Positions 1 through 64,000 of a DNA stretch of 64,000 nucleotides are shown in pieces. Within the stretch, counting starts at the first letter, position 1. Each line of letters begins with the position of its first letter. The DNA comes from Pomacea canaliculata. Its lineage: Eukaryota > Mollusca > Gastropoda > Architaenioglossa > Ampullariidae. The notes under the pieces were generated by a model. That model saw only the letters and a program-made list of their open reading frames with translations. It did no database searches and had not been told where the DNA came from. Position numbers and translations under genes: made by a program. The stretch spans positions 992,001 through 1,056,000 of the forward strand of contig NC_037595.1 in NCBI RefSeq assembly GCF_003073045.1, given 5' to 3'.

Positions 1-220
1 ATTTTGTTCAAGGTTGGAGCACTTTACACACAGGTAGCCTGCACACAGGTAAGGACAGTGCTCTTGTCTGACACTGCTTCATGACTGTGGCTGGTGGTAA
101 ACAGAGAGAGATTAAGCAGAGAAAGTTATGACAAAAGTCAGGCTTTAGTAAAAAGACTACAACATCCTTGTTTTATCAAAAGAAGCATGCCAGTGTGTAC
201 TGTACCCCTATGACTGTACG

Positions 221-415
221 GGTGGTCTGGTGGCACAACGGTCAGCGCCTGTCACCAATACTGTGAGGGTGGCTGTCCTGGGTTCAGCTCTCATATCGGG
301 CAAACTGTTCTTTCTCTGCACGTGACATCTGTTTACAGAGCTGGCTGCCTTGCCGTGATATAGCCTTAGTTGCTGACTCCGTGTAAAACACCGATTCCCT
401 CCCCCTTCCTCCGTG
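221..415 (+). mobile_element. tRNA-derived SINE, molluscan type
   Basis: The 5' part resembles a tRNA gene. An A-box-like stretch (GGTGGCACAACGG, about 229-241) is followed about 40 bases later by a B-box-like GGTTCAGCTC at 281-290, giving the spacing of an internal RNA polymerase III promoter. The body continues with a block at about 343-400 (TGCCGTGATATAGCC, then GTGTAAAACACC) that resembles conserved central domains of metazoan and molluscan SINEs. The assignment to a named SINE superfamily is from memory and unproven. Confidence 0.7.
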
Positions 416-2074
416 TGTTTGTTAAGGGCAAGCCACTCGGCTCTCCGCTTTCTCTTGTTATCCATGCGCACGCATATTCCAACACACGCACACGCGTGCA
501 ATCACACATGCGCACTCCGACGTGAAGACACGTGCACGCACAGACAGCCTGCAAGTCCGTTAATTGCTGGCTGCTGGCCCCACCCGCATATACCTCCCGG
601 CCCTCCGTTTTTTGTCCGCCAGCCATCGGCAAACTGTCTTCTGTGCAAGGACACCATTTGCAGCTCCTTAGACAGAATGAAGCTAGTGAGAGAAAGAGAG
701 ATAGAAGGGAGAGATAGAGAGGAAGGGAGACACACGCTATATTCATTGTTTCATTCATTCATTGTTCACTTTTCCGGTGTAGAGACTTAGTCGCCCCTCA
801 GACAGGCTCCTCGTGCCTCCATGGTTGTGTAGCCAGCCACGCCGTGGTGATGTCCGTGCTGGTGTTATTGACGTTGACGAGCGATTGCGTCTAAGGGAGA
901 GAATAACGACTGGTGCCATCCTGGAACTGGGGGCTAGTGACTGGAGGGGAGACAATTCAGACGTAGCATGTCAGTGCTGGTATCTGGGGCTACTGACTAG
1001 AGGGGAGACAAAGACTTGAACCATGCTGGTATTGGTTCTTGGGGCTACCGTCGCTAGGCAACGGGGGTACGTATATGGAGTCACTGGGGTGGGGAGAACG
1101 CGTTGAGTCAATGGAGAGAAGATGTGGGTGAAGGTTGACTGTGACTACTTGTTGTCATCTACCAGCAGACATCAATGTCTTCACACCTTTGGTGAGGCTG
1201 ACTGAGGCAATGGTCTTCAGTCAATGGTCTTACACGTGTCACGTGTCCTGGACACCAGTCATGATGTCATAAACCTCGCACGTGACCTAGCATAAGCTCA
1301 CACACAGTATAGCACTTACTCTCACACACAGACACATATCAAAGTCAGTAACAATGTTGTTGTTAACAGACGGCTGACCCCACATCAAACTACAGGTCAA
1401 GTCAGCAAAGTTGCTATTAATAGACCAAGGTGGGTTCTCTGAGGACTGATCATCATTATTATTTTTCCACAGCTAAAGGTTAGGGAGCGGACATTTGTAC
1501 TTCACTGTTGTAACAGAATTAATAAAAAATTGTCGTGTGTTATTAATCACGATCTTGTGGTATCTACCCGCTGCTGTCTTCTTGCTCTTAAGTACCCGCA
1601 CTCTGTCCTATGCAATCAAGGGACATGACTCCCAGTAATGGTGTAAGAGGACCAACAATTTGTGCCGAGTAGCGAGGTGCCAAGCTACCTTTTTTTCCTT
1701 CTTCTGTCTTCCTTTCTATCCTTCTATTCTGTAGTGGAGGCGTGTTATCCCGACACGACTGGTCAAAGTGCTTCAGATATTATGGCACCCCGTTATACAT
1801 CCATCTTCCGTCCGTCTGTCCATCTTCACGTGTATATTCAGTAACATTTGACCATAGCTTCAACAGCCTCGTTTCACTCACTCTGCTCTCACAAGTTTGT
1901 AACTCACTTCCTGATGTGGTAAGCCATGACAGTCCTACAATCTGTGACGACGACCAATCAATCTTCAAGACGAACAGCGTCACATTTGTGAGACAAAGAT
2001 ATGATAACATGTGATGTATAATATCAATATTCAAGAAAGAGATTAATTAACACCTGTCACTCTACATCCGTAAG
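416..2074. other. 5' flank of CTL-1 without a recognised gene
   Basis: No convincing coding exon. It holds CA/CG-alternating DNA (about 475-540), a purine-rich GAGA stretch (about 685-735) and a loose threefold repeat at about 908-1060 built around GGGGCTAGTGACTGGAGGGG. Short open frames on both strands have no domain, splice context or paralogue support. The last few hundred bases should contain the CTL-1 promoter, but I see no clear TATA box. Confidence 0.5.
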
Positions 2075-4068
2075 ATGCAAATGGCGTTCAGGTTACAACT
2101 GGCATGGTGGGCACTGGCTGTCCTCCTCACAATTGTTTCTGGTAAGAACTGTGTTCTATTTTGTTAGACTGTCATTGAGCCAGGATGAAATTTCATAAAT
2201 GTTAAGGATTTCTGTAGGTACTCCAAAGGTCCTTTGTTCTGTGCGAGATGCGGATGGCTTAGTTACATGCATAACTGTATATAATTCACACTCATAGCAT
2301 GTACAACACATACGACAACTCATACCTTTGGTACTTAAGACTAATAACTTGGAAATTGTAAAACCTATTTTTAAAACCACTCTGTGTGCAAATTACCATA
2401 GGAAAAAGTCATTCGTCAATGCAAATGTTCTGCGTTAAGTATGACAGGGAACTTTCAATAACAACTAAATACGAAATAAAAAGGACTGCTCACAGACAGC
2501 CACGTTCCAAGCACAAGCAAAGAAAAAAAATCATGTCCTGGGGTCATGGGAATGTGGCTGCCGACAGGTATGATGTCGAGGTGAGGACCGATGGGCTGAC
2601 AAAGGTGGTCGTCAGACAGTTTTAGTGCAGACACAATCACATAACATTAGTCCAGCGATTAATGGTCTTGATTGTGTGCGAATAATTACATATCACGGTA
2701 AGCACATGGCTTACTACACATTTGCGGAATTTACTTTTTAAAATTATGTTATTTCTGTTTACCGAGTGTCGAGCACTAAGTAATGTTATTTTGCAGGCAG
2801 CTCCACGTGTCCCACTGGTTGGCAGGAGTTTGACAACAGTTGCTACGTGTTCCTGAATGAGACCATCTCCTGTCTCAGTGCAGTGGTACAGTGTGTCAAC
2901 TCAATACTCAGTACATCAGTCATGGAAGATTATGTAGAGGTCTTCCTACACTTCATTAAAATATTAAAGATCTTACTATAAAAGTTAACAAAGAGGAATA
3001 ACTAACATTTTAAAATGTTAGGATGTGAGTATTTACAATCAGTGTATGGCTCACTGTCATGTCTGTTTGTATCTCAGGCCTTTTGCAGTAAGGAAGGGGC
3101 TGAACTTGTTGAGATCACATCTGAAAAGGAAAATAACTTCGTCGTTAAACTGCTGACAACTAAAGACGGTAAACTTACCTATATCTGAACATCAGTTCTT
3201 TCTTATCTCAAGCACCTAAGATCTGAAATGACACATGGAGACCCTGCACAGCTAGCCCTGTCCTCGCATAATTGTCAAAAAGATGACACATCAACCTAAT
3301 ATTGCTGTCGACTTATTTGGTGGTCTGCAGGTTTGTCTGCGTGGCTGGGAGTCAATGACATTATACAAGATGGCCAATGGGTGTACTTCTCAAGTCAGAG
3401 TCCGCTGTCGTACAACAACTTCTACCCCAATCGTCCCAAGAGCAAACGGCTGTCCTCTAAAGGATGTGCACTGTTGTTAGCGAATGGCATGTGGCTGGAA
3501 ATGTTCTGTAGACTCACTTTCAACGCCATCTGCGAGATGAAGTGAGTAAACTACTTCAACATCTTCCTCGTTTATGCCTTCAATAGGTACTTCAATAAAT
3601 GTTGCTTAATAATTAACATGAAAACCTGTTTTCGACATCGATTTTCATGAAAATTCATTAAGGCAGTCTGTTACTGCAAGGAAATGTGCCTTTTGAGATA
3701 TGACAAGAATATGACAAGGAAACAGGAATAAAAATGAGTAAAACAAAGTTCTATTATTCTCTTTTCCAACTCCAACTAATGTTGTGTTCTACTGCGAGGA
3801 CACTCACTGACTGTAGACATGTATGTAGATGTCAAGGCTAATGGTAAACGCTACTCACGTCACGAGAAACCAGAGAAAGCAGTGAGTGATGTCCCTTCAA
3901 ACATCCTGCGAACACTTCTGTGGAATACAATGGTGTCCACGCAGGTGGCCTACTACAAGCCGCCATCAGCCTCGCACTCGTAGCTTTTAAAATCCTCTTT
4001 GTCCCAGAGGACGTAGGTCATCATTTTACTCGTGTTTCTGTCTCTCTAGCATGGCAAGCGATTTCTGA
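2075..4068 (+). CDS. CTL-1: secreted single-domain C-type lectin
   Basis: Five exons: 2075-2141, 2797-2885, 3078-3168, 3331-3541 and 4050-4068. Splicing gives one 158-residue frame. Residues 1-22 are a signal peptide (hydrophobic core LAWWALAVLLTIVSG). The CTLD follows: CPTGWQEFDNSCY, an extra Cys in TISCLSAV, the first core Cys in FCSKEGAELVEI, WLGVND, then GCALL, FC and ICE. The Ca2+-site motif EPN/QPD is replaced by NRPKSK and the usual WND by WLE, so classical Ca2+-dependent sugar binding is doubtful. Donors and acceptors are canonical (GTAAGA, GTACAG, GTAAAC, GTGAGT). Exon 5 is a tiny tail (NMASDF, stop) after a good pyrimidine tract; without it, exon 4 runs to a TGA at 3543-3545. First gene of the array. 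Confidence 0.9.
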
Positions 4069-4474
4069 CAGGAAGACGTGCATGAATACATGAAGAACAA
4101 TTTCTGGGTGAGTTAGACAAGATTTTTCTTTAAAATTCGTTTTAGGCAGTTTTGTCTTTTTTTTTTTAATTTGCATTTTCTTACAGTGACGAATGGAGTC
4201 ACATGGAGTGTCATCACGAACTTGTATGACTTGTATGACTTGTATGAACAGACGATGTTTTCTAGTTAACTACTTAAAGGAGGCAGGAGACTACAAAGCT
4301 TCCGGTTTATTCACATTCTTTGTTTAGGCTCGCCGAGACTAGCAGCGAGAACTTGGCAAGAGGCGAAGTATTGGTCTTGGCAGACAGACAGCAGTACACC
4401 TGTACACATCCATGGTGTCATGAGGACGTTTCCTAAACACACCAACTAGACAGTATGTTCAAAATATTCTGGAC

Positions 4475-4480
4475 AATAAA
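4475..4480 (+). promoter_or_regulatory. Poly(A) signal AATAAA of CTL-1
   Basis: AATAAA lies about 400 bases after the proposed stop of CTL-1 at 4066-4068 and is the first canonical signal after exon 5. It would give a roughly 0.4-kb 3' UTR. Confidence 0.5.
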
Positions 4481-4534
4481 TGAAATTTAAATGTCATTTG
4501 GCCTTGCCCTCGTGTATTAGTGGGTATTTCTTGA

Positions 4535-4559
4535 ACAACAACAACAACAACAACAACAA
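4535..4559 (+). repeat. (AAC)n microsatellite
   Basis: About eight AAC units in the CTL-1/CTL-2 intergenic region. Confidence 0.9.
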
Positions 4560-5242
4560 TGATACAACATGTACGCTATTTTGCATTATTTGCTCAAAAT
4601 CCCCGCTATCATTTTTGTAATGTCTAGCACTTAATGTTCACTTTCAGTCTTATGCCTCGAGGGTATGAAAAATCCCAAGAGCTGCTACTCTGGTCTTTCC
4701 TTTCTACCTTTGTACAAAATAAAAGTAAAGTTCCCTGTATCCACAAGGTTTCGGCTTTTTGTTTGTCAGTGTGCTTGACAGAACGTAAGTGTTCATGCGA
4801 ATTTGAGTGTCTGTGTGTGTGGAGACAGAAGTATTTGAACATTTCTTTATAATGCACTGGGTAGTACAAGCAAAGAATTATTTTCACTTTTATTTTACTT
4901 GTTTTAGAGTTTTTTTCTTCACACGCTCCCTGACAAGACTCACTGGCTCACTAACCTGTGTCTGTGCCCTCAGTCGCCTCTCCAGTGTTCTGTCTGAACA
5001 AAGACGGAATTCGAAAATGCATCTGCTACACGGCTACCTGTGATGTAGCTACCTACATCTCATAAAGAATAATAAATAAATAAAATCCTTGATTTTAAAT
5101 GTTGAGGACATCCATCCATCCACTACAGGATGCAAATACATCAGCTATGTGACGCAAAGATAGATATTAGGTGACGAGGGCAGATAACGCTCCTTCACTC
5201 GGCAGCTATGACGTCAGCAGGAGGCGGAGCTGCAGACAAAAG
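4560..5242. other. CTL-1/CTL-2 intergenic region
   Basis: No exon recognised. A run of AATAAATAAATAAAA near 5069-5083 could be a distal poly(A) signal. The last ~100 bases must contain the 5' UTR of CTL-2; no clear TATA box was seen. Confidence 0.4.
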
Positions 5243-6655
5243 ATGGCGACAGGGTTACAACTGAAATCTTGTGGACTGGCTGTGCTCATCGCATGTTTTC
5301 TGAAACACTCCCGAGGTAAGAGCTGTTTGTATTTGTAAAAGAAGTTAAGACCCTCCTATGTGCAGCAATCAGTTTGTAAATGCTATAAATAGCAGCAGGT
5401 GCTGCCAGGTGAGTCTTAAATTGTGTTTTATGTTTTTAGACTACAGTACAAGTTAGTAAAATTCAATGCAACTGAACACAGGCCGATAATTTAATAGTGA
5501 ATCTCTTGTAGCGAGATGAACTGTTCAAAAAGCAAAATCCAAAAATTACATTATTTCTTTTTTCATTGTATATTTTTTACACATTCCGAAACAATGTCTG
5601 ATAAATATTACTCAAATTTTTGTAAAGAGATTATGACTTACCTGACAAAGAATTTGCTCCCAAGTTTGGAAAAAACATTTAAGAGTCGGAAGGAGAACTA
5701 AACTAATGTTAGAAGCTTACAGGAAATGTAATGGTAGAGTGAAGGTAGTGCTTTCATCTAGAAATTTGAGAAGTCGGGTGGAAGAGAGGGTGCATCTTGC
5801 TACTAGACTTGTCCTGTCATCTTTCTGGCTGCTGCCGCTCTGTGACCTGCTCCCTAGGGAGGTATCCATGGAGACCAGCGAGCTTGGCTGGTGTTATGTC
5901 AGGTATCCAGCAGCTGAATGGTGGAGATCATGTCAACAACTAGGTTGATTACAGAAAATGCAAAATATTTACTGACAACAGCTCGATTGACTAGGATTAT
6001 CCCAAGGGTTAACTTTTAAACATGCGCTGTCCTTATGACTTTAATTAATCTCGGTGACATGACAAAGACATTCACACTACTTTTGCCACCCGACATCAGT
6101 AATTATAAAATACTTTGTGGAAGTGAAACAATAAAAACAACAACATACAAAATGATCGTAAGCCAGAGTAGATACCAATCTGAACTTTGCTGCGATAAAG
6201 TGCTGATAAAAATATTAATACAATGTATTCAACACAAAATAAAAAGCTCTGCGTGTAATGTACAATCAACTTTCTATTTAGAGAGATTGCTAATCACACA
6301 ACATGTTATAAAAGACTTGTGGCTGAAATCAGGAAAGAACCCGTAGTCAGAAATATATTGTTAGTTGCAAATAGTAGCAAGCAGGGTGTTACCAACATCT
6401 TTTGTTAGTGGCACTTTGAGGGCCTTCCAGTCATACCCCATTATGTCATAAACAAGTCTGGAACAACATACAAGAGGCACTTTCACATGTTGATTATGAA
6501 TCAAAACAGAAAAGTAGCCTTGTAACTTGTAAGTTGCCACATCAGCGCTTAGAAGGATAGTCAGACTTTCCATCCTGCAGCTACAGAGCCTCCCAGGTCG
6601 CCTGATACTAGCAGTTACAGGAATGAATAAACACATGGATGAATGGATGGATGGA

Positions 6656-6745
<90 letters not shown>

Positions 6746-7316
6746 TCACGGTTTGACACTTCCCATATCTGTTTTTTCTATCTTCAATCTCGAGATGAAA
6801 CTGTTGCAGTGAACTGCTCGTGTGCAGCTGGCTGGGAGTTGTTTGAGGACAGCTGCTACGCTTTGCTTAACGACACATTCTCCTGCATGATGGCAGTGGT
6901 AATGTTGCTAATCTCAATCAGAAATTAGTCATATAAATAGTAATTATGACTGACAAGTAAGGGCTGAGTAGTGTAGTGTTAGTTGCCTCCCTCATGGCCG
7001 TACAGTTGTGAAAGGTGCGATAGTATTGTGAGTTGTTCATGTTTCCCAATGCCAGCTGGGATAAGTAAAGCTGTATTGTGTTATGTGTCTTTTTTGTTTT
7101 AGGAGTTTTGCAATAAGGAGGGAGCTGAACTTGTTGAGATCACATCTGAATCAGAAAATAACTTCGTTGCTGACTTCATGAAAAAGAGACGAGGTGAGGA
7201 TGTGAATGTTCAGTGCACACAGGATGCCATTGGTCATCTGAAGGGAAATATTGTTACTTGCTGATTTTAATGTGTTTGTTCACAGTTTTAACAACTTACT
7301 GGCCATCGACAGGGTT

Positions 7317-7399
<83 letters not shown>

Positions 7400-9704
7400 C
7401 AGATTCACTGGCTGCAATATATCATAAACTTTCTCTCAACTTGTTTTTTTTAAACATGTTTATGGAACGAAATCGTACAACTGAACATTTGGCCCTTAAA
7501 CACCTGTCTAGATACTAGGTTTGGGGCATCGGCTACCGAGCTACACCCGACAGTTCGCTGCCCACACCAAACAAAGGACGCAAACAGTCCAACAGGAAAG
7601 AAAGAAAGAATAAGTACAATTGAAACAATCCAGTGAAAAAGTGTATGGCCCTATGTAAACACCCCATGCACAGTTAACAATACAGAGACCGTAAAAGCTT
7701 GTTGCACCCATGCTGCAGGGAGAGACAGAGGCAGGACATTCAAAACACGGGCAACAGGTAAAGAGAACGAGCAGCGGCTGAACCTCTTCAGTCTTGGATT
7801 GTTGGGTAGAAAACCGGGGTGGACAGAGCGGAGTGACATGCCAGGCTGGCAGGACGACACCAGCAATGAAAATTAAACTGGAATAGAAGCCATGAACACG
7901 ATAGACAGGTATGGCGATGTTGAATTGTACACGAGGCCAAACTGGTATCCAGTACAGACTGCGGACATCGGATGTTACATGAGCAGCCCACAGCTTGTGG
8001 AATAATTACGAAGACCATTACTGTCAGCCCTTCGGAACTTTGGCCTGTGGAGCAAGTGACTGAGGAGGTTCATATATTGTAGTAGAGCTACAGCCGTCAT
8101 TACTGGACAATACACATTAGAAGCTTTTAGATGGCAACAACAGAAGGGGACTAAGTGAACAAGATTTATTAAACAGGAAATGTGTCGAGATTCTTTATGG
8201 ACTGGGGACGATTAACGGTTGAACGAGAGAAAGTGAGTGATATGGACGGAGGCAGATGCTGATGGACAGTATATACAATTGTAAAGGTGGGAGAGAAATA
8301 AGATTCCAGGACCAAGTCGTTGGACACAGGCAGTCAAGAGGTGAGACCCAAGGACCGAGAACTTGATACAATACCGTAGACACTAACAGACTAGGTTCCA
8401 AGCAGCAGACCAGTGTAGCCATTGTTCTAGAAGTCATGTCATGGCAGTGATGTTTACGACTGTATGTCACTGTACATACTCCATATGTTGCCCTCTTCAA
8501 GAACAAGCTGAATGCGATTGTATCTGACGATCAAATCATCGTTACTACACATTACTTTCATAAATCGAGATAAATATCTGTCCTTCGTTATAGGAGACAC
8601 ACTTGTACAAACACTACCATGTACAAAAGGCAATAGCATGGACTCCAACACAATGCTTGCAGTGATAGAGGTCTGACCAGTGAGAAAGCTGGGAGCAAAT
8701 GCTAATTAGACACATCGCTCTCAAAACTGTGGCCTCTCTCTTGGTATTAAGGATTTTGTGTACTTAGAGAAAGCAACAGAGGTTGTTACCCATAGTTAGA
8801 AAAACAGTACTTCAGTTATGTTCTGTCATAGCATCTAAATACCTACAAGGTGTGTTTAGTCGGACCACGTTAGGGCAGAGGGACAAACAAGGGTAAGAGA
8901 AATAATAAATAATAATGAATACAAAAAGTGTACAGCACATACTCACATTCCTAAGGAGCATGCTCTTAGCGCTGAAGAACAAGAAGAAACATGGACAGCA
9001 TACGAGGGACAAACAAACAAATAACATATGAACTATAAAAGAATAAACAACAGTACTAAACGAAGAATAAATCAAATACAGAAAACACAGAGAGGAACCA
9101 AATAACAAGAACAAGAAACAGCCTTTACCACTATTACTATGTATATATATATATAGTAACACGTGTTGTTTATTCTAATGATGTCGATGACTCAATCTGA
9201 TGCTCTCAAGGACAGTATATCTGGATGGGCATCAATGACATCATTCAAGAAGGCCAGTGGATATATCTCACAAGTCACAAGCCATTGTCGTACAGCAACT
9301 GGGCCCACAACGAACCAGACAACAAACTTTATGGTTCTGAAGGATGTGCACTGTTGCTGCCTCATGGCCTGTGGTACGACATGCCCTGTAGGTTTGGTTA
9401 CAATGCTGTCTGCGAGATGAAGTAAGTACACCACGTAGCAATCTCTTGTTTGTCTACAACAGCAGTACACAGTTGTTTATCACTAGGATTTTGTGAGCAG
9501 CTGATTTTTGTATAGCTTTGGTGCTGTTCCTTTTCTTTTGGAAGTAATTTGACCAGAGATTTGACTAGTCCCGGGCATTCTTTTTTCCTCCTTTTTTCGT
9601 TATTTTTCCTCTTTTTTTGTCTTGAATGAGCAGCTAAGCTATGGTATTATTAACGTCACGTGACTTCTCTCTCTCTCTTCAGCTCTCCTAATCTTTCTCT
9701 GTAG
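5243..9704 (+). CDS. CTL-2: secreted single-domain C-type lectin
   Basis: Exons 5243-5315, 6810-6898, 7103-7193, 9211-9421 and 9683-9704 splice to one 161-residue frame. The N-terminus (MATGLQLKSCGLAVLIACFL) is a signal peptide. The CTLD begins NCSCAAGWELFEDSCY, carries the subfamily's additional Cys (TFSCMMAV), then FCNKEGAELVEITSESENNF, WMGINDIIQEG, a Ca2+-site-like EPD in HNEPDNKLYG, GCALL, WYDMPC and VCEM. EPD plus WYD is closer to a working Ca2+ site than in CTL-1, but it is not the standard EPN or QPD. Exon 5 follows a long CT tract and encodes NSPNLSL then stop. Intron 3 (7194-9210) holds LINE debris; intron 2 is only 204 bases. A 105-bp ATG repeat ends 65 bases before exon 2 and sits where the branch point and pyrimidine tract would be expected. 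Confidence 0.9.
6641..6745 (+). repeat. (GATG)n/(ATG)n compound microsatellite
   Basis: A few ATGG units pass into about 28 ATG units, in intron 1 of CTL-2 just upstream of exon 2. The open frames across it (poly-Met, poly-Ile) are repeat artefacts. Confidence 0.95.
7318..8020 (-). mobile_element. Decayed LINE 3' end (CR1/L2-like) with (ATT)n tail
   Basis: On the minus strand, 7690-7800 reads NPRLKRFSRCSFS...VLNVLPLSLPAA, which resembles the C-terminal end of CR1/L2-type reverse transcriptases (pattern F.RSFS...WNSLPLSLR). An uninterrupted AAT array at 7318-7399 lies where the 3' tail of a minus-strand CR1 element should be. The rest is too decayed to align by eye. Lies in intron 3 of CTL-2. 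Confidence 0.45.
8890..9120 (-). mobile_element. CR1-like LINE 3' UTR fragment
   Basis: About 230 bases match 50750-50990 in the same orientation, roughly 80% identical by eye. Shared landmarks are CTAAGGAGCATGCTCTT, ACTATAAAAGAATAA and ACTAAACGAAGAATAAA. At the second site the sequence lies just downstream (minus strand) of a CR1 reverse-transcriptase C-terminus, so it is best read as the 3' UTR of that LINE family. Confidence 0.6.
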
Positions 9705-11641
9705 GATTGGTGTGTCTTCAGGATTGCTGGTTCCAGTCTGGTTGCTTTGGAGGACGTTGACTTCTGTGGTCAGTGTTGTGAAGGTTGCAATATAGAACAC
9801 TTAGGTATTGGCTAAGATGTGTCAGTGATTCTATTAAAATTGTAGCAGCTTTGCTCCCTGCTGCTGGCTTCATCAAAGCCAAATTCATCAAAATTGTCTG
9901 TCATTGGTTTGAAGCCTCTGGGTTGATGTTAGCATTTCAGCCAGAACACTGTTAGTATGTTCTTCCTCAGAGCTACCTTGAAAAACCTTTTCATCTGGTC
10001 ATCAGGCATATTCTTAGACTACTTCCACTTTGGTGGTGGGTGAAGCTGGAGCACAGGCACGAACACTGGTGACATTGTGAAGCTTCTGAAGACTCTAATT
10101 AATCACACCATAATCATCTAATTAATCACACCAACTGTAAATGGTCGACAGCTGACGACGGCCGTTAGTCTGTGTACTTGAAGTACTTTCCTTCCCACTG
10201 TACCACAGCTTGTGGTCTCACTGTATCCTTTCTGTCTGATGTCTGCCATTGCCATAGTGTTACCGGTATCTCTCTGGCTCATCTGTGCGTTCTTTCAGTT
10301 CGCCACACTAGTATAGTGTGCAGAGAACATGCATACCAACGAAAGTCTAGGTCATCAACTACTTTCTGTTTCCACTGAAACTCCAGAGAGTCTGTCTCAG
10401 AACACATCGGCTCTGTATACAAGAAAGGTCAGAGAAGCCTGTAGATTGTTCGCAAACTGTGCACATTGGATGTCAACAGACACGTCATCAAACGTCTGCT
10501 CACCTTGTCAGCAAAGGTCATGACCGGTACAAGCTCATTCATCTGGGAGGCAAAATTCAGTCTGGACAACATTTTCCGTCAGACAAACAGGTCCTGCTGT
10601 AGAACGATCAAGGGATACTTCATTATTCAGTACTTTGTCCTGTGCCTGTCACGAACAAAAGGTACAACGACAACTTTAACCCCTTTGTCGTCCAACCGAT
10701 TAAATCTTAAAGTGGATGTAGTCGTCAGCTGGTGTGTTTATGTAGTAGACGATGTTTACATTTTGTGTTTTGTGCGGGAAGGATAAAGGACAAAGTGTGA
10801 CTCATTCTCTAAAGTTGTCGTATATTGGCGTGAAGACGTGAATACGGTTGTTTGGATACGGTTGTTTGGAAGTTTGACACAAAGTTTTAATTCTAATAAA
10901 TTTGTAAAAAAATACATTTTTTTAAAATTCTATAGCATGTTATTTGAGCTTTCATTCTCATACTGGGACGAAGTAGACTTACAAACTTGTCAAGTCCCCT
11001 AGAGTAAGCTGTTTGGTTCTCATGTTTGGTAAGACAGCACTGAGCTTTTTATTTTCAGTCTTCACGCCGTGTGAGTACAGAGACTGGCCAAGGCTTCTGC
11101 TCAAGGCTTCTGTTTTAATGTCTGTACATAATAAACAGACATACAGCCACATACAGGACTTTGTATTGTCACTAGGAGGATGCGTGTGTGTGTTTTGCTC
11201 GTGCGCAAACTGATATAAAGTTACAGCATGACCACACTAATGGTCCTGACAATAAACATGTCCTGGATGTCCAACAACAACGCAGGACTGTGAAAACAAT
11301 GCACAACATAAAAAAAACATCAAGGGATGGTGGTGAGAAAAAGAGTAGAGGAGAAACAATGAGGGAAACGTTTTCACAATAATTTTTGACAAAATTTATC
11401 TTACAACTGTCTTTTTCAGCTGCGCCGACTTGTAAACAAATCATTATATCAGGACTAACAAAAGCTCCGACAATAAATTAAGGTTTGAGATTTACACAAC
11501 GACTACACAGCCGCGACTCGGCAACAAAATACGTGGTGAGAATGATAACGAGCGATTGTACGTAAGCAGCGATCAGACAAGGTCTTCCCGACAACAGCCC
11601 TATAGACAGGTTAGAGTAAGCCAAGACACCACTAGCAGACA
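9705..11641. other. CTL-2/CTL-3 intergenic region
   Basis: No gene recognised. I read 9720-10700 in several frames looking for a transposase or reverse transcriptase and found no family signature. The region 10860-11000 is T/A-rich. The 5' UTR of CTL-3 should lie in the last ~100 bases. Confidence 0.4.
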
Positions 11642-14600
11642 ATGAGGGCTGCCTCACACTTCAAATCCTGCAAAATCGCGACAGTCGTCCTTCTTACCGC
11701 CTTGTGTCCGTATGGTAAGAGATGAATAAGTGCTTTTAAACTACTGCCATCACTGTTTTCATCCACCGCAACACGTCTGTCAGTCACTCACATAGGAGAA
11801 ACACGCATCCCGGCTCATCCTAGACACGCATCAACTGTTGTAATGATGTAGTGGAAACACAAATGTTCACGAAGCTAACTTGTCAATAAAACTGTATCAC
11901 ACGAAACATGAGTACAGTTGTATTTGTATGTTGTAACTAACGGTTGTATTGCAGGGAGGTAACATTTGTTTGTTCTCAGTGTCAACACAGTGTCCACAGG
12001 GCTGGCAGGCGTTTGAAGACAGCTGCTACGTTTTCATTATCCAGCCTGTGGCTTGTATGGATGCAGTGGTAATAAACAATCTCTATTGTGTTCTCATCAA
12101 AAGGTCAAAGTAAAGTCAGGCTAAAGAGGTAGAAAGCTTCTTTACCAAGATTTACCCAATTAAAACTACTGGAAACTAGCGCTTGGGTAATGGGGAGAGT
12201 AGGCCTGAGGGCAATGGGAGGGAGGTTTTGTGAGAAGCTGTAGATGACAATTTTCTCTACTATGAACCTATCAAAGTTAGGGTTAGGGTCAATGGTGACC
12301 TTTTCAATATTGTTCTCCGGCCAGTCTGCTTGTTATGTCACCTAGCATGCCATACATTTAAACACTCGTCTGCTTTTTCTGACAGTTTTCTAGTTGAATA
12401 TTTTTTTCTGAGTGTTAGTATCCATAGATGTCATACCACAGCGCTGTGCCTGCTGTGCTCTCACAGATCTTTCTTGTTGCTGTCATCAAATACTGTCGTG
12501 TTTTGCAAACCGACGACACATGGTTAGACCACCAGGGGATTTAATGATGGTTGATTCATACAGAGCTCCTGGGAAACAAGTTTGAACAAAGCCCATCTTA
12601 CGATTTGTTTGTTCTTGTAAAGTCTCCATCTACTTCTGTGACGCACCTTGCAGTCCTCGCCAGCCCTTGTTTTTAATTTGAACCACAAACTAATACAATA
12701 ACCACTAAATGTATAATTCACCACCACAAAATGAGTCTTAACACAGAGTTTTGTAGCAGAGGCTCGGAAATGTCATCAACATTGTGCAGATAGTGAACAT
12801 GAGGTTTCTGAGTCTTCTGTTGGTTTTTTTCTGTCCATGCCGAGCTATTGCAGTAAGACCATCCTAGCTCTGGTGTTTGTTTGACTAACCAGAGAAGGTA
12901 TGAGAAAAACTATCAAACCTGCTTTGTACTTTTGTCATTTGAACTGATATAGGCAGGATGTTTTATTCTACCCCAAAATTTAGTGCAATTTAAATAATTA
13001 GAAGCACCCCTTGCTAAGGAAAAGCTTTGTGGGATGGCAGAAAAACTTTTCATCTGCTTTTCTCAAAATGGCCGCTATTGTACTTGTGAAATTCAAACTC
13101 GTATACTTCATTTAATTTTATGATTACAAGAGCAAATCTTGTATTAAAAGATATGACAAGCATATATTTTTAAAATATCAAAGCCATTTTTGAGTACAGA
13201 CTTATTTAGTGGTCACGGTCCGAAAATAGTAAAGAAGGTGACGATGCTGCTTGTTAATGCTTCATATTTATGATAGCATATAACTTTTAGGGATTTTTTT
13301 ACTGTTGTACTCATTTTATTCTCAAGAAATGTGTAATAATTGTACTATTTTTTCTCTCATTTTGTAATGTAGATTTTTTGCAACAAGTTCGGAGGGAATC
13401 TTGTGGAGATTACATCTGAATCAAAAAACGCCTTTGTTACCAAAATGTTGAACACCACAAATAGTAAGAAACTACAACATTAAATTTCAGATTAAATGCG
13501 AAGCTGAATTTTTAGATAAGGTCTATTATGAGAGCCAAACTGGACAAAGACAAGGACTAAAAAGGCAGGTGCATCCCTGGATTGCAGCAAGTAACAGGCG
13601 GTTAGTGCTGGATGTCGGAGAGTTTTTACTAAGGACTTTATTATTTCCTACTTTCCTCCTGCTGAAGCTGTTCCTAGCACAGACATCATCTACTAGAAAA
13701 CTCGAACACGAAATGTTGATCCGTGTATTTATGACAAGTGAATGGGAGAACTCTAAGCTGACGAACTTGTGCAAGAGAATAATGTGTTGAGTACCATTAC
13801 ACAGTTATGTTTTAATTTAATGTATGAATGTTGTGACACTGCAATACCAACTGAGTGACATCTGACTGCTTGATGCCTTGAAGTGCGCAGCACGTGGCTT
13901 GGCATTCACGACCTCCTACAAGATGGTCAGTGGCAGTACTTCAGCAGTGCCAGACCAGCCACCTTCTTCAAGTGGCCTGAGGGAACTGCCAGTGTCACGG
14001 GACCTGAAGGGTGTGCATACCTGTCCCACCTTGGCTTCTGGACGAGAAGAGGCTGCGCTGGCTGGGGACACAACTTTGTGTGTGAGCAAAAGTAAGTTTC
14101 AAGTCCTTTTAGGCTTAATTCAACTGGAAATGGTGGACCATAGTCATTGCTGTCAATGTACAATTTCAATTTGTCTGGCAAAAGTTCTAGAAAGCACTCT
14201 TCACCATTCTTTTTACCTATGCACAACATCTTTCGTTGTTGTTATGTCTATACAAATATAAAAAAATGGAACCAATAGTGTAAGTGTTCTTTTAATGTTG
14301 TACTGTCTCCCACAGCAGTGACTAAGCAATTATTTTTATTTAAACAACAAACTGATCATAGAATTACAGCTTAATAATATTTTACTATATGTCTATTTGC
14401 TCGTATCTATTTATAACTTCTGTTTGTTTGTCTGTCTGTCAACGTGTCTAGAAATAATAATTGGTGTTTAAAAAAATCCAGTTAATGTTTAGTTGACTGA
14501 AAAGGAAAAGAAAGAAAGCAAAAGTCATTTTCTATCATCCATCTTGTTTTCAGAATATAGGAGGTTGAGTAACTATAAAGAAAAATCCTCGATAACCTCA

Positions 14601-14916
14601 ACGTCCTGAATGATCGCCGTGTAAGTTTGCTTCTTTTGCTCAAAGATTGAATAAATATCACAATGTTTGATGCTAATGTTTAAAGAACCACGTCAGACTA
14701 AATAAATTAGAAGCCAACCTTTTCTTAATCACGAAGTTTTAATGACAATTAGCGCGGATCAACAGCAGATTAAGTACCAAAGGATGTTTGCTTTAAACAA
14801 CTTATGAGTTCTTGGAACAGATAAATGACTGTTAACATAGGTTGCTATGATAGTGCAACTGTAACTAATGTCAACATACCCGTCATTCTGTTCTTTACAG
14901 GCAGGCAGCTCCCTAA
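11642..14916 (+). CDS. CTL-3: secreted C-type-lectin-like protein, sugar motif lost
   Basis: Exons 11642-11714, 11980-12068, 13373-13463, 13884-14091 and 14901-14916 give one 158-residue frame. The signal peptide MRAASHFKSCKIATVVLLTA is followed by CPQGWQAFEDSCYVF, the additional Cys in VACMDAV, FCNKFGGNLVEITSES, WLGIHDLLQDG, GCAYL, GCAGW and VCEQ. The loop that should hold EPN or QPD reads WPEGTASVTGPEG and WND is replaced by WTRR, so the Ca2+/sugar site looks lost while all structural cysteines remain. The short tail exon (KQAAP, stop) follows TTCTTTACAG. The combination suggests a lectin-like fold with a protein-binding or other role (inference). Third member of the CTL-1/2/3 subfamily. 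Confidence 0.88.
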
Positions 14917-15205
14917 CGGCCCTGAAGTCCACTCACGTCTGTACAACACACTTACCTACACTTGAGCTTCTGTAGGGATTATGTCAGATAAGTCTGTTGA
15001 AAATCCTGAACATATTGCCATAAATATTGACATTAAACCTTCTGTCAAGATATACAAGCTACTGGCATCAAGTGTATGGTGCCATGATGCATCCTGTCAC
15101 ACCACCATCAACAGCACTGTGCTCAAACATTCCAGGGACCACGTCGTGCAGCATCTTCACCTGAGGGACAACTAGTCAGTCATCTGTTCAGACGGTTTTG
15201 TTATC

Positions 15206-15211
15206 AATAAA
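15206..15211 (+). promoter_or_regulatory. Poly(A) signal AATAAA of CTL-3
   Basis: AATAAA about 290 bases after the CTL-3 stop, followed within 30 bases by a GT-rich stretch (GGTGTGTATTGTG) typical of a downstream cleavage element. Confidence 0.6.
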
Positions 15212-16010
15212 TGTTATAAAGGTGTGTATTGTGTTACGGTCAAAATCGATGATATCTTTGGTCATTGGTGCTTGTATTTGTCCACATGTTTGCCGTGTTG
15301 TATCTGTCTGTCTGTGTTTTATCGTTGAAGAAAGCAGTTTTTATATAGAATAGACCTAAAGGCATTAAAGCCCCATTAAAAAAGTTTTTCCTAACTTCTG
15401 TCTAGTAAATTCAGCCGTTCTCCAAAATACTGTCATATAATAATAGAAAAATGCATCCCAAGGTTACAATTTATAACAACACATACACATGGTTGAAAAT
15501 AGTATGGTGGATAGTACACTAAGGCAGCCAAGTGATAATCTTTTTATCTACTTCAAGCCCGAACTAGGAATCTACCAGCGACCCTGTTTTATCCGAGTGT
15601 ATTCTACCCGATACATCATCCGGGTACAAAGATACGTAAGAATACAAATATGTTTATTTACTCATGCATACGAATTCTAATCTGTTCTTCCCACACCAAA
15701 TGCCGACTTGCTTATAGCTAATAGCTTATCTTTCTGGGCCTCGTGTTATGTAAGTCATCAGACACTAACGACTGAGGAAAGAGAGGAGATGTTGCGGTAG
15801 GTGAGTCACGTGACAGGGTCGTCAACACCTACCTCGTGCAATGGTGCACCAGATGACAGCAGACCAGAACAACTAATTCCAGCTGTTTGTCAGTCTGTTT
15901 GTTATAATAAACACGTTCCACTCTGGCAGTCTGCCTGTTATGAGCTCAGTATGAAAATGTGCATGCTTGTAAATGTGAGTGTGTGTGTGTGTTTGTAAGT
16001 GTGTGTGTGT

Positions 16011-16062
<52 letters not shown>

Positions 16063-17589
16063 GTGTGTGCGTGTGTTTGTAAGTGTGTGTGTGTTTGTGT
16101 AAGTGTCTGTGTGTGTGTTTGTAAGTGTGTGTGTGTGTGTTTGTAAGTGTGTGTGTGTGTGTTTGTAAGTGTGTGTGTTTGTGTGTGTGTGTGTGTGTGT
16201 AAGTGTGTGTGTTTGTAAGTGTGTGTGCATGTATATTTAGGTGTACTATTTATTTATTGTGTTACTAGCTTCATATTGGTATCATCTGTAAACGTGTATG
16301 TTTGTTTTATTCTGAAGATTGCCAGGCTTTTGAGTATGCAATTTTAAATAACTTGCAAAGACAGCGGTCTCGAGGTAATGTTTATTGCCTGCATTTCAAT
16401 ATACATATAACAGATATATAGTGCAGGTATGCTGAGCTAAACTCTCTCAGAACCTTCCAAAATTAGTAAATGCATTTAGTTTTTAGTTTCTAGTACTCCC
16501 CAAAGTTAAAATATTTAAACAAATAAGAATATCAAAAACATTACAATAAAAATAACCTACGTGATTGCTTCTACTTTCGATTTATTCAGAGCAGATATGT
16601 ATTGATACCTAGATGACAGGAAATAAGTTTTTCTTAAGCTTTGTCGCACAGGATGACCTGCACTTCTGTATCGTTAGCTTTATTATTAGTAACAAAAATA
16701 ACATCGTGTGACTGCTCTTGACCACTTTACTTACGACGCTACTCATAAATTTACTACTTTGCTTGTTCAAAATCACTTCAATTTTAGTTTATTACTAACT
16801 CCACTATGTCTACAAAGATATTTGTTATAAGCTTTGACATGTTACCTCATTATGGCGAGATAAGAAAACAAGAACGTTCCAACGCTTTTTGTTTATTCCG
16901 CTTGTTTACTGCAAAACGACGTATCAGTGTACGTGACGACACACATCAGTACCTGGCACAGAGCGGACTGCTGAGTCGTCCTCCGTAGGAAGAGTGGCCA
17001 ATCAGCGACCGACCTGTGCACACGTGACACAGCAGCGACAAGCACAGCAACGTCGACATGTCACGTCACCTGCCATGGTCAAGCTGCATGTTGTGAGCGA
17101 CGTGTCGATGTTTCCGCTGACAGCAGCAGCTGTACGCTGCGTCATAATTTTATGCCGTAATCAAAGACGTAGATGATGTCGTCACGTTTTGACGTCATCA
17201 AAACAAATGGCTGACTCCAGGGCTCCATCAGAAGGCGGCGCCATTGCAGCACTGGCGTCCCCACCCACCAGTTTGTAGAGCCGTAACTTTCAGTGTAATT
17301 TTTAACATTGTCCTCATGTTTACGATTTCAACAAATGTGTTTACCTGGCGGTGTTGTCCGTTGCAACCAGAAGCCGAACAACAAAACCTGCATTTGACAG
17401 TTTCCGTTCTGTCCAGAGCATAGCGATGTTGACCATGAAGACAGTGCACACGACGCTTGATGACGTCCATGCATCGTTGAACTGTAGCACGTGCTGTCAT
17501 GCATGACCTGCTATGTGGGTTCCTGTCTGTCTGATTGCTTCACCTGCTTATTTCGTCTTAACTTAAAAACAAAGACTTTTCTCTATTTA
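15212..17589. other. CTL-3/CTL-4 intergenic region
   Basis: No exon or recognisable transposon protein. Apart from the GT-rich tandem repeat at 15975-16230 I see only short, unsupported open frames. The sequence at 17590 begins the block shared with the CTL-5 5' flank. Confidence 0.5.
15975..16230 (+). repeat. (GT)n compound microsatellite
   Basis: Long GT runs broken at intervals by AAGTGTGTGTGTGTTTGT-type units, about 255 bases. The antisense frame (Thr/His/Asn only) is a repeat artefact. Confidence 0.95.
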
Positions 17590-17813
17590 AACAAGGCTCG
17601 ACAACACGTTGTAAAATAAAAAGCCAAGGTGGGAAGATATTCCTTGCTTACTGCAGTCTGACAACATTGCCATGGCGAGGTACATCATCGTAAGATAACC
17701 GCCTGTTCCCCGTCACACCTTTATCTGACTCAGCTGCATTCAAAGCTTTAGTTCAAACACCTAATCATAAAGTCAAGTCTTGGTACTGTGTTTTGTGTCC
17801 TGGAGCAGCAAGT

Positions 17814-20800
17814 ATGAGGTCTGAGTTCAGGATAACATCTACATTAGCTACTTTTATTATGTTTATGCTGATGTTTGCACAAGGTAAGACTACAGGTGTA
17901 CTACTATAACGTCTAAAACGTTGTCAATAATGGATTTCAAATACACAAACTGTTAATATTTAGCCTTTCGTTTGTTTAGGGTCAGAATTTAAAAAAAAAT
18001 TGTACCATCTAAACCTATGGTTATTTCTTTATTTTTATTTCATCATCATAATCAACACCTTCAGAGACAGACCAATGAATATGAATTTTATAAGAGGATT
18101 GGCACATAATACAGTCACCATTTTGACCATGAGTTCTAGCCCCGGTGATGAATGTGTCTAGGAAGTAGCTGTAACTTATGTGTAGGTCTTTAAAAAACAT
18201 CTTCCTACAAGTAAATACCTGGTCCAAAAAAGTCTTAAAGTGGGTAACACTTAACTACTTGCTTTTGCATTTCTTATGAATTAGAGTTTGTTTTTTTATA
18301 AACTTTGGCTTTTTTCTAATATTACCCATCTTTCCGTATAGGCTTTGATAGCAACACCAGTTTCCCGGTTGACCCCAGGTCAGCAGTTCACAGTCGCACG
18401 CCGCACGGCCCCGCACCTTCCCACCGCAGACATCTCTCGAGTCACATTATGGATTGACTCTAAATTTTAAAAACCATTTCTAGTCTAAAGCAAAGCCATA
18501 GTATATATTTATAAGTATACAGTCCTTGAAAAAATTCCTGACTGAAGTGTCAGATAGTGTGGACGGTGGATACTGATTGCAGCCCCTGCAAAATATTTTT
18601 ACGAACCCAGAATTTTACTTAGACGATTTTTTTTATTTTCTTATATTTCACTAGAGTAACGAAGTTATTAGTCCACTATAATCCATGTGTGATTTTAATG
18701 TATGTGTTATTCAATTTTGAGTTTTCAGCACCCAATGAAAATGCTATTATTTAATAACTACTGTCTCATTTTAGACATCGATATTGTTCCAATAATGTGC
18801 ACGTTAGCACAGGTAGCTATTTTCACACCTGTATGACACGGCAAGATGATGCCTCTTGTTATTACCCATCCACAGACGCAGATGGCCGCTGTGACAGTGA
18901 CTGGGAACATTTCAATGGAAGCTGCTACAAGTATATTGCACATACAGTCACCTACCCCAGCGCTCTGGTGACACCTTTACTCTTTCACACCTACTTATTG
19001 TGTCGAATGCCGGACTAAACTGAAATATAAAGTGTAGTCAAATAAACTCTCCAATTCAGAGCTAAGAGACTTAGGAAAAATATCTTGAATTTACGTTTAC
19101 TAGTGTAGTTTGAAGTAATAGTTTCATTACAATATATCTATGACATGCGTTTAAGCTTTGAAAGAATTATTAATTCAACTTCTGTTGCAAGACTATTGAC
19201 CTCTATAACTGAACTTTCTCATTTACATCAATCTGTAGTGGTCTCTGTCACATGGCACTGATATATTCGCTAGTAGTGCTTTATAAATAAATATACACAC
19301 CCATCTGAGCTGTTATTTATATGTAAATATATATATAGATTATTAGGATTTCTAAAATGTTGTGTGATAAAGTTTTTGGCGCAGGGTACTTGCAATAAAG
19401 AAGGATATTATCTTCTTGAAATCAACTCTGAAGAAGAAAACACGTTCATTGGTGATTTTATAATTAGACATAAAGGTAAGAACTATGATGTGAGTGTACA
19501 TTAGATACATGAATGTCTAACAGCCTGACACTGCAGGCGAACAACTCGTGCTGGTGGATGGCAGGTGACTAGAGTTTACCTTGCCTGTGACATTTTCATT
19601 ACCTGTATACCTGTCTCAATGTTTTAGACTGCAAGGAATTCTAGGAAAAGCCCATTGGTCTTCTTTTATTATATTTGTCGTCCTTTCTGCCTACATTAGT
19701 GGTTTAGGTGTAGTTTGATATCTTTGCATCAAGCAGGGTCATCTGCACAATACAGTACCTTTCAGACGAGGAAGATAACTAAATAAATACAATGACAACA
19801 ATTTAAATTTTAAAATAAATAGAATTTGAAGAAAAAGAAAACACAAAGCAAATCGAAATTTCCCAACCCACAGTCCGAAAACACAGTTTCTTCCACTGTC
19901 TCGAAATATCCAATGTTCCTTCTGACGATGCAGTTCCCCACAAAGTCTCCACTTGAAAATAACATAAAGTTTACACTCGAAATTAAAACAATAGTCTCCA
20001 CTTGAATTATCACGATAGGCGACTAACCCCAGGCGGATTACGAAGAGCGAAAGAAGAACAAATAAAACAGAAAAACCCTGAACAAACCCGTCTTTAGACA
20101 AATGGCAAGTTCAAAACTTAACTCGTCCCCCCACACTCAAACCAATACCTACTTTAAACTATCTACATCCATAAAATATTCACATATAAATCATACTCAT
20201 CCAATACAGAAATTTCTCCTTTCTTTTAACATTAAAAGCGACTCACTGAAAATTAACACAAATACACACTCATCTCAACAGGTTCAATGTTACACTTATT
20301 TGCTGGAGACAAATGTTGTCAGGGTGTGCACCCAGTGCAGTCAGGACTACAACACCAAGTCTGCTCAGGACTTGTTACAAACAACTCGTCTGCTCAGGAC
20401 GCACTGACAACACCGAGACTTCATTTCTCCCTCCCGTCAAGGAGAAACTCAGTCACAGCAAAACATCAAAACATTTTTTCCTTTGTTCTCTACAAAAACA
20501 GTCTATCAACACTAGTTCATTAAAAAGCAAGGCCGGCCATCACTAGTAAACAGACTGCTGACACTGGCAGACAGACTGCTGACACTGACAGACAGACTGC
20601 TGACACTGACAGACTGCTGACACTGACAGACAGACTGCTGACACAGACAGACTGCTGACACTGACAGACTGCTGACACTGGCAGACAGACTGCTGACACC
20701 GACAGACTGCTGACACTGACAGACAGACTGCTGACATTGACTGACAGACTGCTGACACCGACAGACTACTGACACTGACAGACAGACTGCTGACACAGAC

Positions 20801-23672
20801 AGACTACTGACACTGGCAGACAGACTGCTGACACTGGCAGACAGACTGCTGACACTGACAGACTGCTGACACTGGCAGACAGACTGCTGACACCGACAGA
20901 CTGCTGACACTGACAGACAGACTGCTGACATTGACTGACAGACTGCTGACACCGACAGACTACTGACACTGACAGACAGACTGCTGACACAGACAGACTA
21001 CTGACACTGGCAGACAGACTGCTGACACTGGCAGACAGACTGCTGACACTGACAGACAGACTGCTGACACTGACAGACTGCTGACACTGACACAGACTGC
21101 TGACACAGACAGACTGCTGACACTGGCAGACAGACTGCTGACACTGAGAGACTACTGACACTGACAGACTGACTGACTGACTGACTGCTGACACTGACAA
21201 ACAGACTACTGACACCGACAGCCGCACAAATCGCTGTCTTTCACACCTCCCCCTCCAACTACCTTTCCTGTCCCCTTCCCGGCAGCGAAAGTTAGATTTT
21301 CAATTCTACCATCGGACAGCACCCGGGAGGACGACAGACTTTGTTTATTACTCAACATTCGTAGACACACGGTCTCCTTGTGTCAAATGTAATGGCGACA
21401 ACATCAAAGTGAGGCTCTGTACTCTCAAGGTGTGTGATGGCGTGTGGACAGGAATGAGGCTCAAACACAGCGCTGACATCGTCACCATACTCAACATTTT
21501 CCTGCTGCATCAATCGTGATGAATACCTAGAGTATAATTATTTTAGCAGCATGGAATAAATCCTAATCACTTTTATGTCTTTGTATTATCGATCCACTCT
21601 GTGACATATCACACACAGGTACACAGGTAATGAAAAGTCACCTAGCACAGGCAAGGGGAGCTCTAGTGACCTCCCATTTACCAGCACGAGTTGCTGTCTC
21701 ACAGATAAACCGATAGTTTGTTTTTTAGTTACATTTCTAGCTTCCTTGAGGTGAAATAGATGATGTGTCATTTGTGAGTATTTACTGCACTTCTACAGCT
21801 CGCACTCCTCCTCACTCAGACTGCAGTCAACAGACAACACAGCTGCTGTGTCATTGTTTGTGTCTTTTTAAGTGTCATCCTACCTACAGCTACATATTGA
21901 GACGATGTGTTTTCTCGTGTGACTATGTTTTCAGTATTTCTGAAGGATCCGAAGGCATAGACTCCAAAGAGGAAAACAGTACAAAGAACTACACGTATAA
22001 ACAAACAACTACACGTATAAACAACTACACGTATAAACAAATACACGTATAAACAAACAACTACACGTATACACAAACAACTACACGTATAAACAACTAC
22101 ACGTATAAACAACTACACGTATAAACAAACAACTACACGTATAAACAAACAACTACACGTATAAACAAACAACTACACGTATAAACAACTACACGTATAA
22201 ACAACTACACGTATAAACAACTACACGTATAAACAAACAAATACACGTATAAACAAACAACTACACGTATAAACAACTACACGTATAAACAACTACACGT
22301 ATAAACAACTACACGTATAAACAACTACACGTATAAACAAACAAATACACGTATAAACAAACAAATACACGTATAAACAAACAACTACACGTATAAACAA
22401 CTACACGTATAAACAACTACACGTATAAACAACTACACGTATAAACAAACAAATACACGTATAAACAAACAAACACACGTATACTAACAAACAACTACAC
22501 GTATAAACAACTACACGTATAAACAAACAACTACACGTATAAAACAACTACACGTATAAACAAACAACTACAGGTATAAACAACTACACGTATAAACAAC
22601 TACACGTATAAACAAACAAATACACGTATAAACAAACAACTACACGTATAAACAACTACACGTATAAACAACTACACGTATAAACAAACAAATACACGTA
22701 TAAACAAACAACTACACGTATAAACAAACAACTACACGTATAAACAACTACACGTATAAACAAATACACGTATAAACAAACAACTACACGTATACACAAA
22801 CAACTACACGTATAAACAACACAACTACACGTATACAAACAACTACACGTATAAACAACTACACGTATACTACACAAACAACTACACGTATAAACACAAC
22901 AACTACACGTATAACAACTACACGTATAAACAATTACACGTATACAACAACTACACGTATAAACAAACAACTACACGTATAAACAACTACACGTATAAAC
23001 AAACAACTACACGTATAAACAACTACACGTATAAACAACTACACGTATAAACAAATACACGTATAAACAAACAACTACACGTATACACAAACAACTACAC
23101 CTATAAACAAACAACTACACGTATAAACAACTACACGCCCATTACTGTTGTGGTCTGTTCACAGTTCGCAGTGTGTGGCAAGGAGTGAACGACATTTTTG
23201 CCGAGGGCCACTGGGTGTACAGCAGGACAGGTGGTAATGTGAGCTTCACTCACTGGTACACAGGGGAGCCCAACAATCGAGGCAACGAGGACTGTGCAGA
23301 ATTTGACACCAACAGACTTTGGAACGACATGGCTTGCAATTTGTTACTTCCTTTTATTTGTGAAAATAGTAAGTAGTTTAAATTCATCCATTGAAATTCT
23401 ACAATCATTTGTTCATGAGAGATTTTCTAATGTTCGTTATACTTATCAAGTGATTTATTATTATCTTTATTATGTAATAACCATTACAGTTATCATTATG
23501 TAATGATAATACAATAATTATTAAAGTTATCCACATCAAATGGTCTACTCTTTGCCAAAGTCGGCGAATGATGATACGATTTTGTGCAGTGGGTCAGAAC
23601 CTTTATATCAGCTGACTGTCATCTGTTGCAGACCCATACGCTAAAATTACAGAAAATGTCAAGAAAGAGTGA
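17814..23672 (+). CDS. CTL-4: secreted C-type lectin with EPN (mannose-type) site
   Basis: Exons 17814-17883, 18876-18967, 19385-19475, 23165-23368 and 23632-23672 splice to one 165-residue frame. Signal peptide MRSEFRITSTLATFIMFMLM; CTLD: CDSDWEHFNGSCY, CNKEGYYLLEINSEEE, WQGVNDIFAEG, WYTGEPNNRGNEDCAEF, WNDMAC, ICEN. EPN, the acidic residue in the EDC segment and WND form a full Ca2+ site 2; EPN in this family usually means mannose or fucose-type sugars. The tail exon encodes NPYAKITENVKKE and stop. Intron 3 is 3.7 kb, swollen by two minisatellites. The signal exon is almost identical to that of CTL-5. Confidence 0.92.
20548..21215 (-). repeat. Minisatellite of GACAGACTGCTGACACT-type units
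   Basis: About 670 bases of variable 17- and 21-base units (core CAGACTGCTGACACTGACAG) in intron 3 of CTL-4. Larger segments repeat too, for example 20690-20830 resembles 20885-21030. Open frames of Ser/Val/Cys/Gln on the minus strand come from the repeat. Confidence 0.95.
21990..23138 (+). repeat. Minisatellite of 14/18-bp ACAACTACACGTATAAAC units
   Basis: About 1.15 kb of 14-bp (ACAACTACACGTATAA) and 18-bp (with an extra ACAA) units, about 70 copies, ending 26 bases before CTL-4 exon 4. Each unit carries TACACGTA, a near-palindrome. The matching intron of CTL-5 has only one unit-like stretch. Confidence 0.95.
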
Positions 23673-24234
23673 TAAGATGAGACAATGCCATGCAAAGCTT
23701 TGGAAGAATGAAGCAGGAAAAGCTTCACAAGTTCTCCGTCAGCACCTGATGAAGAACTCTAGTGAATGATGCCCTTGGCTCCACCTGTCTCCAGTAAAGG
23801 CTCTTAGTTCACTTGTTTCTTGCCAAGGCACTTCAATGTTGTTGTACAACTTTACTGTGATTATCGTTTCCTCGTTACATTAAATGTTTCTTTGTGATCT
23901 CACCTTTGTTTGTACGGATTTGTGTGTTGGACATCCCACTTTCTTGTGGCCAGCTTTGTGTGAAGAGAGAACACATCTCATCCCTTTCGTTGCTCATCTT
24001 TTTGTCAGATATCAGCTTAAAGAGTTTAAATACCACACATATCATTACAAACCCATTTACCTTCAACACAATATAATCTACCATTCCCTGGATTTGCGAT
24101 AGAAGCGCAAGAAAGTGTTTATTGAAAACTCAGACAGACTAAGCATTTACGTCTTGACACATCAACAAAGAAGTGTTCTTCCCTATTCGTTTCTGTCAAA
24201 CAAATACATCATACAAACAACTTTTTAAGACACT

Positions 24235-24835
24235 CAAATACACGCATGAAAAAGAGATACCACAGTCGCCAGAAAACGACAACATCAGAGCAGACGACAT
24301 CATAAGCCTCATCAACAAGACCAGGCATGCTTTCAGCAGTCTTCACCACATCTGGAAGTCCAGAGCTCTAACCCTCACCTACAGCAAGACAACATCTTGA
24401 ACACGTGTGAAGGCAGTCCTACTGTATGGCTCTGAAATTTTAACAGTGACAAACACCATCAATAGCAAGCTCCAGACTTTTATCAACCGATGACTGTGAA
24501 TGATATCGCAAAAAAAAAAAATAAAATAAAAAATAAAAAATCTCCAGCAATAGCAAGTTAAAAGAAATGCCACTGGCCAAGACACAAAGAAGCCCACGTA
24601 AAGCTGGATTAGACACGCAAACCACCTGACACCATTGCCAGCAGACACGTGACTGCAACCCTCAGGGGAAGAGGAGAGTTGGGAGACCAAAACAGACTTG
24701 GAAGAGAACAGTAGAGAGCGAGGCACAGGACGTGGGAACCACATGGGCCCAACTGAGGGCCGGGGTAGCCCTATACCGGGTCCCCTGGCAAGGTGTTGTT
24801 GCGGCCCTATGCTCCTCAAAGAAAACCATGAAATA
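24235..24835 (+). mobile_element. Decayed RTE/BovB-like LINE, reverse-transcriptase C-terminus
   Basis: Translation fragments in several frames match the end of RTE-clade polymerases: INKTRHAFSSLHHIWKSRAL (about 24309-24368), VKAVLLYGSEILTVTNTINS (about 24408-24470) and AQDVGTTWAQLRA followed by VVAALCSS near 24725-24820. Stops, frame changes and an A-rich patch at 24505-24540 show it is long dead. It ends with AATAAAACAATC. It lies just after block A and is absent after block B. Confidence 0.8.
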
Positions 24836-26104
24836 AAACAATCTTTGTATATGACAATAATTTATTTCGTTCTTACCAGTTAGTATTGCTTACCTTTTCA
24901 CTACTACCTGAATCTCAGGAAATCAGGAAATTACACTTTCTTTGTTTCCGTAATTAAACATGGGCAGCCACGTGTTTAAAATACAGACAAGTGTTTATCT
25001 CATGCCATGTGTTGTGATATTAAATGTCAGAGTCATGCCAGCACAACAGTTGTCTCCCCTGATTGATGTGTAGTAAGATGTTGTATCAACATATATTTCA
25101 TATTATAATAAATTAGTTCGTTAACTGACAGGGTGGTAATTTAAAACAAAATATTTGCAATTGTCTGTGCATTGGTTTAAAGAGTCATGAACGATCAGAA
25201 AAAGATTTTTAAGTCCAATTTATTTACCAAAAGTTGATTTTATTCGGAAAGAAATGACCCCTAGAAAAAAAATATTCGGGAGAAGTAAAAACAGAAAAGC
25301 ATGTTTACTATGATGTTTAGTTTTGTTTATATCTATATGTCTCAAATATGAAAATTTACAAATTATGCTTCATCATATTTGAACAGTTTTATTCATAAGT
25401 TCTCATTCAAAAAATTCAATTTGTACTTTACCTAATGAAAAACTATTTCTACAGACTACATTTAATGTATTTGTCGATACCTTGGTAATTATGCTTCGTA
25501 AACATTACCAGTAGGGGTGACATTGAAGAAAGTTCGGCTCAAATAAAACAGTTCTGTTAAGATACAGGCAGCAGACCACGGAAGAAAAGGGAAATAAATA
25601 AAAATCTTTGCACCAAAGAATATCTTGACAAATCAGGGGAAGAACATTTGGTTATTTTCAGAAATTAAGAGCAGAGCAAGTGTTTGAGCAGCACTCATTG
25701 TGGATGTTGTTAGAGGCGCTGATGGTCGTCATTGAACACCCGCTCCACTAACCCCCTCCTCTCCTTGACCTGCTGGTGACAAAGTGCATTGGTCCAGGAC
25801 TGGGAGTAGACTGCTGGATGTGAATAACATTCAGTGATGATGCTTCCGGCAACTTTCTATCGCTTTTCTTCTCATTAAATATCTCGTCTTTCACATTATC
25901 ATGTATATGTATATAGTCTTGCTAGTACGAGCACTATCTTGAGTTGCCACAGGAGATAAAGCTGTATTATTAAAATGGAAGCGGCACGAGAACCACAGCT
26001 CCTACAAACCACCTTAGCACTGCCCATCCGGGTGGGATATGCTGTATCCATACCTCATGGGGTGCCGGAAAGGCACTAAAACCAGAATTTTTTTCTATTT
26101 AAAA
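24836..26104. other. CTL-4/CTL-5 intergenic region
   Basis: AT-rich with no exon recognised. The segment about 25975-26110, ending GGTGCCGGAAAGGCACTAAAA before an A-run, might be the tail of a SINE, but no A/B boxes were found. Confidence 0.35.
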
Positions 26105-26316
26105 AAAAAAAGAGGTTTGACAACTACGTTGGGAAGAAAGCCAAGAGGGGAAGATGCTGCCGTCTGACAACATTGCCATGACGAGGTACAGCACCGTAAG
26201 ATAACCGCCTGTTCCTCGTCACACCTTTACCTTACTCAAGAGAATTCGAAGCTTCAGTTAAACACTTCATGATATAAAGCCTCTGTGATATTATTATGTG
26301 TCCTGGAGCAGCAAGT

Positions 26317-34964
<8,648 letters not shown>

Positions 34965-35844
34965 CATTACAAAAATGTCAGGGAAGAGTGGTAAGAGGAG
35001 ACAATGCCATGCAAAGCTTTGGAAGAATGAAGCAGGAAAAGCTTCACAAGTTCTCCGTCAGCACCTGATGAAGAACTGTAGTGAATGATGCCCTTGGCTC
35101 CAACTGTCTCCAGTAAAGGCTCTTAGTTCACTTGTTTCTTGTCAAGGCACTTCAATGTTGTTGTACAACTTTACTGTGATTATCGTGTCCTCGTTACATT
35201 AAATGTTTCCTTGTGATCTCACCTTTGTTTGTACGGATTTGTGTGTTGGACATCCCACTTTCTTGTGGCCAGCTTTGTGTGAAGAGAGAACACATCTCAT
35301 CCCTTTCGTTGCTCATCTTTTTGTCAGATATCAGCTTAAAGAGTTTGAATACCACACATATCATTACAAACCCATTTACCTTCAACACAATATAATCTAC
35401 CATTCCCTGGATTTGCGATAGAAGGGCAAGAAAGTGTTTGTTGAAAACTCAGACAGACTAAGCAAGTCCGTTCTTACAGATCAACAAAGATAAAGATATC
35501 ATTTCCTCTTCTTTGCTGTCAAACAGATACACCTTACACAAAGTTAAAATACAGTCAATACACGCATGAAAATATTACAGTCGCCAGAAAACTATATACC
35601 AAGGCTTATATGAGAAATTTAATAATAATGTATTATTATTAAACAAAAACTGTATTTTTATTTACAACAACAGCACACTTGTATAGCGAATACAACCAGT
35701 ACACAAGAAGAGACATTAACTGTTGCTCACTATACTATCGTGAACGAGACAAGATTTATTTGTCCAAGCTAGATATCCCCTTTTCGCTCAGACGACGACG
35801 ACAAACGCACAACTTGTACTAAAGACAACAAACGAAATGTATAT

Positions 35845-35900
35845 ACACTTATACATCTTAACAAGATGTATTACACTTATACATCTTAACAAGATGTATT
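35845..35900. repeat. 28-bp tandem duplication with internal palindrome
   Basis: Two exact 28-bp units, each containing the inverted repeat TACATCTT-AAC-AAGATGTA. Confidence 0.9.
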
Positions 35901-36176
35901 TGTCATTATTTATACATGCACAACTGTTAAATCCTACTGTACACATTTAACTCCTACACCCTTAATATCTAGCTGCTACTTCTTATACCTAATCTTCTTA
36001 CATTTCTAACTTACTAGTGACTAGAGAGACAGAGACTTGGACGTACACGAGCCACGAGACAGAGACTACAACATCTGTGGGGTGTGAGGGCACTGATCCC
36101 ATGCTCCCAGTAATCACAAAGGGAAGGAGAGATTCACTCAAGCATGTGAGACAGAATGCAGGCAGTTCATGTGGCC

Positions 36177-36177
36177 T

Positions 36178-36255
<78 letters not shown>

Positions 36256-36269
36256 AAGACAGACAGACT
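36177..36269. repeat. (GACA)n microsatellite
   Basis: About 22 GACA units with one interruption (GAAAGACA). Confidence 0.95.
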
Positions 36270-36303
36270 TGTGGTATAACTCAGTCAGGTCAAGGGAAGG
36301 GTA

Positions 36304-36588
36304 GATGGGTAAAGGGTGGGGCAGTCCCACCCGCTGCTCCAAGCTGGCGCTGGCACTGCAGTGTGTACAGTACCTGCAACATTTGGAAGGAAGAAGACGA
36401 GACCTTATCATCATGTCGCTGCTTTGACGGAGTATTACTGACAACTTATCTTCAGATAATCTTTTCACAAGGTCACATTTTATCTTTATTAGTCAACCGA
36501 CGACAATAATTGCATTTCCTCCTCTCCGGTAAATGAAATATTTGAGTGACTGCCATCGGTACTGTCAGTGCTGAGACTGCTGCAAGAA
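36304..36588 (+). promoter_or_regulatory. Conserved 5' block of CTL-6, shared with CTL-7, -8 and -9
   Basis: About 285 bases directly upstream of the start codon are almost identical at 40431-40714 and 55381-55664, and recognisably similar before CTL-9 (about 61290-61576), for example GGAAATATTTGGTGACTGCC beside TGAAATATTTGAGTGACTGC. It includes paired GATA-like sites (TTATCTTCAGATAATC). No TATA box seen. Promoter or 5' UTR function is inferred from position and conservation. Confidence 0.5.
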
Positions 36589-38739
36589 ATGTCAGGAGCA
36601 ATGCTGAGGTCGTCTGCTGTCGTCCTCATCCTTATGACCATGCTTGGGTTGTCAGCAGGTAATATCACTGACTGATACTTGTACTGAGGACAGTTCACGT
36701 GCACACTGTTAAACTGCCAGTCCTACTGATACATCATAATCATGTCATTGTTGTCAATCTGTTTGTGCCTGTATGCCAGTGTTGTACTACTACTAATAAT
36801 AATAGTACTAATAACGTGAGTTGTCAAAGAAAGGCTTAAAACTCGTCTAAGCTGCTGTCCCTCGGTAGGACATGTTGGTCCGACTCGGCCCCAGCGGCAC
36901 AGCGCGGAGTAGGTCCAATCTGTCCGACTCCTCGGCAACCAGACAACCATGTTTTGATGAACATTCATAACATCTTTTTATTTATAATAACAACTGCTAA
37001 TATTTACGATTTAAATGGCTCAACATCGCTGATTTCACAGACTCATCCTACGCATACAATGCTACGACAGTTTGTTGACTGATGAGTCTGTTCTCATCAT
37101 CGCCACTGAAATGTTGCTAAAGTTTCACATGAAATGTTGTTGTACAGCTGCAGACAACTGTCCAGCTGGCTGGCGTAAGTACAAGCACAGCTGCTATGTC
37201 TTCATCTCCGAGTTTCTCACCTATGCAGAAGCAATGGTAAAATGCATATTTTTATTGTTTGGATTAAAAATGTCACAGCACTAATAATACATATCTGAAG
37301 AAAGAAATTTTACAGATGTTGGTAGCCTTATATTAAAAACTACCAAGAATAAAAGAAAAAAAAGGCATATACTCACCACAAAGAAAGAAATTGGTCAATT
37401 GTTTGAGTAATATTTTAAATTCAATAAAAGAACATCCGTCACAAACTGGAATTAATATTTTAAAATAATAGGTAAGACAGTAATAATTGTACATTTTATG
37501 TCGATTTATAGTATATCTAATGTTTCACATGTTGGCCGTTCACTTCTCCTCAGATTAAATTAAGCACTCAGAGCAGTACAGGAAACTGTATAAACTGTTT
37601 GCTTATTTTAAGTACGATACCGGTTTTAGTCTAACATTGTAAAACACAATTTCGTTTATAATTATCGATAGTGTGTGATACAGCACAGTAAACTGTAGCA
37701 AGTAATGAAGAATATTGTTCAAAAGTGATGCTGTTCTTGTAACTGCATTTAATCTCAAGTTTGCTATTACTAATAAAAATTGTCAAAAACTAAATTTTCA
37801 ATCAGCGAATCTGCAATATGCTCCGAGCTGAAATTGTAGAAATCAACTCTGAAGAGGAACACTCTTTCATTGGCAGTCTCCTGGATTTAAATAAGGGTAG
37901 GAAAAATTCTGCATACTCAATTGATTATGATTAAAATACACACAAATTATACAGAAATTAAAAACTAACATGACAAAAAAACCTTTGTTTAAGTAATGTG
38001 AAGTCAAGAATTTAATTAGTGCATTGCTAAGCGAAAAAAATCGAAATGTCAGCTCAGAAAGGCCGCCAACGGACATCATTGGGAAAACAGAAAAAAACAC
38101 AAACCAGTGAAAGACACCAAACCTGTGAAATAGGCCTTTTGTCCTTCTGTCTGGTGTACCATACCATCACCTTCACCTAACACTAAGCATCATCTCATAT
38201 AAAGGATATAATCAGGTTGTTAATGATATTTGTTTACAGCAACTCATATGTGGATCGGAATGAACGATCTAATTCAGGAGGGCACGTGGGTATCAGCCAG
38301 CAGTGGAACACCAGTGAACTTCACTAAGTGGATGAATGGTGAACCAAACGAATTTCGTGGGAAAGAGGATTGTGCAGATTACCAGACCCACTTGAGGGCT
38401 TGGAACGACATTACTTGTAGTTATAAACACAAGTTCGTCTGTGAATCAAGTAAGATGCTGTAGCCTCCGTTCCTTCAATTCTTGTCACTATAATTCCAGA
38501 CATGAATCTTTCAGTAGGAGGACAAATAAACATTAAAACATACCACAACCGATATTGTATTAATCATGTTGGAGTTGTATATAAAAAATGATTAAAATTT
38601 TTAAAGCAACTTATTTTCAAATTGAAAGGAACGTTTTTTGTAAATAATTGTTGTAGACGAGCCAGGAGTAAATAAAAGATCAGCTTCCAATTCATTGTTA
38701 AACTCTCACCAGTCCTGGCACAGAGTGGACTTTGGATAG
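36589..38739 (+). CDS. CTL-6 (unit D1): secreted C-type lectin with EPN site
   Basis: Exons 36589-36658, 37148-37236, 37806-37896, 38240-38449 and 38657-38739 give one 180-residue frame. Signal peptide MSGAMLRSSAVVLILMTMLG; CTLD: CPAGWRKYKHSCYVF, ICNMLRAEIVEINSEEEHSF, WIGMNDLIQEG, WMNGEPNEFRGKEDCADY, AWNDITC, VCES. EPN plus WND form a complete mannose-type Ca2+ site. The 28-residue tail NEPGVNKRSASNS... comes from exon 5. If the last intron is kept, the protein instead ends CESSKML (stop 38461-38463) and AATAAA follows at 38525-38530, so two 3' ends are possible. Exon 2 contains an internal donor-like GGCGTAAGTAC at 37172-37182. Confidence 0.93.
38525..38530 (+). promoter_or_regulatory. Candidate intronic poly(A) signal of CTL-6
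   Basis: AATAAA 62 bases after the read-through stop (CESSKML), before exon 5. The same arrangement is kept at 53470-53475 (CTL-7) and 58890-58895 (CTL-8). Confidence 0.55.
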
Positions 38740-39424
38740 TTAGCATCAATTAGCAGGCTTTTCTTAAGCTTTATTGTTGATGTTTATCAGCCACCTGCTA
38801 CACAAAGGACAGTTTATTTTGCTGGGTCACATGGGAGGTCACATGTAAAGTCCACTGTCCACCGTGCATGTTGGTTTTGTGATTTACCAGAGACATTTTC
38901 AGAGTTCAATGAGGCATTGGTTCTGGACTAGTTTTTGTTTGCCGGCTACCAATGACGAATCTGGAATCCATTTAGCATGAATGGATTTGTACTAACTTGC
39001 ATACATAATACTTGGTAACACTATTACTAGCGTTGATGTCCAAACCTGTAGAAGCATTACCGTAACATCAAGTAATTTCTCTGACAGGATATACTGAGAA
39101 GTGAACCCAGGCAGCGGCTACAGACTCGGAGGTTGCAGGGCCATTATTTTATTGTAATTTATAATTTTTTTTTAATTTACACCGACTTTAAAGTAAACAA
39201 AATAGCCCACCAGAGCTCTAGCATCTCTTTTGTCGTGAGCGATGCCTCTTTATAGAAGGTGAATTTGTAGAGGAACTCTTGATGATCAGAAATAAGAGTA
39301 GAAAGACTAGCAGTGGGTAAGGTCAAAGAAGCGTCTGATTACAATCAGTCATTGATTTCATCGATACATCAATGAGGGGAAAGCTGAATTGAGGTTGCCA
39401 ATAGCTTACTTCCTTTGTCTCCGG

Positions 39425-39620
39425 CAAGTGGAAACCTGAGTGGTTAGAGCTCTGGCATCGGAAGTGACAGCGCGCTGGTTCAATACCCGAGTAGCGCAGA
39501 AAACTTTGCCCTGGTCATGAGAAGAAAGAGGTCTTTAACACCTCATCCCACAAAGACCTTTAAAAGCTAGGGAATCACCTCTCCCTTTTACTCCCTTTCC
39601 CTCTGTAATTTCAATACTGT
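39425..39620 (+). mobile_element. tRNA-derived SINE in D1
   Basis: A-box-like GAGTGGTTAGAGC at 39438-39450 and B-box-like GGTTCAATACC at 39477-39487 have tRNA spacing. The body ends near CAATTTTAATAAATG. The same insertion is at 54371-54560 in D2, so it predates the D1/D2 duplication. Confidence 0.75.
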
Positions 39621-39744
39621 TGTTGAACGATAATTTAACAATTTTAATAAATGTTTTGTACTTGGCTGTTTTGTCAGTTTTTATGAGAAGTCGATTGTGT
39701 GTCTGAGTAGCACTTTGTGATGACTACGAAATGACAACAGTATT

Positions 39745-40425
39745 TGTATATCTTTGAATCAAGCAGTGTAACCACAAAAGTTTTTGTGATGTTTATGTGT
39801 TAAATTATGTTTTTTACTGTCTTCTCAGACAACTTCGTCTAAGGCGATAACATTGATTCCTAATACCACTTTAGAATTTTACAATGTGTTACAGCTATAG
39901 AAATAGCAATGATAAAAAACACGAAACAAACAAAAAGCAAGGCATGTATAAATATAACCTCTTGTTCACTTCTTTCCTCCATCCTTCTCCACTTATTACC
40001 ATACAATGGACGAACCACAGTAACATTTCCTGCAGCAAACTTCCACCATCGATAGTTATTAGCGAGGTTGTAATGCCCGCTAATGAAATTTCGACCGGTT
40101 AAAAAAAAAATTGCATTTTCCAATCTACAACAAAAACAACTATCTGTGATACTTTATTTGAAAGAGTATTTGAAATACATGTACGTGGTGTAAATGTTCA
40201 CTAATATACATTTTGTTTTCTTGTAGAAAAACAGAAAAACTGTCGCTGGACAGGACAGATAGTTCACAAATCGGAAAGTAGGTGAAAAATGATACACGAG
40301 GAAAAACACTGATGAAATATATAGATACAAAAAGTACAAAGCAGGTATATATGTAATATTAGTCTATACATTTTAATTACTGTTTTCTCTCATTTTAGTT
40401 TTTTTTGTGTGTGTACAAATCAAAT
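39745..40425. repeat. Linker repeat L (copy 2)
   Basis: Near-identical to 54693-55375 and to 31870-32500. Separates unit D1 from D2. No coding sequence recognised. Confidence 0.9.
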
Positions 40426-40714
40426 GGAAGATGGGTGAAGGGTGGGGCAGTCCCACCCGCTGCTCCAAGCTGGCGCTGGCACTGCAGTGTGTACAGTACC
40501 TGCAACATTTGGAAGGAAGAAGACGAGACCTTATCATCATGTCGCTGCTTTGACGGAGTATTACTGACAACTTATCTTCAGATAATCTTTTCACAAGGTC
40601 ACATTTTATCTTTATTAGTCAACCGACGACAATAATTGCATTTCCTCCTCTCCGGTAAATGAAATATTTGAGTGACTGCCATCGGTACTGTCAGTGCTGA
40701 GACTGCTGCAAGAA

Positions 40715-43700
40715 ATGTCAGGAGCAATGCTGAGGTCGTCTGCTGTCGTCCTCATCCTTATGACCATGCTTGGGTTGTCAGCAGGTAATATCACTGACTG
40801 ATACTTGTACTGAGGACAGTTCACGTGCACACTGTTAAACTGCCAGTCCTACTGATACATCATAATCATGTCCATTGTTGTCAATCTGTTTGTGCCTGTA
40901 TGCCAGTGTTGTACTACTAATAGTACTACTAATAATAATATTAATACTGTGCCTTTTCAAAGATAGGCTTAAAACTCTTTACATACATGATACATCTACT
41001 GAATTATCACCAACCTTGCATGTATATTTGTATGGAACAGACTCGCTCACCTCTACAACAGACAGTCAAACACAAAGTAAATACAGACACTCGTCATACC
41101 CCCCCAGGGTCAGGAGGGGTCAGTGAAGTCGTTCTGAAAATACTCGCCTTTAGTTTATACTTAAAGATGAGAAGAGAAGCAGAATGGCGAAGGCAGAGGG
41201 ATAATCTGTTGCAAGTCTGTTTCAGTTTGTTCTTATTGTGAAAGCTTTGACTTATATTCAGGAGACAATAATAAAATAGGTGTGTAATGTAATATTGTTT
41301 TTTCAGATTAGAGATATTGTTGATTACCGTTAGATGTAGTATGAGAGTAGGTGTAGAGGTGCAAATGACATTTTTGAGGAATTTGTCTGGACAATAGACT
41401 GGATGTCTCAAGCAGGTGCCATGCACTTTTTCTTATTTTCTTCTCTAAACATAGTTTTTCTTACTTTGTCAGCACATTGTTGCTGGCTTTGATAGGATTC
41501 TTGTTTTCCTATTTGTACTCTTGTCTATTGATGTTTACTTTTATAGTGCTTATGGGCTTCTTCTATCAGAAGGTCGTAGATTGAACAAAGTAAAAGTACT
41601 GTGGTCAGTAGAGACTGGTTTTTCCCGTAGCCTTTTTTACAAGACTTGACACTGCAAACTCGTTTTATGACAGCTTTATACTTACCTTTCCTTGTAATTG
41701 TTTTCCCTTTGTTTTCTTGTTTGCTTGAGGTAAAGAACCAAATATTGTGTTTAAATTGTTTTATATCTTTATAACTCAATCGGGCAGTAGTGAGAAGTGC
41801 GCGTTGCTAACAGTCGACGAAGCGCTGAAAGCCAGTGAGTGCATTTTCAAACAGTATTTAAAAAAAATATTTTGATTAATCTACAAAGTTGACAATTATG
41901 GTTGATACTCCGAAATGTAGGAGATTTTAAGACAAATAGGTTTGTTTACTGGTAGTAAAATCACATGAGAGATTGTGGCCGTGTGCGACAACGAATTCAC
42001 GAATCGGTAAGTAGGTCAGCTGCTACAAATTAAAAAAAAAAAATTTACAGAATATTAACTAAGATAAAGTACCAAACAAACACGTATTTAATTAGAATGT
42101 ACATTATAATGTAAAAATTGCTGACTGTTTTCTTCCTATTTCCAGTTGTTTGTATACAAAGGGATGTTGTATTATGTAACCTGTAGCATGGCGTTTGAGC
42201 ACAGAATGTTTGCCTACTTTCAAACATAACCAAATGCCTCATTAGTCATTGGTTGACTATTTCAGCCTTTAAAAGGAAGTAATGGATAGTGGAGCAACTC
42301 TTAAATGTTGTAGTACTTGCCTCTCTTATCTATTCATTTATAATTTGAATGATATATTGTACGCTCAGATCGAAGTGTTCTAAGCTGCTGCCCCTCGGTA
42401 GGACATGTTGGTCCGACTCGGCCCCAGCGGCAGGCCTGACGAGAGGGAGGGACAGGGGGGTCTGGTGTACCCGGGCCCGCGGCTGTCAAGGGGGCCCGGC
42501 CTTGGTCAGTGGATTTTTTTTTCTTCTTCTCCTTTTCTTTTTCTTTTAAAGAAAGGTCTAAGGACAGAACACCCAAGCATTACGCATGCAGAAGTTGAGT
42601 TTGAGTGTAGATATTGAGATTCGAATTCTAAACATACGTACATTATATACTGGGAAAATAATTTACGATTACAAGTACAAGGGGCCCGGAGAGGTCTGTC
42701 CCGGGGCCCGGGCTGGCTCTCGGCGGCCCTGATGAAGCCCAAAAAGGCCACCAACACACCCAGAGGCGGCGTTAGGACTACGCGGGGCCTGGGGCCGACC
42801 ATCCGCGCGGGGCCGGGTACATAGAGTACGTGTATCAACATCCCTATTGATATGATGCCGGAAGCACTGATTTATATACAGTTAGGCTGGATGTGTTTCG
42901 CGAAATAACGCACGAATTTAGTGTTTTAATTGTTGGTAACCGTTTGTGACAGTAGTGGTTTTTTCTTAAAGCGAAATAATATGGTGACGATAACTTAATA
43001 AACTGCTTGTTGTTATTGTCGGGCTTAACCTGAAGACATGGGTTCAATAATTTGCTTAATTAGAACTTAGAAGTGTTTTCTGAACGTCAATTTTGTTGTC
43101 ACAACATGTTTAACACAGCTACATGTAGCAATAAGTCAGAAAGATGACCTCGGGTAAGGTGGTCAGACGTTTCGGGGGCGAAAGCAGGACACGTGCCGAT
43201 GATGGTGACGTCACCGACAAAGAACGCCGATAAATAGGGGCTGGGGGGACTTTCCTCTGACTTTGCCGAGTAGTGATGCGTTCAACGGCAGATCTGTCCA
43301 CGCCACTACAATATTCCACTTTAAATAGAAAACCGGTATTTAACATTTAAATTAAAATATTCCTACCTTATCTCCCGCTCAGCCAACTTTGCGAACGTGA
43401 GGTGAGGCGCTGTAACAAATTATGGTGCTTCGCCATCTTGCGAGGCTGTTACTCCGAAACCCTACTTCATAGACCGTGAATCGCCTTGTAAAGTTTCGGT
43501 CATTGCAAGATAGTGTCATAAATTTTTTCACAAGGATTTCGTGAATTTTCCCTGTCAAAGTTGCACCTCACAATTAAAAGTCCTTTCAATGTTTCCACCT
43601 TTAACTGTCTTTTCACTGGCGTCTGGCGATGTTCTTATCGTCCCCGACATTAGTTTAGTCACTGATCCGTACTCACAGAAAAGGATTATTGGAGGTGAAT

Positions 43701-46700
43701 AAAATGCCGGGCAGCGGAAAAAACGCGGGAGGACGAAATGCAGAGAGGTGGGGGCAAACGTGCTGACGTAGACTTGATGAGATGGCAGGGTATCTGGTGT
43801 AACCGGGCTCGAGGTTGTGAAGGGGCCCGGCCTTGGTCAATGGATTGTTTTCCTTCTTTGTCTTTTCTCTTACAGAAAGGTCCGAAGAAGGAACACCCAA
43901 GCATTACACCTGCAGTATACAATTTCCAGACCGAAGGTAGGCGGGGTAGTCGGGGTAGCGGGTCAGGTGTCAGAGGGCCGCTGGACACAATGATTTATGG
44001 CCCATGAACCGTTAGAAGAACGTTCGTGCATTGAGGTCGCTGGTTGGGGGACCTGCAAGCAAGTTGGACTTGACATTAAAGAGGTGGATATGTTACTGAT
44101 GTATGGCAACTATGAATGGAAAGGATGGGGCCCACCACTGGCACTACAACCTCTAAGCCCGAAGTGAGAGATGTCAAAGGAACTTGTTTCCTGTAGTTAC
44201 TTCACGACACAATGAAACTTTCTCTTCCCGTCTCTCCATCACCAAGCAAACTACATTAGTCTACAACTCTATACCCTTTGGATCTGCATCGTCTGCCAAA
44301 ATCTAAAATGCACTTGCTTTCATTTTTTTTAAAATTTAGCCTAGCTTACTTTTCTAAAAATGTATTATATCAAGTATAACACAGTTAGAAATCGGCAGTC
44401 TGTAGCATTCCAACACAAAAGTCAAAAGATAAAAAATAATAACAGGCTGACATGACTCGTTAGAGGATGCCTTCAAAGGAAAACGAGCGACTTCAAGCAG
44501 CTTCACTTTACACAATAAAGTCGGCAGGTGAAAGCCATTGTGTACTCATTTGTTGTCCATTTCCATATATCACTAGGTTTGGGGTGTAGTCAGCTGTTGG
44601 CGTGGGTTGCCACTGGGAAGTGGGGGAACTCGGACAACTGTAACCAAAGAAGCTGACACCTTAAAGAGGGACGAGCAGACGACCACCGGCGATGTACCAG
44701 CGGCGCGTGCAATAAGATATCGGCCGGCAGGTCATTGTCGTCACGGGTCAAACCCCGGAGCCCGCACAGCGACGAAAAATAAAGCGGGATCAAGAAAACA
44801 CCGCCAAAACCAAAGGCGCGGATGAGAATCAGTGTACGGTATTTTTAAAGACAAGCTGGACATTGTGGACTTGCCAGAAAGCGAGACATTGGGCGTCCCG
44901 CCCGGACATTTTATGAGCAGGCGGGACACGAGGTCAAAAGCGTCTGGTCACTTTACCTCGGGGCTGAAGCGCGGGGCCCCTTCGAGAGCGGGGCCTGGGG
45001 CGGCCGCCCCATTTGCCACCCCCTAACGCCGGCCCTGAACACACCAGAAATCAAGAGAGAACTATCAGAATGTAAAAAAACTTAAATTTGATGATATAGT
45101 CCTATCCTTTTTAAAAAAGGTTTTTAAAGACTGCTGCCGATGGGACGGACCTAAATAAGACAAAGAATTTACTGCAAAAAACTGTCGACGGATGGTCTGG
45201 AGCTCTGGACAGTTAATCAAAAAGTGTAACACATTAAAATTTCCCTTACACCAGGGGCAGGCTGGTGGTGGTTCACCTCGCAAGAGGTATCCTTGCGTGG
45301 CATAGGTATTTCCTATCTTTAGTCTTGTAAGGACTACCTAGCTCCTCCCACCTTGTAGTGTGGCACAAAGGTGGGCGGTCAGAAAGACAGGGAAGAGTGG
45401 CGAATAATTTGTTTTGATTTAAAGTGTTCCAGTGGCGTTGCCATAAGGTCAGAATGTAGGTTGAGAATACAGTTTTGCAGTCGGATGAGATAAGTGACTG
45501 TATTTTACCAGGGGACTGACATGCAGCCTTGGCAGCCTGGTCTGCTCGAACATTGCCTGGAATATCAGAATGGCCAGGATCCCAAATAAAAACAATGTCC
45601 TTACATGTATTTCGTTGAATAAGTGCTGCATGAATTTTATGAATCTGAACCACAAGGGGGTGGTCCGAATCATTTGAAATGAGAGCTTGGAGTGCAGAAA
45701 GGGAGTCTGAAATTATCAAAAAGTTGTGCTCCGAAGAGCGGTGAGCATGCTGCAAGGCAAGCAAGATGGCATGGAGTTCTGCTGTGAAAATAGAACATTC
45801 GTCTGTCAGTCGGACTGAAGCAGCCCGTTGTGGTTGGCAGGACGGAACTGCTGCCGCAGCGACTGGGCCACCACTTGGGCCTTTGGAGCCATCTGTAAAA
45901 ACTGAGCAGAATTTAGGATAGTCAGAAATGAGTTCATGAAAGTGTTGGAGGTAGATGGGGTCACTAGTGTCCCTTTTTTTGAAAGTTGTAAGATCAAAGC
46001 GGATCTCTGGAACAGGAAGGGTCCAAGGAGGAATTGTTTGCAGAGATAAAGGTTCTACCTGATTAATATCTACTCCGGCAGCTTGTAGGTGAGGTGCTAC
46101 CCGGAGTGATAGAGGCTTTTGCTCCTTGGTACGAATGGCATACAGGGCAGCACGCTGAGGTCTGAAGACAGCACGATACGCAGGGTTTCCAGGATGAGCT
46201 TTTAAGTGACAGACATAGGATAGCATGAGTTTCAAACGACGGAGAGAAAGTGGGGGCTCACCAGCTTCTGCGTACAAACTTTGTACAGGAGTGGTGCGGA
46301 AGGCAACCAAACAGAGGCGGAGCCCTTGATGGCGAATTGGATCGAGAATTTTAAGGTAGGACTCTCGAGCAGCCATAGATGATGGATCCATAGTCTAGCT
46401 TGGAGCGGACCAGGGCACGATACAGACGAAGCAGGACCATGCGATCCGCCCCCCATCTGACATGGCCAACTACTCTAAGAATGTCCAAGGCTTTTTGGCA
46501 TGAAAGGCATAGAGATTTAATATGAGATAGAAAGGACAGTTTACGGTCAAAGATGACCCCAAGGAATTTTACTTCCTGGACCACTTTGAGTACTGTGCCG
46601 TTGACAGAAATAGATGGGTTTGGAAATATACCTCTCATTTTGCAAAAGTGAATGCATACTGACTTCGTAGGAGAAAATTGGAAGCCATTTTCTATCACCC

Positions 46701-49700
46701 ACCTTTGTGCAGCATCTACGCATAGTTGCAGCCGGCTTTCGAGGCATGGTAGGGAACGGCCTCGAATGCAGAGAGCAAAGTCATCTACATATAACGAGGC
46801 CTCAAAACCGGGACAAACATGTTTCAAGATGGAGTCGATTTTTATATTGAAAAGAGTTGGAGGAAGAATGCTGCCCTGAGGGATGCCCATTTCCTGTTCC
46901 CGAGGATCAGATAAAATAGATCCCACTCTTATTTGAAAGAGGCGATGTGAGAGAAAATGTTTGATGAAGAGTGGCATACGATCCCGGAAGCTAAGGGCAT
47001 GGAGGTCCAGCAGAATACCCTGCTTCCAGGTAGTGTCGTATGCCCTCTCTAAATCAAAAGCCGGGTCCGGCTAGTAAAGCACTCGTCAACAAAATGCTTG
47101 GAGCATAACATGTCCCACTCTCTGGGCTCCCAAAGCCTTTTTGTTTTGGGATCGAGCCTTTTAATTTGTAAGACCCATTCTTTTTGTAAGGCCTTGTCTT
47201 TAGGAAAGTAATGAAAAGACAATGTCGAATCTTTTCCCACCTTTTCGTGGCAATCGGGTGCAGCACATTCTCCAGGCATGGTTCGGTCGCACTGGTAAAC
47301 AATCCAACTGATGATGATGATTGATGATTGATGATGATGATGATGATGATGATGTCGATTTGTAATGCGCAGGTATCCATTCCGAAGAATGCTCATTGCG
47401 CAGAAAAAAACAAAAGAAACTGAAACATCATAAGGTCACGTGACCGAGAACGAGACTTCGTCGAAGCAAACGACAGTCCCGTGTAATTTCTCTTATTAAA
47501 CACAACATTCTAATAAAAACATTCAACTTTTTCCACATGAACAGACATGAAAATAGACGAGATTCAAATCGATCCTACTATTTATGAGTTTCTAAGCAGT
47601 TTTATTTTCCCTTGAGTATCCCTTAGCAGAAGGCTTGTGTAAGTGGTGTATTTGTGTCGCCATTCGTGTGCTGGGTAAGTGTGCGTATGGCATATTACAA
47701 TGAAATTCAGGTAATACAGAAACAACGCAATTGCAAACAGTATCATTGTAGTCGAATATCGCTAAGTCTCTTTTAAATCCTTTTATAGTACCTCTAAGCA
47801 CGCATGTACGTAGAGAAAGATGAGAGGTTGGGGGTGAGGATAGGGCATGAATCGACTGGAGAATGGTTTCTTGTTGATGCAGTCAAGGCACACAATCGAC
47901 ATCTTTTCTGGCAGACAGCCGGACAAACAGGCAAATTCGTAAGTTGAAAGAGAAAACACAGGTACATTGTATAAATTCTTGATAAAATTTAATGCTTTAA
48001 AACTCGCACCAAGAAAACCCCCACTGTTATGGTTCAGATCTGTCCACGAGCTAGCTGAATGAAGACGATGGAACACCTGTTGTCATTTACTCCTGGTGAC
48101 CCGAGAGAAGTTTTCTAGTGGCATTACATGGGTACCTAGGTATTTTCTCCCCTCATTATTTCGACTCTTGATTGTAGTTTGTTACGGTAATATGTTCTAG
48201 TGTGACCCTGGACATTTTATGCAAAAGAATATCACTTACTATGAGGCTGTCAAATCTGGTAGCGAAATATAGACAAAAGTATGCTAGTTAGCTGTTCTAA
48301 TATCGCCATAAAGGAGTGTTCTTGACGGAGCACCTTGGTGAGTGGCTCTTCTAGCGGAGTTGACTGACTGCAGCATAGATCCAGTCGACGAACCTAACTA
48401 TGTAAGTATAGAAGCCAGGTTGACCAGGCTGGCCGCAGCCAAATCCACTGGACACAATTCCAAACAAGTAGTAGGTCTCTAGTGGGGTGTTCAGCTTGCA
48501 CATTAGTGGACTGCCAGAGTCACCCTGCAAAAGAACCAAATGTCCAGAAAGATCTTTGGACGTCGCATGTGGGTCATGGTACAATGTATTGGTCGTCGCC
48601 ATCCAATCATCTTTCGTTCTAATAAAGTAATGTAGATTTCTATTCAGTTTCGAAATGTCCATTATTGCCAAGCGTTCTGAATCAGTCTTCAGTTCCCATG
48701 CTCCCTAAGTTGTTCGAACTTCGCATGAGCACTTCTTTGATTTTCATCCGGAAAAGAATGGTTCACAATCGTCAGACGACGGTTTCTCAGAAATATACAT
48801 TATATAGGAATAACTTGAAATTAACAATCATGGCTAAGAGATAAGAGCAAAAAAAAAAAAAAGCCAAATATCATTTCTTTGTTCATTAAGTGATACAACA
48901 ATAGAAAAATGGTGGATTCAGTTTTTCTTTATTTCTCACCAGTGGCAGTCAGAACTGAAAATTTCTGTGGATCCCTATAACACTCAAAGGTCTAAATAAG
49001 AAGATTGAATTTTTGTTATCGCGATAAATTAGAGACAATGTTAAAGATATATTTATATATGTTGTGGTTCTTTAAAGATTTCAACTATTATAAACAAAGA
49101 TTTTATATCCTTTTTACCGATATTTTAAAATGAGTTTTTTTTCCTTACTCGACATGCATCCTTGCCTCCTGCGGTACCGTTTGCTGCGCAGATGACCCCT
49201 GGGGTCAGGTAAATACTAATATTGTAGGGTGTGGTGGCCTGGAATGTCTGGAGACACGTCTCAGCTGTGTATGTTTGGATTTCTTCAAACATCAGTTGCT
49301 CAGCCACTGGGCCCGTGACTTCAACAAACGTAAAGCCAGACGAATGCTGTTAGCAATCGCTGTTGAGAATATTTTCAGTGACAAGAACTTTTAGAATAAA
49401 AATATTTCCTCGTGAAACCATTAAAGCTTGTGCAATACTGTCGATCTTCATCACAGGCGCTTTGCGTTTGACAAGCTGTTATAGATACAATTACAATTAC
49501 TATTGCATGCAAATTGATAAGAATTCTCGCAGTCAATGATCTTAATCATCTTCTAACAATATCATTTACCTGACAAGAATTTTTACTGGTATCTCCCCTA
49601 ACATTCAACCGTTTTTGAAAGTACACATGGACAAGTATTCTCATATGCAGCCTGATAAAACCATCTTTCAGCAGTAAGCATTAAATTGGCAAAGTTCTCA

Positions 49701-52700
49701 CAGGAAATAGTGCCGTATCCGGCCAGCGTGCAGGGCGAGGGCAGGTCAGCGACTGAAGGTGGTAGACACACCGGAGACACGTAGTCGGTGTAGGTGAGCG
49801 GGCTCTCTAGCAGCAGGACCGCGATGTCGTTGACTGAAAAATAATGTTGACTCAAAAAATAACGCTCGTGAAACACGCGACACGCCTGCCGAGACTGCGT
49901 TTTCTGCTGCAAACTTTAGATTTTTACATTAAACATACCAATGTCATTTTCTAAATACTGTCAGTCGCACGTTCTCCTTATACGTTACCGGGATCATTGG
50001 TTTGAATAAAAAAAGAATTTTCGTTAATTTATTGATCGATTTATTTTGATTTACGTATAAAATTAAAACGCACTACATGTATTTTGTTATAATAATTGTC
50101 AAGATGTTTTCTAACACATGTGCTTGTGAAGCAGCACGTACCACCCTCCTCCCTTCCTAGTCCTGCCATAGCAAACAAAATTCAGACTTACTCAAAAGAC
50201 TCGGGTCGTAATTTTCGTGGCGCTTGCCTCTCACCACGCGAACCCTTTGTTCTGAGCGATCCACCCGCTCCAAGTCTGTGTACAACTTGCCAGCGATCAC
50301 TTCGAAGCCACGGTCAGTCAGTAAGTTGTCCTCAACCTGCCTTCTCGGACCAGAAGCACAAACTTATATACAAGTGGACCATAACCTTAAACATACATGC
50401 AATCCAAACAAACACAAGCGCGCCCAGACGTAGACTTACTCTCATATACAGATATCTTAGAAATAGTCATGGAAAATTTTACCCTTTGCCAAGCTTAGTA
50501 TACTTAGCATTAACAATTTTTTTTATAAAGAACCTGTCTATATATCTATTGTGTGCATTTAAAATGAGAAAAATCAAATTAGTATAGAGTGACCGCAATA
50601 TCTGGTTAATTATGTATGATAATTGCACCTTTACCTCCCCAGTCAATTACTGTACATTACTCTTGTCATTCTAGATTATAATATGATTTTACAATTATGT
50701 TTTCTTTCCTTTTGTGTGGCAATGGCTCGTGATAAGTAGATAGAACTAAAAAAAATAACAACAATAATAATGGTAATAATAATAATGCAAAATTTTTAAA
50801 GTACATACTCACACTCACACTAAGGAGCATGCTCTTGGCGTTTAAGAACAAGAACGAAACATGCACAGCAAAAGAGGGTCAGGAAAACAAAACATTTGAG
50901 CTATAAAAGAATAAGCAACCGTACTAAACGAAGAATAAAATCAAATACAGAAAAACACAAAATGGAACCAAATAATAAGAACAAGAGCTGAGAGTAACAT
51001 GATATTGTAAAAGGAAGGGTGTGACAAAGGACTAGCATGGTGGGAAAGGGTGTAAGGAGCAATGTTTACGGAAGAGGTGCGTTTTCAGTGCAGTTTAACG
51101 GATTCAATAGTAGGTAGATGGCGGGTATGGAAAGGGAGAGAGTTCTATTATTTACCTGCACAATAACTTGTACTGGTATCAGAGTGAGACAGCCGGTGGA
51201 GTGGAGCAGTACAGCTGCGATCATCAGCATATGATTGATGAGAAACATTATGAGACTGGATACAAGATGAAAGTGGCTTCATATACAGAATAAACAGAAC
51301 TTGGTCGAGTACTGAGCCTTGAGGGACGCCACAAGAGACTGAAGCAGGGCGAGATGTTTGACTATCAACAAACACAGTCTGTGTCCTATCAGTGAGACAG
51401 GAGTTGAACCCCACTAGTGCAGGTCAAGAAATCACGCAGAGGGTGTGTAGTGTATGAAGGAGCAGAGAGTGGTCCATGGTGTCAAATGCAGCAGACAGAT
51501 TCAGAAGAATTAAGGCAAAAAACATCACCACTGTCAAGGGCAGATAATATGTCGATGGTCACTTTAATTAGAGTAGTTTCAGTACTGTGAAAAGATCTAT
51601 ACGCTGACTGAGGATAGGGGATGAGCTGATGCTCTTGTAAGTAGGCCCACAGCCAGGCCTGACGAGAGGGGGGGACAGGGGGGGTCTGGTGTACCCGGGC
51701 CCGCGGCTGTCAAGGGGGCCCGGTCTTGGTCAGTGGATTTTTTTTTACATTATATACTGGGAAAATAATTTACGATTACAAGTACAAGGGGCCCGGAGAG
51801 GTCGTCTGTCCCGGGGCCCGGGCTGGCTCTCGGCGGCCCTGCCCAGCGGCACAGCGCGGAGTAGGTCCAATCTGTCCGACTCGTCGGCAACCAGGCAACC
51901 ATGTTTTGATGAACATTCATAACATCTTTTTATTTATAATAATAACTGCTAATATTTACGATTTAAATGGCTCAACATCGCTGATTTTACAGACTCATCC
52001 TAAGCATCCAATGCTACGACAGTTTGTTGACTGATGAGTCTGTTCTCATCATCGCCACTGAAATGTTGCTAAAGTTTCACATGAAATGTTGTTGTACAGC
52101 TGCAGACAACTGTCCAGCTGGCTGGCGAAAGTACAAGCACAGCTGCTATGTCTTCATCTCCGAGTCTCTCACCTATGCAGAAGCAATGGTAAAATGCATA
52201 TTTTTATTGTTTGGATTAAAAATGTCACAGCACTAATAATACATATCTGAAGAAAGAAAATTTACAGAAGTTGGTAGCCTTATATTAAAAACTACCAAGC
52301 TTAAAAAAGACATATAGTGATTACAAAGAAAAGAAATTGGTCAATTGTTTGAGTAATATTTTACATTCAATAAAAGAACATCCGTCACAAACTGGAATTA
52401 ATATTTTTAAATAATAGGTAAGACAGTAATAATTGTGCATTTTATGTCGATTTATAGTATATCTAATGTTTCACATGTTGGCCGTTCACTTCTCCTCAGA
52501 TTAAATTAAGCACTCAGAGCATTACAGGAAACTTTATAAACTGTTTGCTTATTTTAAGTACGATACCGGTTTTAGTCTAACATTGTAAAACACAATTTCG
52601 TTTATAATTATCGATAGTGTGTGATACAGCACAGTAAACTGTAGCAAGTAATGAAGAATATTGTTCAAAAGTGATGCTGTTCTTGTAACTGCATTTAATC

Positions 52701-53699
52701 TCAAGTTTGCTATTACTAATTAAATTGTCAAAAACTATATTTTCAATCAGCGAATCTGCAATATGCTCCGAGCTGAAATTGTAGAAATCAACTCTGAAGA
52801 GGAACACTCTTTCATTGGCAGTCTCCTGGATTTAAATAAGGGTAGGAAAAATTCTGCATACTCAATTGATTATGATTAAAATACACACAAATTATACAGA
52901 AATTAAAAACTAACATGACAAAAAACCTTTGTTTAAGTAATGTGAAGTCAAGAATTTCATTAGTGCATTGTTAAGCGAAAAGAAATCGAAATGTCAGCTC
53001 AGAAAGGCCGCCAACGGACATCATTGGGAAAACAGAAAAAAACACAAACCAGTGAAAGACACCAACTCTGTGAAATAGGCCTTTTGTCCTTCTGTCTAGT
53101 GTACCATACCATCACCTTCACCTAACACTAAGCATCATCTCATATAAAGAATATAATCAGGTTGTTAATGCTATTTGTTTACAGCAACTCATATTTGGAT
53201 CGGAATGAACGATCTAATTCAGGAGGGCACGTGGGTATCAGCCAGCAGTGGAACACCAGTGAACTTCACTAAGTGGATTCATGGTGAACCAAACGACGCT
53301 TCTGGGAAAGAGGATTGTGCAGATTACCATAACGACCATAAAGCGTGGAACGACATTACTTGTGGTTATAAAAACAAGTTCGTCTGTGAATCAAGTAAGA
53401 TGCTGTAGCCTCCGTTCCTCCAATTCTTGTCACTATAATTCCAGAATTGAATCTTTCAGTAGGAGGACAAATAAACATTAAACTATACCACAACCTATAT
53501 TGTATTAATCATGTTGGAGTTGTATATAAAAAATGGTTAAAATTTTTAAAGCAAGTTATTTTCAAATTGAAAGGAACGTTTTTTGTAAATAATTGTTGTA
53601 GACGAGCCAGGAGTAAATAAAAGATCAGCTTCCAATTCATTGTTTAAACTCTCACCAGTCCTGGCACAGAGTGGACTTTGGATAGTTAGCATCAATTAG
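40715..53699 (+). CDS. CTL-7 (unit D2): C-type lectin with EPN site, interrupted by a 9.4-kb insert in intron 1
   Basis: Exons 40715-40784, 52100-52188, 52751-52841, 53185-53394 and 53602-53699 splice to one 185-residue frame. Exons 1 and 3 are identical to CTL-6. CTLD landmarks: CPAGWRKYKHSCYVF, ICNMLRAEIVEINS, WIGMND, WIHGEPNDASGKEDCADY, AWNDITC. The gene should be functional if the 11.3-kb intron 1 is removed; all its splice sites are intact, but no expression evidence exists here. Exon 5 has one extra T relative to CTL-6, so its tail is different and longer (NEPGVNKRSASNSLFKLSPV... to a TAG at 53697-53699). As in CTL-6, unspliced exon 4 ends CESSKML (stop 53406-53408) with AATAAA at 53470-53475. 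Besides the 9.4-kb insert, intron 1 carries about 1.4 kb (40978-42378) absent from CTL-6 and CTL-8. Confidence 0.88.
41940..42340. repeat. Diverged copy of linker L inside CTL-7 intron 1
   Basis: Order-preserved similarity to 32340-32710 (ACGAATCGGTAAGTAGG, TTTGCCTACTT, TTTAAAAGGAAGTA), much more diverged than the other L copies. It suggests an older duplication or gene-conversion tract; the neighbouring 40978-41940 has no recognisable content. Confidence 0.5.
42423..42430. repeat. Left 8-bp target-site duplication CCCAGCGG
   Basis: Exact match to 51842-51849 at the other end of the 9.4-kb insert. The same 8 bases occur once, uninterrupted, at 36890-36897 (D1) and 57284-57291 (D3). Confidence 0.9.
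42431..42731. mobile_element. Short hAT-like element A, copy a
   Basis: Starts CAGGCCTGACGAGAGGGAGG and ends CTCTCGGCGGCCCTG. The interior has a pyrimidine tract and ACACCCAAGCATTACGCATG. Copy b (51654-51841) is the same element with about 110 internal bases missing. No coding capacity. Confidence 0.8.
43155..44954. mobile_element. hAT-like element C nested in element B
   Basis: Flanked by ACCTCGGG at 43147-43154 and 44955-44962, a site present once in the CTL-8 copy of element B. Ends TAAGGTGGTCAGACG and CGTCTGGTCACTTT are near-perfect inverted repeats of the GGTGACCAGACG type seen in some animal hAT families. Both ends carry GGGACA/GGACAC-type motifs close to the terminus. No convincing transposase frame in the 1.8 kb. 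Confidence 0.8.
43786..43925 (+). mobile_element. Fragment of short element A nested in element C
   Basis: CAGGGTATCTGGTGTAACCG, GGGGCCCGGCCTTGGTCA and GAACACCCAAGCATTACACC follow the order of element A copy a (42431-42610) with about 80% identity by eye. Right boundary unclear. Confidence 0.65.
45046..47066 (-). mobile_element. 5'-truncated I/Jockey-type LINE with RT and RNase H
   Basis: Minus strand, starting in RT motif A (AFDLERAYDTTWKQGILLDL, 47060-47000), then GIPQGSILPPTLFNIKIDSI, the catalytic YVDDFALC, and thumb segments to YGSIIYG at about 46370. After a frame change the polyprotein goes on with LKILDPIRHQGLRLCLVAF and an RNase H domain with the expected acidic residues: FTDGSKG, TAELHAILLALQHA, IISDSLSALQAL and HSDIPGNVRADQAAKAA. 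A second frame change near 45340 precedes LRGEPPPACPWCKGNFNVLH and LINCPELQTI, a terminal zinc-knuckle-like region ending at 45065. Only two frame changes and no in-frame stop otherwise point to a young copy. The 3' UTR probably continues across the inserted element B to 42732-42760. Confidence 0.88.
47068..47279 (-). pseudogene. THAP-domain exon, truncated by the LINE
   Basis: From the ATG at 47277-47279 the minus strand reads MPGECAAPDCHEKVGKDSTL, FHYFPKDKALQKEWV, KRLWEPREWDMLCSKHFVDE and CF. The pattern C-x4-C ... W ... P ... C-x2-H-F is the zinc-coordinating THAP fold, a sequence-specific DNA-binding domain found in host THAP proteins and P-element-like transposases. The domain is complete up to the CF motif, but the frame runs at once into LINE sequence and stops (SRTRLLI). 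No second THAP exon is seen. It may be a captured host exon or part of another transposon; which one is not decidable here. Upstream lie an ATG microsatellite and a 12-bp palindrome GGTCACGTGACC (47434-47445). Confidence 0.75.
47309..47354. repeat. (ATG)n microsatellite
   Basis: Imperfect then perfect ATG units just upstream of the THAP start on the minus strand; explains the poly-His and poly-Ile frames there. Confidence 0.9.
47446..48350. other. Spacer between THAP exon and protease
   Basis: No domain recognised. A minus-strand frame at 47783-48076 has several cysteines (CLSGCLPEKMSIVCLDC) but no splice or paralogue support. May include the protease 3' UTR. Confidence 0.4.
48351..50336 (-). 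CDS. Trypsin-like (S1) serine protease, 3' four exons only
   Basis: Minus-strand exons 50336-50192, 49833-49702, 49318-49149 and 48524-48351 join in one frame with canonical sites. The reading is VEDNLLTDRGFEVIAGKLYT, HENYDPSLL/INDIAVLLLESPL (catalytic Asp in NDIAVL), GYGTIS/FTGPVAEQLMFEEI, GGKDACR/GDSGSPLMCK (catalytic Ser), then SSGFGCGQPGQPGFYTY, FVDWI, stop. Asp six residues before the catalytic Ser (DACRGDS) and the Gly residues near the C-terminus predict trypsin-like Arg/Lys preference. The usual Trp in SWG is Ser. The upstream exon with TAAHC, the activation site and the signal peptide are not found in the 1.3 kb before the insert boundary at 51841. So this is a truncated gene with intact exons, inside the composite insertion. 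Confidence 0.85.
50735..51640 (-). mobile_element. Decayed CR1-like LINE fragment
   Basis: Minus strand: QSAYRSFHSTETTLIKVTID (about 51620-51555), LILLNLSAAFDTMDHSLLLH (about 51515-51455), LTDRTQTVFVDSQTSRPASV and CGVPQGSVLDQVLFILYMKP (about 51395-51275), a damaged YADD motif near 51210, then after an internal deletion NSLPFHTRHLPTIESVK (51145-51095) and a 3' UTR ending in ATT-type repeats. There is one frame change at about 51515 and one stop at about 51430. Located beside copy b of element A. Confidence 0.85.
51654..51841. mobile_element. Short hAT-like element A, copy b (internally deleted)
   Basis: Same ends as copy a and the same orientation; the middle ~110 bases are gone. Its right end abuts the right-hand target duplication CCCAGCGG, while its left flank (CCCACAGC) does not match. 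Confidence 0.85.
51842..51849. repeat. Right 8-bp target-site duplication CCCAGCGG
   Basis: Identical to 42423-42430. Sequence of unit D2 resumes here exactly where D1 and D3 continue. Confidence 0.9.
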
Positions 53700-54370
53700 C
53701 AGGCTTTTCTTAAGCTTTATTGTTGACGTTTATCAGCCACCTGCTACACAAAGGACAGTTTATTTTGCTGGGTCACATGGGAGGTCACATGTAAAGTCCA
53801 CTGTCCACCGTGCATGTTGGTTTTGTGATTTACCAGAGACATTTTCAGAGTTCAATGAGGCATTGGTTCTGGACTAGTTTTTGTTTGCCGGCTACCAATT
53901 ACGAATCTGGAATCCATTTAGCATGAATGGATTAGTACTAACTTGCTTACATAATACTTGGTAACACTATTACTAGCGTTGATGTCCAAACCTGTAGAAG
54001 CATTACCGTAACATCAAGTAATTTCTCTGACAGGGTATACTGAGAAGTGAACCAGGGAAGCGGCGTCTACAGACTCGGAGTTTGCAGGGCCATTATTTTA
54101 TTGTAATTTATAATTTTATTTTAGTTTACACCGGCTTTAAAGTAAACAAAATAGCCCACCAGAGCACTAGCATCTCTTTTGTCGTGAGCGATGCCTCTTT
54201 ATAGAAGGTGAATTTGTAGAGGAACTCTTGATGATCAGAAATAAGAGTAGAAAGACTAGCAGTGGGTAAGGTCAAGGAAGCGTCTGATTACAATCAGTCA
54301 TTGATTTCATCGATACATCAATGAGGGGAAAGCTGAATTGAGGTTGCCAATAGCTTACTTCCTTTCTCTC

Positions 54371-54560
54371 CGGCAAGCGGAAACCTGAGTGGTTAGAGCT
54401 CTGGCATCGGAAGTGACAGCGCGCTGGTTCAATACCCGATTAGCGCAGAAAACTTTGCCCTGGTCATGAGAAGAAAGAGGTCTCTAACACCTCATCCCAC
54501 AAAGACCTTTAAAAGCTAGGGAATCACCTCTCCCTTTTACTCCCTTTCCCTCTGTAATTT
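54371..54560 (+). mobile_element. tRNA-derived SINE in D2
   Basis: Same insertion as 39425-39620, with A- and B-box-like sequences present (GAGTGGTTAGAGC, GGTTCAATACC). Confidence 0.75.
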
Positions 54561-54692
54561 CAATACTGTTGTTGAACGATAATTTAACAATTTTAATAAA
54601 TCTTTTGTACTTGGCTGTTTTGTCAGTTTTTATGAGAAGTCGATTGTGTGTCTGAGTAGCACTTTGTGATGACTACGAAATGACAACAGTAT

Positions 54693-55375
54693 TTGTATAT
54701 CTTTGAATCAAGCAGTGTAACCACAAAAGTTTTTGTGATGTTTATGTGTTAAATTATGTTTTTTACTGTCTTCTCAGACAACTTCGTCTAAGGCGATAAC
54801 ATTGATTCCTAATACCACTTTAGAATTTTACAATGTGTTACAGCTATAGAAATAGCAATGATAAAAAACACAAAACAAACAAAAAGCAAGGAATGTATAA
54901 ATATAACCTCTTGTTCACTTCTTTCCTCCATCCTTCTCCACTTATTACCATACAATGGACGAACCACAGTATCATTTCCTGCAGCAAACTTCCACCATCA
55001 ATAGTTATTAGCGAGGTTGTAATGCCCGCTAATGAAATTTCGACCGGTTAAAAAAAAAATTGCATTTTCCAATCTACAACAAAAACAACTATCTGTGATA
55101 CTTTATTTGAAAGAGTATTTGAAATACATGTACGTGGTGTAAATGTTCACTAATATACATTTTGTTTTCTTGTAGAAAAACAGAAAAACTGTCGCTGGAC
55201 AGGACAGATACTTCACAAATCGGAAAGTAGGTGAAAAATGATACACGATGAAAAACACTGATGAAATATATAGATACAAAAAGTTCAAAGCAGGTATATA
55301 TGTAATATTAGTCTATACATTTTAATTACTGTTTTCTCTCATTTTAGTTTTTTTGTGTGTGTGTACAAATCAAAT
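54693..55375. repeat. Linker repeat L (copy 3)
   Basis: Near-identical to 39745-40425; separates D2 from D3. Confidence 0.9.
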
Positions 55376-55664
55376 GGAAGATGGGTGAAGGGTGGGGCAG
55401 TCCCACCCGCTGCTCCAAGCTGGCGCTGGCACTGCAGTGTGTACAGTACCTGCAACATTTGGAAGGAAGAAGACGAGACCTTATCATCATGTCGCTGCTT
55501 TGACGGAGTATTACTGACAACTTATCTTCAGATAATCTTTTCACAAGGTCACATTTTATCTTTATTAGTCAACCGACGACAATAATTGCATTTCCTCCTC
55601 TCCGGTAAATGAAATATTTGAGTGACTGCCATCGGTACTGTCAGTGCTGAGACTGCTGCAAGAA

Positions 55665-58600
55665 ATGTCAGGAGCAATGCTGAGGTCGTCTGCTGTCGTC
55701 CTCATCCTTATGACCATGCTTGGGTTGTCAGCAGGTAATATCACTGACTGATACTTGTACTGAGGACAGTTCACGTGCACACTGTTAAACTGCCAGTCCT
55801 ACTGATACATCATAATCATGTCCATTGTTGTCAATCTGTTTGTGCCTGTATGCCAGTGTTGTACTACTACTACTACTACTACTAATAATAGTACTAATAA
55901 TGTGAGTTGTCAAAGAAAGGCTTAAAACTCGTCTAAACTGCTCAGAGGCGGCGTTAGGGGGTGGCATATGGGGGTCGCCCCAGGCCCCGCTTTCGAAGGG
56001 GCCCCGCGCTTCAGTCCCGAGGTCATCTTTATGACATATTGTTAGCTGTGTTAAACAAATTAAGTTGTGACCAAAAAATTGACGTTCAGTAAACACTTTT
56101 AACTTCTAATTAAGCAAATTATTGAACCCATGTCTTAACTTTAAACCCGGCAATAATAACAAGCAGTTTATTAAATCAAATCAAATCAGACTTTATTGTC
56201 TGTCGAGGAGACCCCACGACAGAAAATATTCTTTTGCTCACACGGGCAGGCATACATACTCATACAGACATTTAACGCACACACAATCACTATTATCTGT
56301 TTATCACCTGCAGGCAAACAACATTACAAATTGTCATCTATGTCATCTATTGGCCTGTGACAGAAATCCCTGCATTTCATTTTTTAGATTGTTTAGATTG
56401 AGAGCTCGTCTTGTTTGTGCGAAAGAGAGAGCACATTCAACAAGGTGATGGCTGGTAATGGATGTCAGCACCCTCTTCTCTTCAGACTGTGTTTGATTCC
56501 TCCTAAATCCTTCTGTCTTTATTTAGGATGGTGATGGCTGCTGGCACGAAGGACCTCTGGTAGGCAGCTTTCCGTACACGTGGCACTTTATAGCACCTGC
56601 CTGAGGGCAACAGCTGGAAGTTGGGATGGAGAGGGTGCGTTAGGTCAGAAATGTTGTTGTGTGCCATCTTTCTGACTGCATGAAGGTACAAGTCAGAAAG
56701 TGGCAGCTGTGATTTACCAATAATTTTATTTGCCTGGTGGATGACTCTGGCCAGCCTTGCCTTGTCTTTGACGAGGAGGTGACCATATCAGGCAGCAATG
56801 TTAAATGAGAGGATGCTCTCAACAAGAGACCTGTACACAGTCTCCAGCACCCCAGAGCTGACGTCGAAGCTGCGGAGTCTCCTCAGATGGTACAGCCGTT
56901 GCTGGGCCTGTCTGTACACTTGGTTCACGTGATCACTAAATGAGAGCCTCCCGTCGATCACTGTACCAAGGTACCTACACAGCAGCCCTCTGCACCTTAA
57001 GTTACCGTCACCATATTATTTCGCTTTAAGAAAAAGTCGCTACTGTCACAAACGGTGGGAAAGGTTGCGAACAATGAAAACACTAAATTCGTGGTTATTT
57101 CGAGAAATTGATCCAGCCTATTTAACTGTATATAAATCAGTGCTTCCGGCATCATATCAATAGGGATGTTGATACACGTACTCCATTACGCCGGCCCCGC
57201 GCGGATGGTCGGCCCCCGCACGTATTCCTAACGCCGCCTCTGAAGCTGCTGCCCCTCGGTAGGACATGTTGGTCCGACTCGGCCCCAGCGGCACAGCGCG
57301 GAGTAGGTCCAATCTGTCCGACTCCTCGGCAACCAGACAACCATGTTTTGATGAACATACTAATATTTACGATTTAAATGGCTCAACATCGCTGATTTTA
57401 CAGACTCATCCTAAGCATCCAATGCTACGACAATTTGTTGACTGATGAGTCTGTTCTCATCATCGCCACTGAAATGTTGCTAAAGTTTCACATGAAATGT
57501 TGTTGTACAGCTGCAGACAACTGTCCAGCTGGCTGGCGTAAGTACAAGCACAGCTGCTATGTCTTCATCTCCGAGTTTCTCACCTATGCAGAAGCAATGG
57601 TAAAATGCATATTTTTGTTGTTTGTATTAAAAATGTCACAGCACTAATAATACATATCTGAAGAAAGAAATTTTACAGATGTTGGTAGCCTTATATTAAA
57701 AACTACCAAGAATAAAAGAAAAAAAAAAGGCATATACTCACCACAAAGAAAGAAACTGGTCAATTGTTTGAGTAATATTTTACATTCAATAAAAGAACAT
57801 CCGTCACAAACTGGAATTAATATTTTTAAATAATAGGTAAGACAGTAATAATTGTACATTTTATGTCGATTTATAGTATATCTAATGTTTCACATGTTGG
57901 CCGTTCACTTCTCCTCAGATTAAATTAAGCACTCAGAGCAGTACAGGAAACTGTATAAACTGTTTGCTTATTTTAAGTACGATACCAGTTTTAGTCTAAC
58001 ATTGTAAAACACAATTTCATTTATAATTATTGATAGTGTGTGATACAGCACAGTAAACTGTAGCAAGTAATGAAGAATATTGTTCAAAAGTGATGCTGTT
58101 CTTGTAACTGCATTTAATCTCAAGCTTGCTATTACTAACTACAATTGTCAAAAACTATATTTTCAATCAGCGAATCTGCAATATGCTCCGAGCTGAAATT
58201 GTTGAAATCAACTCTGAAGAGGAACACTCTTTCATTGGCAGTCTCCTGGATTTAAATAAGGGTAGGAAAAATTCTGCATACTCAATTGATTATAATTAAA
58301 ATACACACAAATTATACAGAAATTAAAAACTAACATGACAAAAAACCTTTGTTTAAGTAATGTGAAGTCAAGAATTTCATTAGTGCATTGCTAAGCGAAA
58401 AGAAATCGAAATGTCAGCTCAGAAAGGCCGCCAACGGCCATCATTGGGAAGACAGAAAAAAACACAAACCAGTGAAAGACACCAAACCTGTGAAATAGGC
58501 CTTTTGTCCTTCTGTCTAGTGTACCATACCATCACCTTCACCTAACACTAAGCATCATCTCATATAAAGAATATAATCTGGTTGTTAATGATATTTGATT

Positions 58601-58828
58601 ACAGGATATCATATGTGGATCGGAATGAACGATCTAATTCAGGAGGGCACGTGGGTATCAGCCAGCAGTGGAACACCAGTGAACTTCACTAAGTGGAGGA
58701 ATGGTGAACCAAACGACGCTTATGGGAAAGAGGATTGTGCAGATTACCATAACGACCATAAAGCGTGGAACGACGTTACTTGTGGTTATAAAACCACGTT
58801 CGTCTGTGAATCAAGTAAGATGCTGTAG
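55665..58828 (+). CDS. CTL-8 (unit D3): secreted C-type lectin with EPN site, tail exon lost
   Basis: Exons 55665-55734, 57511-57599, 58171-58261 and 58605-58828 give one 157-residue frame ending CESSKML. The signal peptide is the same as in CTL-6 and -7; CTLD: CPAGWRKYKHSCYVF, ICNMLRAEIVEINS, HMWIGMND, WRNGEPNDAYGKEDCADY, AWNDVTC, VCES. EPN and WND are intact. About 410 bases that hold exon 5 in CTL-6 and CTL-7 are deleted between 58943 and 58955, so the read-through stop at 58826-58828 with AATAAA at 58890-58895 is the only 3' end left. Intron 1 carries a 1.3-kb hAT-like insertion. Confidence 0.9.
55943..57242 (+). mobile_element. hAT-like element B copy in CTL-8 intron 1
   Basis: 1,300 bp with terminal repeats CAGAGGCGGCGTTAGG and CCTAACGCCGCCTCTG (perfect complement) and flanking AAACTGCT (55935-55942) / AAGCTGCT (57243-57250), 7 of 8 identical. 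CTL-6 shows the empty site once (36849-36856). The arms match the inverted copy at 42761-45037. A LINE fragment lies in the middle; no transposase. Confidence 0.92.
56175..57000 (-). mobile_element. CR1/L2-like LINE RT C-terminus nested in element B
   Basis: Minus strand: YLGTVIDGRLSFSDHVNQVY (about 56975-56915), AQQRLYHLRRLRSFDVSSGV, ESILSFNIAA with a stop where a Trp is expected, then ANKIIGKSQLPLSDLYLHAV and HPNFQLLPSGRCYKVPRVRK, SFVPAAITILN, stop near 56510. The 3' end carries ATCAAATCAAATCAG-type repeats. The other copy of element B (near 42980) lacks it and reads continuously, which places the insertion at TTAA (56171-56174 and 56997-57000). Confidence 0.85.
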
Positions 58829-59384
58829 CCTCCGTTCATTCAATTCTTGTCACTATAATTCCAGACAGGAATCTTTCAGTAGGAGGACAAATAAACATTA
58901 AAATATACCACAATCGATATTGTATTAATCATGTTGGAGTTATATTAAAAGTATACATAATACTTGGTAACACTATTACTAGCGTTGATGTCCAAACCTG
59001 TAGAAGCATTACCGTAACATCAAGTAATTTCTCTGACAGGGTATACTGAGAAGTGAACCAGGCAAGCGGCGTCTACAGACTCGGAGTTTGCAGGGCCATT
59101 ATTTCATTGTAATATTTAATTTTATTTTAGTTTACACCGACTTTAAAGTAAACAAAATAGCCCAGCAGAGCACTAGCATCTCTTTTGTCGTGAGCGATGC
59201 CTTTTTATAGAAGGTGAATTTGTAGAGGAACTCTTGATGATCAGAAATAAGAGTAGAAAGACTAGCAGTGGGTAAGGTGAAAGAAGCGTCTGATTACAAT
59301 CAGCCATTGATTTCATCGATACATCAATGAGGGGAAAGCTGAATTGAGGTTGCCAATAGCTTACTTCCTTTGTCTCCCCTGGTC

Positions 59385-59530
59385 ATGACAAGAAAGAGGT
59401 CTCTAACACCTCATCCCACAAAGACCTTAAAAAGCTAGGGAATCAACTTTCCCTTTTACTCCCTTTCCCTCTGTAATTTCAATACTGTTGTTGAACGATA
59501 ATTTAATAATTTTAATAAATATTTTGTACT
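59385..59530 (+). mobile_element. SINE remnant in D3, promoter part deleted
   Basis: Continuation of the D1/D2 SINE from CCCTGGTCATGA onward; the tRNA-like A/B-box segment is missing. Confidence 0.65.
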
Positions 59531-59622
59531 TTGCTGTTTTGTTAGTTTTTATGAGAAGTCGATTGTGTGTCTGAGTAGCAGTTTGTGATGACTACGAAAT
59601 GACAACAGTATTTGTATAATTT

Positions 59623-60417
59623 AATAGAGGGCTTGGCAGATGAACAGCTGTAGAAAATAGATAAAAAAATTAGACATTTTAGAGTTACGTCACTAACAGA
59701 CAGACATCTATAGTGAACAGCGCTCACCCAGTAATATACAGACAAGACTAGTGAGTAGCGCTCACCCAGTAATATACAGACAAGACTAGTGAGTAGCACT
59801 CACCCAGTAATATACAGACAAGACTAGTGAGTAGCACTCACCCACCAACACATAAAGCTGTGTGTAATATCACACTAGGATACAGAACATCATCAACTCA
59901 TCAACGTATGCTCAGTTTTAAATTATCAACAGCAATGTTAGAAAAGTAACAAGGTTAGTGAGTTACACCAGTCGCATGAGATATACATCAAGAAGCAGAC
60001 TTCAACACGCAAGATTATTACATAATGAACAGCAAGGTTGGTATCAGCAAACCCGTTTTTTCTTAGAAAGATAAATGTTTCAACGACTACCAGTTAAAGT
60101 TTAAGATGATCGCTTGAGGAAATAGTATTTGTTTATTAATTAAGATTTAATTATGCTAATGACACCACACCACACAGGGAGGCCACCACTGGCCTGTCGT
60201 TGACCACCAAGCACAAAAGTTACTGTTCAGTGTCAAGAACCATTTGTTGTTCGTTGTATGTGAACAAAACGAAACTATATTGTTTTCTGTACAAATTAGT
60301 CACATGATATACGTACATTTATTCTCTCCCACAACCACCCCGTCTCTCTCTCTCGCACACACACAAGGACGACATTTACTTAGTTCGTGGTCCATACCTC
60401 CTAGCCATTGCAATTGT
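59623..60417. other. Spacer between unit D3 and the hAT-like element D
   Basis: No gene recognised; holds the 38-bp tandem repeat at 59723-59844. Confidence 0.5.
59723..59844. repeat. 38-bp tandem repeat, a little over three copies
   Basis: Units starting CTCACCCAGTAATATACAGA at 59723, 59761 and 59799 plus a partial unit at 59837. Confidence 0.92.
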
Positions 60418-60425
60418 GTAGTTTC

Positions 60426-61207
60426 CAGGGTTGTCCATGGGACATATTTTTCTATCCCATCCCATCCCATGGCAATTTATGCCTGTCCCATCCCATCCCA
60501 CGGGATTTCCATTATATAGTATTAATATGGAATACAGTTTAAATAAAATCATTAAATTTATGAAAGTTTAGGTATCGTGTCTACTAAATAGCACTACATG
60601 TACAAAGACACATGCAAAACGACAAAATTTATTAACTTTAACACTCTAAAGTATAATCTAAGTATGACAATTCAGCATCATTCTGACATTCTATTTCTGT
60701 CACTCTGCTCATTCTGGGTTAGATGGTGGAACTCCTATTTGTGGTCGGCCATTTTGGGTGTTACATTTACAGTAGCAACGTGACATCAAGTGACTGCCTT
60801 CCTGCCTTCACAAAGTATTTCAAATTAGCAATTCAGAATGAAATTCAGCAACGAAACAGATTACACCAGATTAAAACTAGCTTTGTATTTACAAATCCAC
60901 AAGCCGCGCGCATGCGCAATGTGCCAGTCTGGCAGTGTTACCGCTCGTTAAATTGAGAAAACCTAGACAGAGCCTTTAAAAAACCTAGGAAAACCTAAAT
61001 TATTCTTTAGACTCGAAATCCTTCTCATAGCACCTGCAGATGATGAATGAATTCTATTTTGTTGCACTTGCGCAACTGCAAATTTCAGCGAAAATTTATT
61101 TTACAATATCTAGTATCGACTACCATGGGAAATACAAATGTGTGCTGTCCCATCCCATCCCATCCCATGGGATCCCCATGGTAATAACATTCCTATGGAC
61201 AACATTG
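60426..61207. mobile_element. Non-autonomous hAT-like element D
   Basis: 782 bp with ends CAGGGTTGTCCATGGGA and TCCTATGGACAACATTG (inverted repeat with about three mismatches) and flanks GTAGTTTC (60418-60425) / GTAGTTCC (61208-61215), 7 of 8 identical. Each end has a short array of CCCAT pentamers (about 60453-60502 and 61148-61168) next to CCATGG. No coding sequence inside. Confidence 0.82.
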
Positions 61208-61576
61208 GTAGTTCCATCTATTTATACATTTATAAATATATTTAAGCCTGGGTTGTTAGTCACTTGTCCCAGGTTCACTCGCCTCGTTCACGGCTGGCCA
61301 GGTCAAGGGGAGGGAAGGGGTGTAGGGTAGCGAGGCTGGGAGGGAGCAACAGTACCCACTGCCCCCACACAAGCTCCCCCCGCTGCAGTTAATCATCAGC
61401 AGCAAGTACACGACAGCTTATCGTCATGTCACAGCTGTGAGAACTATGACAACTAATCTGTAGATAACCTTTCCTCGAGCTGACGTCGTTGTCTCGAGTA
61501 GTCAACGAACGAAAACTTGTCTTGACTCTGTTCAGCGGGAGGAAATATTTGGTGACTGCCATCAGTACTGTAAGGA

Positions 61577-63488
61577 ATGACGGGAAACATGCTGACATCT
61601 ACTGCTATGGCCCTCATCCTCATGTCTGTACTCAAGTTCTCACCAGGTGAAGTAACTAATACTTATGTTGATGGTATTGTTGATTATCTGGTCTTCCCAC
61701 ACTTCTATTGACATCGTGCGATTGTCCTTCGTCATGTGGTGCACCTCGGCTTACTTCCCCTCATGGACCTGTCCGCATTCGTGATGGTGGTGTGTGTGTT
61801 CTGGTCTTAATCCTGACTGGGAGAGTGCTTGTGCTTTTCTTTCTCTCAGCTAAAGGTGTGAGTGAGCAGAAAGACATCTACTTTCAGGAATTCGCTCAAT
61901 CTCGACCCTTCTAATGGACGTTAATCAATCGGTTCTTTTACTTCCTTTCTTTATATTCGCTCTCCTTTTATTTTTGGCTTCAAGAACAAAATTGAATATT
62001 ATTCCATTGAATGACTTTCCTTATCATCAGCTTGCTTTCAATAATCTTGACCTTAATATTGAGTGGGAACAATAACGCATTATTATACATATGAAAACAC
62101 TACATTTTATGTCTTCATGCTTGTTATATCACTTCCAAAAAGTCAATTTTGTTAAAATATTAACTGGAGTTTGCTTTTCAGCTGCAGCTGCGTGTCCCAA
62201 TGACTGGAAACAGTTCCAGCACAGCTGCTACGGCGTTGCTGACCAGCTGTTCACATATGCAGAAGCACTGGTAAAATGTGTTTTTGAAGTCACCAGTCCT
62301 AATGTCAATTTAAATCCAAAAAAATGTATAATAATTGTAGACAAATATTCCATTATATAATCCAGCAAATAAACAAAAAATCCTGAAACACTAACCAAAA
62401 TAACAACATAGCATGCATGGCAAATTTAAGAAATAAATAATCTAAATAAAACTGTTCAAAGTTTGCTGGAAATAGTTCAATGGTGTTCTTTATTGAAGTA
62501 AATACCATGCATTGCAAGACTTATTTTTCACTTTTAAAAACCGCTAAAACTAGAAATAATGTGCAAACTCTGTTGTTTAAAATCACAACAATCTTTTATC
62601 TATTTGCTTCTGAATTACAACTAGATGTCATGAAAAATTAGTATTATTACTATTATTAGTATTATTAGTTGATTTAATGAATTGTTTATTACTGGAGGTT
62701 CTTTGCTGACTTTCATAAATAGTTTGCAAATAGTGCTATTTTAATGCAGTTTTATATGTAACTGTTTTTATAAATACCAATGTTATTGTTGCAAAACAAA
62801 ACTGTTCTCGTAAACTTTAGAGTATACTCTGTGAAATGCGTCAAGACAATGTTTTGGTTCAGACGATCTGCACGAAGGAAGCCGGGGATTTACTTCAAAT
62901 CAACTCTGAAAGTGAAAACAGATACATTGCCAGGCTTCTCCCGCAAAACCTAGGTACGAAAACCCCGATATAAATAAAAAATAAACTTTAAAAAATAATA
63001 CAACCCAGTTCAGAGCTGCTTTAGTTATGTACGATCGTCGTTTAGTCAAAAACTTAAAATGTAAACTGTGGAAAGGACAGCAGACAATGGACACCGGATA
63101 GCACGCAGACAACAGTAAAACTGAAGCACACCAACATCACCATCTACATTACATCGTTTTGCTAAATGCCAAGTTCATTCCACCAACATTTAACCCTGAA
63201 ACATGACATCAACATTGTCATTGTCCTCAACATCAATGTGCCTAAAGAATACATTTGTCATGGTGTCTGACAGCCTACAGTGTGTGGCTGGGAATCACGG
63301 ATCTGTTTGAAGAGGGTGTTTGGATGTACAGCGGCAGGGGAACGGACCTGACCTACACCAAGTGGAGCTCAAACCAACCGGACAACTATAATGGAATGGA
63401 GGATTGTGCAGCCTTGAACATCACCACTAAATTGTGGTACGACACACACTGTGGTTCCAGACTCTTTTTCGTCTGTGAAGTCGAGTAG
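61577..63488 (+). CDS. CTL-9: secreted C-type lectin with QPD (galactose-type) site
   Basis: Exons 61577-61646, 62182-62270, 62863-62953 and 63274-63488 give one 154-residue frame. Signal peptide MTGNMLTSTAMALILMSVLK; CTLD: CPNDWKQFQHSCYGV, ICTKEAGDLLQINSESENRY, VWLGITDLFEEG, WSSNQPDNYNGMEDCAAL, LWYDTHC, VCEVE, stop. QPD instead of EPN usually shifts specificity to galactose-type sugars; WYD keeps the Asp ligand. No tail exon is apparent because the stop follows CEVE directly and there is no donor after VCE. Upstream DNA and signal exon resemble CTL-6/7/8, making it their older relative. Confidence 0.9.
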
Positions 63489-64000
63489 GTCCCTCAAACT
63501 CTTTTGCTGTTTTCCAATAACTGAATTTTCCCACAGCGCTTGCAGGCAAGAACATTCTAGTAGGAGTGAAAATTGCAAACATCTCACAAAACCACAGAGG
63601 GGTACCCAACATTTAATGAACTTGTAAGTAAAATACCAGATGCAGTCGACATGATTAGCCTCTCATCCAGCACCAAAATGTATTGGTTCAAACCTTTGAC
63701 CACGTCTTGCTGGTCAACCCCCAATTGTCGGGAGGGGGATTTAATTAAACTATGTCTGCATAGTCCTCTGAGTAATGAGTCTGCCTACACTTCTCCCGGA
63801 CTTGCAGAGGAACTCGTTTGTCCCTTATTCCAGACCATTGTTTAACCACTTTTAGCCTTTTTACCATTCAGTCCCCATTAATTCTGTTAGTTGTGTCAGT
63901 TGTGAGGGGTTGCCCTCTGGTCTTTGAGGCCTTGCTTACAGACCTGTGTTATCTCCTCTTTGTGTAAGGCCTGTGACCAACAGCAGACACTGTCCCCAAC
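63489..64000. other. 3' flank of CTL-9
   Basis: No second lectin exon or other gene recognised before the window ends. A short frame at 63573-63845 has no support. Confidence 0.4.

Follow-up and report, generated by a model that had tools for sequence, protein, structure and literature searches.

In the apple snail Pomacea canaliculata, intron 1 of the middle one of three tandem C-type lectin genes holds an insert of 9,411 bp (42431-51841) in which exons of a serine protease and a THAP exon lie between two direct copies of a short hAT-like element, called A here. En bloc transposition by means of the outer ends of the two A copies, with the transposase provided in trans, is probably the event behind it and is the best reading of the insert. 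All positions refer to the window, which is the whole 64-kb stretch of DNA analysed. The layout is that of a composite transposon, just as a first-pass annotation of the window had described it, and composite transposition would be the simplest event to produce it.

The peptide of the host gene, lectin unit 2, has a Pfam match to Lectin_C (E 3.8e-23), and the insertion into a lectin intron that had been claimed is located in intron 1 of this unit. The host gene, the borders of the insert and the empty sites are the following:

40727..53276, + strand: host gene, lectin unit 2, by the coding motifs of exons 1-4
40727-40786, + strand: lectin unit 2 exon 1, coding motifs
52102-52155, + strand: lectin unit 2 exon 2, coding motifs
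52763-52840, + strand: lectin unit 2 exon 3, coding motifs
53196-53276, + strand: lectin unit 2 exon 4, coding motifs
42423..42430: target-site duplication, left copy, CCCAGCGG, abutting the left end of A1 (42431)
42431..42731, + strand: element A1, 301 bp; imperfect TIRs, left CAGGCCTGACGAGAGG and right CAGGGCCGCCGAGAGC, equal at 12 of the first 16 positions
51654..51841, + strand: element A2, 188 bp, without 117 inner bp of A1
51842..51849: target-site duplication, right copy, CCCAGCGG, abutting the right end of A2 (51841)
36890..36897, + strand: empty target in lectin unit 1 intron 1, CCCAGCGG single and unbroken
57284..57291, + strand: empty target in lectin unit 3 intron 1, CCCAGCGG single and unbroken

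The perfect 8-bp duplication reported around a block of about 9.4 kb is indeed present, as are the two near-identical paralogues with an unbroken target: on the + strand of the window CCCAGCGG occurs four times, at 42423 and 51842 next to the block and at 36890 and 57284 in the sister lectin genes, both of which (2/2) hold the empty site without a footprint. The 40 bases to the left of the insert, one copy of the duplication included, agree with unit 1 at 39 positions and with unit 3 at all 40, and the 40 bases to its right agree at 39 positions with either unit. Two random 8-mers of the window are identical with a probability of 5.6e-5, and with empty sites present in two paralogues a chance origin of the outer pair is untenable. 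The distance between the motifs of exons 1 and 2 is 489 bp in unit 1, 11,315 bp in unit 2, and 1,776 bp in unit 3. In unit 3 the surplus corresponds to a separate element called B (55943-57242), and in unit 2 another insert accounts for 1.4 kb of the surplus. Downstream of the insertion site the lectin units differ by 2.6-4.0%, the paralogues being 96-97% alike.

The inner ends of the A copies lack duplications of their own, as the first pass had stated: the flank to the right of A1 is ATGAAGCC and the flank to the left of A2 is CCCACAGC, and these are alike at 2/8 positions. The A2 inner flank resembles CCCAGCGG at 5/8 positions, a likeness of at least 5/8 being found in about 3.6% of random pairs. 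It is taken as chance, since the reverse-transcriptase frame of a LINE fragment (LINE2) reaches that very point; its interpretation as a decayed lectin duplication was dropped on the same ground.

Regarding the elements themselves, the description of the block as edged by two direct copies of one short element stands, each copy having both a left and a right end, whereas its membership of the hAT superfamily is one of form: A is called hAT-like for its 8-bp duplications and the form of its ends, not for a transposase. The 8-bp duplication, a feature of hAT, is present at the outer ends of the block and also accompanies B, both in the cargo (8/8) and in unit 3 (7/8). The imperfect terminal repeats of A have a form that we take to resemble hAT. 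Duplications of 8 bp are made by P elements too, and those of A and B presumably do not fit published hAT target preferences closely. No transposase domain was found by Pfam in 17 distinct stretches of the window.

Of the 184 bases that align between A1 and A2, 182 are identical and 2 substituted (1.1%); besides the 117 bp missing from its middle, A2 has two small extras of 1 and 3 bases. A third, partial relative of A, about 80% alike, lies inside B (43793-43915). Read by eye, this relative includes part of the stretch absent from A2, and carries the base of A1 at one of the two A1/A2 differences and a third base at the other. A2 looks like a derived copy, on thin evidence.

The segment between the two A copies consists of the following features:

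42732..51653: cargo, 8,922 bp; an intron-bearing chromosomal fragment, with pieces of two LINEs and nested B
42753..42760: target-site duplication of nested B, AACACACC, with its second copy at 45038-45045, perfect
42761..45037, + strand: element B, 2,277 bp, inverted ends CAGAGGCGGCGTTAGG and CAGGGCCGGCGTTAGG; a separate insertion in the cargo
45065..47063, - strand: LINE1, 5'-truncated; RVT_1 from profile position 73, then RNase H
47066..47279, - strand: THAP exon with Met start, cut by LINE1; Pfam THAP at 47082-47267, 1.7e-11
48351..48524, - strand: last protease exon, with the catalytic Ser motif GDSGSP and a stop codon
49149..49318, - strand: protease exon, placed by reading frame and by the protein P0001
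49702..49833, - strand: protease exon with the catalytic Asp motif NDIAVLL
50192..50336, - strand: protease exon, next after the missing His exon
50775..51653, - strand: LINE2 fragment (RT), frame cut at A2; its 3' part is 84% like 8908-9116

From left to right the cargo thus presents a short stretch with B, LINE1, the THAP exon, the four protease exons on the - strand, and LINE2. The two LINE fragments and B were absent from the first-pass annotation. Its protease and THAP exons were recovered by Pfam, with trypsin matches of 4.4e-12 and 4.1e-8 in two of the three protease ORFs submitted (the ORF at 49125-49349 has no match on its own), and the relatives of the THAP exon in the PDB are THAP2, THAP1, and THAP11. 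Spliced together, the four protease exons, which are the last ones of the gene, give a single open frame of 206 residues. The three introns between them have GT-AG ends and an AG acceptor precedes the first exon, but the exon that would carry the catalytic His is lacking. The retention of these introns, of the acceptor and of a single open frame indicates that the protease moved as DNA; an RNA-mediated capture was rejected in view of the introns. The exon at 50192..50336 may begin 4 bases earlier, the full-length protein having a Q before the V.

LINE1 is truncated inside the RT domain, and its frame begins where the THAP frame ends. It probably runs on towards A1 across B, with a 3' end that is not fixed, and the short stretch at the left of the cargo is probably its end. 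In LINE2, the RVT_1 match stays under the Pfam cut-off if taken as a single piece but passes it once two frames are read together; it starts at profile position 34 (residue 8 of the fragment), and the RT frame stops at A2. Element B makes up about one quarter of the block; no transposase domain was seen in it, the four ORFs of its region having no Pfam match. A second set given to Pfam, of nine ORFs and one repeat, had no matches (0/10), Rfam gave no matches in 40000-58000, and no tRNAs were found in the 64-kb window.

A search with the protease fragment found eight proteins, one of them near identical: P0001 (C0Q70_19571, P. canaliculata), which shares 160 of 162 aligned residues with the cargo. 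P0001 contains the His exon and is encoded on a chromosome-scale scaffold other than that of the lectins, a record of 23,662,357 bp. Both matches of the lectin peptide (2/2) are also from Pomacea canaliculata, namely P0009, with the exon-4 residues of unit 3, and P0010 (C0Q70_10479), which agrees with unit 2 in the residues of exon 3 and in the first ones of exon 4; both lie on a record of 31,531,291 bp. Since P0001 has two other residues and an exon absent from the window, it is not the window's copy. The search for unlinked full-length genes proposed along with the first annotation was successful for the protease, whereas for a full-length THAP protein it gave no candidate. A scan of prokaryote contigs with P0001 gave 74 pattern stretches and no relatives. 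In a self-comparison of the window, the cargo matches the rest only via B, A-like sequence and the LINE2 piece; unequal exchange within the lectin array was rejected, as the cargo matches no lectin sequence.

From this arrangement we infer a donor locus in which two non-autonomous A copies would have lain in the same orientation some 6.6-8.9 kb apart, one beside or in LINE1 and the other inside the reverse-transcriptase frame of LINE2, so as to span the 3' half of the serine protease and the THAP exon. A transposase of the same family, acting in trans, would then have paired the left end of A1 with the right end of A2, rather than both ends of a single A, and the 9.4-kb block would have been inserted into intron 1 of lectin unit 2, making the 8-bp target duplication. 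The insertion of B into the cargo may predate or postdate the move of the block. Such a one-step account is the simplest, and it covers the shared duplication, the inner ends without duplications, the position of both cargo junctions at ends of the element, and the fact that the cargo is genomic DNA. That both A copies keep both ends, with inner junctions exactly at the element ends, is expected if each had inserted separately in the donor, and two independent donor insertions likewise require inner flanks that differ, as they do. The divergence of 1.1% between A1 and A2 and the recent hAT-Charlie burst reported for this genome (PMC6129957) were counted in favour of macrotransposition, as were the unlinked full-length protease and the stop of the LINE2 frame at A2. 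The lack of a transposase in the tested stretches, the presumably loose fit to published hAT target preferences and the 5/8 likeness of the A2 inner flank were counted against it. A DNA-transposon peak near 4% divergence is also reported for this genome (PMC6129957).

The main rival, itself unlikely, is ectopic recombination or gap repair, where a resident single A would have made the CCCAGCGG duplication and a break in it would have been repaired from a donor of the type A-cargo-A. The product would have the same sequence as that of macrotransposition, and the 182 bases shared by the A copies would be homology enough for their use as template. The same hAT-Charlie burst speaks for this route too, and errors in break repair are cited as a proposed way of gene capture for maize Ds (PMC3260210). 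The greater divergence of the lectin units than of A1 and A2 would leave time enough for an earlier stage with just one A at the site, and the two A copies are too similar and too short to separate mosaic from intact copies. Nevertheless, this explanation takes two steps and still needs the donor A-cargo-A, and a single A at the site is found in neither sister unit.

A chimeric assembly, in which a lone A of the lectin intron would have been joined by mistake into a donor A-cargo-A and out of it again, is improbable: tandem paralogues that are this similar, together with repeats, are error-prone regions, but two matching misjoins would be needed at repeats of about 300 bp or less, and the published assembly, from which the window presumably comes, was made from 60x PacBio reads with a mean of 10.1 kb (PMC6129957). 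Slightly less credit is given to a tandem A-A dimer in the intron, between whose copies an unrelated segment would later have been placed by end joining or by another element; tandem insertions of transposable elements do exist (PMC12368964), but the cargo meets an A end at either junction and is not flanked by a duplication of its own. Least probable of all is that a circular DNA with one A and its flanks recombined with an A standing alone in the lectin intron. This would yield two direct A copies with outer duplications only, but a normally inserted A would bring its duplication along and make the inner flanks identical, so that their agreement at 2/8 disfavours it unless the circle arose by recombination between two A copies.

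Macrotransposition as preferred here has known counterparts. In bacterial composite transposons, two insertion elements flank passenger DNA and move with it as a unit; the flanking elements usually encode the transposase, whereas A encodes none. The Ac/Ds macrotransposons of maize were reportedly described by Huang and Dooner (2008) and Wang et al. (2022). As in the snail insert, the outer ends of two linked hAT elements act in them as one transposon, with gene-bearing DNA in between and 8-bp duplications; in maize, however, excision and reinsertion were observed, while in the snail the movement is deduced from one insertion (PMC9910405). Intervening DNA of 100 kb is cited for them (PMC3260210).

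The closest layout is that of the compound Ds-l4-483, a 7.3-kb block of the maize hAT family Ac/Ds (PMC3260210). According to this source, it has a short regular element of the family at one end and a second copy at the other, a target duplication common to the outer ends, and a cargo composed of a retrotransposon fragment and transcribed sequence from another chromosome. It differs in that the first Ds is flanked by its duplication, an extra copy of which stands at the far end, whereas the inner end of A1 has none, and in that the second Ds is truncated, whereas A2 has both ends but an inner deletion.

Among animals, and most widely in molluscs, the KolobokP elements also hold an internal region between two direct repeats, each repeat having inverted ends of its own (PMC9587614). 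As described there, their duplications are 3-5 bp long, their repeats about 450 or 660 bp (188-301 bp for A), their internal region carries a transposase and a His-Me nuclease in place of a chromosomal cargo of LINE fragments, THAP and protease exons, and their families are multicopy, while the snail block is known in one copy. Nonautonomous KolobokP families exist too, so the absence of transposase and nuclease is by itself a weak criterion (PMC9587614); membership was rejected on the 8-bp duplication. Of the traits of a macrotransposon or compound element, the insert shows these: its ends are formed by linked copies of the same TIR element, a target duplication is shared by the outer ends and absent from the inner ones, and the empty site is known. 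For AgaP2-P12MITE of Anopheles, two nearby elements in an animal are likewise proposed to move en bloc, but these belong to the P superfamily, the proposal concerns the origin of a MITE, and no gene cargo is mentioned in the passage on it (PMC1562414). The term macrotransposition occurs in work on maize, on P elements of Anopheles and on Galileo of Drosophila, and in the references of the Teratorn review; a Mutator/Foldback family is the subject of PMC3169594.

The original remark that such a layout is rarely described for animal hAT elements has to be narrowed, given the near-identical layout of a maize hAT (PMC3260210) and the composite-like, mollusc-rich Kolobok lineage (PMC9587614). Among the matches listed in open-licence literature, no animal hAT composite was recognisable from the title or the start of the abstract, which does not establish priority. 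The insert appears to be an animal, hAT-like case of a kind known mainly from maize, and it is of interest as a clean case from an animal that existing data can put to the test, rather than as a new kind of system. In this natural case, resolved to the base, a pair of nonautonomous hAT-like elements has apparently brought several exons of a gene onto a different chromosome; gene capture is described as rare for hAT elements (PMC3260210). The model can be tested directly on two published assemblies and on the 173 snails that have been resequenced (PMC6129957, PMC11417965). A more speculative and rather doubtful extension is that pairs of hAT-like elements repeatedly move segments with gene fragments in the apple snail, this insert being one of many; the recent hAT burst would then have made a family of composite transposons, the animal counterpart of the maize macrotransposons.

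For lectin unit 2, the plain effect of the insert and its neighbour is a first intron expanded from about 0.5 to 11.3 kb. Because the cargo exons run antisense to the lectin gene, a fusion protein is not to be expected, and exon shuffling into the lectin was rejected for the same opposite orientation. The annotated model of this unit, P0010, begins at exon 3.

Two further inserts were found in intron 1 of the tandem C-type lectin sister genes, close to the target site of the composite (the long insert in unit 2, whose cargo is bordered by the short direct copies A1 and A2):

55943-57242, second copy of element B (the element nested in the cargo), in the orientation opposite to the cargo copy, intron 1 of lectin unit 3
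40978-42378, additional insert of ~1.4 kb, intron 1 of lectin unit 2

The unit 3 copy of B is shorter than that in the cargo and is flanked by an 8-bp duplication with one base unlike (AAACTGCT/AAGCTGCT); the target site of the composite is 41 bp away. The 1.4-kb insert ends ~45 bp upstream of the composite; a target duplication and terminal repeats were looked for and not seen, and the two of its ORFs that were compared with Pfam gave no matches. Together with the composite, this places three different inserts within ~50 bp of a single intron position in two sister genes.

The annotated unit 2 lectin protein, C0Q70_10479, starts at exon 3 (region 51842-53276). Despite this annotated start, coding motifs of exon 1 are present upstream of the composite and those of exon 2 just downstream, and splicing would have to bridge 11 kb.

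Within the cargo copy of B, self-comparison of the window revealed a stretch (43793-43915) with ~80% identity to the inner part of A1; this stretch includes a tract resembling a 3' splice site. A and B may descend from one ancestor, or B may have acquired an A-like piece.

Regarding the last protease exon, the model of the full-length chromosomal protease P0001 stops early, whereas the cargo copy (48351-50336) continues to a stop codon, as judged from a protein-level comparison only. Elsewhere in the window, the self-comparison also returned a match to LINE2, the reverse transcriptase fragment cut at A2:

8908-9116, a copy of LINE2 sequence (3' part), 84% identical to 50775-50986
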